From Polytrichum commune (lineage: Eukaryota > Streptophyta > Polytrichopsida > Polytrichales > Polytrichaceae), in NCBI GenBank assembly GCA_950295325.1, contig OX485807.1, positions 27,933,666 through 27,997,665 on the forward strand: a stretch of DNA of 64,000 bases. The letters run 5' to 3'. The notes below the pieces were generated by a model. It had not been told where the DNA came from, searched no databases, and saw nothing but the letters and a program-made list of their open reading frames with translations. This document shows, piece by piece, positions 1 to 64,000 of this stretch (its first letter is position 1; the number at the start of each line of letters is the position of its first letter). A program made the position numbers and the translations under genes.

Positions 1-416
1 GCCTCCTGGTGTTGAACATGTGTTTGCATCAGGAATAAGAAATCATTACATTTTGTGATCCAGTAACCTTGTATGTTTACGACAAATCCAGGAGGAACCA
101 TTACTTTCACATGATCTCTTCTGGCACTTTCAACTTCATCCAGTACTAGTTCACTGTGTCGAGTATTGCAAATTACTGCATCAAGTAAAGCTATCCAACA
201 CAACATGCCTTATTACTTTCATCAGGTATATGTGTCTACAATAAGATTGCATTGCATGAAACTTCAAAGTAACCTTTTATAGTTATAAGGAATGCAGATG
301 GTTAACTTGTTTTTAACTGCATTCAGTTGGGGTTCACTAGGTCAAGTAATGCAAGTTGATATTCAAATATGCAATGAAGTGCGTACGCGACATATCTTAG
401 AGAAAATAATACAATT
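1..416. other. AT-rich non-coding flank
   Basis: No frame with recognisable protein similarity was found. It lies downstream of the minus-strand SET gene and would hold its 3' flank. Confidence 0.5.
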
Positions 417-1299
417 TTAATTCACGGAGTAATATGCATACAGCTCTTCTCCTACTTCTATATCCCTTGATGCAATGGTCATAACAAAACCCCATTCGTT
501 CTTGTTCCAAGGCTTTGGAAGCAAACTATACTCCCACACTACATTGCCGATTTCCTCTCGCCCTATGGAGCTATTAATAAATCCTGCAACATTGCCCCTC
601 TCCACTCTCCCATCGATGTAAATGTCATCCTCAACTTTAAGGACATAGCTTTTGAAGCGGGGTACAAGACTTTTCATCTTCCGGTATTCTGTCCTAGTGT
701 ATTGAGACCCCACAAATGGCAAAAGGATATCGCCTGCTTTTGCGGGATCCATTGCAAATAAACCCCAGCCCATGAACGAAAACTTAGAAATTTGAACTTC
801 CCACTTTCTATCATGAAAGTTGAAAGTACTAAACTTTGGTATGGGTCCACCACACCACTGCCCATCGAATTTGTCAACCCTCCAATTCATCAATTTCAGC
901 TCCTCGTTAGTGTAAGTTTTCTTTTGAGGGACAAGTGTGGGGGTTGTCATCTCTTTAAAAAACTCTTCCATAGCCGTCTTAGCTGCTTCCTCAACAAAAG
1001 GTCTTCTTTGTGCCTACACGAATGGAATCGTTATTACATCAAAATTAAAGTGCCTCAATTACAAAACAATAGAATTGAATGAACACAAATATAACACTTA
1101 CCAATATGGATTTCGTGAATGCGGGATCTCGTTTGTATCGACGGAGATGTTTCCGTATGGTTGCTCTAGACAGTACCTTTCCCCCTGCACACATACTACA
1201 GGGGCATCGATACTTAACCAATCTTTGTCTGTCTGCTTCTTTTTCCTCCAAGTTCCATAGCTCCAGGTCCAACATTGCGCGCCTTGCAGATCCGTCCAT
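417..1299 (-). CDS. SET-domain protein with N-terminal CPC/HL motif (2 exons)
   Basis: Predicted 264-residue protein, a likely protein-lysine methyltransferase-like factor. Exon 1 runs 1299-1102 and exon 2 runs 1013-417. The 88-bp intron has GTAAGT and TAG ends and joins in phase 0. The ATG at 1299 is the first in frame. Exon 1 carries a CPCxxC...HL stretch that resembles the transposase-associated domain of plant En/Spm proteins. Exon 2 shows SET landmarks in order: GWGLFA, YIDG, GNVAGFINSS (the usual RFINHSC position, so the His is replaced) and GEELYAYY near the C terminus. Known for the family: SET domains transfer methyl groups from AdoMet to lysine. Inferred: the altered NHS motif may weaken activity, and the N-terminal motif suggests a mobile-element origin. 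An upstream non-coding exon is possible. The domain call is firm; histone as substrate is not shown. Confidence 0.75.
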
Positions 1300-2665
1300 T
1301 TTGAATCTGTATTTCAGCAAATAAAATCTTGTTACTTAAAACGGACAGCGTCACTTGATGTAGTAATTAGCATTACTTGACACAGTGAACAACAACTGTA
1401 GTTAAGTAATAACTGTATGTAGTTGACACAGTGAACAACAACTGTATGTAGTTACATGTAATTTAATAACCAAAATTGTATAATGTGAGTAGTTCATCAG
1501 TTAATTAGATACTTACCATTTTGCGACACATTTGTAGATATAAACTAGGAAGTCATTGCAAAACCTAGAAACATATGTCGAAGAGCAAATCAGACATGAG
1601 TGTATAAGTTTGAATGTGATTCTCAACTGCATTCATGAAGAATTTTAGATATTAAGTAGATGTGCCCGCAAATAGTAGAACTTCACAGTGATTGATACAC
1701 CAAAGTGAAGGAGTATGTGTTTGATACATGACATTACTCCATGAAGTAAATCACATTACTTCAAAGAGTGACATTACTTCACAGTTGAAGGGGCAATTAT
1801 AGAACATGTGAAGCTGGAACCAACACATTAAATCTTATTATATTTAGTGTACATTGTATTGTCAACTACACTTGGGCTAATACTTAGAATTCCGTGTTGA
1901 TATAGCTTTTACCGAGAGTGCCCTATCTATTACAAATGAAATAAGTAGTTAGCCGGCGCACTTAATGATATGCTATAACTTAGTTGCTAAAAAAAGTTTC
2001 ATGTAAAAGGTTATAGCAACACGTCACTCCAAATGGTAGCCTTCATTACTATACACAACACAATTAGTATAGTTAACTATATTTTTTTCAATACATTCTA
2101 GGTAGCCACTACAGTAAAAACTAAGTATATAACTATAGTTAACATCCATATTCAATGAATTGGACCAAAAATAGCATGAAACATTCAAGTGTGAACGCAA
2201 AGTGGTTAGGAAATTTACTCTTTGAAACTGAGAAGTTGATGCATAGTCTCTGTCTAAAAACAGAGCCAACAAACCCTTGAGAGAGGGGGGAAATATAAGG
2301 GTCAGAAAAGTCAAATGTTACCTGAGTATTTACCACAGGCAAAATCTGCCCTGCAGCCGTAAAGCACCTCGGGCTCTCGTGTGAACGGCGAATGCCACCG
2401 TGTGAAGACTGGGCACGATGACCGCAAGACTGGCTCCGACCCTAGGGGAAGCTTGCTAGACGCGGTGACCCTAGCGGAAGCTTGCAAGACGCGGTGGCAT
2501 CTTTCATCTCGTGGACGCAGCGGAGACCCAGCCGCAGAGGTTGTGTGCATCTCGGAGGCAAGGTTCAGAGGTAGTGCAGTGTAGCTTTGAGGTTTCAACG
2601 GCATTTAGCGAAGGTGGGAATGGATGAATTCTGGTTGTTGGCAACGGGCAAGGAAAACTTAGGGT
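1300..2665. other. Non-coding, AT-rich with short TTAC/GTAA dyads
   Basis: No supported gene. Short inverted motifs pairing TTACTTCA-like with TGAAGTAA-like sequence recur (for example around 1380-1450 and 1735-1790). The stretch 2340-2590 is more GC-rich and may be the upstream region of the DCN1-like gene. Confidence 0.4.
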
Positions 2666-3005
2666 TTATTTGTGTGCAATTTTGATTTGTTGTCTGGAAA
2701 TTGCGGTGTTCATGCGGTGAGAGTTCTAGTTCCGTGGACAAGGAGAGCAGGAGTTCTCCCGGCAGTGGTGGCATCTCCAGATCTTTAGTTTGGCCCGATT
2801 CGTGTGCAATTCGTACTCTGAGGTTTGCTGTCTTGATTGTAATTTGCCGAGTCCGTGTGGTGTAAGCCCTAATTCGGTGGACAAGGAAAACAGGAGTTCT
2901 TCCGGCCACGGTGTCATCTACAGGTCTTTAGTTTGGCCCGGTTCGTGTGCAATTTGTTGTGTGAATTCTGCTGTCTTGGTTGCAAACTGCTGAGTCCGTG
3001 TGGTG
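2666..3005 (+). repeat. Imperfect tandem repeat, about 135-145 bp period
   Basis: The phrase TGTGCAATT, followed by a GTGGACAAGGA(G/A)A block and a CTTTAGTTTGGCCC block, recurs from about 2667, 2802 and 2946. The copies are clearly diverged. The repeat lies just upstream of the DCN1-like exons and could be part of their 5' region. Confidence 0.6.
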
Positions 3006-3205
3006 TGAGCCCTATTTCCGTGCTCTGGGCCCTGGTGGTTGTAAACCGTGTGTAAGAGACAGGAAGGAAAGTGCCAGAACGAAATCCTGTGTAGTTTTTG
3101 TCATCGTCGTCATGGATGTTCTGCGATCTCCTAAACTTTGAGTCGTGGAGGTATGGAGTGTGGGATGTTCAGAGAGCCCCTTGTTGTTTGTTTGTTTGTT
3201 TGCAG

Positions 3206-4627
3206 GTACAGGAAGTAAGGCGCCTGCCAAGGAATTGGAGAAAATTGATGCTCTCTTCTTTCATTATGCTGATAGGCTTGAAGACAATTGCATAGGGTGA
3301 ATGCTATTTTCCGCAACTCTTTCCTTCGTAGTCCCATGTGCTTGTCAGGTGTACTGTATAGCTTTGGAGGATGCTTGTGTCTGAGTAACATCTGAAGATG
3401 GGGCCAAGTGCTTACGACACTAAATTCCATCGCACTTTTTCAAAGAGACAATATTCTAGACCAAAAGAGAACACACTAAACTGTATTTCTCCCACTCCTT
3501 CTTTGCTTGATCAGGCCGGATGGAGTAGAAACTTTGTGTCAAGATCTTTGGTAAGTTAATATTGATGCAGTTGTCATCTTCGTTTGGTTGTTGTGGTGTT
3601 CCATATGTTAACATAATCCAACACTCCCAAGATTTATATTTGACTATGCAATAGTTAATCTAACATTGTTGGGACTCCTCATCTGCTATGCAACTTTCCA
3701 GGAGGAATGGAGGAGAGGTTTGAAATCCATGCGGGTGGATAGTATAGACAAGCTGAAGAAGGCTTTCCCTGCTCTACAGCAAGAGGTGCAGAAATCGTTA
3801 CATGAGAACCGTTTTTTTTATAATGACTTGTTGATTATCTGATGTGTCTGCAAAATTGATTTTTTCTGACAATAGGAGTTCTTTGGAGAAGGTGGTTCTG
3901 AATGTACTGTGACATATGTAGACCTTGAAGCATTTGATGTTTTGAACAAATATCAGGTGGCTAGCCACTACCTTTTCAGGGACTTCTACACATTCTCTTT
4001 TCAATACTACCTCACAGGTATACAATCATTACATCTCGAGTCTTTTGTTCTGAACAATGTGTCACAAAGTAGAAGCTAACCTATTTTGATGGAAAGATGA
4101 GCTATGCTCATGTGTTATTCCTCCGACTTAATATATGTTATACTTATAACATGAGGTGTTGACCATCACATGCATATTGACCTTGTTGTGGACATGTCTG
4201 TTATTCCACTAACCAGCTTGTGCTTTGCCCTCACAGAGCCTAGGCAGAAAACTCTAGATTTAGAGACTTCATGTCAGATGCTGGAGTTAGTGCTTGGTCA
4301 GCGGCCACTTGTGCTATCATTTATCCAGTTTTTGGAGGTCCTCACTCTTTTCATTGGAAGTTTGTGACTATTTGTTTGTTCTTTAAACCTGTTGTGATGA
4401 AACAAGGTGATGAAAGTCTGTGAATACATCTTGGCCTTTGATCTCATCAGGTTATGGTCCTCAGGGTCTGCAACAAACTTGTTGCTTGAATACCAGCTAC
4501 ATGTGAGAAGCATGTGCATGTCATAACAAGCACAGCTCACTTACCTCTTGTGACTTTGCAGGAGCAATCTGAGTACAAAGCAATGAACCTGGACCAGTGG
4601 ACTGCTTTCCTCAGACTTTGTGACGAG
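3206..4627 (+). pseudogene. DCN1-like (cullin neddylation, DCUN1/AAR3 type) exon set, incomplete
   Basis: DCN1-like proteins act as E3 factors that place NEDD8 on cullins, through a potentiating-neddylation (PONY) domain. Exons seen with AG/GT borders: about 3206-3296 (ELEKIDALFFHYADRLEDN), 3515-3550 (PDGVETLCQDL), 3702-3785 (EEWRRGLKSMRVDSIDKLKK onward), 3876-4017 (VTYVDLEAFDVLNK ... FRDFYTFSFQYYLT), 4237-4337 (LDLETSCQMLELVLGQ) and 4562-4627 (EYKAMNLDQWTAFLRLCDE). They follow the family's order. The exon expected between 3550 and 3702 was not found, and the phases there do not join. The final conserved segment (acidic/Trp C-terminal part) was not found downstream to 6.9 kb, and the first exon is unresolved. 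It is most likely a decayed or transposon-captured copy; a complete gene with unseen small exons remains possible. Confidence 0.65.
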
Positions 4628-6978
4628 GTAATAATCTTGAATCTGGTTTCACCAGTTTATAAACCCTCTATATATCGTACTTTGAAATGAAGCAATCGAT
4701 GCGGGTTGCCATTCGTGTATATAAACATCTATCAATTAGTGTTGTAGCAATATTAGGGTTTGAATAAACCGATGTCATAATATAGATTGAGCAAAATAAA
4801 GCGGAGCTTATTTAAACTCATAGCTAAAACTCTGAGGTTGGCAGGATTGCCCAAAGGTGTAAGAATGTTTCAAGAAACGTGATTGTCACACTTTGAATTT
4901 GTAATTATCCATGTTGTGAAATCCTTCTCCCTGAAGTAAGTTTCAAGCACTCACCATATTGTGTGCTTTGGAGGAGAGAATTGTATCGCAAGGAATAATC
5001 AACATGATGCAAAACTAATAATCAATAATCTGGAGAAATAATCTGTCATATTTCTGTAGACTGTTTACATTAGTTCAGCCCAGTATACAAAAAAGCATAA
5101 TTATCAAATGTATACGTCATTGGCAACAATGTAGATACTGATGAAATAGAATCTCAGGAAATGCACAAAATATTCCAGTTGCAAGCAATATGAAGATTAC
5201 TGTTGCAAAGGAATAACTAAGTATTACACTTGTTGAATGCACCACCAGAATGATGTTTGAAGATAAATATTAGATAAGAAATGTGAATTTTATGGTTGTT
5301 CAGATCCTGTAATAAGTGGACATCATATTCTCAGAGGTTGGAGTGGACTCTGCTTTCAAGGACATGGGAACGCTGGGCAATTCATTGAAGTGTAACTCTA
5401 ATGAATTCCTCAAATCCCACTTAATTTAAAGATGCAGCATACAATAGTTGTGTAAATTTTTTCAATCATTATTTTTAAATGATGTTGTTGTCGCCATGCA
5501 CACTTGCTCAAGAGCCTCAAAATCAATCTAGAAAATTAGAAGGTGGTTAAACTTATGAGAATTTCATCAAGACCTAAATTTTCTCAATCCAAGTTGGGAA
5601 CATATTATCTACACTAGAAAACAGGGCAACACATCTTAGAGGGGGTTCTTGCAATTGGGGGAGGCACTCCTCACCAGCTCTTCAACCACATAAATTCGTG
5701 ACTTCTATCTCTCCTGAATGTCAATAATAATATTTTTATGTAGTGCCTTCAATGTCACTTTTTCATATTATTTCAGTTAGTGTGGATTACCATTCGGAAG
5801 TTATGCAGGGCATGTAACTTCTTATAGAAAGTTTCACTTCTAATCTTCAAACTTTTGTTATGTTCTATAAAGTGCATACTGTCTGTTTGTGTTCTCAATG
5901 TAAAACATTTCATCCTCAGTAAGAGTGATAGCACTATGTAAGTCTAAGTAGTAAACTTAAGTCTACTCTAAACGAAATCAAAGGTGAAGTAACTTGAGGA
6001 TATCTACATAGAATGTTTCGTATCAAGGTGTAAGAAATACTCCTTTGGTAAAATGACTTATAGAAGTGCAAAGTCAATTTCATGAAATACGAGCACTTGT
6101 ACGAGCTGGTGACACCCCTATTCATGTAATTTAGGGTCAAAATATCTGGTAATGGTGTTCAATCTATGCCACCATGAGCATTCCATATCACAGCACAAAT
6201 CAGGTTCTGGGGAGAAATTTTGGGCATAATCAGTCAAGATCCTAGTGTTGTTAAGACCAACTGGTTACATGTTGACATCTTGCAGTTTTTCTTAATTAAA
6301 TTGTTCCATGTTCTGTAAAATCCTCTAAAAGTATTGGTAATTTTTCTGAAGTCTTGAATTCCAACTGGTTCATTTGTAACTAGCGGCCAGTTCTCCATGT
6401 TCATTGTCACAAACATCCACCAGTGGACAGCTTGCTATCTTGTGCACTTGCAGGAACAAAGAAATTTCCCTTGATAGAATTTAAGCTTATTCATAGTTTG
6501 AACGACTTGTTTCATGCTACAATCTTCATGGCCATATGCAACCTCTTCTGCGCTTTGGGGGCCTTAATTAGATTACTTATCTTAATTAAGCACCTATATT
6601 TGAGTGGTGGGTTGTTAGGTATGGATCTAGGAATAGATACACTAAGGTAAGTGGGCCTGAAATGGACACTATTAGCTCTGCACCCACTTCTCTGCGGATA
6701 TCAACTACACGCTTAGTGCGAGATAATTAGCAAATCCAAATTGAGGCCATAATTTTATGAACATTGCACCTCGTTAACTTGTCGGTTATTGACAGTAGTA
6801 TGGTTAACAAATTTTGAGTGTGCAGTCCAATCTTTTTTAAAAACATGTCTTTTAAAGTTATGCTCAATGGCTGATGCAAACATTTTTTATGTTTGACCCC
6901 GTTCTTCAAATATAAAGTAGATATTATTTTGTGTATTACCTTATTCTGGTCCTCCATCATATGTAGTGTACTTAATTT
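4628..6978. other. Gene-free AT-rich stretch
   Basis: Searched by eye for the missing last exons of the DCN1-like gene and for other protein signatures; none was convincing. Only short open frames without family similarity occur. Confidence 0.4.
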
Positions 6979-9900
6979 ATGGAAGTGGAGTCCGAATACG
7001 AGCGACTAAGGCGATCTAAAATTGAAGCGAACAGAAGGAAGTTGGCATCCTTGGGACTTATTGCATTGGCGGCTTCGGTGCAACCGTCAGCTATTTTGAA
7101 GAGGTAAACTTCCATTACTTGTTGGTATGCCTGAGATTGTAGTGTACTTTGAGAACTGTTTACACTTTAAATTTATAAACTTAATTTGGAACCCTCACCC
7201 TAGTTCATTTGTCGCAGCTATCCAACTGTCATCAGATTATTATGGAGATTAAGCTGAAAAATTTACTTAGAGAAATAGCAACATTGAGCAATGAAGACGT
7301 GAAGACTTTGTTTTTAGAGGTTCACAAATTTCCCGCAATCAATTCGTCTTTGCTAGCCAAAATGCAAGATCTGCTTGCTAATACTTTCGAGGATGCCAGG
7401 ACCCCACAATCCGATTCCCTTCAGCCACCCAGGAGGAGTGCCAGGTTGTCAACTAAACCATTAATTTCAACGCATATAGAGGAAAGGGAGAGTAGCAAGG
7501 AAGATGGTGTGTCTAGTGAGCATAAAATTGATAAGGACATAGAGTACAGCGTAGAATCAGCAGAAGAAGAAGAAGAAGAAGAAGAAGAAGAAGACCACAG
7601 AAAACCCCTTGCAACCCAAGGCAAACCGGTAAGTAATCTTGACCTCTGGCTGCATATGTCACTTTAATTATTGCATGCCTGAAGTTGGTCACTTTCATAC
7701 ATTTAACGCATTCCTAATCTTCATAAGTGTTGTGGGTGGGGTTGTAGTCATTTGGAATTGGATCTTACTACTGTCTAGTTGTGCACATTACTTGGTCCAG
7801 TTGAACCTTACTACACGTAGTTGAACTCTACTATGCAAAGTTGTATGCTAATTGACCCCTTAACTATGCACAGTAGGCAATTTCTATGTGGCCTTGGATG
7901 TCACAATGTATAGTCAATAAGAATACTGTTTGGGTGTTTTTGCAGAGGAGAGACAATCCTAGAAGCTGGACTTTTAGGAAGAAGGAAATGGCTTCACCTC
8001 GTAGAGGGAAGAGGAAACTACCTGTTGAAGATCCTGAAGGTTGTTCGCAACTACGTGAGAATGAAGAGGATGAGGACGAGGAAGAAGAAGATTTCGATTG
8101 GACTCAACCAATCTTGATAGAGGACGGGAGAGACTATGTCCGGGCGCGAGGAAAGCATCCTCAGCGGGATGCTCTAAGCCCTCCCAAGGATAGTAGTGCA
8201 GCCAAGCTGGCTTTAGAGATAGAAAAGAAAGAGTTGTTGATTATGAAACGGGAGTTGGCATTAACATCACGCCGCCACTCGGTGAGGGAGGATAGCAGCG
8301 ATGAAAAGGAAGATGGAGGAGAGGGAAAATGGCGAAGGACTACTAATCGCAATTCGCAGATGAAGGCGAAGAGGAGGGCAGCGAATAAAGCATGCCGGGA
8401 TGAATTCGATGAGAGAGCAAGGGAGGGAAAGCCAAGATTCGTTGTCGATCTTGACGATAACGGTAAACCATATCCAACTTAGTATTTTATCCAATGTTAA
8501 TTAGATGTTTTCTTAGGCATCCAAACTTCAAGAACTATCGTTGCATAACATGTTGTCAATAAGAATATGACTCAACACAATGATCTTGGTATGATAAGTG
8601 TAAACATATTATGCATGCTATAAACATACGACTAAGTTGAGTGATCTGCATGTTACTCATTACAGTAACCGAACTCATTTGCATTCTATAGACTTAGCGA
8701 AGTCGATATGTACCTCACTACTTGTAGTAATACGAGACCTTGTTGTCAACGTTACTTGACATAGTAAAGTGTTTATCACTCATTGAAGTAAGAGATATAA
8801 CCCATTACTATATGTATTCACTCTGAGCAGTCGCAGATGATTACTACGTAGAGTTAATGCCTACTACAACCTGTGACAATATAATGTGTATGCCCTTAAC
8901 ACATGACTATTGTTATTTGTTGAAGGAGGTTTGTGGCTGATTCGTATAGTTTTTTGTAGGCAATCCCAGCGGTGTGTATAGGCCGCAGTGGCTGAACGCG
9001 CTGCGAGGCTACTCCAGCGATCTGGACTGGAGCGTGGACAACGTAAACGATCAGTCCGAAACGGCTCTCGACAACATATTCACACGGATGAAGGAGAACT
9101 AGGAGTATCGCGGCTCGAGAGGAGAAACGAGGGTGTTGAGGTATGAAGTTTTCAAATCTAACCTAGGTCAGCAGCTGAAAAGTAAGAGAGCGCAGATGAA
9201 GATGCGCATATTAAAAGGTTTATGCAGACCTGAGTCTATTCGATTGGACCACTGGCAGCACATGGTTGAGCTGACACGCGATCCTCGCAAAATCTATCAA
9301 GCGAATGTGATGAGGGAGGCAAGGAAGTGCGTCAAGAAGGTCTCTACCTTTGGACGCTCCGAAGGGGAGGTCCGAGCCCGGCTGGTGAGCAAGCTTGAAT
9401 TATTGGTGTAAATTCATTGTAATATTTGAGTATCGATGATTATAATTAGTGTTGTTACCACCCTATTCTTTACCGTGATGGTAAGTGCTAGACATAAATG
9501 TGACCTCCAAATATTAGCATAGTTGAAAACAAGTGTTCAGTTCAAAGTTAATGTTAAGTTGTAGGTTACTATGAACCTTTAACTATGCGAAGTTGTATGT
9601 TACTATGCACCTATAACTATGCACAGTAGACGTGACAATTAGGCTCTGGATGTTACTTTGTACAGTTAACCATCAGCGGGTAGAGCAAAGATAGGTGTTC
9701 AATTTATCTAAATGCGAGTATTTCATGATTGATCTTGCAGGCATCCAAACTAAACAGGGACCCTCGGCAGGACGAGGTCGAGGATGAACTTGTCCGCGAC
9801 AAGAACACCTCCAAGTCCAAAGGCGGCCGACCAAACAGTTCCAATATGTCGAGGGGGGGAGTCAGCGACGCCCAGTATGAGGGCGGGTTTGGAATATCGC

Positions 9901-11840
9901 CGCACGTAAGTCGCACTCAGGATGCCGGAATGGAGGAGAGGAGGGCAGAGGTAGACCTCAGGTTTAATGCCCTAGAAAACAAATTTAATGCAATGCAGAG
10001 CTCGATTGAATTGGTGATGGCCAAGCTTGGCATCACAGTTTCAAGAATGGCCAGCGCTCCCTCAGGTGGAGAGCAACCTTCCAGTGATCACAAAGGCAGA
10101 GCAGACTCCCGTAGGAGTGTATCACCACCCGCACGCTCTCAGTCAAAGGAGCCGGTAAGCAAGACCATGGACTTTGGCAGTGCAGGTGAGAAGGTCACCT
10201 CACTGAGCCCAGAGATCCCCTGCGCCTCCCAGAAAGCCTCCTCATTGCATGACGAGGCTGAACAGGTATGAGGTTTAAATTGGTTCCGTTGGAAAGCATT
10301 GGCATTTGATAAATATGTTTCCAATACGTAAATCTATCATTTCCAAATTTCAGAACCTCATGTGTAATAGTGTAGTCTTCTTTAGCTCAATGTTGGGCTT
10401 TAATGCGCTCTTAATTTGTTGTTGGTTGTAGGCACCGGACGTTTCCAGTGGCGGCGTACCGTCAGTTGTCCAAGCAACATCGGCTGACGGTGGAAAGCCG
10501 GCTTCGGGACCTAGGCCGAAGCGTGCTCGGCTCAGCGAGTCACAGAAACTTACTCTAGAGGCCGGTCCCTTGCTACCGAAAGGTAGCCTAAACATAGAAT
10601 AGTAAAAATAATAGTGAGATAATGCTCATTGTAACTGTTTCTATTTACCTCCATAAGTCAATGAGGCTTACTACCCTAAGTCAGATGAAAGCCAATCCAT
10701 GTAAACCTCAAGATTTTCAGACTTCATATGACTATGTTATTCAATATCAAAGTGAAGGTCTTGTGCTCTTTAAGTGGTCATGTAAATTCCCCCAATTATG
10801 TTGACTATTGAGCCTAGAATGGCTAATATATTTTGAGCACATAGAAAAATATCTGTTAAATATATGTAGTTTTGATTGCACATTGCAGAAAAATCCAGGG
10901 GTAGCCCATTAAAAAAGGGCTCGAAGAAAACGGAGAAAGAAGGAGACAAGGAAATGGCGGACAAGCGCCGGGGTGACAAACCTCCCCTTGGCACAAAGGC
11001 GTCAAAGAAGACATCACCCATTCAGGATTTTGTGAGCATTCGGTCAAACTAATGAAGCCTGGTAGCTAAGTGCAAGTAAGCACATTAATTCAAGTTTCTC
11101 AATTACTTCATTATGGATTTAAGACGCAATTTGTTTACTTAATTCGGCTTAAGGTGGTTGATGCTTTCATTATGATTTATATGTTTGATTTGGAAGCACA
11201 TTTCATATATTTCTGCAGGGTTAATTAAACTGATGATGCATTACTGGACACAGTAAACATTACTTGACATAGTAAACATGACATAGTAAACATTACTTGA
11301 CATAGTAAACATGAAATAGTAAACATTACTGCACATAGTAAACATTACTGGACATAGTAAACACTACTGGACATGTTATAGTAAACATTATTTGACATAG
11401 TAAAGAAAAACTGACATAGCAAAGTAGATATGACGACAATGTAACTTTAGTACTTTAGATAGAATATTTCTTTGATCTGCAAATATCAACACCAGCAAAA
11501 TAGTGTGATTCGTGCTCAAAATTTGGAACAGTAACATATGTACGTGGGAATTGTGCAGACTACGGGGGACTTGGTTTACTTGCGTGGCTATGATTCTCCG
11601 GATTCGAAAGCGAAAACCATTGGGAAGGGTGTAGTTCAAAATGTAGCAGGTGGGATGCTGCATGGGAAGGTGATTGGCAATGGTTATGTATCATTGGCCG
11701 TCACGGAGTCACTTGACGACGACTATCCTTTGCTCGAACCTCTCACTGGAGACGACCCTCCAGTGACTACTATTGGTAAAGCGAAGGGCCATTACATTCT
11801 TTGGTTAAGCGAATGTGTAAATTTATGTGCGGCTACGTGA
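6979..11840 (+). pseudogene. Plant En/Spm (Ptta)-type transposon protein, 8 exons, one in-frame TAG
   Basis: Exon 1 (6979-7103) encodes the YERLRRSKIEANRRKLASLG motif typical of plant transposon-derived genes. Later exons are about 7222-7628 (Glu-rich, GAA microsatellite), 7946-8462, 8960-9405 (or ending at 9383), 9741-10265 (coiled-coil-like LRFNALENKFNAM), 10432-10582, 10889-11031 and 11559-11840. Junctions from exon 2 onward are phase-compatible with GT-AG borders. The exon 1/2 junction does not match in phase, so a small exon or an indel is missing there. Exon 4 resembles the Ptta/En/Spm plant transposase family (GNPSGVYRPQWL ... FKSNLGQQLKSKRAQ ... LVSKLE). Exon 8 resembles the DUF8039-type domain of plant transposon proteins (GKGVVQN, HGKVIGNGYVSLAV, YILWLSE). 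TAG at 9100-9102 interrupts exon 4. No DDE transposase was found beside it. The role may be accessory binding; the copy is probably inactive. Confidence 0.65.
11225..11408 (+). repeat. Short tandem repeat of CATAGTAAACATTACT units
   Basis: About nine imperfect copies of an 18-20 bp unit (ACATAGTAAACATTACTGG-like) lie in the last intron of the En/Spm-type gene. The unit shares TTAC/GTAA words with dispersed short dyads across 1-13 kb. Confidence 0.75.
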
Positions 11841-12954
11841 GTGTGGAGTGGATTTGTAGATCTAGGTAGATTTGCAGACATTTGGAATTCAGTGTTTACC
11901 ATTGTTAGAAGCAATTTGTGAAACATTCATGACACTATTGGATGAATATGATTTGGTTTTTGAACTAAATGATCATGTTTGCGATGATCCTCGTATGATA
12001 AATATCAATATATTGTTAATGCCATAAATTTATGACTATGTTGAGTCAGCCGCATGTTACTAGTAGCAGTAAACGCGCACAGTTGCAACCTAATCATGCC
12101 ACTTAGCGCAGTTGATATTCACTGTAGTACCAGTAATATACACTAAAGACATGTGAAGACCACATAACCTCACAACGTACAAAAAATACCAGAATTTGTT
12201 GTCTACATTACGTTACATAGTAATATAAATATCACGACTTCAAGTAAGAAATATATGCCATCGAAATATGTATTCACTCTTGGTAGTCACAGACACTTAC
12301 TACGTACAGTTACACATACACTTGGCAATATCATATATACTCCACTGCTAGTAATACACAAAAAAAACATTCGTGAACCACATGACCTAACAACGTAGAT
12401 CATAAACCACTGGTTGAGGTAAACATCACTCCAGACAGTGATGTTTACATGACGACGTGAAATAAGAAAATATGCAGTTGTTGTATGTATTTACTACCTA
12501 AAGTCAAAGAAGCTAACTACGCAACGTTATTGACTACCCACTTGGTTGTCCGTGATTACTGGAATAAGTAATGTGTGAGAATTAATTCAATTAATCTTAG
12601 CCACGTGGTCACATATTTGTTTCAACCACGTTCTTATCGTTCACTAGTAATTTGGAATGTATGTATACGCATTTTTCATTGTATTACTTTGTTCAGTGAA
12701 GTAAACAAAACCTTACATGACTAATGCCCGTGATATTGTATCACTTCGTTGAGTTATATGGGCATGTGTCGTATCTTACTTATATTGCCAAAACATAGTG
12801 AAATAGGACATGACTCTATGAAGTAAGGCATGCGTCGCAAGTCCAACTTCACTGCCATTGGGAACGTATCCATTGGGAACGTCCTGTCCGATATTCCTTT
12901 ACTGCTTGTCCGGAGCGACTGGTCGTTTTCCACGTCAGTAAAGTCCTGGTTTTC
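11841..12954. other. Non-coding with recurring TTAC/GTAA words
   Basis: Separates two oppositely oriented genes that end towards each other. No coding signature was seen. Short dyads such as TTACTTTGTTCAGTGAAGTA recur. Confidence 0.4.
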
Positions 12955-14130
12955 TCACTTGTATGAGTTGGAAAACCCAGTTGTAAAAGACGTGTTTTGT
13001 AGTAGTGTTGTCAAATCGATGAAGTCCCGATGATCACCTGACTTGACGGGATGGTCGTGAGATCCCAAGTGCACACAAGCCCTCGTCATGTGAGGTGTCG
13101 CGGTAACATAGTAGATCTTGGCAGTGCAGACAGCAACACAGGTGGGAGGGACGTTACATGATTTGCAAACAACGGTCGAACCAGTTGGAGGCTTGAAACC
13201 CACTTCAAACAATTTCTCAGATAATCCTTCCCACTCTGTTTCATTCACTTTGGAAGTCCTATGGTCTCGTTGAAGATACTCACAGGCAGGATTGTCGCAA
13301 CGGAGGTGGCCCAAACAAGAAGATGCACGAAACAAAAGCTTCAGATCATTTTGAATATTGGATGTAATTGTGCGAGTCCAAGCATGGCCATCGTACCTTC
13401 TATCCATTTCACGAAGCAGCTTGGCCTTTGTATTCTAGCCATGGTCACCTAAAGGTGGAAACTCGAAGATAACGTCCCCATCGTAACGAGGAGGAAGGTA
13501 ATCAACCTGCTGGAGTCTGATCGCATCAAAGTTAATTCGAGATAACACACTTTTGGACTGCTTACGAGCTCCAAGGCGCATCAATGAATGAATGATACTG
13601 ACAAGAGAACTTGCCACAACCTTGGCCTGACCAGGATTAGGAGACAGACTAACAGGAGGAGTTGTTTCCTTGCGAACTACTTGTGGAGACAACGAAGCTT
13701 GGACTCTGCTCGCTGATTTTAAGAATTCAACATCGCCGTCGGAATCATCACTCAACTCATAAATTGTATTTAGACCGGGCTCAATTTTGACCTTAGACAG
13801 CACCGGTCTCTCAATGCTAATAGTGGAAGACTCCTTGGGTGTTAGAAGTTCAGTGGAACACTCAAACATAGACTCGGAGACTCCATATACACGATATTTT
13901 CCAGGCTTCAACAACCAGAACGTACCGACGTCATTATCTACTCTAGTCTGACGAACTGCATGTGAAACTAGACCGGTATGATCGTCAAAAACTTCTTCTT
14001 CGACAAAGATAGTGACCTCACGATATTGAAACCTCAAACTCAATGTTGCACAAGTGACTATAGCATGACCGTCTTCACCTAATGGAAAGAGGACCGGAAC
14101 AGAATGAGGTTCAGCATGAAGCAGGGCCAT
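12955..14130 (-). pseudogene. Cys/His-rich transposon-like protein, frame split by TAG
   Basis: An ATG at 14130 opens a frame to a TAG at 13437-13435. The same frame continues without a shift to 12955, so the stop looks like a point lesion. The second half has a patterned Cys/His region: SSCLGHLRCDNPACEYL, then VCKSC, CVAVC, and RACVHLGSHDHPV, as expected for a zinc-binding DNA-binding module. The first half has KYRVYGVSESMFECS and an acidic-Ser stretch (YELSDDSDGD). I recognise it as a type of uncharacterised protein found in repeat-rich plant genomes, not as a named family; a DNA-binding role is inference. The 3' end near 12955 has a possible splice donor, so further exons may be lost or unseen. 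A candidate 5' exon lies at 14600-15017. Confidence 0.5.
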
Positions 14131-14599
14131 AGTATACCACAAAACTCTGAACAAAACAAGTATTGTGAACATTGAAATGACATGAATATATAAGAGGGAA
14201 CAAATTACAGTGCAAACTGGTAATTTATGTACCAGCAAGCAGAATTTCAGAAGATAATAGAGAGACATGGAGAGTAAGCTGAAAAACGGCTGAAAAACCA
14301 TTTTTGGATGCAAGTCCGAGATAGGTAAGAAACCGATATCTATTTCAAACATAATATTCCAATATAAATAGAGCAAAAGAGGTGGGCGTATCATATACAC
14401 TCACAAGGTGTTTTGTTTACCTGTTTTCAAATAGTAGAAACCAAGAACAGACATACATTCTAAACATTGTTGGTTATAATATATATTGGCAAATAAGGCC
14501 ATAAGAATGACGGCCGCCACGAATAATGTGGAGAGCATGATAGTAGCTCTGCAATAATAAATCCCAAACAATAGAATGCTACATTGTGATTAACGACAA

Positions 14600-15017
14600 A
14601 GACGCTTATGGGGCCCTTTGCCATTTTTGTCACCGTCATGTTATGACAATGGTCAATCCCTAAACTATGAACTGCAGTGCATCCTGCGCAACCGAGTTTC
14701 TGTCGTTTGGGAAGTGGGAAACTCCTTAATACAGATCTAGAGTACGTGCCCGGTTTAATAACCCTTGCTCTAGAATATGCATGAGTCTGTAAAGTAGACA
14801 AGTCCTCTATCAGCGTTGCAACATCCGCTTGCAAGGATGGAGTCCGTGCATGTGGACTCTGAACCACGACCGCTGGAGTAACTGAGGAATCAGGTGGGTT
14901 GTCAATCTTCATGTTGTTGACAACTGCGAAACCATCGATGGACAACGTGGTGTGAACTTGAGATGTACTAGGAGAACCTAAAGGAGCAGGGCTTGGGAGA
15001 CTTGAGTCAGTACCCAT
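14600..15017 (-). CDS. Candidate 5' exon of the Cys/His-rich protein gene
   Basis: An ATG at 15017 opens a Ser/Pro-rich frame (MGTDSSLPSPAPLGSPSTSQ) followed by RSFPLPKRQKLGCAGCTAVH and HCHNMTVTKM, a possible nuclear-localisation and zinc-ligand stretch. It is in the right place and strand to be the first exon of the 12955-14130 gene, but no donor/acceptor pair that joins the phases could be settled. It could also be an independent small gene. Confidence 0.35.
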
Positions 15018-15457
15018 TGGAGAAGAATATGATGAGATGACATGAAGGAATGGGTACAAGCAATCGGGTATTATATACACCTAGGGTAGACACCAATGCG
15101 TGAATATTTGATAACATGTTAGATCAATTAATAGTCAATGTTTATTTATGTAAATGTTGGACACCCTGTTTCATGTAGGAAAAGAATGTACTACAATAAT
15201 AGTCAATACTTTATCAACCACCAAATATGTGACATGGTAGGATTCTATTATGTAGAATAGGTTTTAGTGCCGCCAATTGTAGTGTATTAATGCTGTGTGG
15301 ATTAACAGAGGAATAAATCAAGGAAATACAGATTAATTATCTAAATCCAATGTGAACACAATTATCCAAAATGTGAACATAATGATGGAGAATAGATGTT
15401 AATTATGACAGAGTTGACAATGATATATAAGATTTGTTTGCTTCAATATTATTAGAG

Positions 15458-16294
15458 ATGAACACTAGGTCGAGAGCGAGAGCAGATCGAGAGATTAGGA
15501 GGACTATTGAAAAACAGAGGCGTATTGAGAGAAGGCAAAGGTTAGAATCAAGAGGGAGCTTAGGAATGCCGTACAACTTGTGGACAACAATGGGTAGACG
15601 AGGGGTTAATTCTTCTAGGGGCACAGGTAGAGGTTCCAAAGGGGAAAAAACGTTTGATGTTTCAGAGGTAGCTCCAGTAGTATTATTTCCTGTATCGGAG
15701 GAAGACAACGAAGTTGACAAAGGGGGCAGTGAGGTGATGTTTATCTGCAATCATAATGAAATTTTTATATGTGCAATCATAATGTTAAGTTCTATCACGG
15801 ATAGTTGGAACAGATGAGACCCTCTAAATTCCCTTGTTGTGTGGGCAATGGTATCGGCTCCTTAATGTTGTGTTTTATGTTTGGTGGGGGATTGTGAATT
15901 GGGTTTGGTTTGGGTATCTGGAACAGGGAATGACGCAGACACAGGTTCAACCTGAGGCAACCTCCAGTGCCTCAACAACATATCAAAGTGAGGAGCAGGT
16001 TTGTAAAGATTGTAATCAATTGGTGACTTGAATGGTTTTGGGTTTAGGGTAAGGGGACTTTCCAATGCTAACACTGTATAAGGCCAAATTCATAGCTAAT
16101 GAGCACCGGACATATACACTTAACAGATCCTTGGCGAATTCGATCAAGGCGCTGATAAAGGTGATCTTCGCAAAGCAAGAATGGACAATGAAGAACAACA
16201 ATTCGGGGAAGAGGTACGTTGTCCCACACAAAAATACCCTGAATTTTATTTTTTTGCATAGTGTTCGGAGATCCAAGATTGTGAACTGAAATAA
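15458..16294 (+). CDS. Small four-exon gene, unknown product
   Basis: Proposed exons: 15458-15733, 15927-15998, 16127-16213 and 16262-16294 (TAA). Every intron is GT-AG and phase 0, so the predicted protein is 155 residues. The N terminus is strongly basic (MNTRSRARADREIRRTIEKQ), followed by a Gly/Ser/Arg stretch and an acidic C-terminal half (GEFDQGADKGDLRKARMDNE). No family is recognised. The clean chain of compatible junctions supports a real gene or recently real gene, but the exons are short and chance cannot be excluded. It lies directly left of the satellite array. Confidence 0.45.
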
Positions 16295-16398
16295 GGTAGA
16301 CACCTATACCTGCCGAGGGAGACATTTCTGGTGAGGGGGAGGGTTGACGGTTGAGGGTGAAGGTGAGGGTTTTGTGTCGTTCTTGGAGTTCTTGAAAT

Positions 16399-18590
16399 CT
16401 GATGTGAGGTCTAGATATGGACGTATTAAGGTCAAACTGATGTGAGGTTAGATATGTGGGTTACAAGTGTTAGGTTTTCTAAGGTTAGTTAGCTATGTTG
16501 GGTATTAGGGTAATCTGATGTAAGCGTAGAAATTCTGAAATTCCAGGGCCGAGTTTCAGTGTCTCGGTGCCGAGACACAATTTCTGGTTTTCAAACTGTA
16601 AACCCTACAATGATATTTGATATGGAAATCTAGATTTACTTTGTATAAGGGTACTCTGATATGAGACTACACATGTGTGTTTGAAGTGAAATCTAATATG
16701 AGGTCTAGATATGCTATTATTAAGGTCAAACTAATGTGAGGTTAGATATGTGGGTTACAAGTGCAATCTGATGTGAGGTCTAGATATGCTAGTATTAAGG
16801 TCAAACTGATATGAGGTTAGATATGTGGGTTACATATGCAATCAGATGTGAGTTCTAGATATGCTAGTATTAAGGTCAAACTGATGTGAGGTTAGATATG
16901 TGGGTTACAAGTGCAATCTGATGTGAGGTCTAGATATGCTAGTATTAAGGTCAAACTGATGTGAGGTTAGATATGTGGGTTACAAGTGCAATCTGATATG
17001 AGGGTAGTTTGGACTTGTGGGTATAAGGGTAATTTCATGTAAGCTTAGAAAATTTTGAAATTCTAGGGCCGAGTTTGAGTGTCTCGGTGCCGAGACACAA
17101 TTTCTGGTATTCAAACTGTAAACCCTACAATGATATTTGATATTCAAATCTAGATTTACTTGGTATAAGGGTACTCTGATTTGACACCAAACATGTGTGT
17201 TTGAAGTGCAATCTGATGTGAGGTCTAGATATGCTAGTATTAAGGTCAAACTAATGTGAGGTTAGATATGTGGGTTACAAGTGCAATCTGATACGAGGGT
17301 AGTTTGGACTTGTGGGTATAAGGGTGATCTGATGTAAGCTTAGAAAATTTTGAAATTCCAGGGCCGAGTTTGATTGTCTCGGTCCCGAGACACATTTTCT
17401 GGTATTCAAACTGTAAACCCTACAATGATATTTGATATGGAGATCTAGATTTATTTGGTATAAGGGTACTCTGATTTGACACCAAACATGTGTGTTTGAA
17501 GTGAAATATGATGTGAGGTCTAGATATGCTAGTATTAAGGTCAAACTGATGTGAGGTTAGATATGTGGGTTACAAGTGCAATCTGATATGAGGGTAGTTT
17601 GGACTTGTGGGTATAAGGGTGATCTGATGTAAGCTTAGAAAATTTCTGAAATTCCAGGGCCGAGTTTGAGTGTCTCGGTGCCGAGACACATTTTCTGGTA
17701 TTCAAAATGTAAACCCTACAATGATATTTGATATTCAAATCTAGATTTACTTGATGTAAGGGTACTCTGATTTGACACCAAACATGTGTGTTTGAAGTGC
17801 AATATGATGTGAGGTCTAGATATGCTAGTATTAAGGTCAAACTAATGTGAGGTTAGATATGTGGGTTACAAGTGCAATCTGATATGAGGGTAGTTTGGAC
17901 TTGTGGGTATAAGGGTGATCTGATGTAAGCTTAGAAAATTTTGAAATTCCAGGGCCGAGTTTGAGTGTCTCGGTGCCGAGACACATTTTCTGGTATTCAA
18001 ACTGTAAACCCTACAATGATATTTGATATGGAGATCTAGATTTATTTGGTATAAGGGTACTCTGATTTGACACCAAACATGTGTGTTTGAAGTGAAATAT
18101 GATGTGAGGTCTAGATATGCTAGTATTAAGGTCAAACTGATGTGAGGTTAGATATGTGGGTTACAAGTGCAATCTGATATGAGGGTAGTTTGGACTTGTG
18201 GGTATAAGGGTGATCTGATGTAAGCTTAGAAAATTTCTGAAATTCCAGGGCCGAGTTTGAGTGTCTCGGTGCCGAGACACATTTTCTGGTATTCAAAATG
18301 TAAACCCTACAATGATATTTGATATGGAAATCTAGATTTACTTGATGTAAGGGTACTCTGATTTGACACCAAACATGTGTGTTTGAAGTGCAATATGATG
18401 TGAGGTCTAGATATGCTAGTATTAAGGTCAAACTGATGTGAGGTTAGATATGTGGGTTACAAGTGCAATCTGATATGAGGGTAGTTTGGACTTGTGGGTA
18501 TAAGGGTAATCTCATGTAAGCTTAGAAAATTTTGAAATTCCAGGGCCGAGTTTGAGTGTCTCGGTGCCGAGACACAATTTCTGGTATTAA
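16399..18590 (+). repeat. Satellite array, 295-bp monomer, 591-bp higher-order unit
   Basis: Monomers share AAACTGTAAACCCTACAATG, TTTGACACCAAACATGTGTG and AGGGCCGAGTTTGAGTGTC phrases. Alternate monomers are more alike, giving a 591-bp unit from about 17.3 to 18.5 kb. Each monomer holds a dyad of 9-base arms GTGTCTCGG and CCGAGACAC with a 2-base spacer (first at 16559-16578, next at 17079-17098, then about every 295 bp). The section 16690-16990 contains a nested 75-80 bp repeat of the AGGTCTAGATATGCTAGTAT part. Open frames inside the array are repeat artefacts. A single related monomer occurs at 37303-37607. Confidence 0.9.
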
Positions 18591-18990
18591 CACTATATTC
18601 GTTAAATTGAGACTTTTTGGGCATTTTGAGACATTCACAGAAATAAGAACAAGGATAAATGGAACACATATTGGAGAAAGTTGTAAGATGCGAACACTTT
18701 GAAGCGGGTGTTTAGAACAAGAACCCCGTTAATAACTCAATATTTGGGATTGTTTAGGGTGGGCAATCCAAACCTTAGGCCAAGTTGAAGGGGAAATCTT
18801 AAAACATTCATATTATCGCACAAAAACTTGTATGAATATGGTTTAGGTAGGGCAATCCAAACCATAGATCATATTGAAGGGGAAATATGTGAACCAATAT
18901 AATATAACATACAAAATATTCCAAACTCATATTTGTGATGGTTTAGGTAGGGCAATCCAAACCTTAGACCATATGGAAGGGGAAATCATG
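18591..18990 (+). repeat. Dispersed repeat flanking the satellite
   Basis: Starts abruptly at the satellite edge with a segment (about 18592-18740) repeated in diverged form at 28114-28260. It is followed by three copies of GGTTTAGGTAGGGCAATCC-like units (about 18755, 18840 and 18945) that look like decayed relatives of the 22-bp palindrome family. Confidence 0.6.
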
Positions 18991-19129
18991 TGACACTTAT
19001 ATTATTGCAAAAAAAAAACATACAAAGTGTGGCATGTAAAATGCATAGCATGCTAACACAACACATCCATTGGATAGTGCGACCCAAAATGTTCTTGCCT
19101 ATGGCCCAAAACCCTACGCCTACTATGGC

Positions 19130-19950
19130 CTATCTAGCCTCGGAGACTACCTCTTTTTCTTTTGCTTCATTTTCTTTTGCTTTTTTTTCTTTTTTTTCTT
19201 TTTCTTTTGCCTCTTTTTCTTTTGCTGCGGCTTCTTTTGCTCGCATTGCTTCAACATTCCTGAAAATCTCCGCCCCGCGACTATAGCCATTCTTGGGGTG
19301 ACCGCCATCAATAACACATTTTGGATTCCGTCGGCCGCCCGAATTATACGACGAAGAATTCGAATACGATGAAGTGGACTGTCTTGCATTTCTGGTCATG
19401 GAGTAGAAACGCTCCAACTCGACGAACGCACTAGCCCGCATAGGTCTACGGGTGGGAGCAACCTGCAACGCGTGAATGCAAGAACACACGTGTTAGTTTA
19501 GGGAGGAAGACCCAAACGTGTCACACGTTCATTTTTTAAGTGCCGGATGATTGTAATGCGCAGTTAACCATGTTTTGGGGGGGGGGGGGGGTTCACCTTG
19601 TCACCGGGGGCGTTCCCGTCGGAGTCGGCGAGGAGGGGCAATGCGTCCCGCAAAGGAATAGGAAGGGTGCCACTCTTCGTAGGCCGAGCGTCCATCCGCA
19701 GCCGCCGTTGAGGTGTACTACTGCCGCCGGGCCGAGAGGGGGACGTCCGGACGCATTTGCGATTTATGCCCTTGAGCGGCGACGGGGACGGAGATCGCCG
19801 GAAGATTTGCTTGGGTGGGGGGCTATCGACGACGCCGGCGTCAAGAGGCTCCTTGGAGTAGTCGATGGTGGACGCGGCATCGTAGACGGTCTCGTAGAAG
19901 AAGCTCCCCAAGTTTGATTCGCTGACGATCTCAATCGAGGGCTCCAAACG
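19130..19950 (-). CDS. Partial gene: Ser/Pro-rich plus Lys/Glu-rich coil exons
   Basis: Exon a is 19950-19597 and exon b is 19462-19130 (TAG). Both ends join in phase 0 across an intron holding a long G/C run. Exon a is Ser/Pro/Arg-rich (PPPKQIFRRSPSPSPLKG). Exon b ends in a highly charged stretch rich in KEKEAKE repeats, likely a long helix. An acceptor precedes exon a, so earlier exons must exist. The HAD exon 120 bp upstream ends in a stop rather than a donor, so linkage to the large 20070-25915 gene is not shown. No family is recognised. Confidence 0.4.
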
Positions 19951-20069
19951 CTGATGGCAAAATTAAAACAAACAAAACCCAAGGGGAGGGGGGTAGGGGG
20001 GGAGCATGAGAAAATCGATATACAATTGAGGCATACTATATCACACACAATGGCACACCATGTAGTATC

Positions 20070-20849
20070 TCAAATGAGTTTATTATATTTCGCGTGAGCG
20101 TACAACTCTCTGTACATATAGTCCTTCGGATCCATGTATCTTTCGCCTATCGGATTACAACTAAGGAACCGGGGCACGGGTAGTCCGCTCCCCACGAGCG
20201 TTTGAATGTACTTAAGTAGGTCTAACAAAAAGCGGTCTCGGACCTTCTCGACCGTCCACGTGGGGCAAACGATGAAGTTGGAGGTCGGGTTCAAAATGTT
20301 TTTGGAAGCGCTGTCGTCCACCATCAACGTGTTGTCACGGGTGGGGCGAACGTCGTAGGGACAGCCGACCATGGTCGGACGCTGGTCCCATACGGCGGGG
20401 TTGTTGGGCTTCTTCACAACCCTGCCCTCGGGGGTGTACAATGTTTTACAAGAATCCTGTCCTAGGACCAAGCACGGGGGTTGGAGTCCCTTGAAGATGA
20501 ACTCCACGACGGCCTGGGTATTCTCGGACTTCATGGAGCTCCAAATGATCACCCACCATTTGGATAGGGCGACCTGTAGGAAGCGCCGAAGCCACGGGCG
20601 GAGGTACACTAGCTTGCTTTTGATGTACGCGGGGGGTCCATCGTAGTTGGCGTCCTCGGGCTTGCAGAAAGGCACCGTTGGGACCCTCGGACAATGCACG
20701 CACTGGACAAGGACCCCGTTGAGGTCTAGCACCAGGAACCGGGTCTTGGGAGGCGAAGGTGGCGAGGGCAAAATCGGGGGGACCACCGCGCTGTCCTCCA
20801 CACTCCTCGGAGAGGATCGGTGGGGAGCCGCGACACTATGCTCCGAACC
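20070..20849 (-). CDS. HAD/FCP1-like (NIF) phosphatase-domain exon, degenerate
   Basis: This 260-codon exon has no ATG near its start. It begins at a CAG acceptor in phase 0 and so fits as exon 4 of the gene spanning 20070-25915 (donor at 21342, intron of about 490 bp). It shows FLVLDLNGVLVQC where active FCP1/SCP phosphatases have DxDxT, then YLRPWLRRFL, WSSMKSENTQAVVEF, and the distal acid motif LMVDDSASKN. In the family the first Asp is phosphorylated and the second Asp is the general acid. Here the second is Asn, so catalysis is doubtful. C-terminal end: KYNKLI then TGA. The fold is well supported; joining to the upstream exons is inference from phase and order. Confidence 0.7.
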   Translation of the reverse strand, partial: GSEHSVAAPHRSSPRSVEDSAVVPPILPSPPSPPKTRFLVLDLNGVLVQCVHCPRVPTVPFCKPEDANYDGPPAYIKSKLVYLRPWLRRFLQVALSKWWVIIWSSMKSENTQAVVEFIFKGLQPPCLVLGQDSCKTLYTPEGRVVKKPNNPAVWDQRPTMVGCPYDVRPTRDNTLMVDDSASKNILNPTSNFIVCPTWTVEKVRDRFLLDLLKYIQTLVGSGLPVPRFLSCNPIGERYMDPKDYMYRELYAHAKYNKLI

Positions 20850-21298
20850 CTGCGGCGACGAGCGAGAGAAGGCGGCGAGGACTATGTTATGCTATGTCCA
20901 TCTCAAGCAGAACGGAAATTTTGTGCAAACACAAGAAGAATTGGACCATTGGTGGCAACAAAAACATACAAGGGAACAACATACATTGGGACACGGATGC
21001 AAACATATGGGCGCCAAAAATAATAATTTTATTTTTACAAATCTCTATGTACAATTTGATTCGGGGGGGGGGGGGGGGCGCGGTGAACGAGGGCATTCAC
21101 ACTATCCTAATTCTACATCTACAAAATTGGTTGCGCGCCGCCAAGGTCGAGCGTAGTCGAATGCAGGTGAGACGAAGGGGATCGCGGGGGGGCACGTTGG
21201 GGGGAGGGGGAGCAAGTGTAGACCAGGGGGGGCAGGGGGTGTGCATTTCCTCCTAGTAAGGGGGACACGACCACGCCAACAAGACAGTGACCCAGGAA

Positions 21299-21711
21299 GT
21301 TTGGGTCGGTCGACCCAAACTGGGAGGGCTCAGTGTATTACCTCGCCCTGGTCATGTCTCGACGATATGGAAGCCTCCACCGTCCCCACTGCCCCACCTC
21401 TCTCGCCACCGCCTTCTCCGACGACGTCAGGAACCTTCTCTTGCAAACGATCGGCATCAGGCCCTTGTCCTAAATCAATCTCCGCATGTGCATCATGCAT
21501 GGGTTCATCGATTTGGTTAGGAGTAGAGGTATCACCAGGCCCTTGCAGGCCTTCAACATCTAGCATGGCCGTGTCTAGTTGACACCCATGTTGGTCAAGG
21601 GAGGACTGCGCTGCAACGGGGTTTGGGTCGCCCGACCCAAACTGTCCTGCATCTGGAGAGGGCCCTTCGGACACTACAGTGGATGGTGGGTTTGGGTCGG
21701 TCGACCCAAAC
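21299..21711. repeat. 22-bp palindromes: one intronic, two exonic copies
   Basis: Copies at 21299-21320 (intron 3), 21621-21642 and 21690-21711 (exon 3 coding). Each has 10-base arms GTTTGGGTCG and CGACCCAAAC with a 2-base centre (GT, CC, GT). Confidence 0.9.
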
Positions 21712-22829
21712 ATCCTGGGGTCGTCCGATTGGTGGGGTGGCGCCATGACTATGGGGGGCCGAAGTGGTGGAGGGCCCAAAGGGGAGGAGGCTCCAGAGAC
21801 GCGCCAGATGTTGGGGTCATCCACTTGCTGGACCGGCGCGTACGGAACTTGGTGGGGGCGCATCAAGTGCTGGAAGCTGAAAGATGATTGCGGCACAGGC
21901 TGCTGAGGGATGCTCTGCGGAGGGAAGCCGGGGGGCAAGTGCGGGAAGGAGCTGGAGGGAGCCACCACCAAACCTTGCGCCCACATTCCTTGTATCACTT
22001 GTGATATCAAGTCGGCGTGGGACGGAGGTTGGGCCATCGCCCTTTGACGCTCCTGCTCCAACAGGAGAGCCCTCAGCTCTGCGACCTCGTTCCGCATTGA
22101 GGGTTCTTCCGCGGCAGCCTTCTGCAGGCGGACTCGCTGCTCCTCGTCCCTCCTCATCTTCTCGTTCGCCTCCTCCACAGTCAGGACCTCGGGCTTCACC
22201 CTAACCATGCCAGCGAACGCTGTCGGGGACGGGGGATCTGATCTTAGCCGTTTGGCGAGTTCAATGTCATCGTCGTCCTCGCTACTTATGGCAATGGTCT
22301 CCTCCACGTAGTAGTCGCCATACAGCTTCTTCCCCTTTAACTTCCTCCTCTCCCTGAACGTCGCGGTGGCGTCCCTGGAGTACATGTCCCGTGCATTGTC
22401 CACAGTCAGGACGGGCACGAGCTTACTCTGCGGGGTTGCCGCCCGCATCGCCTTCTTCTGTTGAGGGGCTTCGGATTGTTGCGTGAAGCTCGTTGCCCCT
22501 TCTTCGACGTCGCCTTCCTTCTCCGCCTCCTCGTGTTCCTCTTCTTCCTCCTCCTCCTCCTCAACCTCGCCACCTTCTGTGCGGGACGGATTGCCCGGAT
22601 GCAACGCGACCAGAGGTTCGGGAACTTGGGTCGTGGCCCTCATGGCCATTTCCTCCGGGTTGATGCGCCTCACCCTATCAAGAGGGTTTTCGCCACCCTG
22701 AACAACCTCGTCGACGTAGCTACCCGGGATCCAATCGAGGATGTCCATCTTCTTCGCCAGCGATTTCTGCACCCTGTAAAATGGCAGATCGCCATCCTCT
22801 ATGTAGGAGTATATATTCAGCCCCGACAT
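21342..22829 (-). CDS. Exon 3 of ParB/methyltransferase-like gene: MTase tail plus low-complexity linker
   Basis: Starts at a TAG acceptor in phase 0. The first residues (SGLNIYSYIEDGDLPFYRVQ, then KSLAKKM) continue the methyltransferase-like fold of exon 2. Their position and pattern match the segment after motif I in N4/N6 DNA methyltransferases, where a Glu and an aromatic residue follow. The rest is acidic (Glu run), charged coil (NEKMRRDEEQRVRLQK), then Pro/Gln-rich. Two copies of the 22-bp palindrome (21621-21642 and 21690-21711) sit inside the coding frame and encode FGS(T/G)DPN. The exon ends at 21342 with a phase-0 GTAATA donor leading to the HAD exon. No function is assigned to the linker. 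Confidence 0.55.
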
Positions 22830-22903
22830 CTACACAATCCAAGTTATAGGGAAATTAGAATTTGTCGAGGCAATCACATAAACAAGACTAAGTACAATGT
22901 GTA

Positions 22904-22961
22904 GTTTGGGTCGGTCGACCCAAACCTGCAAAGAGCCTAGTTTGGGTCGATCGACCCAAAC
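22904..22961. repeat. Two 22-bp palindromes in intron 2 of the ParB-like gene
   Basis: Copies at 22904-22925 (centre GT) and 22940-22961 (centre AT, a perfect palindrome), 14 bp apart, within the 160-bp intron 22830-22989. Confidence 0.9.
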
Positions 22962-22989
22962 TGCTTACGAGCTATAGAAAGTCACTTAC

Positions 22990-24321
22990 CATAGCAGCAT
23001 AGACAGGTTTTGAGCCTCCGAAGACGTTGAAGATGCAGTCCCCTCTCCTCGTCAGCGTCCTCATCATTCTCATGTAAAATTCCATCCGCAGCTCATCTGC
23101 AGGATAGTTCGCGTATTTAGCCTCGTCGTAGAGGCACTTGTTCGCACCCAACCCTTCTGGAACTTGGAAGAGTTTGTCCATCCGGGATATAGGGTGGTTT
23201 GGCACCTTCAGCAACTCCGCTTTGTACACGAAGTACAAACACAAGACGTTGACGAACTTGGTCTTCTTGTCCTTCAACGTCGTGTAAGCCCCCTCCGCCG
23301 GTGCGGCGATGTAGTGAGACTTGGACACTGCATACTCCGGCTGCAGTTTCCGGACAAGCTCGTACACCTGCTCCGCCCTTCTATCCTCGACTATCCAAAG
23401 CCAGATATCTACCTCCCTGAACTTAGGGCTTGCATAATCGACGAACTTAGTTAAGAAGGGGTCGTAGAAGAGGGTGCTCATCGTGCCCTCAAATGAGCTT
23501 CCAGGAATATTTCTAAAATCAATCATCCCAAAAGGAAAGCGGTCCCTTGCTTTCGTCCTTATCGCCATTCTGGCGTCTTGACCTGGCCAGCCCTGAATTT
23601 TTAAAGGCTCGAAGGTGACAAGGTTGAAGTAAGCGTCCCCTTCAAACTAGACAATCTTCTTCTCCTTGATGAAATTCGAGAACGCACGCGCTGTGTGATC
23701 CGGAAGCGCCCGGTTCTTCCCACCTTTCACCATCTTGGCCCGCAAGAAGTCGTCCCCCGCTTCCCTTATTAGAGCCGCCATGGAGGCACTGGTGAACTTA
23801 TATTCATCTTTGAATGCTCTCCAGTTAGCCCCATGAACCTCGCCGTCCACGATAATATTCCTCTCTGGCACCAATTTATGCAGCTCCTGCACGATAGTCG
23901 TCTTCTTTTTCCTGTTCTCCGTCCATTCCTTCATGGTGTAGCATGAAGGAACGAAGGATTTGGGCTTTACGAAGACAATCTTCGGGTGCACCCAGCACCT
24001 CTTGGCCGTGGGTGCCACGTGCAGGATGTGCGATGCCGCCTTCTCCACCTCCGTCTCTGACAGCCCTTGAAGAGTTCTAAAGAACTCTCTCACGAGAGGC
24101 TTCATCTGCTTGAAGCGCGAGGCCAGGCTGAAGAAAACGCCAGTATCAGGGTCGATCAAATCCCCCGTCTCGTGCTTTTCAAACACGGTTTTCCACTTCC
24201 TCCAAACTGAGTCCGATGCTGTAATCAAGTAAATCTCCCCCTTCAGGTCGCTGTATTTCTTCTGCTTGTGGCTCGAATTATCAATGGAGGAGAATTTGTT
24301 GATCATTTGGTATTTGAAATC
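22990..24321 (-). pseudogene. Exon 2 of same gene: N4/N6 DNA methyltransferase-like region with in-frame TAG
   Basis: The exon is 1332 nt, phase 0 at both ends, with CAG acceptor and GTAAGT donor. TAG at 23649-23647 interrupts one continuous frame. The end of the exon reads LRMEFYMRMMRTLTRRGDCI then FNVFGGSKPVYAAM. This aligns by eye with the beta-class arrangement, in which a KPxxL helix and a T..GD..LDPF.GSGT motif I lie near the C terminus. After the TAG, YFNLVTFEPLKI occupies the place of the catalytic (D/N/S)PP(Y/F/W) motif, but it is not conserved. Known: these enzymes methylate the exocyclic amine of A or C. Inferred: a methyltransferase fold that may be inactive or altered. Upstream residues (about 24321-23800) are unrecognised. 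Confidence 0.5.
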
Positions 24322-24411
24322 CTGCACGTGAACAAAACAGAACATTTGAATGCGTGTTAGTTAAGTACATGTGATTTCCAAACCATATCATGACCAACAT
24401 CTACAACAAGA

Positions 24412-24580
24412 GTTTGGGTCGGTCGACCCAAACTGAAAAAAAACACAAGACTGCAACAGTTGTTTGGGTCGATCGACCCAAACTAAAAAAACACAAGACT
24501 GCAACAGTTGTTTGGGTCGATCGACCCAAACTAAAAAAAACACAAGACTGCACCAGGAGTTTGGGTCGGTCGACCCAAAC
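24412..24580. repeat. Four regularly spaced 22-bp palindromes in intron 1 of the ParB-like gene
   Basis: Copies at 24412-24433, 24462-24483, 24510-24531 and 24559-24580, about 49 bp apart. The near-identical spacers read A-run, CACAAGACTGCA(A)C, CAG. The two inner copies are perfect palindromes (centre AT). Confidence 0.9.
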
Positions 24581-24589
24581 AATACTCAC

Positions 24590-25915
24590 CTCCCACTTGG
24601 GATTCTTGTCCTTCGCATTCTCCCTCTCCTTGGGAGGCCTACCATAGAACTCCCACACCTCCCGCGAGGCCATGATATTCCTTATCCAGGAAGCTTGGTA
24701 GGCCCTCTTCTTGTTTCCCATATTGAAGTACCGGGAGATGTCGCTGAGCTTGGTCTCGTCGTCAGACCACACCACCAGTGCCTTCCAAACCTTCAGCTTT
24801 TCCTTCTGATTGTTGGGATCATCCCACTCATTCATGAGTTGGATTTTCTTGGATGCCTCCACGCTGTGTTGGCCGTCTATCAGCCAAAAATCGCCCTTCT
24901 GAATTGTTGGCCACATTTCAGGTGTAGGCATTTTCTTGAGACCCTGTGGCATCACTACAATCGTTTGCCTGTCGTCTTTAAACTGCTCGCAAACGATCTG
25001 CGCGATTATCCAGTCAACGTAGGCGTCCTCCTTTGCCCGGACACACTTCTCCGGTGGCGCTAGATGGCACTGGCTGATGTTCACGTCGAACTTGAAATAC
25101 CTGCCCATGAAAAAACAGTGGGAGAATTTCGTCGTGAAGTTGTTCACAATTTTCTGCAGCTCCCCTGCATCCACCTCTTCGCCGGGCTTCGGCATGCGCA
25201 ACTCCGGTGAGACTGGCTCGTCAGTCATCACAGATGACTCTCTCGCCCTCTTTGATGGAGTTGTTTGACGGCTCCCAGAAGGTGTAGGGGTCTCACTATT
25301 CGTAGGTGTTTGGGAGGGAGTGGTCCTACGCGAGTCAGCCGGTACTGGTAGCGGCATCCTCACCGATTGAGGTCTTGACGACCCTGCTCCTTCCTCTGTG
25401 GGAGTTTTCCGCCTCACAGGTTGCTGTGATTTGGTTTTGCTTTGCAGGCCCCTGTTCAGCACGGTTATTGCATGTTTTAGTTTTGTGAACCGGCTTGAGA
25501 CCTTGGTATTCGATGTACTCCCATCGATAAATATTGTCTCCGGCTTGATAACTTCCGGTTCGACACAGGACTCTCTTGCATAGAGTGCGTCGAAAGGCTC
25601 GGAGAACTGGTGCATGAACATATGCGCGTTCTGCACAGCCGAGTTCTCGAGGATGACATCGGTATAGTCTCCAATAGACTGTACCGATGCGACCTCCCAT
25701 CCCGTAAAAGTCGCCCAGGTGTGTTTCTCCACGGTTCCCACCTTGACAACAAAAATCATTTTGTATGTTGAGGCTTTGACTACTTGAATAGACCAAGCGA
25801 GGACAAGCCCGTCCTTAGGGGAATAGGAGTCATCCTGCGGGGTTTCGTGCTCCTGCCACAACATGTCCGGCGCAGGCATGAACCACCTTTCGCCGGGTCT
25901 TTTCTTTGGAGCCAT
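24590..25915 (-). CDS. Exon 1 of same gene: ParB-like/DGQH domain protein
   Basis: The ATG at 25915 begins MAPKKRPGERWF. The exon is 442 codons and ends at GTGAGT in phase 0. Residues of about 150-260 are Ser/Thr/Pro-rich, probably a flexible linker. Near residues 330-420 lies GDFWLIDGQHSVEASKKIQ, followed by WKALVVWSDDETKLSDISRY and FNMGN. This matches the ParB-like nuclease layout (I-x-DG-(H/Q)-(H/R), then A..L, a beta strand, and a distal Asn), also reminiscent of DGQHR proteins. In bacteria and phages, ParB-like domains are often fused ahead of N4/N6 DNA methyltransferases, which is the order seen here. The similarity is by motif only. The intron that follows (24589-24322) carries four palindromes. 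Confidence 0.55.
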
Positions 25916-25941
25916 CTGTAAGAAAATAATGCGCAAAGTTA

Positions 25942-26428
25942 GTTTCGGTCGTTCGACCCAAACATCTACGACATGAATAGGTTTAGGTGGATTGTGTATT
26001 TATATATTTCAGCATCATTTGTAATGATAATAAGAATGTTGTGATTATTGGGTGGATTTGCATTTTATATTGTTTGTGACATGCAGGATTCCTTGATACT
26101 TTTCCTTGATGCATTCCTTGATTATTATTTTGGGTTGATGTGAATTTTATATTGATGCAAAAATCATGGATTTCTTTATGAGTTTATAATTAGAAGACTT
26201 AGTTTGGGTCGTTCGACCCAAACATGATGCTTTGTGTTATATTTTGGTCGTTCGGCCCAAACATGATGCTTTGTTTTGTGTTTGGGTCGAGCGACCCAAA
26301 CAAGGGGCTGTGTTTGGGTCGGTCGACCCAAACAAGAGGTTGTGTTTGGGTCGGTCGACCCAAACAAGAGGCTGTGTTTGGGTCGGTCGACCCATACAAG
26401 AGGCTGTGTTTGGGTCGTCTCCCCAAAC
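25942..26428. repeat. Palindrome cluster upstream of the ParB-like gene
   Basis: Copies at 25942-25963 (one arm mismatch), 26202-26223, about 26241-26262 (variant), 26280-26301, 26312-26333, 26344-26365, 26376-26397 and a decayed one at 26408-26428. The last five have a 32-bp period with 10-bp spacers (AAGAGGCTGT-like). They lie 5' of the ATG at 25915 and could overlap its promoter. Confidence 0.85.
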
Positions 26429-26639
26429 AGTATTATTTTAATGTATTTTTTAAACTTGGCATCTAGCATATACAATGCTTATGCATTGTGTATGCTACAA
26501 AACCGTGAATATACAAACACATATTGGTTAAAATAAAACACAATACCTTTCAAAGATGTTGTGCAGACAATTTGGAGTAGAGCAGGTTGTTCTTCCAATA
26601 ATTCTCAATATCAAACAAACTGTGAGAAAGTTCAATGAG

Positions 26640-26970
26640 AAACTTTCAAACAAGTATCAACTCTCTCAAATAGCTCTTGGATCTCTCAACCAACTCCTGA
26701 ATCTCACACAGAACTACTGAATCTCTCAAAAGACTTCGAAATGTCTAAACCAACTCCTGAATCTCACACACAACTACTAAACCTCTCAAATGCCTTCGAA
26801 ATGTCCAAACCAACTCCTGAATCTCACACACAACTACTAAACCTCTCAAAAGACTTTGAAATGTCTAAACCCATTCCTGAATCCCTCACAAAACTACTGA
26901 ATCTCTCAAACGACTTCGAAAACTCTCAAACAACTCTTGATACTCTTAAAGAACTCTTGAATTTCACAAG
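26640..26970 (+). repeat. 60-bp tandem repeat
   Basis: Units contain CCAACTCCTGAATCTCACAC and CTCTCAAA(N)GACTTCGAAATG, with at least four good copies and decayed edges. The apparent Ser/Pro/Thr-rich open frame across it is a by-product of a period divisible by three. Confidence 0.85.
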
Positions 26971-27312
26971 CACTCCTAAAACTTCCAGTACAAACACCTG
27001 GACCTCCCAAACCGAAGCTTTATCTACTACCGAATGTTCTACTAACTTCCTGCAGCACTTTCCAATACTCTTCAACACTCTTTTGCTAACTTCCTTCACT
27101 CTCACGCTCTAAAACCTTCCTCCGTATGTTTCTGTTTCTTTCAAAACTCTTCCTAACTTCTAAGATTGCACAAGGGCTATTCTATTGAAGAGCAAAAGAA
27201 AGGAGGGAAAAGAAGATGCAGAAGAAAGCAATGAACGCGGGAGAATGAAGGGTTAACCTACACCAAGCCTGATTCGCCGCGGCGCTTTGCGAAAGCGGCG
27301 CTTCCAAGCGAG

Positions 27313-27357
<45 letters not shown>

Positions 27358-28113
27358 AATGAGAAATGCGACGGTTGGGGTTTTGTTTACCTCGGGCATT
27401 GGCCCCCAACCGCATGAATAGGGTGCCCACAGGATTAGGGCACCCACGGAAACAGGGTTACAGGGAACCCTAAAACCTAAATCATAACGCTTGACTCTAA
27501 ACCCTTAGCGGGCCTACCTCTTTAAGAGTACATAGGCTATTTGCCTCATAGCATAGGTTGCATTCTACAATATAAACTTTTTGTAAGTTGAAAACCTTTT
27601 GAGTTTGTAAGTTCCTCGCCAATTGCCTCAAAACTAAATTTTAGTAGGCTAAAATCCTTCATATCTTTTAATGTTGTAGGTTTTAAAATCAAAATTTGAG
27701 TACTAAGTGGGATCCTTGGCAGGAATTGAACCAGGCTAAGCCTTTCACCACGTTTGAAGGCCAAGGATTAACCAAGTCTTTTTTAAAGAGTTGATTATAA
27801 GTTTTGAAAGGTTGCTAAAATTCAAATGAGTTTAAGGGTGAAAGTTCTCACCATGTTCTCATTCAACCTCTACTCTTCCTGCAAGATATAGCCTAAAGAT
27901 ATGTACTTAGGCCAACTAATTTCCCAATTTGAAGAAGGATGAATGGCTAAAATCCTTTCTTTTAAAAAAAATTTAGGCAAAATTTCCTAAATGTTTTTAT
28001 CACATAGGTTGATATCCTATGTTTTTAAATTGTCCATAGGCTCTTTGTCCTACACTTTCAAAATTTTATAGGCTAAGTCACTAATTTTGTAGGCTGCATT
28101 TGTTTTAATCGGT
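26971..28113. other. Gene-free stretch with GA microsatellite
   Basis: A (GA)n run lies at about 27319-27353. The rest has no protein signature. Confidence 0.5.
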
Positions 28114-28370
28114 ATATTCGTTAATTTGGGATTTTTTCGGCATTTTGAGAAAGTTACAAATATAAGAACATGGATAAAATCGCACGTACATTGGAGAATG
28201 TTGTAAGATGCAAATACTTTGAAGCGGGTGTTCATATCAAGAACGCAATTAAGATCTCATATGAAGATGGTTTAGGTAGGACGACCCAAACATTACACTA
28301 TGTTGTTGTGGTCCATATATTAATTTGAGAGAAGAGAAAATCTCAAATTAGCGAATTTTAGGGTTTAGGT
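28114..28370 (+). repeat. Second copy of satellite-flanking dispersed repeat
   Basis: Matches 18592-18740 in diverged form (TTCGTTAA, GGCATTTTGAGA, TTGTAAGATGC, TTTGAAGCGGGTGTT). It then has a GGTTTAGGTAGG/GACCCAAAC decayed palindrome (about 28268) and a short GAGA...TCTC hairpin at 28328-28350 that also occurs near 37265. Confidence 0.6.
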
Positions 28371-28884
28371 TCTTTTGGACCCTGCTCTAAACCCTTATTA
28401 GTTTTTTCAAAAGAACTATGGAGTACCCTAAGGTGCTACATAAAATGTGTTATTCTACAAAACTAACCATTTATATAGCCAGCGCATTCTTACAACAAAA
28501 CTTTATGCTAAACTAATACTTATCCCCTACTTACAGGACACCATACCCTAAATTTTCCAAAATCATTGAAGGCATTGGTTTCTCTTTTGTTTGAGCATGT
28601 TAGAAAATTTAAACCATATAATTGCGTTATATTTAACGATGTAACCATTCACATTTAGTCCTTACCAATGATGCCAACAATTCACACGATATTGAATGAA
28701 AAAAAAAAGATTACCCACACCCCCCAACATGTGGAACAATTTAGAATAATTGAGTGTGGAGCCTAATAAATGAATACCTTCCCCAACTGCATTTTGCAAG
28801 GGTTTTGAAATGCACGATCCTTATTTGAAAATGCGAACATGCTCAAGTTTTAAGTACATCCCTTAGATCGTGATTTTCACGAAT

Positions 28885-29720
28885 CACATAGTCGCCAATA
28901 AATCATGGTTCATGATTTATTTAATATATAGATTGTGATATAAGAGTAAATGGGATAAGCACAACATCAAATGAAGCCATTCAAGCAATCATGTTGTTAT
29001 TCCCTGTTCCTTCCATGTATATTAGATGATGGCGCAAGATAAAATAGATGTTGTTTGTATATGGGGGCATCAGTGAACCACAACTACATTTGGTGTTTAG
29101 GGTTTAGGGTTTAGGAGATAGGAGATAGGAGATAGGAGATAGGGTTATAACATATTAATCTATCCAATGTCAATGTATAACATTGTCTTACTCGTGAGAA
29201 GAGTCTTATAGGAAGGTTATAGTGAAGACGATGTTGATTATGTTAATTTGTTATTCGAGACGTTTAAACGCGATATATTGATTGGTCGTGTGTTTATTCA
29301 AATAACATGAAATATTGTGGATGTTAATAGGGGCTAGGGGTCCAACTTTGGATGTTTCGCTCACTTTAGGGAATCACATATTAGTCGCTAATAAACCATC
29401 GTTCATGATGTATTTAATATATGGAATGTCATGTAAAAGTAAATCGGAGAAGCACAACATCATGTTGTTATTCATTGTTCTCTCCACGTGTATTAGATAA
29501 TGGAGGAAGATATAACAGATATTGTTTGCATAATATGAAGAAGAGTCTAATCGGAAGGTCATAGTAAATACAATCTTGATCATGTTAATATGTTATATGG
29601 GACGTTTAAACATGATATCCTAATTGGTTTTGTATTTAGTCAATGCGTATTTCATGTTGTGGATGTTATAAGGGTTTAGGGTCCAATCTTGGATGTTTTG
29701 CTCTCACACATTAGTAAACT
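28885..29720 (+). repeat. Diverged duplication of about 340-490 bp, with telomere-like block
   Basis: Two related blocks (about 28885-29300 and 29385-29665) share phrases such as GTTCATGATNTATTTAATATAT, AGCACAACATC and GGGACGTTTAAAC-like sequence. Between them, at 29094-29143, three TTTAGGG-type units pass directly into five GGAGATA units. A further TTTAGGG pair lies near 29862. Confidence 0.6.
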
Positions 29721-30616
29721 TGAAGTGAACTTGAGGATGGATTCAAGTAACATTAAAAGATTGAACTAGAAAGGGACATTGGTAGTTAGTATCCCCTTAA
29801 CAACGTCCACATACGTTCGTCATTGCCACTCTTGCATGCGAGATAATAGAGCAAGGTTCTAGGGTTTAGGGTTTAGGGGGGACAAATAAATAATTCTATT
29901 CATCATGACAATGGCCTCAAGCCTTGGAAACTCTCTCATAATTGCAGCCTCCAAATGGCCCAAACCCCACCTAAATAGGTTTACACTTGAAAGCATTGAA
30001 TGGAGTTGTGTTTGGGTCTACATATTGGTTAAAATATACCTTGATGATACTTGAAAAAATTAATGTGGCCGCCACCCTTCCTCCCAATGGCGTATGTCAT
30101 ATCCACACAAAACAAAACAAATAGATTAAATAACATAGACTAAGTCATATGACGGCTGGGGTATCAGAGGGGCATTGATAGATGCGCATTTTTCTACTAT
30201 AAACAGAAAACGGGGAATTCTGTCAGGAGGTTTGAAATAACCTCTGCAAGAGAAGAAGGCGGGGAAGGCATCCAATGACTAAGTCTGGGAAGCGGAGGTG
30301 GATAGTATAAAGGGGCGCACCCCCCAAAAGTCGGTCATTTTTTTCTCTTCTCCCGCTGTCGAATTCGTAGAGAGAACTCTTAGTAGGAGCTGTACTTCAA
30401 GGTTCGTGCATGCTGCCGTTCATGAGCACTTATCCATAGCATGCAAGTTCATGAACACCTATCCACACCATGCAAGCCCACCGTGAACTTTGCAATGAGC
30501 TCAAATTCAACACACCACGCAATATCCGCCGCATTATACGCTGGATTTTGTGGTGTACTTGGGCGAACCTTCACCTTTACACTAGTGTTGGCGGGTTTTG
30601 AGTCTGACCCTATGAG
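29721..30616. other. Gene-free stretch before the palindrome array
   Basis: Contains a short telomere-like block near 29862 and no supported coding sequence. Confidence 0.4.
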
Positions 30617-31498
30617 GTTTGGGTCGACCGACCCAAACCTGTCCACTAGTGTGTTCGGGTTTATGTCTGACCCTTAACATGTTTGGGTTGGTCGACCCAA
30701 ACCCCAACCCCAGTGTGTTAGGGTTTTTGTCTGACCCTTATCAGGTTTGGGTCGACCGACCCAAACCTGTCCACTAGTGTGTTAGGGTTTATGTCTGACC
30801 CTTGTAAGGTTTGGGTCGGTCGACCCAAACCCCTACCCCAGTGTCTTAGGGTTTTTTTCCTGACCCTTATCAGGTTTGGGTCGACCGACCCAAACCACTA
30901 CATGGTGTGGGTGGATGTACTCTTGTGAGGTTTGGGTCGGTCGACCCAAACCCCTACCCCCAGTGTGTTAGGGTTTTTTCCTGACCCTTATCAGGTTTGG
31001 GTCGACCGACCCAAACCCCTACGTGGTGTGGGTGGATGTACCCTTGTGAGGTTTGGGTCGGTCGACCCAAACCCCTACTCCAGTGTGTTAGGGTTTTTTT
31101 CTGACCCTTGTCAGGTTTGGGTCGACCGACCCAAACCACTACCTGGTGTGGGTGGATGCACCCTTGTGAGGTTTGGGTCGGTCGACCCAAACCCCTACCC
31201 GAGTGTGTTAGGGTTTTTTCCTGACCCTTATAAAGTTTGGGTCGACCGACCCAAACCCCTACCTGATGTGGGTGGATGTACCCTTGTGAGGTTTGGGTCG
31301 GTCGACCCAAACCCCTACCCCAGTGTGTTAGGGTTTTTTTTTCTGACCCTTGTCAGGTTTGGGTCGACCGACCCAAACCCCTACCTGGTGTGGGTGGATG
31401 CACCCTTGTGAGGTTTGGGTCGGTCGACCCAAACCCCTACCCCAGTGTGTTAGGGGTTCAGTCCGACCTTTATGAGGTTTGGGCCGGTCGACCCAAAC
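30617..31498. repeat. 15-copy palindrome array with alternating centre
   Basis: Fifteen 22-bp palindromes of the GTTTGGGTCG/CGACCCAAAC family at a mean 61-bp spacing (first 30617-30638, last 31477-31498). The 2-base centre alternates AC, GT, AC, GT in nearly every step, because two different spacers (one with GTGTGTTAGGGTTTTT and CTGACCCTT, one with GTGTGGGTGGATG and CCCTTGTGAG) form a composite unit of about 120 bp. Spacers are repeats, not unique. Open frames through it (reading VDRPK, GSVDPN) are artefacts. Confidence 0.92.
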
Positions 31499-33633
31499 CC
31501 GCACCAAAATAATTTCTGGAACTTGTTTTGGACTTGCACACAGTGTTGGGAGTTCACATTGTAGTTGTGTTGGAAATGTCTTCATCCTCGGTGTCCCCAT
31601 TGATCATGGTGTCTTGCATTTTCCGATATTTGATTCTTTTGGACCCTTACATTCTTTCCATGTGTGTAGGCGCAATGGAGGGAGTTGGTGTGTGAGGCCA
31701 AACCCCCCACCCTTAAGCGTCCGTAGTCCGAGTAGTGGGTTTGGGCTCACATTCCTCCGCGGTATTGGATTTGGACTTGGATGAGTCCATAGTGCAATGT
31801 TCACCCTTCAAGTGGTCTTGGATTTAATTGGTGTCTCCATACCGTACATAAGCCTTTAAGTATTAAGAAATACTTATGTGACTTATGTCAATCTCTCCCT
31901 CGCACCTTTGGTCTTTGCTTCCTTTGTCTTGCCATCGCGAGAGTGCTCCACATTCTCCATTAAGTTGTGCACGTGGTTTATTTTTAAAGAGAGGATGCAA
32001 GTGTTAAAAAAAACACTATTCTCTATAGTCAATCTCAAATACATTTACTTGTGAAAGCCACACATAACACTAACTAGCATAATGTAACTAACTACTTGTC
32101 TATGAGCTAATTAGGTAGGCTATCTACTAAGCTCCTTCATGAACCCATCTCTTTACTTTCTAATTACATAAACCCAGCTCCTTCATAAACCCAGCTTCTT
32201 AGCTTCTAACTAAACAAACCCAGCTCCTTCATGAACCCAGCTCCTTAGCTTCTAACTAAACAAACCCAGGTCCTTCATAAACCCAGCTCTTTACTTTCTA
32301 ACTAAACAAACCCAGCTCCTTCATAAACCCAGCTCCTTAGCTTCTAACTAAACAAACCCAGGTCCTTCATAAACCCAGCTCTTTACTTTCTAACTAAACA
32401 AACCCAGCTCCTTCATAAACCCAGCTCCTTCATGAACCCACAACTTTGTAGTTGTAATCCCCAACTACCTCACTAATTATTCAAGCCCTTAACTAATCTT
32501 CCTACCTAATTTCCCTAATTCTACTAACAACCCCTTTCTAATCACACAATTCTTCTCTAATCCTAAAATCCTAAAATCCTAGAGAGGAGAGGGGGAGAGA
32601 GAATTTCCTAACTTCACTAAGACTAACTAATCCACACAAGTATATTTTTGCACTCATCACAACATCAAGTGCTCAACTCTTAAACATGGAACTTGCAACC
32701 ACGTGTATTCAAAACATGAACTTTAAGTACCACAAATTGGAATCATGAATTAACTTTAAAATCCTTCACGTCAACACTAATTCTACCAAGAGGTCAAGCC
32801 CTCTTCAAGGCTAACAAGCCTTGGCTCTCAAACTAAAAACTAAGCACACACATGTGCTCCAATATGGCTTCCCACACCCACACTTATAACTCGTGGGGTG
32901 CCTTGGAGCACAAAGGAAAGAGAGGATGAGTGAGGGAAGAATGAGGGATTATATAGTAAGCTTGAGGGGGTGAGCACCCTCAAGGCTCACGATAAGCCCT
33001 TGAGATTTCCTCCTACTTAGTAGGCGCCAATCCTATCTTCTAAGTCTTCCTCCCTCAAATGATCAACAAGGATCCTAATTCGAACATTTAACTAGCCTTG
33101 GCTTTCTACCTACCACACTTTACCAAACTTGGGATGCTTCAACCCAAACTTAGCCTCCTTCGCTTTCCGCCGCCATAACTTTCTCCCCTTACTTTCCCAA
33201 ATCGTCGCTCACCACTTAATTCAAACCACGATGCTTAACTCGTGATTTGATTGGTGCTTTGAGAATTTGCTTATCCTCCACCTTGCATTCTTCCTTGGGC
33301 CTTCCCCATTAAGTGGCCATGATGAGGTGGTCCACTTGTGCGCTCCATGTGATCCTCCATTCATCCCAATTCGAATGCACTTGCCTCTTGAGTCACTTTG
33401 GTTGTCTCCATCCATTTGTACTAGCCTACTCACTAACTACTCAATCCAAGTTCTCCTTACCTATCCTCATTCGCTCAAATCCTTCCGAAGGTAAAAACAC
33501 AATAACAACTCACATCCTAGCCTCTTACAACATGGTACTTCTAAGACTAACATTTCACTCTTTTTATATTTTTGTGAAGTAACATGCTACTTCAAAGTGC
33601 ATCAACTAACGTTTCAAGGGTCTAAGACTAAAT
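31499..33633. other. Gene-free stretch, with tandem repeat 32160-32440
   Basis: At about 32160-32440 units with AAACCCAGCTCCTTCATAAA and CTTCTAACTAAACAAACCCA alternate, about 60 bp composite period and roughly five copies. No protein signature was found elsewhere. Confidence 0.6.
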
Positions 33634-33687
33634 GTGGGCACCCTTTTGGGCTCACATGGTGGAAGAGGGGATTCCTTCTCTGACGAC

Positions 33688-36600
33688 ATGGGCAACACCC
33701 AATCTACGTCTGGGGATGAGCTAGACATTGTTGGGGAGGATAGTTTTGATGACAGTGCAGATGAAGGTGACTTGGGGAGTCCTTCGCCATCTGCCCCTTC
33801 TTGCCCCACTGTGGAATGTGTTGGGCTTTCACGAGCTTCATGGGTGAATTTGGATGTAGTACTTGTTAATGACAGTGGAGTTGCTGTGGCGGAGGGTATT
33901 TGTCGTAACACACATCCAGAAGATTGCATTGATGAAAACCCCCTTGGCACCGAGGACGTTGGAGTTGTTATATTGGAATCACTCGTACATTCTGAAGTGA
34001 ATCCAACTCATAGGTTCTCGTTGCGAAGGTGGCCGTTGAGGAATGTGACAATTGATGGGGTTAATTTGCATGAGCACGAGCGACGACACATCCAAATCCA
34101 AGAAGAGCTCCAAGCAAACATTCGGCCACGCAAAGGCCTACGGAAGTACGATACATTGGCACGTCCTACTCCGTCTGCAAATGAGTGTAAACGTCAAAGG
34201 TTGCTTTGTGAGGAGTCCATTAAAGAAGTTGCCACAAAGGATTGTTGTGTACATCGTTGTTGCCAATTGTTCCCAAGGGATAAATTGAAGGCCATCCGCG
34301 AGGAAATGTGGCTTGGAGATTTCCGTCTAAGATCCACCAAAAAGCTTGATGTCCATAGGGCGATACATGTGAACGGAGCGGGTCGCAAGGTCATCACCCT
34401 TGAGAGCATAGACGTGTGTTGTACCGCATGGTACATCATTCACGGTGTGTCGAAAGCGGAATTTTATAGACAAGCCGCGTATGCCAAGGAAGGCCGCCGG
34501 TCCCGTCACCATGGGAATACGGGCTTAAAGAAACCAAGGGAAGCAACGAGACAAGCAACCGCCACTCTGGCAACCATCATTGTCCCCCTTGCCGATGCAA
34601 TGCCGCACAAAACACGCACACTCGCAACCGGTGAAAAGGTTGTGGAGAAGGTTCTTCCTACAGGCACGAAATGGAAAGACATATTGTTGGACGTAAACGC
34701 AGTTGGCGAAAAGGCTGGGTTGGACCCTATTTCGTTGTCGAAACTGAGTGCAATAAAAAAATCTCACTTTAGCGAATACATCACAAAAAGACGAGGCGAC
34801 AAATTTGCCCGTTGTTCCAAATGCGAGAAGTTAAAACGCCTTCGAGATGCACACACGATGGGGACAGAGTCCTATGCCGCACATCAAATGAACTATTTCA
34901 AGCATGTGAACATGCAAGAGGCACACCGTAATGATTACTACACAAATAGAGCTTTGTCCATCTCTAGGCCTTTGGAGGTCCTTACAATCATCCATGACAA
35001 AATGGACCATGCCAAAACAGCCTCACCATGTTTTGCAAATCGAATCAAAGCCACGGACGGCCTTTTTAAGCTTCCTGTATCGGTTACAGGTGATTTCGAT
35101 AACAATTGCATTGCATTACCTAAACACAAATTTGTGCTTTAGGTTTGTACTTGGGGCCATAGATGTACACCATGTGAATTTTTTGGTGTTATAGTTGAAT
35201 ATTAAACCATTGGGTTGGCTTTACAGGGATGATTGCACATGGACATGGTGATGTCAAGTATGCTCATTATGCTCTTGATTTGTATCCGGCGGATTCAAAC
35301 CACACAATAGGGTCATTTGCAAAGCTTTTACGTGATTTGGAGAAACCGCCGTCCTATTCATCAAGATTGTTATTTGAAAACTCGGGATCAACACCTCTAT
35401 ATGAAGCGGTCTTGGATGGAAGAGATGTATGCGTGCACTCCTTGCCGGAGCCACTAAGTGAAGATGTGATTGCCAAGAATTTGCCCCCAACTCTGCGTGT
35501 CCAATTGGACAATTGTGCGAAGGACAATAAAAGTAGATATGTTTTTGCATATTGGTCGTTGTTGGTTGCGAAAGGCATTTTCAAAGAGGTTTTTGTGTCC
35601 TTTCTATTGGTAGGCCACACGCACGACGATATCGATGCATCTTTTGGGCGGTGGAGCATGAAGTTGCGCGAGGAGGATTTTCCGACAATCCCATTGTTGA
35701 TGAAGTCGTACATGGATTTGGAGAACATTCCCGTCATCCCCCATATGATCGAGGAGGTTCCAGACTTCAAGGCATTTATAGAACCGTATATTCGAAGCGG
35801 AGCTCACCGATTGATCGGACATACGAAGGCACAACAATTTCGGTTCTACGTGCGTGACGATGGTGGCCCCGCCATGCAATACAAGTTGTTGTGCACGTCA
35901 CAAGACTGGAGCCCGCCGGAGGGTCTCCTTGTATGGCGTGTTGATGGGGAGGGAAGGACGATGTTGCCTGACGGAGAGCCTAAGCCTTGCAAACCAATAC
36001 TAATGAAGAAGGACGATGTTGCCTGACAGAGAGCCTAAGCCTTGCAAACCAATACTAATGAAGAATTTGGAGGACATTTGTAAAGGCATATCAGGCTTCA
36101 TACAATATTGGGAGAGTTTGAGGGTAGTGGATGTTGGTGGATCGTGTTGGCTTCGTTACGGAAGTTGGATACAATATTGGACACATGTTCGTGGTGCTTT
36201 GGCAAACCTTCATCAAGATACACCCCTTACTTTAAGGCATGGGTTTTGGCCACAAACACGTGTCAATGTACAAGCTTCGGAGGCTAGTCTTTTGGGAAAT
36301 GGAGAGGTTCGAGAGGAGTTTGATGTGGACGACCATTACGTGGGGCCTGCTAGTAGTCGTCCGCCACCATCTTTCCGCATTGCAGTGGATTGTCATGAAG
36401 GTTATATGCTCATTTTGCGTCCTGGAGATGAGACATATGCAAAGCCAGTGTGGGTGGCAAGAGCTTTGTCGAAACCAAATTTTGTAACTTCCAGCCCTCA
36501 TTTTCGACAAATACAAGTAGAGTACTACCGACCGACAACACGGAATGAAGATGTTGTTCGGCATTATACAGGCTGGGATACAAACCCTAACTTTCGGTGG

Positions 36601-36768
36601 AAGGTGGATTCTGAGCACGGTCCATCTTGGGTAGATACAGATTCCATATTCATAGCATGGAAACCACGGAAAAATCATAGTGGATCAGTGTCCATCCCTC
36701 AAAAGTACATAACTTTTGCAAAAGACAACCTTGCTCGGATCGCAGAAGAAGCAACCCACGTTGAATGA
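33688..36768 (+). pseudogene. DUF7869-like transposon-type protein broken by a 55-bp duplication
   Basis: Exon 1 runs from at least the ATG at 33688 (frame open further upstream) to 35089 and exon 2 starts at 35227, joined in phase 1 by a GT-AG intron. Exon 1 has a Cys cluster (DCCVHRCCQLFPRDKL, ARCSKCEKLKRLRD) and DKMDHAKTASP. Exon 2 has RVQLDNCAKDNKSRYVFAYW and SFLLVGHTHDDIDASFGRWS. This spacing of DxxD, DN..K and GHTH.DID matches the DUF7869 family, a DDE/RNase H-like group common in plant and animal repeats. A tandem duplication at 35956-36065 shifts the frame and stops it at 36024-36026. The frame beyond (to TGA 36766-36768) is otherwise intact and continues the same protein. Likely mobile-element derived and recently inactivated. 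Confidence 0.65.
35956..36065 (+). repeat. Recent 55-bp tandem duplication within the DUF7869-like gene
   Basis: Two adjacent 55-bp units (35956-36010 and 36011-36065) differ by one G/A change. Discounting one unit brings the upstream and downstream frames into register. Confidence 0.92.
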
Positions 36769-37302
36769 GAAGTTGGTAGAATTGTATTAGCATGATTATA
36801 GTGTAATATGTAATTCGACGAATATATATTACTCATATGTGTGCTCCTCAAACTTGGGGCAAAGTTTGGGTAGAACTTGCGAATGCTATATTGTTTGGGG
36901 TTGGATGAATATCCATTTACTATATTTCAATACAGTTGTGAAGTTCATTTTTTTATTAAGTTTGGGAATAAATTTTCCATTGAAGAAAAATGCATTTATT
37001 GCATGTACTTTGTATGTTGCAATGTCTATATTTTATTGACCATGCTAATAATAGAAATCATTTTATATGTTTTTTGGGTGAAACTAGTTTGGAGTGCTCT
37101 ACCCAAAGTGTTTTTGTTGATGAAGTTGGTGTTGAGTGCTCTACCATATGTGCTTATGTCCACACCCCATAGATTTGGGATATTAGAACATATAATATAT
37201 TTGAGATTGTTCGCAATATAGTTTCGGAACACGGAATGTTGTTTGATCCATATATTAATTTGAGACTAGAGAAAGTCTCAATTTCACGAATATAGTGTTT
37301 AT
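36769..37302. other. Non-coding flank with hairpin next to satellite monomer
   Basis: 3' flank of the DUF7869-like gene. Around 37261-37300 a GAGAC...GTCTC hairpin and a CACGAATATAGTGTT phrase occur, the inverted match of the sequence that borders the satellite at 18590. Confidence 0.45.
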
Positions 37303-37634
37303 TCAAACTGTAAACCCTACAATGATATTTGATATTCAAATCTAGATTTACTTGGTATAAGGGTACTCTGATTTGACACCAAACATGTGTGTTTGAAGTG
37401 AAATATGATGTGAGGTCTAGATATGCTAGTATTAAGGTCAAACTGATGTGAGGTTAGATATGTGGGTTACAAGTGCAATCTGATATGACGGTAGTTTGGA
37501 CTTGTGGGTATAAGGGTGATCTGATGTAAGCTTAGAAAATTTTGAAATTCCAGGGCCGAGTTTGAGTGTCTCGGTCCCGAGACACATTTTCTGGTATTCA
37601 AACTGTAAGGGTTTAGGGTTTAGGGTTTAGGGTT
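37303..37634 (+). repeat. Lone satellite monomer ending in telomere-type repeats
   Basis: One 295-bp monomer of the 16.4-18.6 kb satellite, including its dyad near 37570-37588, runs into about four TTTAGGG units at 37608-37634. These abut the 3'-terminal part of an LTR element. Confidence 0.85.
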
Positions 37635-37658
37635 GAAGACCCAGGAAATGCCATCACA

Positions 37659-38336
37659 ATGGCTATGCAGAATCTGCCACCACCAGTGAGCATTTTCCAA
37701 TACTACAGGGCATTCAAACCAATGATTTTGAGGTGGAGCAGCCTTCCCGACATCAAAGACAAGAGCCAACTCTCAAAAGACCAATTTCAAGCATTGTGGT
37801 ACAAAGCAAACTCTGCAGCAAGAGATCTACTTGTTTTCATGTGGGTTTTGAAAGATCTAACAATTACAAGAGGCATTGTTGAGGTAACCACAGCAAACCC
37901 ACCTTTTTACCTTACCAGATTTTGCATAGCGGCACTTACCCACATGAGCAAACACCACGAAGAGTTCTACACAAACATTGAAAACAGAAATTCTTTACCA
38001 CACTTAGATTCGTATGAACCAGAGGTGATAAGGGAGATACAAGAGATGGCAGATGCACAATTTCCCGAATTTCTATCCGCACTGGATACCTTAGCAGGAG
38101 AAGAGACAACATTGCTACATGAAGCAAACCAACATCACCAAAATCTGAGTAGAAAATTTTCGGACTCTTTTCCACAAACTTTTCACCGTATCCAGCTACA
38201 CGGATACATCACAAGGGCACTAGAGGATCGAAAGAATACATTGGAGAAAAGACAGATTTCAACACCACATTCTCGGACTCTCCTATACCTTCCTCAATAC
38301 GATCCAGGGAGCATGAGGATCCCTAAGAGATCCTGA
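37659..38336 (+). CDS. 3'-terminal ORF of LTR retroelement (env-like position), unknown product
   Basis: A 225-residue frame from ATG 37659 that ends 32 bp before the LTR. It has a charged, mainly helical-looking sequence (FKPMILRWSSLPDIKDKSQL, then YKANSAARDLLVFMW). No RT, integrase or signal peptide is visible. Its place just before a polypurine tract and LTR is where some Ty3/gypsy lineages (Athila, Tat/Ogre) carry an extra or env-like ORF. Homology to those is not established. The 5' side is cut by telomere-type repeats at 37634. Confidence 0.5.
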   Translation: MAMQNLPPPVSIFQYYRAFKPMILRWSSLPDIKDKSQLSKDQFQALWYKANSAARDLLVFMWVLKDLTITRGIVEVTTANPPFYLTRFCIAALTHMSKHHEEFYTNIENRNSLPHLDSYEPEVIREIQEMADAQFPEFLSALDTLAGEETTLLHEANQHHQNLSRKFSDSFPQTFHRIQLHGYITRALEDRKNTLEKRQISTPHSRTLLYLPQYDPGSMRIPKRS

Positions 38337-38352
38337 GGGCAGGATCTTCCTC

Positions 38353-38368
38353 TTGGGAGGGGGTAAAA
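38353..38368 (+). promoter_or_regulatory. Polypurine tract
   Basis: TGGGAGGGGGTAAAA lies immediately 5' of the LTR's TG, the standard position for the primer of plus-strand synthesis. It shows that the left LTR serves as the 3' LTR of sequence to its left. Confidence 0.7.
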
Positions 38369-40441
38369 TGTTAAGCAACAACATTACAAGAGAAAAAAAG
38401 AGGCAAGTTAGAGTATACAACAACATCAAACAACTCCGGAGAAGCAAGAGGAAGAATGCCGAAGAGAAAGGCCGAAGAGGAATGCCGAAGAGCTCTCGGC
38501 CACGGCATTAGGAGCACGAGAACGGCTATAGGGTCTCCAACCGCGGAAATGCAAGGAAGACGCGCGGTCTTGGGCGCCCTTACCCGCGGTAGTAGGGTAC
38601 CGGCGGTTTACAAAGGACTTTCTAGCATTTTATTAAAGGACTTTAAGGGGTTATATTAGGGGCATATTAAAGGATGTATTAGGGATACATTAGGGGCATA
38701 TTAAGGGGTGTATTAGAGGTATATTAGAATATAGGATTTTGAGGATAAATGACTATCCGAAGTACATGATTATGGAATTTTGAAGAAGCATGATTATAAA
38801 TTATGTAAGAATTTTAGATTCTTATACATTATGAAGATGCATTATGAGCATATAGGCCAAGGATAGATTCTACGAGTATGTTTAAATACAAATCATTGGA
38901 ATCAAGCAAAGGTGAAGACTTGATTACATTCTCAAAAAGAACTACAATATAGCCAAGACAAGGATATAGTAGAATTTTAGAAATATGAACATTCAAATGG
39001 TAAAACGGTTATAACCGTTTAGGATAGATGGCATCTACATATATCGAAGATAGCTAGTATCTATGGAAGTGGAAGTTATTAACCACTCTTAGTATAGATT
39101 TTGGATAGGGAGAAAAGACTATATAAGGGAAGCAAATTAGGATACTTATACCTCATTTTCTACACAACGAAGTTATCTTAAATTTGAGTGTCAAAAACAC
39201 TTGAGTTTCTTTGTACCTCTCCTCTCGGAGCACTTTTGCAATACAATATCTTTTCCCACAAATGTGTGTGTGACATTTCTATCTCTCTCTCAAATTGTCT
39301 TACAAGTTTGTCAAGCGGTACTTGGAACTTGAGTGAGTGAGCAACCGAGAGTAGAGTAGATTGAGTAGACTTTTTTGAGAAAGAACTCAAAAGATAGTGC
39401 GAGGGTGAAAACAAAGCGCTCAAGACAAATTGGAGAATCAATGGGACTTTGAGAGAGATTGAATTGAGAAAGCGATTGTTTAACTTGAGTGAAAGAAACA
39501 CGATTATCTCTCAAAGCGGAACTTATCATTGATCTCCTCAAAAGGGAATTATAATTATTCATGTGATTAATTGATTGAAGAAATATATGCATGTTATGAT
39601 TTGAGCAAAATTACTTAACTCCTTCAAAAGAGGAGGAGCTTATTATTATAAACTACATAATCGACTTATACATATTATATTACATATTGATTGATTGAAC
39701 TTATGATTGACAAGAATGATGAAGACATTAATTCACATCAAAGTTTGAATACATATGAATGAAGTAATATTGATATAAGATAATCTACTTACTACAATTG
39801 TTATTGAAGCTTCTTACTTTAAGATTCTTTGTGAGTTGTTGGATGTCATTACAAATTTGAAGGATTATCTATTCAAGAGAAGATCTCTCTCTCTCTTGAG
39901 CAAAATTCAAGAGAGATAGGTTTACTTCTCGTCATCAAGAAACACTTTGAAGTTAAACGTGACATTGCAAAACAATCAATGATGTGTTCATGAAATTATA
40001 ACTACTATATGTATACATGTCAAGTTACAATATTATAAGTAGTAACATTTGAGCTTAAAAAGGAAGACTCAAGAATATTAGATCTTCCTCATCGTTATAA
40101 GATTACTATCAATTGTGTAATTGATGTGTATAAACTACAAAACTTAATGATTCATAGAACTTATTGAAACTATATGTTATTGTTACACCTCTTGAAGCTT
40201 TCTTAAATCTAAAGGTTCTTATTGTCAATGATGCCTTACATTGAGAACAAGAACTAAGATAATGAGATTGTGTTCACTCCGATAATATATTCATATCATA
40301 AGGAGAAGAGAGGAGTTATTAAATTGAGGACCGAACATATTAATGAGGCACGGTAGTTCTCAAGCGAATATAAATTTACGTGATGAGCATCGTGAGTCTT
40401 CTTAGCTAATTTTGCAAAGGAACGACCCACGGCGTCCATCA
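38369..40441 (+). repeat. Left LTR (2073 bp), plus orientation
   Basis: Starts TGTTAAGCAACAAC and ends GGCGTCCATCA. It is the inverted counterpart of 45745-47817 with exactly the same length, and every frame compared between them is identical. A diverged solo copy lies at 55990-58056. Open frames inside it are not supported as genes. Confidence 0.9.
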
Positions 40442-40640
40442 TTTTGGCGACCATGCTGGGGATTCTTGCCATTAATGTGTCTCGGTGATTTAAGTGTGAA
40501 GGAGACGAAAGTGGAGGATCTTGGCGAATGCGTTAACTAAGCACGTGGAGAATCACGCCAAGAAGATCGGATAACCGCAACGTTAGATCTACGGAATGGA
40601 ACTTGACACGTTCGTGAGTGGTACGCCTTACTAGTGAGAA
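40442..40640 (+). promoter_or_regulatory. PBS and leader beside the left LTR
   Basis: TGGCGACCATGCTGGGGA at 40445-40462 resembles the tRNA-Arg-type primer site of Tat/Ogre elements, 3 bp after the LTR. A leader of about 180 bp matching (inverted, diverged) 45508-45720 follows. Homology ends near 40640, where minus-strand protease sequence takes over; 40537-40640 is thus also at the end of the protease frame. Confidence 0.65.
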
Positions 40641-41440
40641 TTTCTCCTTCGATGCTTGTCATAACCATATTGCAATCGGTTTCATATAATTTCTTCAATC
40701 CATCAAGTTCCACATCGGCTATGTGGTGTAAGCTTGGATAAGCTTGATAAACTACTTGTTCCTCTTCATCGGTTAATCCGGCTTCCCAATCAAAACCTTC
40801 GATATTAGTAGGTCTTGATGAATCCGGGAGTTTTGGTCTTCGATTTGTTCCAATACATACATCTATTCCATTTTGATATAGAACTAGTTGACTCCTTCCC
40901 CAATCATGCTTGGCACGTGCTTGCTTAAGCCATGGCCGTTCAAGTAGCATCGAGTAACAATTTTCTTGATTCTCCATCTTCATTACCGTCACGGTAATTT
41001 TAAAGGTCAAACCTCCAATTGTGATTTTCAAATTTTTGATGATTCCTAGTGGCATTACTTTTCTTTGATCCGCCATTTTGATTGTAAATGGTGCCACTTC
41101 AAGTTGTTTTCCAATTCCTAACTTCTCCATCAAGGTATCCGTAATAATGTTAACTCCCGATCCTCCATCTAGTAACACATTTGGTACTCGTCAATTCTTA
41201 GTCCATACCGCTATCATCGGCATTTCTTCATCAAAGTCTTTCGTGGCTACGAGATACGTTTGAGGTACTTCCCTCTCATCTCGCCCGTTCGTGTAAATTG
41301 CTTCCATTACTTTTCTTTTGCAATAAGGGGCTATCTCCAAAAGTTGCCCTATCGTTATATTTGCTTGAGTTGAATCTAGTATTTTTCGAATAATTGTCCT
41401 ACCCTCGATTGGGGTTCTTCTCCCGTCGCTTTTCTCCTAG
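40537..41440 (-). pseudogene. Retropepsin-type protease region of the inverted LTR element
   Basis: The frame from about 41440 shows IRKILDSTQANITIGQLLEI, then after a TGA (41193-41191) VPNVLLDGGSGVNIITDTLM, the DGGSG variant of the aspartic protease active site, and KITIGGLTFKITVTVMKME. The protease is in a different frame from gag, so either frameshifting or an indel near 41430 separates them. The TGA replaces a codon just before the conserved VPN and is consistent with CGA-to-TGA. The frame ends at 40537 at the join with the plus-strand leader. RT, RNase H and integrase are absent. Confidence 0.75.
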
Positions 41441-43976
41441 ACGACGTCCGGTACTCTGTTGCAAGATCTTCTGGCTCTAAAAGATCTTCGCCCGCTTCCC
41501 GTTGTATCTTCTTAATCGTATTCGTTACTTGGCGGTGTATCTCCCGCTTCTTCTTCCATTCCGAGTCCTCCGGTGCATCCCGCACCTCCTGTGACTCATT
41601 TTCCTTTCGCCTCATCATGGGCTCATTCTCATTTTCACTAAGCTATTCTCTTTCTTCATCGTGAATCTCCCGATTCTTCTTCCATTCTAAGTCCTCCGGT
41701 GCATCCCGCACCTCCTGTGACTTAAGTTCCTTTTGCCTTCTCCTTGGCGTCTTCGCGTTACCGGTTTCTCCATGGTGAATCTCCCGATTCTTCTTCCATG
41801 TTAAGTCATCCGGTGCATCCCGCACCTCCTGTGACATTTGCTCATCTTCACTATCATCATCCATAACCTTTATGGTGTTCTCACCATCTTCATCATCACT
41901 ATTCTCCGAGTCTTCGCTCTTTCTATCATCTCCATTATCTTCATCTTCCGATTCACTCTCTTCCTTAGAGTTTTCTTTCGCCGCTCTTTGGGCTCTCGTC
42001 ATCACACACACACTTGGTGTCACTACATTTGCCGCCACCGTGGGCTTCTTCGCGTAATCATTCGCTTCTTCTTGGTGTTTCCTAAACAATGAGCATTCCG
42101 GTTTTCTATGACCCTGTTGATGACAATAATAGCACTCGTCGGCGTTGCCTTCCCGTCGCGGTAGGCCAGTGTACCCGATTCTCGGCGCAACCTTTTGGCT
42201 TATATTGTCCATCACATCCCTGGGGTACTCCAATCTCCCGTGATTAATGGGTCCTCTAGGGCCGCCCTGATAGGGGTATGCTTCTTCCCTTGGGTAGTAT
42301 TGGCTTTGGTAGGGGTATGTCGCTTCCCTCCGGTAATTGTCGTACGGGTACCGATCTCCTCTTCGGTATTCCTGCCCGTTATAGGGGTATCCTTCATCCC
42401 TTTGCTTATCTCTCCCTTGATAGGGGTATCTCATATCTCGCCGATTCTCCCCGAACCGCGGTCTCTCTTCATCTCTAAACCTCGGAGGTACGGCCTCCGC
42501 CCTTCTCCGGTTGTTGTTCATTTGTGGTTGTACTTGATTCACTCCATATCTCCTTTCTCGTCTTCTCCCGTCATAAACGCATTCATTTGTATTGTGTGTA
42601 GTGCTATTGCAATTCGAGCAACTCTTTAATTGGCACTCACTTGGATAGTGCCCTTCATTATGGCATCTCCGGCAAGTGACTCCCGTCCTAAACTTCCGAG
42701 ATCCAATTGTTAGTTCCTCTATCTCTTGTTTAAGAGCTTTTAGATCATCTTTGGTAATTTCGGCTTTCTTAGCCTTTCCCTTTTTCTTCTTTCTCCGCGC
42801 TTCTCCGTCGGAATCGCTACTTGAATCTCCACTTGATTCATCTTCTCTCATTCTTTCCTTTTTCGTTTTGCTCATCTCAATCTTCCGTGCCGAAGCTAGT
42901 GCTTCCTCCAAAGTATCACTTGGTAGTATGTTTACATATTTCTCATATTCCTTTCTTAGTCCATTTATGAACCAAGTTTTTCTAATTTGTTCTCCCGGCG
43001 CGGGTTGAATCTTTGCGGCCGCTACCATTACTCGTTCATAGAATTCTTCCACCGATTCATCTTTCTTTTGCTTTACGTGTGACAAGTTGTTGATGATCTC
43101 CCCTTCCGATTTAGTTGATCGGAATCGTTGGATAAAAGTTGTCTTCAAATCGTTCCAATTCAAAAAGTGATTTGCGGGAAATTGAGTGTACCATTCTAGT
43201 GCCTTTTTCTTTAGAGTCACCGGAAACAATCTTAATTTCTCCGCATCGGTTCCTTCTTGATTGGCATGACATATATTGACATACTCTTGTATGTAAGTAT
43301 CCGGATCTTCTTTCCCTTTGTAAGTAGGAAGAGGTATCTTCCCTCTTCTAGGCGGGGGTGGTGCTCCTCCCGACATGGCTATAGTTCTACTTCCTCTTCC
43401 TCCTCCGGAACTTCCAATATTCGTCCCTAATGACGTTGTTCCGGATCTTGTTGTGCTATTAATCGGTACCCTATAGTCAAATCTTTGTTCACTAGCCCTT
43501 ACTTGTTGCAAAAATTCTTCAAATGTTTGGTTGACTTGTCTTGATGTTGGTTCCTCACTTTGAGTTGTTGTTGAATTTTCGTTCTCTACTATGCTTTCTT
43601 GTGTGTCTTGATCAAAATTAATATTCCGGGGTGTTCCCTCTCTAGTGTATGTTTCAAATGTCCCTAATGGAGTAACGGTGTCTCCTTGATCTTCTCTATT
43701 TATGTTTTCATATTCGTAAGGTGATGGTCGGTCTAGATTATCATTTGTTAGTGGTGGGGATGGTGATCTAGATACTTCAAGACCTTCGGCTCTTTGCCTC
43801 TCTCGTCTCTCGTATCGTTCCGCTCTCTCTTTTCTTTGCCTCTCGGCTCTTCCTTCTTCACTATTGGGGTTTACTCCATGTTGCATACGGTTAATATGTC
43901 TACGTTCGGCCTCGGCCTCTCTCCTAGATGGCGGCGAACGGCTTCGTTCCCTAGTGTCTTCCTCTTCGTCGTACAT
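41376..43976 (-). pseudogene. Gag with two zinc knuckles and C-terminal peptide repeats
   Basis: The ATG at 43976 begins an approximately 777-residue frame to TAG 41645-41643, and the same frame then runs on to 41376. The retrotransposon gag domain is clear (LKKKALEWYTQFPANHFLNW ... FIQRFRSTKSEGEIINNLSH). Two CCHC knuckles follow: CRRCHNEGHYPSEC and CYYCHQQGHRKPEC. Between them is an Arg/Tyr-rich region with YPYQ(G/S) repeats. The tail has four copies of SQEVRDAPED-EWKK-REIH, the last beyond the TAG. Known role: capsid formation and RNA binding. The peptide repeats are unusual; I do not recognise them. Confidence 0.85.
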
Positions 43977-44274
43977 TAACACTACTTAGCATGATCTTAG
44001 ATCACCCTAGTTGGCCCTCCCGGCTTCAACTATGTGCACCTATATTCATCCTTTCGCTAGTACGGTTCTTAGGAAACACTCAATTTAATTTTCTCTTCCT
44101 CTTTGTCGTACGTTAACGCTACTTAGCATGACCCAAGATCACCCCTAATCGGCCCTCCCGGCTTCAATTATGTGTATCTATCTCATCCTTTCGCTAGTAC
44201 AACTCTTAGGACACGCTATCGTTTCTTGACTCAATAAAATGTTCCTCTTTTTCCCCAATCTATTCTTAAAATTT

Positions 44275-44892
44275 TCACTCGTTAAAATTGATCAACCCTC
44301 GCTCACTATTTTCCAACCTCTCTAGTCCGTTGTAAAGTTTTATCATCACCCTTTCGAAGTACAAGTTGTATAATAGTCCCTCTTGCGGGTAGTGGTACCC
44401 TCTATGACTTGTGGCGCCTTTCGCCCGCTTTCCGATTCCAATTCTCCCGTGATTCCACACCTTTGAGAATATCTTTGCTTGTAGTTCTTCCGGTAGTTCG
44501 TAGATTCTCCTCTCAAACTCCGATCGATAAGTAAATCCGATTTGTTTCTTGATAAAGTTCTTGGTTGCTTTTGTTTTGTAAACTTTGTGCATGTTCCACA
44601 TCAAGTCATGGAACCTCTTTACTCCTTCATATTGAGTTAGTACCTTTTCGTCTTCACTAAACTTTGGGTATTCCCAAGGCCAATGACTCTCGGTTCCTTT
44701 GGTGTCAATATCTTCTATAGTGTCTTCAATCACGTATACTCCTTTCACGTTCGATCTCTCAATTTTTCTCAAAATCGATCTTTCGACATGTGAGGCTTCA
44801 AGTGGTCCGATTAAATGCTTCTCCTCGGATCCTTCTTCTAATCTTTCTCGTAAGTTATCGCGGCAATGGATATTTTCAAACCAAGGAATCAT
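44275..44892 (-). CDS. Accessory ORF 1b upstream of gag, unknown
   Basis: A 205-residue protein from ATG 44892. Its C-terminal 130 residues share the plan of ORF 1a: WPWEYP, FTYRSEFERRI, LPEELQAKIFSKVWN, GYHY, then RVM. It overlaps the end of ORF 1a by 17 bp in another frame and precedes gag by about 300 bp. Ogre-type elements are known to carry an extra ORF before gag; whether this is related is unknown. Confidence 0.65.
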   Translation of the reverse strand: MIPWFENIHCRDNLRERLEEGSEEKHLIGPLEASHVERSILRKIERSNVKGVYVIEDTIEDIDTKGTESHWPWEYPKFSEDEKVLTQYEGVKRFHDLMWNMHKVYKTKATKNFIKKQIGFTYRSEFERRIYELPEELQAKIFSKVWNHGRIGIGKRAKGATSHRGYHYPQEGLLYNLYFERVMIKLYNGLERLENSERGLINFNE

Positions 44893-45322
44893 TGATTGTA
44901 GCCGGTACCATTACTCGTGTGTAGTATAGGTCGTAAAAGAACCCTTCTAGATTATAATGGTACCCACTTTGTTTTGTCGTTCCCGGCATGCATTCCCACA
45001 ATGTATCCTTGCCTTTGTTCCACACTTTTGAAAATATGATGGCTTGTAATTCTTCGGGTAAGTCTTTGATTCTTTTCTCAAACTCCGATCGGTATGTGAA
45101 ACTAATCCGTCTTTCTTCAAAATTTCTCCACGCTTGATTAATGTAGACTCGGTTCATGCATACAATTAATCCGAGAAATCGGTTGGTGCTAGTCCATTCT
45201 CCTTCTTTGTTAGATTCTTTGATGTAATCAGGATATTCCCACGGCCAACTTGATATTAATTCCTTTTGGTCGTTCACTATCTTCTCCTTTGATTTAACGT
45301 TCCAATTTTGTTTGTTGTTCAT
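44876..45322 (-). CDS. Accessory ORF 1a upstream of gag, paralogue of 1b
   Basis: About 148 residues from ATG 45322 (the open frame extends further upstream without ATG). Shared blocks with ORF 1b: SWPWEYPDY, FTYRSEFEKRI, LPEELQAIIFSKVWN, SGYHYNLEG, YYTRVMV. The two look like a tandem duplication after which each diverged. No known family is recognised. Confidence 0.65.
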   Translation of the reverse strand: MNNKQNWNVKSKEKIVNDQKELISSWPWEYPDYIKESNKEGEWTSTNRFLGLIVCMNRVYINQAWRNFEERRISFTYRSEFEKRIKDLPEELQAIIFSKVWNKGKDTLWECMPGTTKQSGYHYNLEGFFYDLYYTRVMVPATINDSLV

Positions 45323-45744
45323 TGGAACTTTCTCCCGTCGTGTGCCATAATTTGTAAGGTAAGGACTCCTCAATCTCCACTTGATAGAATTTCTCTTGAG
45401 TTTCGATCTCCTTGAGTATCGCCTCGCAAAAAAGTGATGAAGTTTAATTCATTCAACGTATCACGTATCTCCCGGTCGTCTTCCGTATGTCTCTTCTCAT
45501 TTGACATTCTTACTAGTAAGGCGCATTATCTCCGAATCGTGTTTAGTTCCATTTGGTAGATATGACGTTGCGGTTGTCCGCTCTTCTTGGCGTAATTCTC
45601 CACGTGCTTAGTTAACGTATTCGCCAAGAACCTCCGCTTTCGTCCCTTTCACACTTAAAATCACCGAGACACATTAAATCACCCTTTCACATTTAAATTA
45701 CCAAAACACATTAATGGCAAGAATCCCCAGCATGGTCGCCAAAA
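45323..45744 (-). promoter_or_regulatory. Leader and PBS of the minus-strand element
   Basis: Reading leftwards from the right LTR: PBS at 45741-45724 (same 18 bases as the left copy), then a leader. The 45508-45720 part is mirrored at 40463-40640 on the other arm with substitutions and an indel. Confidence 0.7.
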
Positions 45745-47817
45745 TGATGGACGCCGTGGGTCGTTCCTTTGCAAAATTAGCTAAGAAGACTCACGATGCT
45801 CATCACGTAAATTTATATTCGCTTGAGAACTACCGTGCCTCATTAATATGTTCGGTCCTCAATTTAATAACTCCTCTCTTCTCCTTATGATATGAATATA
45901 TTATCGGAGTGAACACAATCTCATTATCTTAGTTCTTGTTCTCAATGTAAGGCATCATTGACAATAAGAACCTTTAGATTTAAGAAAGCTTCAAGAGGTG
46001 TAACAATAACATATAGTTTCAATAAGTTCTATGAATCATTAAGTTTTGTAGTTTATACACATCAATTACACAATTGATAGTAATCTTATAACGATGAGGA
46101 AGATCTAATATTCTTGAGTCTTCCTTTTTAAGCTCAAATGTTACTACTTATAATATTGTAACTTGACATGTATACATATAGTAGTTATAATTTCATGAAC
46201 ACATCATTGATTGTTTTGCAATGTCACGTTTAACTTCAAAGTGTTTCTTGATGACGAGAAGTAAACCTATCTCTCTTGAATTTTGCTCAAGAGAGAGAGA
46301 GATCTTCTCTTGAATAGATAATCCTTCAAATTTGTAATGACATCCAACAACTCACAAAGAATCTTAAAGTAAGAAGCTTCAATAACAATTGTAGTAAGTA
46401 GATTATCTTATATCAATATTACTTCATTCATATGTATTCAAACTTTGATGTGAATTAATGTCTTCATCATTCTTGTCAATCATAAGTTCAATCAATCAAT
46501 ATGTAATATAATATGTATAAGTCGATTATGTAGTTTATAATAATAAGCTCCTCCTCTTTTGAAGGAGTTAAGTAATTTTGCTCAAATCATAACATGCATA
46601 TATTTCTTCAATCAATTAATCACATGAATAATTATAATTCCCTTTTGAGGAGATCAATGATAAGTTCCGCTTTGAGAGATAATCGTGTTTCTTTCACTCA
46701 AGTTAAACAATCGCTTTCTCAATTCAATCTCTCTCAAAGTCCCATTGATTCTCCAATTTGTCTTGAGCGCTTTGTTTTCACCCTCGCACTATCTTTTGAG
46801 TTCTTTCTCAAAAAAGTCTACTCAATCTACTCTACTCTCGGTTGCTCACTCACTCAAGTTCCAAGTACCGCTTGACAAACTTGTAAGACAATTTGAGAGA
46901 GAGATAGAAATGTCACACACACATTTGTGGGAAAAGATATTGTATTGCAAAAGTGCTCCGAGAGGAGAGGTACAAAGAAACTCAAGTGTTTTTGACACTC
47001 AAATTTAAGATAACTTCGTTGTGTAGAAAATGAGGTATAAGTATCCTAATTTGCTTCCCTTATATAGTCTTTTCTCCCTATCCAAAATCTATACTAAGAG
47101 TGGTTAATAACTTCCACTTCCATAGATACTAGCTATCTTCGATATATGTAGATGCCATCTATCCTAAACGGTTATAACCGTTTTACCATTTGAATGTTCA
47201 TATTTCTAAAATTCTACTATATCCTTGTCTTGGCTATATTGTAGTTCTTTTTGAGAATGTAATCAAGTCTTCACCTTTGCTTGATTCCAATGATTTGTAT
47301 TTAAACATACTCGTAGAATCTATCCTTGGCCTATATGCTCATAATGCATCTTCATAATGTATAAGAATCTAAAATTCTTACATAATTTATAATCATGCTT
47401 CTTCAAAATTCCATAATCATGTACTTCGGATAGTCATTTATCCTCAAAATCCTATATTCTAATATACCTCTAATACACCCCTTAATATGCCCCTAATGTA
47501 TCCCTAATACATCCTTTAATATGCCCCTAATATAACCCCTTAAAGTCCTTTAATAAAATGCTAGAAAGTCCTTTGTAAACCGCCGGTACCCTACTACCGC
47601 GGGTAAGGGCGCCCAAGACCGCGCGTCTTCCTTGCATTTCCGCGGTTGGAGACCCTATAGCCGTTCTCGTGCTCCTAATGCCGTGGCCGAGAGCTCTTCG
47701 GCATTCCTCTTCGGCCTTTCTCTTCGGCATTCTTCCTCTTGCTTCTCCGGAGTTGTTTGATGTTGTTGTATACTCTAACTTGCCTCTTTTTTTCTCTTGT
47801 AATGTTGTTGCTTAACA
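45745..47817 (-). repeat. Right LTR (2073 bp), minus orientation
   Basis: Inverted copy of 38369-40441 with the same length and TG/CA ends. The flanking 5 bp (TTCCA) do not match those left of the other LTR (TAAAA), so no target duplication joins the two ends. Confidence 0.9.
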
Positions 47818-49194
47818 TTCCACTATTCTTCTATTATTGTTTTCATATACTTTTTCAATGCTTGCTTACGATTTTAGGCGAATGTTGGGTTGAATAATTC
47901 ACCATCAACCTCACCATTAATGTCACCTCATGAAATTTGGCATTCAAGTGTCTTTACTAATATCTCGGCATTAGTATGTTCCACAATGATATGAAGTGCA
48001 CACCTATATTACACAATGGTCTACAAGTTGACTAAAGTGTACACCAACGACACTTGACATTGGTATGCTCAAGAATATCTTCCCCTTGCATACTTCAACG
48101 CGGTCTAACAAACTTTTAGTACATATAGATCCATCTCTAGTTAATTCTACTAGAATAATTCAAGGTCTTTGATCTTGATTAAGGTGTTAATTGGGTTTAG
48201 ACCAATCATTCACATGTTCTACATGATAATTAGTTTCTTTGCTCTCCCCTTTAGTAGGTGTCAGGAAACTTTAATCCCAATCAAGGATCAAACATTATGG
48301 CAATACTATGAGTTGAAGGTGACAAAAAGTTTATTGTTTAATATCGCTTAGGTTTTTAATTATTAAGACATAATTTACTTTAGACTCATGATCATAGATA
48401 TACTCCAAATGAGGTTAGAATATGCAATTTTAATGTCAAAAACTTCCAAGTTCACATAGAATTGTGGTCATTGGATTGGATCATAATTTTCCCATTTGGC
48501 TAGCGACTGAGAACCAAGAAATTTTTTATTTCATGTTTCAAAATTGAAGTTGAGATGCAAAGGTTATAATAAGTCAAAGTGAATAATTTTTTTTTTTAAA
48601 ATGATGACTCGAGACCTCCTAGTTGTGTTGAGTGTTAAACCAAGAAGGCTTGTGCTTAAAATATGGACATCATCCTAGGTTTTATGTTCAACACAATTGC
48701 TCTTCTTAAATAACCACCTATATTTGAGTGGTATATAGTAAGGTGTTGTTGTTAGAGGAACATGTTGTAAACACTTCCAACATTTTCAGTTTCTTTAATA
48801 TTTTCTTTAAGTTTCTTTCAACATTTTAAGTTTATGCTCATATATATATATATACACACATACAAACGGATGGGTCTTCATGGGCATTACGTGTGAGGCC
48901 TGCAGCATTGGGGTTTGGAGATTCCCTCACCACAATAGATGGAATCTTACTTGCTAAATTGCTAGAGGTTGTCATGAAATTGTCGTGGTCAGGTAATATC
49001 CTGAACCTCCAAGAAGGTGCAAGCAAATACTATATAGGTTCCTCCACCACGGTTACAGGTTCTTTTTGTCAATAAATTTGTCAATAAATATTTCAAAAGT
49101 TAGCTCTACACCACGGCCATAGGGCATGTTTCACCTGACAAAATTTCAATATTCTAGAAAACTTACCGCTCACCGCTCACCGCTCGCAAAATAG
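47818..49194. other. Gene-free AT-rich stretch
   Basis: A short TA/CA microsatellite occurs at about 48838-48862. No protein signature was found. Confidence 0.45.
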
Positions 49195-49483
49195 CTTTTC
49201 CCCGGCCCTGGGGAGAAGTGCACGTGGGTGATCGACGTGCCCAAAGCCAAGACCTTGACTTTGACTTTTAACAGTGTGGCCACTGGTTACGATCAGCTGG
49301 ACCACATCGATGTGTTCCAGGGCGGGGTGCTCCGGAAGAAGATAAACGGGGCCTCCATCAGCTCGGTGGTGGTGAAGTTGAGCGGAAGCTAGCAAGGCGG
49401 CGGTGCGGTGGACGAGCTATGGTGGCCGCAGCCCCTTCCCTGATGCAACTGGCTTCTACATGACTTACTCCTCCACTCGATAA
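49195..49483 (+). pseudogene. CUB-like domain exon, decayed
   Basis: The frame from an AG at 49193-49194 reads PGEKCTWVIDVPKAKTLTL, then TGYDQLDHIDVFQGG. It matches the CUB plan of Cys-x-Trp-x-Ile, a hydrophobic strand, an Asp pair and a Val/Tyr-x-Gly turn. TAG at 49390-49392 interrupts it. After a one-base shift near 49415 the expected C-terminal strand DATGFYMTYSS appears, ending at TAA 49481-49483. CUB domains are mostly extracellular protein-binding modules and are uncommon in plants. It is an exon fragment with at least one stop and one frameshift. Confidence 0.5.
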
Positions 49484-50989
49484 CAACCAGCTAGCTGCCA
49501 TTGCTCAATGATCAGCTCATACGACAGATGAAGCGATTAGTATCATTCAGTAGACAAACCTACGCGGGCTTTGGAATGGATCTAACCAGCATTGCACCTG
49601 CGAAGCGTGATGCATTTTGAAACTCAGTAGAAATAAGCAAGGTGACCTTGATAATGCCATGCCAAACCGCATCGTTTATTCGTTTCTTCATCATACATGT
49701 CGATTTGACAATGTTGAGTGGGGTTGCATGGTTTCTTTTCGGTGTACTTACCTCTGATGAATCCCCAACACCATACTAAATTGAAACACGAGACACCTGC
49801 ACACTTCCCCTTGTACACGAAAACGCAAAACTATCGTCTCAAATATCCCAATGCTCTTCGTCAAATGTCATAATGCAAATAAGTTTTCACGTTGAAAATG
49901 TTACTTATGTTCACGAACAATATCACATTCAATTTGGGAATTAACGCCGTGACACTTTGAAATTTCTGGGCGTATAGTTTAGGCCCTTGGCAAAATAGTG
50001 CACGTGATGTTAAATATCACAAACGGCGTAATTAAATTGGAGGTTATTGATTCTATTTCCGGAGTCAAATCGCCCAAAACACTTATTTTACAAGTTAATA
50101 CAAAATCCACTGCGTTTTCACCTTTGTAAAGGATGAATTTATGTGCCCACCACAAATTCCTCTTTTATCTTATGGTAGCCACGGACGTTGGGTGCAATGT
50201 TTTGCAGATGTGGTTTCCTTCCTCCTTTGGTCTCGCACATTTCTCCACATGTTAAAGATGGTAGCCCAATCCATTGCATTCATTTCAAGCTCACAATGGG
50301 CATGTATTCATGAATTCAATATCACTCAGTAAAAAATTCACCCCTAATTTCTTTTCAAATTTGACAAAATAATGCATGTTTTGGGAATTTGTACCACACG
50401 CACTACATGGGACGATCAGTGTAGTTGGGCATTCACCAAACAAAGTATCTACCACAGGTGTAGAGGGTAAAACTGGTGAGAATGGAATATCTCCCAATAT
50501 CTTAGATATTGGGCCAAATCAGGTGACAAACTTTAGGGCCTTGTGAACCCTAAACCTTAAAATTTAAAACGTTTTGCTGAGATGGCTATTTTCCCCAATA
50601 TTTAATCAAACAAAGCACTCTAGATCTCCTCTCATTTTTAAAACTTCAAATCAAGTGACCTAGCAATTGACCATACAAAAGTATTTATCACATATGTAGG
50701 TTGTGTTACTAGTGAGAGTGGATTATCTACCACTGGCCTAGAGTATATGATGAACTTCAAGGACTTGTGAACGTTGTTGGCATTCAAATCACAAACTCAA
50801 CAATAGTATTGCTTCCAATCAAGCTTCAATTTAGGCATTATGAATTGTACATTGTACATTAAACACAATTTAAAGGGGATCTCTACACTATGCAAAGTCT
50901 ACTTCAAATCATCCCAGTGTCAAGCTGAGGTACCTCAAAATTAACCCAATATTTAATTAGCCAAAATATCACTCTTTGATAATATACTG
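49484..50989. other. Gene-free stretch
   Basis: No coding or RNA signature was supported. Confidence 0.4.
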
Positions 50990-53286
50990 TCACGGTATGC
51001 GGCGTCGACGGCCGCACCTTATCCGTTGGGTTTCATCCATCTAGATTTGGATGGATGAATCTAGATGTGGAGAGGAAGGCTCCTAAGTGAGGAGCCTCCT
51101 CCTTGGCTTGGCATTCTTGCCAAGTCAAGTCTTGTGAGTTAGTGTGTGGAGAGAGCTTGTGTGAGGTGTAGATTGCATGATTTTGCAATAAATCTTGAGT
51201 TCTTCTCCCTCTACTTACACTCTTGGATTCTCCCTTGGTGGAGTGAGAGATAGCTTGACTAATTGTGTGCATTTGAAGAGAGATTTAGAGGTATTATGAG
51301 TGTTCTACTCTCTTCCTTCTCACTTGGCAAGAATGCTTCATTTTTTATGTTTTCTTCTTCATTCTTGAGATTTGACAAGAAGAGGGGCATGAAGACATGA
51401 AGTGACGAAGTTGTGAGGTTCCGGAGCGAGAACACCGTGGATTTGCGGCGCAACAAGATGAAGAATGCTTGTTTTTGAAGGTCACATCAAGGTGAATTGT
51501 GTTGGTGAAATATTGAATTTTCTATGGAATTCCTTGTCAATTTTCCACTTGCAAGCTTGAATACATATCCTTGAGCTTATGGAGAGCATTCTTCACTCCA
51601 ATTCAAGTTCAAATTCATTCGAAACAAAGTTTTTTTTTTTAAAATTTGACAAGAGAGAGGAGAAAGAGGAAGAACACCGAGAGCCGGAGCTCTCTGGACT
51701 CCGGGCGGCGGCGGTCGGCGGCACGCGGCATCACTTCGCGGCCGGCGGCAAGCCGGACCGGGCCGGGTCTTCCCCCCCTTCCTCCTTCTCCTCCCCCCCC
51801 CCCCCCCCCCCTTTTCCCCTCCTCCTTCTTCTCCCTTTCCTCCCCCCGGGTCTACCTACCCCCTCCCCCTTTCCCTCCCCCTTCCCCCCCCCCCCACACA
51901 GCTACCTACCTCCCCATATTTACCTTCCCCCCCCCCCAAGCCCAATTTCCTCCCCCCCTAAGACCACGCCCCCCCCAGCTGCAGCAGCAGCAGCCGACCA
52001 GCTGCTGCGGGGGCGGGAGGTTTTATTTTTTATTTTTTATTTTTTTAAATTAAAAAAAAGAAAAAAAAGAAAAAAGGAATGGATTTTATTGTAGTCTCAT
52101 ATTATATTGTTTATTTGTATTTTTGAATAAATAAACAAAAACAATGAGCTACAATACAAACTCCTTGGATCTAAGTAGATATTTTTGACGGAGGCATTCT
52201 CCATGGGTGTTGGAGTACCGTTAATTGATAACAATAGTTGGGGGCATTCAAAATTTCAAGAGCGTGCAATTCTTGGGTTTATGAATAACAAACTTTAAGG
52301 ATGGATTGAGAGCACCTTCTTGAGTTTCTTGGGGATTGTCGGAGGTTTGGTACGGAATCATTTTGTTGGGAAAGGTGGAGCATTGCGGGAGAGGTTCGCG
52401 GGGGCATCCGGCAACACGCGGAGGGCGTGGGATTGCGGCGAATTTGCGGCTAGCTTCATTTTCTCTTGCAACAACTTGATAGAGGTACTTGGCATAAGCG
52501 GGGGTTTGCCATTTTCTTTTGTTTAAAAGAAAATTAAGGGCATTGGTATTTATTTGGGGATAGGTGTAGGATTTATTGGGGATAGGTGATGAATTTATTT
52601 GGGGATAGGTTTATTGGATTGTAGGGGATAGGTGTAGAATTTATTTGGGGATCAATTTATTAGATTGTTGGGGATAGGTGTAGGATTTGTTGGGGATAGG
52701 TGTAGAATTATTTGGGGATAGGTTTATATATTGTTGAGAAATTGCTTAAGGGTAGAACAAATTGTGTTGAGAAACACAGATTCTAGGGACTTCAAAGAGG
52801 AGAGTATTTCATGTTGTAGTGCTAGATGAGAGATGTGCAATTTCTTTTCTTAAGCAACAGGGGCTCCACATTTTGACCACCAACCGCAGGCGGGTGCCGG
52901 TTGGTCGCGGTCGCTTTTAATTTTTGTTTTAAGTATTGTTTTGGGGAAGAGGATCCATTGTTGTTATTGCATTGTTCTTTGCATTTTGTTGTGGTACCTT
53001 CCCCCTGTGGTGGGCTTGTTGTGTTGGAGTTTTCCAACATTGCCCCAATTTGTTTGTCCTAGATTGTGATAGGGTATTGTGGGGGTGAGGTCGGATTAAT
53101 GACCGACGAGACCCTTGTGTGTGCACCAAGTGGGCGGTGCTTGTTTTCCTTATGGTGAGGCTGGGTTGATGACCAGCAGACCATAAGTTTGGTGGTGTTT
53201 GCAGGTGCAGGTTGCCTTTTACCCTTCACCTTTACACCACATTAGTTTAGATTGTTGGCTCCAGTGACCGAACCCATTGCGGGTTT
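50990..53286 (+). other. Probable 5' LTR/leader region of the methyltransferase-bearing gypsy element
   Basis: The region directly precedes the gag ATG and is gene-free. A TGTCACGG start near 50990 could be the LTR edge, but no second copy exists in the window to prove it. It includes a C-rich low-complexity tract at 51778-51990 and a tandem GGGGATAGGTGTAGAATTTATT-type repeat (about 52550-52725). The Pro-rich and basic open frames here are low-complexity artefacts. Confidence 0.4.
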
Positions 53287-54891
53287 ATGGTTACAACGCG
53301 GAGCCAACATTATCGTTCGCCGTCTCCAGCATCATCACAAGGTCGATCCTTAGACCTTTTGGACAGTGAACCAGTGGTAGCACCCGACGAGGCTTTTAAG
53401 CCTACTTCGGCGTGGGGGACTGCCACTCGGTCTTGCGTCCATTGGGTGGGATCCTTCGACGAGATGGAGGAGGAGTCAAGAGGCGGCATTCGAGACCGAT
53501 TTTCTGGTCGAGCAGGGACCATTTCCTTGCAAGATTGGAAAATCCGGTTTAGGACATGGATGAGGGAGAAACGTCAACGGAATACCAATTTCAACGATTG
53601 GTATGCGTTCGAGCTTCTTCCCCAGCATTTGGAGCATGAGGCTTTCCAGACTTATGAGCAGTGGACAGAGGCTCATTGGATGGAGTTGCGCCATGTTGAG
53701 CAATACTGGGAGACTCGGGTTGAGTTAGTATCCGCATTGAAGGAAGGCGCAGCTTCCAGTTTGATGGCCGTTCCGGAGGTTAAGACGGAGGTACATGAGG
53801 GAGTATACGAGGTGGATGTGGAGGGAGCTTTTCCTATCAATCCCACGGCTCAGGGCCAAGCTCCCGCAGCGGAGAGTACCTCGAGCCCCATTCTTCCATT
53901 GTCACGTTATGCCCAGGCTACCCAAGCGGCATTAGCTTCTTTAGGAGCTCCGCCGGGTTTTGATCCTCTACATGAATTCCAACTCCATTTGGAGGAAGAA
54001 TATGGAGGCTTCCGCCGCGATCAAATGCAGCGTATCCAAGACTTTCGACGGGAGAAAGATGACACACCTCGTACCATGTACACGAGGTTGGCAAGGTTTG
54101 CCAGGGAATCTGGAGGTGTTTTCGCCGAGAGCCAGTTGGTAAAGGTGTTTTTGTCAAAGATTGACAAACGCCTCATTGACTTAGCTTTACCCAGGATCAT
54201 CATGGATCATGGTGGCCGAGCGACACTTGCGGAAGCTTTTGCCATAGTTGAACAGTGTGATCGTGCCTTGTGTCAGCACGACGCCACTGACTTGGTGTCC
54301 ATGCTAGTGGATTCTAGCAAATCCCGGAAGGTTCCGGTTGCGGCTGCGGGATTGGCGGAGGCAGAGGTGGACAAGATCTTGCATTGTTGGTCTTGTGGAC
54401 AGGCGGGCCATGCTAAGAAGGATTGTCCTTCGAAGCATAGGCAAGCCCAGACCGTCACTACTCCGAAACGGAAACCATTTGTTCCCGCTAAGGGCTCGAC
54501 GAAGGGGACGGGTAATCAGTTATCCAAACAGTTGAAGTGTTCTCATTGTGGGCGGAAAAATCACGCGGTGGAGAACTGCTTCGCTTTCCATCCTGAAAAA
54601 CGTCCTTCTTCCGACCGGGAGAAGACGTTGGAGGCGAAGATTGGAGCCATGGAGGAGAGGTTCAAAAGTTTGGCGTCATCCGGCCAAATCTTGGCCTCAC
54701 CGTCTTCCTCCGCAGCTCAGGCTAGTTCTTCCACTCCGGATTACTATATGTTCGGAGCCTCGGGCGAGGTGGTGAGTTTTGCAGCTGTGACACGTGCTCA
54801 AACCGTGTCACGAGCCACGCCTTCGACCACAGGAGAGTCTGTGGACAGCTTACGAGCTCGACACAATGGTCCCGCGGATCAGATTGGTTAG
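53287..54891 (+). CDS. Gag of the methyltransferase-bearing element
   Basis: Starts at ATG 53287 (MVTTRSQHYRSPSPASSQGR). Residues of about 230-340 form the gag core (HEFQLHLEEEYGGFRRDQMQ, RTMYTRLARFARESGGVFAE, SQLVKVFLSKIDKRLIDLAL). Two CCHC knuckles at about residues 367-380 (CWSCGQAGHAKKDC) and 419-432 (CSHCGRKNHAVENC) bind nucleic acid. The frame stops at TAG 54889-54891, but the same frame continues open into the protease, so the stop is either a leaky gag/pol boundary or a lesion. The TAG is followed by ACA, which is not a known strong readthrough context. Confidence 0.88.
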   Translation: MVTTRSQHYRSPSPASSQGRSLDLLDSEPVVAPDEAFKPTSAWGTATRSCVHWVGSFDEMEEESRGGIRDRFSGRAGTISLQDWKIRFRTWMREKRQRNTNFNDWYAFELLPQHLEHEAFQTYEQWTEAHWMELRHVEQYWETRVELVSALKEGAASSLMAVPEVKTEVHEGVYEVDVEGAFPINPTAQGQAPAAESTSSPILPLSRYAQATQAALASLGAPPGFDPLHEFQLHLEEEYGGFRRDQMQRIQDFRREKDDTPRTMYTRLARFARESGGVFAESQLVKVFLSKIDKRLIDLALPRIIMDHGGRATLAEAFAIVEQCDRALCQHDATDLVSMLVDSSKSRKVPVAAAGLAEAEVDKILHCWSCGQAGHAKKDCPSKHRQAQTVTTPKRKPFVPAKGSTKGTGNQLSKQLKCSHCGRKNHAVENCFAFHPEKRPSSDREKTLEAKIGAMEERFKSLASSGQILASPSSSAAQASSSTPDYYMFGASGEVVSFAAVTRAQTVSRATPSTTGESVDSLRARHNGPADQIG

Positions 54892-55989
54892 ACACGCCTT
54901 CCATTGTCTTTTGGATTGGCTGATGCTGCCCAATCTGTCAGTGGTCGCAATTCGAGCTTGGAGGCTTCAAGTCCGTCGACCGATGTGGTGCACACTTTGG
55001 CATCCAAAGTATTGCACACGCCTTTGTTCACAGCGATGGATTGGTCGTCATCCGATATCCAACCAACTAAGGTTTTTTACCTAGCAGGTAGGATATTGGA
55101 GGGGAAAACAACCCCGTCTTCTCTTACTGTGGCTCAAGCAACCGCAGACCTTCCTACCACGGAGGATCCTGAGGAAGCCGCCAAACGGCGAGCGAGGCTT
55201 GCGGAGGAGGCCATTGCGTCTTTTGACGCACACACCTTGGATGGCCAGGAGCCAACCACATCTTATCATTCACCAGCCTCTACAGGTGCAGCTTATCTAT
55301 CCGATGTAGCTGCTCGACCTGCTCGCGAGCGTCGAGGCATTCGACCTGGTGTTGTACGGATGGTGAATGATACCGGCATTTTGGTGGTCAGTCGCATTGG
55401 GAGCAATGTTACTCAGGTTGCTCCCCGTTGTGTGATGATGGATTCAGGGGCACAGCCAGTTATGATCGGCAAAAGGCTTGCCCAAGAGTTGGGGTTGACG
55501 GCCGAGGATTTGGCTCCCTGCCCATTCACCATTGTCACATCCATTGGTCACATGGAACGGGCCATGGGTTATACTCGGGAGCCATTACAGCTTAGCTTCC
55601 GAGTGAAGCCTGGAGATTCACCTGCACCTCTTCTTCTTAGGTGTGCGGTGACGGATGCGACCAACTATGACATTTTAGTTGGTCAGCAAGCACTTTACCC
55701 TCTTGGTTTTGGTTTGGACAACTGGACTGAGGAGGCGTGGATCCGACCAGGTTGGTCGGCTGGGGATGGCTGCAGGGAACTTATTCCCGTGGCTTTCGCC
55801 GCGGCCGCGACCATAGCACCATTATCTATGGTTTTTGGATGTGGTGCTATGGTGGACACATTGCCTTATGGTCCCATATTGTTGGAGGAGTCATTGGCAT
55901 TCATGGGGAGTACAGACAATCAACGGGATATGACACCTAAGGGTGCATTGGTGCGCCATCCCAAGGATCCCCTTCCTCCTTGGCGTGAT
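54892..55989 (+). CDS. Aspartic protease region of the polyprotein
   Basis: Continues in the gag frame after the TAG. VAPRCVMMDSGAQPVMIGKR (around 55420-55480) holds the DSGA active site, followed by RLAQELGL and, about 90 residues later, NYDILVGQQALYPLGF, the usual retropepsin distal strand. The protease cleaves the polyprotein. The frame is cut at 55989, where a 2.07-kb solo LTR is inserted; the codon pair on each side joins exactly after the 5-bp target duplication is discounted. Confidence 0.85.
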
Positions 55990-58056
55990 TGATGCACCCC
56001 GTGGGTCGTTCCCTTGCAATAAGCTCAAGAAGACTCACGGTAAGACATTACGTAAATTTATATTCGCTTGAGAACTACCGTGCCTCATTAATATGCTCGG
56101 TTCCCGAATTAACAATCCCTCTCTTCTCCTTATGATATGAATATATTATCGGAGTGAACACAGTTTCATTATCTTAATTCTCACTATCAAAGTAAGGCAT
56201 CATCGATAATAAGAATCCTTAGATTTAGAAAAGGTTTCAAGAGGTGTACAATATGCTTGATAACAATATAGTTTTCAATAAATCATATGAGTCTTTAAGA
56301 CTCGTAATTCATAAGCATAAATCACATAAATGATAGTATCTTATAATGATGAAGAAGATATATTATTCTTGAGTCTTCCTTTTTAAGCTCAAGTGTTACT
56401 ACGTATAATATTGTAACTTGACAATTATGCATATAGTAGTTATAAGTTCATAAACACTTCATTAATTGTTTTGCAATGTCACGTTGAACTTCAAAGTGTT
56501 TTAATAACAAGAATAATTATACTCTCTTGAGTTTTACTCAAGAGAGAAGAACTCTTCTCCGATTGTTAATGACATCCAACAACTCACAAAGTATTGTGAA
56601 AGAAAGAGGTTGAATAACAATTGTAGTAAGTAGATTATCTTATATCAATATTACTTCGTTCATATGTATTCAAACTTTGATATGAATTAATGTCTTCATC
56701 ATTCTTGTCAATCATAAGTTTAACAATCAATATGTAGTATAATATGTATAATGCTTATAAGTTGATTATGTAGTTTATAATAATAAGCTCCTCCTCTTTT
56801 GAAGGAGTTTGTAATCGTTAAGTAGTTTTGCTCAAATCATAACATGCATTTAATTCTTCAATCATTCAATCACATATATTTATAATTCCTTTTTGAGGAG
56901 ATCAATGATAAGTTCCGCTTTGAGAGATAATCTTGTTTCCTTCACTCAAGTTTGACAATCGCTTTCTTAATTCAATCTCTCTCAAAGTCCCATTGATTCT
57001 CCAATTTGTCTTGAGTGCTTTGTTCTCACCCTCGTGCTATCTTTTAAGTTCTTTCTCAAAAGAGTCTACTCAATCTACTCTACTCTCGGTTGCTCAATCA
57101 CTCAAGTTCCAAGTACCGCTTGACAAACTTTGTAAGACAATTTGAGAGAGAGGTAGAAAGATCACACGCATTTGTAGAAATGATAAGTGTATTGCAAAAG
57201 TTCCTCGAGAGGAGAGTTACAAAAGCTTCAAGTGATTCTTGACACTCAAATTTAAGATAACTTCGTTGTGTAGAAAATGAGGTAATAGTCTCCTAAAATG
57301 CTTCCCTTATATAGTCTTTTCTATCTATCTTAAAATCTATACTAAGAGTGGTTGTTAACTTCCACTTTCCTAGATAGCTATCTTTCTTCAACATATGTAG
57401 ATGCTATCTATCCTAAACGGTTATAACCGTTTCACTACTCTAATGTTCTCAATACTAAGATTTCACCATATCCTCCTTGAGAGTTAATCAAATCCTTGTA
57501 CTTGATTGATTCTATTCCGGTGATTGATATTTAGAACATCCATTTAGAATGTACCCTAGTCCTATATTCTCCTTAGTGTCTTCATAATGTCTCTTGAACT
57601 TTATATCCAAAATTCCCATATATTCCATAATCGTGCTTCATCAAAATCCTACATTCTAATATATTCCCTATACCCCTTAATATACCCTTTAATATTCCTC
57701 TAATACCTCCCTTAATATGCACTTTAATATTCCTCTAATACCTCCCTTAATATGCACCTCTAATAACTAAGCTCTCTTTGTAAAGGAGCTGGGTTTCCTA
57801 TCTCCGTGGGTAGCGGACCCTATCTCCGCGCGTAAGTCGCGCAATGCCGTGGGAAAGGGGCCCTAAGGCCGTGGCCAACTCCATGGCCGAGCCCGAGCTC
57901 CATAGCTGAGGTTGAGAGCTTCCTCTCCCGATTTCGGTGCCGCTCCTTGAACTTCCTCTTGCTTGTTAGTTCCATTTGATGCTTGAATGTGCTTTGCTCC
58001 TTAGGTCTGTGTTGATCGATCGTACCATTTACACCTTGAATATGTTGTATTCAACA
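55990..58056 (-). repeat. Solo LTR (2067 bp) with GTGAT target duplication
   Basis: A diverged relative of the 2073-bp LTRs at 38369 and 45745, in minus orientation. It begins TGATGCACCCCGTGGGTCG and ends TATTCAACA. GTGAT occurs directly before (55985-55989) and after (58057-58061), a perfect 5-bp target-site duplication. It lies exactly between protease and methyltransferase codons. Confidence 0.93.
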
Positions 58057-58061
58057 GTGAT

Positions 58062-59148
58062 TCCGCCGAGCTATTTCGGAGGTGCGAGGATATTGTTCAC
58101 TCTCTCATTCCTAGGACACCGGTCATACCGGGTGTCCTCTCGGCATTGGCACATCCCATTTTATGGCAGCCGCCAGACGCGGGAATTATTTTGGTGGAAC
58201 TGTTTGGGGGCATCAGCACAGGCTTAGCGACCGTATTGGAGGCTGGCCTCACGGTTAGACGATATGTCTATGTGGACAACTCTCAAGTGTCCACCCGTGT
58301 GGCTCGTCACCATCTTCACCAATTGATGGTATTGTACCCCCAGCAGTTACCTCCAACTGCCATTCGTGGGTGTTTTTCACGTCTCCCTCGTGATGTCACA
58401 CTCATCAGTGAGGCCGATTTACGACACTTGGGTCCAGTGAATATGGTGATTGCGGGATGGCCATGCCAGAGCCATTCACGTGCTGGAGCAGGCGGAGGAC
58501 TAGAGGATCCCAGGTCTAGTCTATTTTAGGACCTCATTCGTCTCATGCAGTGGTGGTATTCCCACCAATCTTCCCCTCCAACGTATATTTTCGAGAATGT
58601 ACCTATGTTCGGAGACTCCCGGGCCAAGGTGTTGGAAGGCGATCATTATGTTCGTCAACACCTTGGAGATCCCATTCCTGTAGATGCTGCGAGCATTGGT
58701 TCTTATGCCCACCGGCCTCGGTGGATTTAGACCAACCTCACACCATCATCTACATTAGTTGCAACATTTTCTGCAGTGCCTCCACCTTTTGATCAAAAGG
58801 TGGACAACATCTTGGATCCAAACCGGACTTCTTTGTCGGTTGTCCGAGATGATTTACCCCCATTGGCATTGGTCAACAAAGTGGAGGCACCACGGCGGGT
58901 TTTTCCCACATTTATGACGTTTCCACAGTCATTTGCTTTCCGCGATCGGGGGCTAGGTATGGTGTGGGATGCTCACACCAAAACCCACACCGAACCATTG
59001 GCAGATGAACGGGAGCGTGCAATGGAATTTCGCATTGGCACCACCGCAGCTCCTGGCCTTTCTGAAGGCCAACGACGCTTCGTGTTGGGCCAAGCCATGG
59101 ATCTTCATACTATGGTGTGGACTGTTGGTTTATGTCTTTCATGGCAAG
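58062..59148 (+). pseudogene. DNMT3-like cytosine-5 DNA methyltransferase domain within the polyprotein
   Basis: About 360 codons in the polyprotein frame. C5-methyltransferase motifs in order: I (IILVELFGGISTGLA, about 58185), IV with the catalytic Cys (VIAGWPCQSHSRAG, about 58450), VI (YIFENVP, about 58586), VIII-like (AHRPRWI, about 58710), IX-like (ERERAMEF) and X-like (EGQRRFVLGQAMDLHTMVWT, about 59080). The GxxTGL motif I, the RY strand and the final LG-x-(S/A) helix are closest to DNMT3. Family role: AdoMet-dependent transfer to cytosine C5. TAGs at 58527-58529 and 58728-58730 interrupt it, the second where DNMT3-type enzymes have a conserved Trp, so this copy is inactive unless read through. 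It sits between protease and RT with no start of its own, implying release from the polyprotein. A solo LTR is inserted just after motif X. Confidence 0.87.
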
Positions 59149-60123
59149 TGTCGCAACCCTTGCTAAGCCCCCTTGACAATCTTGCCAATTTTCCTTTCTA
59201 GCAAAGGTTACGAGCGCTAACCCTTCGCATACCGCCATGCTAATGGTTAACTCTTCTTACCCCGGACCATATAATTCAAAGGAGGGGAACCAACCCTCCT
59301 ACTTTGCTTTCGGGACTCACCCCTTAATCGGTAACCCATTCCTAGATGTGGACTTCCATCCATGGAAGTCCAATCCCATGTTGATCATCGCGTTGCCGGA
59401 GCAACACTACAACAACCCGAACCATACTAGGCAACTATGGCCTCACATTGGGCCAATGCCCATGGAGGCCGTGCCGTTCGGCCTCGGGTGGGTGAGGCCA
59501 CACCACCTCACCCATATAAGCCTCTAGGACTCTACGCGGGGCCCCTACCCCACCGTCAACCAACCTCTTGTCTCTCTACCAAGAGTTGGGGCCAAGTGGA
59601 CATTTTCCTTTAGCTGCTGGGCCTAGAACCCCCCCAGCAGCTTCAGACCATCATAACTTCCTTGTATGATGTCTGATCATAACAACCAACCGCTCCATCT
59701 TCATCTACGCTTCACGTAGATGCCGATGGACTCCTCACTTGCCCCATTCAGGCAAGTCTTGAGGAAGTTATGCCTGTTTGAACCTTGGCAGTCCCGGGAA
59801 TCACTCCCAGGCACTGCTGTACCAGGGCGCTGTCCCGGGACAGCGCCCCACTCAAATGGCCATAACTCCTAGCTCCCACCTCCGCTTGAGGTGATCTTGT
59901 GCATTCTAGAATCACCACGCCATGAGCTACGCATAGCTCATGGCCTTACCCTCATGCCTCCTAGTCTCCGTGGGTGGGAGGCGTTCCCAACGCCCGGGGC
60001 CCTCACCCACACTAGGATCACTTGGGCCCTCTCACCAACGGCGCCACAAGTCCCGGGTGTCACTCCGGGGTCCCCCTTGTGCCCATGGTGTTTCGGGCAC
60101 TCCTCATGGAGAGGTGCGCGACA
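59149..60123 (+). repeat. Second solo LTR (975 bp) inserted after the methyltransferase
   Basis: Ends are TGTCGC and GCGACA. Flanks GCAAG (59144-59148) and GCAAA (60124-60128) form a 5-bp duplication with one mismatch. A CATATAAGCC TATA-like word lies near 59511. Its right end is repeated in inverted orientation from 63750. The polyprotein frame resumes correctly at 60124. Orientation is inferred from the TATA-like word only. Confidence 0.82.
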
Positions 60124-63100
60124 GCAAAGGCATTGTGGTGACCAGTGGTTGCCTCTGGGGGCAGAGAACTCTGGTCAGGGGGCACAGCGGTCCACATCCA
60201 TTGAGGAGGGAATTCATGCCATGGTTGGAGAAGCCGAACGAATTTCTCAATTCGAGCAGCACGTAATGAAGGAGCTTCGAGCTCAACATTTTTACACTGC
60301 TTCGGCTTCTTTGTCTCCGGTGGTGGCTTCATCATCACATATTGGTGGTGATGAAGAAATGCCAGACTCTAGTGCTAGCACTGAGACTGGGGGCATGGTT
60401 AATGCTCCCTCCTCTCATTAGCAATTAGAGTCTGTGCCAGCATCAGATAGTTCTCCTTTGGTGGAGAGGGAGACTACAGAGTTTGATGATTGGCCATTGG
60501 AATTAGGCCCTCATCTCACTGGTGCCGAGGCAAGGAAAGTACGAGCATTTATTCGCTCGTACCGTAGGTGTTTTGCTTTTAGCCTTCATGATCTTGAAGG
60601 TTATAAAGGAAAACCCATCCACATTCAGTTGGAGGACGACCATCCCATTTTTTGGAGACCTTACAGGCTCAGTGTTTCCGAACGGATTGGCGTTCAGGCT
60701 CGTTGCCAAGAGCTTTTGGCAGCAGGGCTAATCGAACTTTCCAACGGGGAGTATGTTTGTGCTACGGTTATGCCATCGAAGAAGGATATCTTTGGCAATT
60801 GGACGGAGAAGCGGATGTGTGGGGATTACCATCCAGTTAATCGGAAGACCAAGTCGGATCGGTATCCCATGCCAATCCTGGAGGAGTTGTTCGATGCCAT
60901 TGGATTTTCTCGGGTCTTTAGCACCTTGAACTTGAGGTCCGGATATCACCAACTCCCATTACTTACAAGAGATCGGGTGAAAACCGCATTTTGGGGAGTT
61001 GATCGTGATGGGAAGGATCAACTATACCATTGGAAGTTTCTTCCATTTGGCCTCAAGAATACGCCTGCTAAGTTTCAGAGAGTGATGGATCAGGTTCTCT
61101 CTGGCTTGCCCTTTGCTCGGTGTTACATAGACGATGTGATCATCTTTAGCACAACACCACAAGAGCATGTGAGGCATCTGCAAGCCGTTTTTGAACGGTT
61201 GCAGCGGTGGGAATTGCGCTTGCACCACGGCAAGTGCAAGTTTTTCCATGACCGGCTGGCATATCTAGGGCATATGATTGTTCCAGGAGGTCTTGGGGTA
61301 CAACAAGCTAAGGTGGACGCCTTGCAGAAGATTCCGGCACTGGTTGATGTGCCGAGACTTCGTGCTTTCTTGGGCTTGGCGAATTACTATCGGCGATTCG
61401 TCAAGAACTTTAGCTTGATCGCCAAGCCTCTCACCATTCTCACGAGCAAGGACCAACCGTGGACTTGGGGTCGTGAGCAACAACAAGCGTTTGAGACATT
61501 GAAGCAAAAACTGGGTACGGCTCTAGTGCTTCGACGTCCAGATGTCTCCAAATCTTTCCAGTTGCATACGGATTGGAGTTCATTGGGTTTGGGAGCAGTT
61601 CTCACTCAGAAGGATGATTTTGGCCGGGAGTATGTTGTTGCTTACGCTTCGCGAAGCAATAACACGGCGGAGGCTAATTATTCATCCTACGAGGGAGAAG
61701 CATTGGCGGCGGTATGGGCTATTGCCCATTTTCGGCCGTATCTTTATGGTCAACACTTTACTTTAGTGACTGACCATCAGCCGTTACGGTGGCTCATGGA
61801 GTCGGATAAGCTTACTGGCAAGCTTGCTAGGTGGGCTTTGTTGCTCCAAGAGTATGACTTTGAGGTGGTACACCGTGCTGGGATTACCAACATGGATCCA
61901 GATGGACTCTCACGCAATCCAAGTCCTTCAGATGAGGATTTGACTGGGGCCAGGTGGCATGGAGATTGTGATCGAGAGGTAGTTCCAGGTTGGCACGCGG
62001 CTGCCTACCTCACTTTATTTTCTAGTGCATCCGTTGAAATTCCAATACATGGCTCAGATGATGAGACTGATCGGCCTCAAGCTATTGTGGATATATGGGA
62101 GGATCTTCCCGTATTGTATAAGCTTCAACATGGTACATTTCTTTTGTCCATTTCGGCAATGGAAAGGGATAGGATTGGACATCGAATAACAAGGTTCCGT
62201 TGGGAGAACGGTTTGTTATTTCGATTGTGGCCGGATGGGACAAGGCGTATTGTTCCTAGGCCGGATCAGAGGGCCTCCTTGGTGCGACAAGTGCACGAGG
62301 AACTTGGCCATTTTGGCATACGCAGGACACATTCGATGTTGCGTGGCCAATATTGGTGGATTGGCATGTATCAGCAGGTGGCTGCCTATGTCGGGAGGTG
62401 TGAAGTTTGTGACCGGGTCAGGTCTAGCTTTAACACCTTATCACCTCAGTTACAGCCCTTACCTATCATGGGATTGGGCTACCGTCGGTTGCTGGACTTT
62501 GCAGGGCCGTTGGTGGTTACACCACGTGGAGCAAAGTACGTTTTGGTGATGGTGGAGCATTTTAGCAAGTGGATTGAGCTTGTTGCTCTACCCCAAAACT
62601 CTGCAGAGTTGGCCGCGGCCGCCTTTTTGGATCGTGTGTTAGCACGTTTTGGAGCACCAGCTAAGGTGTTAACGGACCAAGGGAGGGAGTTCCTTGGTGC
62701 TTTTGAGGAGTTGTGCACTAAGGCTCTCATAGATCACCGCACCACCTCTCGGGATCATCCGGAGGCAAATGGCTTGGCTGAACGGGTTGTTCAGACAACC
62801 AAGCGTGGCTTGAGGAAATATGGATTACTTCGGGGAAGCCACCGGGATTGGGACCTTATGTTGCCATGGATTGCTATGGGCTATCGATTTAGTAGGCATG
62901 CCTCTTTGGCATCCTACAACCCGTATCAATTATTGTATGGACGTAAGCTTATACTCCCGAGTTCTATTCGGGAAAAGCTAGCTCCTGTTGTGGACTTCGA
63001 TGACCCAAACATTTGGGCAGAGTGTTTGCAGGAGCGGGCTCAATTCTTCCAGAGAGCCATGCCTATGGCCATGGAGAATTTGTCCATTGCTCAGCACCGT

Positions 63101-63568
63101 GACACATTGCGTTATGCACGCATTCGTAGTGGTGCTTACCGACCTCAGTTGCGGAGATTTCGGCAAGGGAATTATGTTTATCTTCAACGTGAGGCGCCTA
63201 CGACATTGGATGTCAGGGCAGGGCGCACTATCCTTCGAGTAAAGGAGGTGTTGCCGAATGGTTTGTTGTTGTTGGAAGGCAATGATGGCAAGGAATGTCG
63301 CGAGCATTCCAAGAATTGTGCCCCATGTCATCTACCTATTGAGGGTACAATTCATCCTGAATTGGCCGTCGTGCCAGAGGGTCTTCCATGTTTTGTGTAT
63401 GGAGAGAAGAAAGGGGCGGCTACTATGCTCTTGTGTGATCAGTGTCAACGTGGTTGGCACATGGCATGCTTGAGGCCACCCTTGACTTCTATACCATCTG
63501 GACAGTGGAGTTGTCCTCGTTGTCGAGGATCTTCGGTACGCGGTGCTCCCACCAATCGTACTGAATGA
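60124..63568 (+). CDS. Linker, RT, RNase H, integrase and PHD finger of the polyprotein
   Basis: 60124-60418 is a linker rich in Ser/Glu, ended by TAG 60419-60421, followed at once by CAATTA and then the continuing frame. RT: the YIDD catalytic pair is at about 61124, but the first catalytic Asp is Asn (STLNLRSGYHQ, codon 60929-60931). RNase H: TDWSS, YEGEALAAVW, VTDHQPLRWL. Integrase: HHCC zinc site (HEELGHFG ... CEVCDRV) and the D,D-35-E core (LDFAGPL, VLTDQGREF, ANGLAERVV). The C terminus ends in a PHD finger (CDQCQRGWHMACLRPPLTSI then CPRC); its second ligand is Tyr at 63398-63400. PHD fingers read histone tails and may steer integration. TGA at 63566-63568 ends the frame. Confidence 0.9.
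60419..60427 (+). promoter_or_regulatory. TMV-type stop-readthrough context (TAG CAATTA)
   Basis: TAG followed directly by CAATTA matches the UAG-CARYYA readthrough consensus known from tobamoviruses. It lies in frame between the methyltransferase linker and RT. Function is not shown; the codon may instead be a CAG-to-TAG lesion. Confidence 0.45.
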
Positions 63569-63749
63569 TCATGTGTGGTTTTCATCATCTTGTGCCTGCT
63601 CAAATGGAAGATGAGGAGTTATGGCTTAGAGACGCAATCGACATGTGACGGTGAAATTAATTTTGTGGAATCTGATGGCCAACCATCAGAGGCGATTAAG
63701 GATGGGGCTCACCTTGCACCCAGCCTACAATTCCTTAGAATAACGTTTA
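63569..63749 (+). other. 3' untranslated tail of the gypsy element
   Basis: Follows the polyprotein stop. A weak purine-rich word (AAGGATGGGG) is near 63697. No LTR edge was identified before the next repeat begins. Confidence 0.4.
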
Positions 63750-64000
63750 TGTCGCGCACCTCTCCATGAGGAGTGCCCGAAACACCACGGGCACAAGGGG
63801 GACCCCGGAGTGACACCCGGGACTTGTGGCGCCGTTGGTGAGAGGGCCCAAGTGATCCTAGTGTGGGTGAGGGCCCCGGGCGTTGGGAACGCCTCCCACC
63901 CACGAAGACTAGGAGGCACAAGGGTAAGGCCATGAGTTATGCGTAGCTCATGGCGTGGTGATTCTAGAAAGCTCAAGAACACCTCAATCGGAGGTGTGAG
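63750..64000 (-). repeat. Truncated (by window) inverted copy of the 975-bp LTR family
   Basis: Starts TGTCGCGCACCTCTCCATGA and is the near-identical reverse complement of the right end of 59149-60123. It runs off the window edge. It may have inserted into the 3' end of the gypsy element. Confidence 0.85.

What the first reader, a model, noticed from the sequence alone, without database searches (positions are those of the whole stretch)
58062..59148. Cytosine-5 DNA methyltransferase built into a plant Ty3/gypsy polyprotein
Motifs I, IV (PCQ), VI (ENV), VIII-, IX- and X-like of a DNMT3-like enzyme sit in frame between the retropepsin and RT. Retrotransposon-borne methyltransferases have been reported (from memory) in the alga Klebsormidium and the dinoflagellate Symbiodinium. 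Here one lies between protease and RT in what looks like a land-plant element. A transposon that methylates DNA could silence itself, exclude rivals or mark integration sites.
Basis: partly seen in the sequence, partly recalled or inferred. Interest (0 to 1): 0.92.

Follow-up and report, generated by a model that had tools for sequence, protein, structure and literature searches.

The report
Jumping gene carrying a DNA methyltransferase
A common retrotransposon in a plant genome carries its own DNA-methylating enzyme, similar to the enzymes cells use to silence transposons; related elements occur in liverworts, peat moss and green algae, so a mobile element may mark its own DNA.

Summary
Window 58155-59148 encodes a DNMT3-type cytosine-5 methyltransferase (MT) inside a Ty3/gypsy element bounded by the 4-bp duplication ATAC (50984 to 64941, window scale). 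This copy is dead: two premature stops in MT, and nested repeats that put PR, MT and RT in three frames. The domain is a family trait: in 20 of 20 sampled genomic copies RT follows MT, in 19 PR precedes it, and MT-bearing relatives are annotated in Marchantia, Calypogeia, Sphagnum and Closterium. "Always between PR and RT" fails: 15 of 49 MT-bearing relatives carry it between RNase H and integrase. Not in the finding: (1) MT ends the Gag-PR frame, and an in-frame UAG with the tobamovirus leaky-stop context CARYYA separates it from RT-RNaseH-integrase-PHD in 21 of 21 loci. (2) The terminal repeats are split (A-coding-B-A-B), as reported for the alga's KnitGypsy-Dnmt3. (3) Reverse transcription is probably self-primed. 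Likely working (inferred): an enzyme made at Gag level methylates the element's own cDNA. Known kind, new variant; it contradicts a printed statement that such transposons are absent from land plants, and Marchantia makes it testable.

The parts
50984..50987 (+). left copy of the 4-bp target-site duplication ATAC (right copy beyond the window, window-scale 64938-64941)
   Evidence: perfect 4-bp duplications in 12 of 15 sampled copies with both ends found
50988..51320 (+). 5' terminal repeat A (starts TGTC)
   Evidence: 97.3% to repeat A of another copy
51322..51336 (+). self-priming site: 15 nt complementary to a stretch inside repeat A (51111-51125)
   Evidence: the pair differs between two subfamilies with pairing kept
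53287..54891 (+). Gag open frame with CCHC zinc knuckle
   Evidence: (zf-CCHC E 0.0013, just under the curated cut-off)
54904..55992 (+). retropepsin-like protease region
   Evidence: Asp_protease_2 E 0.0016, under the curated cut-off; to 55791
55990..57765 (+). nested AT-rich repeat that interrupts ORF1 between PR and MT; further copies at 38961-40441 (-) and 45745-47225 (+)
   Evidence: 85.5% identity over 55990-57474, weaker pieces to 57765
58155..59148 (+). DNMT3-like C5 methyltransferase domain with two premature stops (58527, 58728)
59149..60123 (+). nested repeat of about 977 bp inside the end of ORF1; an inverted copy lies at 63750-64723 (window scale)
   Evidence: 95.8% identity
60124..60418 (+). 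rest of ORF1, the linker after MT
   Evidence: like the linker of the same subfamily in other copies
60419..60427 (+). in-frame stop UAG with leaky-stop context CAATTA between ORF1 and ORF2
   Evidence: consensus in PMC3542737
60422..63568 (+). ORF2: RT 60524-61363, RNase H 61454-61873, integrase 62234-63133, PHD finger 63224-63535
63750..64000 (-). second nested 977-bp repeat, runs on beyond the window to 64723; after it comes repeat B at 64832-64937

Best explanation
The window holds one decayed copy of an abundant Ty3/gypsy retrotransposon family whose Gag-PR frame ends in a DNMT3-type cytosine methyltransferase. SHOWN by sequence: gag-PR-MT, then an in-frame UAG-CARYYA, then RT-RNaseH-integrase-PHD; split repeats A-coding-B-A-B in the fuller copies (this copy: A-coding-B), TGTC...GACA ends and 4-bp target duplications. 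INFERRED: ribosomes mostly stop at the UAG, so MT is made in Gag amounts and RT-integrase in a small fraction. The element's protease frees MT inside the particle. MT then methylates the newly made double-stranded cDNA, probably at CG, before or during integration, and the PHD finger of the integrase steers the complex to chromatin with a certain H3 tail state. A new copy would arrive already methylated, to be kept so by the host's maintenance enzyme. That would make it quiet and cheap for the host and hard to lose, while copies not yet methylated are the active ones. Confidence in the steps: anatomy 0.95, leaky stop 0.85, active methyltransferase in intact copies 0.7, own cDNA as the target 0.45.
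For: Domain identity. Family-wide place: in 20 of 20 sampled copies RT follows MT, in 19 of 20 PR precedes it. Leaky stop: of 2262 TAG triplets on the + strand of 21 loci (20 copies and the window's last 14 kb) exactly 21 are followed by CARYYA, one per locus, each at the ORF1/ORF2 junction; the hexamer varies (CAATCA, CAATTA, CAGTTA) only where the consensus allows it; consensus from PMC3542737. Selection: MT between subfamilies has median dN 0.28 over 63 pairs with dS near or past saturation; the median ratio, over the pairs where it could be computed, is about 0.12. Shared history of MT and element. Recent activity: the two A repeats of one copy are at least 99% identical in 6 of 11 pairs; both frames are open in 3 of 20 sampled copies. 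Retrotransposon DNMT3s of a dinoflagellate methylate CG de novo in yeast (PMC5890265).
Against: The Klebsormidium gypsy DNMT showed no activity in the yeast assay, which its authors call inconclusive. CpG observed/expected in the sampled copies is 0.60-0.79 against 0.71 in window 1-50000, so no extra CG loss speaks for self-methylation. MT changes about as fast as PR and three times faster than RT at the protein level (dN 0.28, 0.29, 0.09); 6 of the 16 copies with a full-length MT alignment, this one included, have a stop in it. Three of six diverse relatives have ECQ in place of PCQ at the catalytic site. No expression, particle or methylation data were available.
Confidence: 0.68

Rival explanations
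1. MT acts in trans on chromatin: after integration or during particle entry it methylates host DNA, rival elements or the integration site, rather than its own cDNA. A Gag-level enzyme would then be an exclusion or site-marking tool.
For: Gag-level expression fits an enzyme needed in quantity (signal); the integrase bears a PHD finger, which could bring MT to nucleosomes.
Against: No data on targets; the host's own methylation would mask it.
Confidence: 0.2
2. MT no longer acts as an enzyme but is kept as a nucleic-acid-binding or structural extension of Gag.
For: Three of six diverse relatives have ECQ instead of PCQ, and MT is less conserved than RT.
Against: The catalytic C, EN, the AHR.R..WTN stretch and other columns are invariant in six relatives chosen across the clade; dN/dS about 0.12 between subfamilies (rough); the modelled domain keeps the DNMT3 fold.
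Confidence: 0.12
3. The UAG is an ordinary stop, and ORF2 is expressed by splicing or a separate start.
For: Annotated Marchantia models seem to join ORF1 to ORF2 across a gap (for example P0087, P0125); the first listed start of ORF2 is GTG.
Against: Both frames are in phase wherever the linker is whole, and UAG with CARYYA is kept in 21 of 21 loci while its flanks differ.
Confidence: 0.12
4. Chance or one-off capture: a host gene or another element's MT fell into this copy only.
For: Nested repeats flank MT in the window.
Against: 20 of 20 sampled copies and relatives in other plants share it.
Confidence: 0.01

Closest known systems
KnitGypsy-Dnmt3 of Klebsormidium nitens (de Mendoza et al. 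2018, PMC5890265; parts 1-2 of the text, sections 9-10 and passages seen)
   Same: Gypsy domain set with an unrearranged Dnmt3-type domain in the element's coding region, purifying selection, and terminal repeats arranged 'as that of a DIRS retrotransposon'; here A-coding-B-A-B. K. nitens retrotransposon proteins fall in the clade next to the MT-bearing elements in my RT tree (support of the rest 93/80).
   Different: Different host group (a plant that looks like a bryophyte); MT on the Gag side of a UAG-CARYYA stop; a PHD finger on the integrase ('PHD' does not occur in the paper's main text); the family spans several streptophyte groups, while the paper describes an acquisition in the K. nitens lineage. 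The published KnitGypsy MT sequence was not in hand.
SymbioDIRS-Dnmt3 and SymbioLINE-Dnmt of Symbiodinium (PMC5890265)
   Same: Retrotransposons with a DNMT domain, the DIRS ones Dnmt3-type; CG methylation de novo shown in yeast for SymbioDIRS-Dnmt3.
   Different: DIRS elements with a tyrosine recombinase, and LINEs, not gypsy with a DDE integrase.
Tobamovirus-type (type I) stop-codon readthrough, UAG-CARYYA (PMC3542737, passage seen)
   Same: Same nine-base signal, in phase.
   Different: A retrotransposon, with a DNA methyltransferase in the upstream product. Passage of the stop was not measured.
PAT-like elements with split direct repeats (PMC4157794, passages seen)
   Same: A1-B1-A2-B2 repeats.
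   Different: Here a DDE integrase (rve) and 4-bp target duplications; no tyrosine recombinase domain was reported by Pfam in the window's ORFs tested.
Mammalian DNMT3A/DNMT3B catalytic domain
   Different: About 25% identity in the structural alignment; other N-terminal partners.

Membership tests
KnitGypsy-Dnmt3-like elements | Gypsy-type Pol: RT, RNase H, DDE integrase, in that order | tested here: met
KnitGypsy-Dnmt3-like elements | Dnmt3-type, unrearranged methyltransferase in the element's coding region | tested here: met
KnitGypsy-Dnmt3-like elements | DIRS-like repeat arrangement (A-coding-B-A-B) | tested here: met
   10 of the 17 copies with fetched flanks show A at the 5' end and B-A-B at the 3' end (L027 with a partial 5' A); the other 7, and the window copy, lack one or more repeats
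KnitGypsy-Dnmt3-like elements | methyltransferase inside the Pol frame | tested here: not met
   MT shares the frame with Gag-PR, before the UAG; so I call it a variant, not a member
KnitGypsy-Dnmt3-like elements | MT and RT group with the published K. nitens copies | tested here: inconclusive
   K. nitens RT rows lie next to the MT-bearing rows, but in none of the four K. nitens proteins listed was MT found, and one search lists no other
Ty3/gypsy LTR retrotransposons | PR before RT-RNaseH-integrase, TG..CA ends, short target duplication | tested here: met
Ty3/gypsy LTR retrotransposons | one plain LTR at each end | tested here: not met
   split repeats
DNMT3 family | linear motif order I to X and DNMT3-type fold | tested here: met
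DNMT3 family | groups with plant and animal DNMT3 in a tree | tested here: inconclusive
   only a DNMT3A fragment (49% of columns, long branch) and two phage enzymes served as outside rows; no plant DNMT3 in hand
DNMT3 family | DNA cytosine methylation activity | not testable with these tools
   needs an assay
DIRS/PAT elements | tyrosine recombinase instead of a DDE integrase | tested here: not met
   rve integrase, 4-bp duplications in 12 of 15 copies
Type I leaky stop | UAG followed by CARYYA, downstream frame in phase | tested here: met
Type I leaky stop | measured readthrough | not testable with these tools
   needs a reporter or protein data

The most novel reading that the evidence does not exclude
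An old streptophyte retroelement lineage with split repeats, self-primed reverse transcription and a DDE integrase has carried a DNMT3 since before land plants. In bryophytes it makes that enzyme at Gag level, packs it into its particles and delivers each new copy already methylated: a transposon that installs its own epigenetic state. In one sub-lineage the enzyme was moved within the polyprotein to sit beside the integrase.
Probability: 0.4. Interest if true: 0.88.

Novelty: new variant of a known kind. Interest (0 to 1): 0.72.

Why it matters
DNA methylation is a main way plants silence transposons. An abundant, partly young element family that carries a de novo type enzyme raises the open question of why a parasite would methylate DNA, and puts it into plants that can be worked with: 16 of the 27 proteins are from the model liverwort Marchantia polymorpha (they come from more than one annotation, so the loci may be fewer), while a Marchantia methylome paper lists only five DNA methyltransferases, of the MET, CMT and DRM classes (PMC5784723, passages). 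[quoted passage not shown] vascular plants were not tested. A methyltransferase ahead of a leaky stop would fix its dose at the level of Gag, which is a concrete, testable clue to what it is for.

Tried and rejected
Rejected: chance similarity; host gene inserted once; plain LTRs. A tRNA primer was not looked for after a self-priming site was found. Tried without result: tRNA and Rfam scans of the window (none); a viral-contig scan with the MT alignment gave one distant hit, L049, with MT similarity but no RT or integrase match in the fetched 12 kb; a protein search with the K. nitens Pol listed no MT-bearing K. nitens protein; CpG depletion as a sign of self-methylation (none); a first structure model from 12 rows was poor (mean pLDDT 47), the second with 27 rows was good over MT. 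My first iterated profile drifted into integrase and was discarded for one with fixed domain limits. In the RT tree I labelled P0048 and four ORF2-only proteins (P0001-P0004) as group I without seeing MT in them; P0048 fell outside that group. In the MT tree the PR-MT/RT two-frame rows are two well-supported clades that are not joined with support. Host DNMT3 genes and copies lacking MT could not be counted, because whole-genome search answered only once.

Papers searched, listings seen, without a report of this family in land plants: (one search shows 20 of 1,395 and 20 of 83 papers); for leaky stops in such elements; for a PHD finger on gypsy integrases; for split repeats in gypsy elements; for the guessed host group: (no paper).

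Full report
WHAT IS THERE. The window (C5:27933666-27997665 of a 407.8-Mb genome in 64 contigs) contains one copy of a Ty3/gypsy element. Gag lies at 53287-54891, a protease region at 54904-55992, and RT, RNase H, integrase and PHD finger at 60422-63568. Between them, at 58155-59148, is a cytosine-5 methyltransferase (MT) domain. The element's ends were found with repeats from other copies: repeat A at 50988-51320, repeat B beyond the window at 64832-64937 (window scale), and the same four bases, ATAC, outside both ends. So MT lies inside one insertion.

THE COPY IS BROKEN. MT has two premature stops (58527, 58728). An AT-rich repeat sits between PR and MT (55990-57474 and weaker to 57765; other copies in the window at 38961-40441 and 45745-47225). 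A 977-bp repeat sits in the end of ORF1 (59149-60123), and an inverted copy lies after ORF2 (63750-64723; 95.8%). PR, MT and RT are in three frames here, against the finding.

THE FAMILY. In the window's genome PF00145 gives 123 scored matches from 352 candidates, a lower bound; 9 of the 123 rows show the same 1386-codon open frame. The window's own copy is not among the 123, and not every match was checked to be an element. I took 20 of them at about even steps down that list. In 20 of 20 RT follows MT; in 19 of 20 PR precedes it; in 17 of 20 gag was found too. These copies were chosen by their MT, so they cannot show how many copies lack it. They form two subfamilies by the linker after MT. 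Both frames are open in 3 of the 20. In 11 copies the two A repeats could be compared: 6 are at least 99% identical, the rest 90.6-98.2%, so some insertions are young.

MT IS ON THE GAG SIDE OF A LEAKY-TYPE STOP. In copies whose linker is whole, gag-PR-MT and RT-RNaseH-integrase-PHD are in one phase, separated by TAG. The six bases after it are CAATCA, CAATTA or CAGTTA. All fit CARYYA, the context that makes UAG leaky in tobamoviruses (PMC3542737, passage). In a frame-based test 27 of 29 loci matched (L008 aligned only from further in and L020 in another frame; L001 and L007 are the same insertions as L009 and L010). As a control, of 2262 TAG triplets on the + strand of 21 loci (20 copies and the window's last 14 kb), 21 are followed by CARYYA: exactly one per locus, each at this junction; in the whole window, both strands, it is 2 of 1703. 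The bases around the signal differ between the subfamilies while the signal stays.

REPEATS AND PRIMING. The ends are not plain LTRs. Ten of the 17 copies with fetched flanks have A at the 5' end and B-A-B at the 3' end (A mostly 333-444 bp, B 105-108 bp; one with a partial 5' A). Four copies (L009, L011, L018, L025) and the window copy have A-coding-B only; loss by recombination between the two B repeats is a simple explanation (inference). Element ends read TGTC...GACA, with perfect 4-bp duplications in 12 of 15 copies that had both ends, as expected of a DDE integrase. The first 13-15 bases after the 5' A are complementary to a stretch inside A in 12 of 18 loci (17 copies and the window), and this pair differs between the subfamilies with pairing kept (ACTTGACAACAAT with ATTGTTGTCAAGT, ACTTGGCAAGAATG with CATTCTTGCCAAGT). 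That suggests self-primed reverse transcription; my seed-based look found no such pair in the other 6.

RELATIVES AND HISTORY. A search with ORF2 (1278 hits, 120 listed) and one with a Marchantia MT (27 hits) gave 145 different proteins, of which 49 carry MT. In 34 MT lies after PR or before RT; in 15 it lies after RNase H or before integrase. Named hosts: Marchantia polymorpha (16 of the 27), Calypogeia fissa, Sphagnum fallax, and Closterium; the 15 have no named host. In the RT tree the 15-type is one clade (11 rows used, 100/99), with a PR-MT-RT element (P0038) and P0030 as its sister (99/96). MT-bearing rows, ORF2-only rows and, as the first branch off them, a clade with the K. nitens rows (100/96; the rest 93/80) stand apart from ten far elements in whose proteins no MT was found (100/100). 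In the MT tree all 39 element domains stand together (97/100) against a DNMT3A fragment and two phage enzymes, and the 15-type is again one clade (99/95; 13 rows). The simplest reading is one old capture between PR and RT and one later move next to the integrase. Without plant DNMT3 rows a second capture from a near source cannot be excluded.

HOW IT PROBABLY WORKS. See best explanation. Shown: anatomy, abundance, conservation, signal, repeats. Inferred: readthrough, release by the protease, packaging, methylation of cDNA, the part played by PHD. Against self-marking: no CG depletion (0.60-0.79 against 0.71 in window 1-50000) and an inconclusive yeast test of the Klebsormidium enzyme.

COMPARISON. 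The closest known element is KnitGypsy-Dnmt3 (PMC5890265). The paper reports Gypsy domains with DIRS-like repeats, as here, and a DNMT in the Pol frame, whereas here it closes the Gag-PR frame. It presents that as an acquisition in the K. nitens lineage; my trees suggest a wider and older lineage. A 2025 survey mentions DNMT3s in retrotransposons of streptophytes and dinoflagellates in a passage that cites that work (PMC12344493, passages). A survey of plant LTR elements has no mention of methyltransferase or PHD in its main text (PMC6317226, passages). Another paper says that such transposons are absent from land plants (PMC6338049, passage). In the listings of my searches I saw no report from bryophytes; subscription papers are mostly not held.

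HOST. Seven contigs of 42-78 Mb make up about 406 of 407.8 Mb (sizes). With the nearest named relatives in liverworts and Sphagnum, a moss with seven chromosomes is my guess (inference, not tested).

Noticed in passing
window 51111-51125 and 51322-51336; same places in other copies: Self-priming pair: the bases after repeat A are complementary to a stretch inside A, and differ between the two subfamilies with pairing kept (12 of 18 loci).
   Followed up: partly
L009, L011, L018, L025 and the window copy: Insertions of the form A-coding-B without the A-B tail, three of the four copies and the window copy with perfect target duplications; recombination between B repeats or another replication product.
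   Followed up: partly
P0040, P0042, P0043, P0049, P0054, P0058, P0059, P0063, P0085, P0096, P0105, P0141-P0144: MT between RNase H and integrase (in P0143 and P0144 only one neighbour is seen); hosts unnamed; P0085 alone stands for 224 member sequences.
   Followed up: partly
window 63224-63535: PHD finger at the C-terminal end of ORF2 where chromoviruses have a chromodomain (the comparison is recalled); Pfam lists it for many of the 120 relatives.
   Followed up: no
window 38367-40500 and 45686-47819: Two inverted copies of one stretch 99.8% identical over 2134 bp, of which a diverged copy interrupts the element at 55990.
   Followed up: no
window 16393-18588 and 30573-31500: Arrays of direct repeats with a period of roughly 295 bp (also near 37300) and roughly 120-130 bp.
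   Followed up: no
window 52554-52739: Short array of 22-24-bp units with GGGGATAGGTG between repeat A and Gag of the element.
   Followed up: no
L049 5800-6342 (IMGVR_UViG_3300010367_000276): Viral contig with a stretch similar to MT (30% identity) and no RT or integrase match in the fetched 12 kb.
   Followed up: partly
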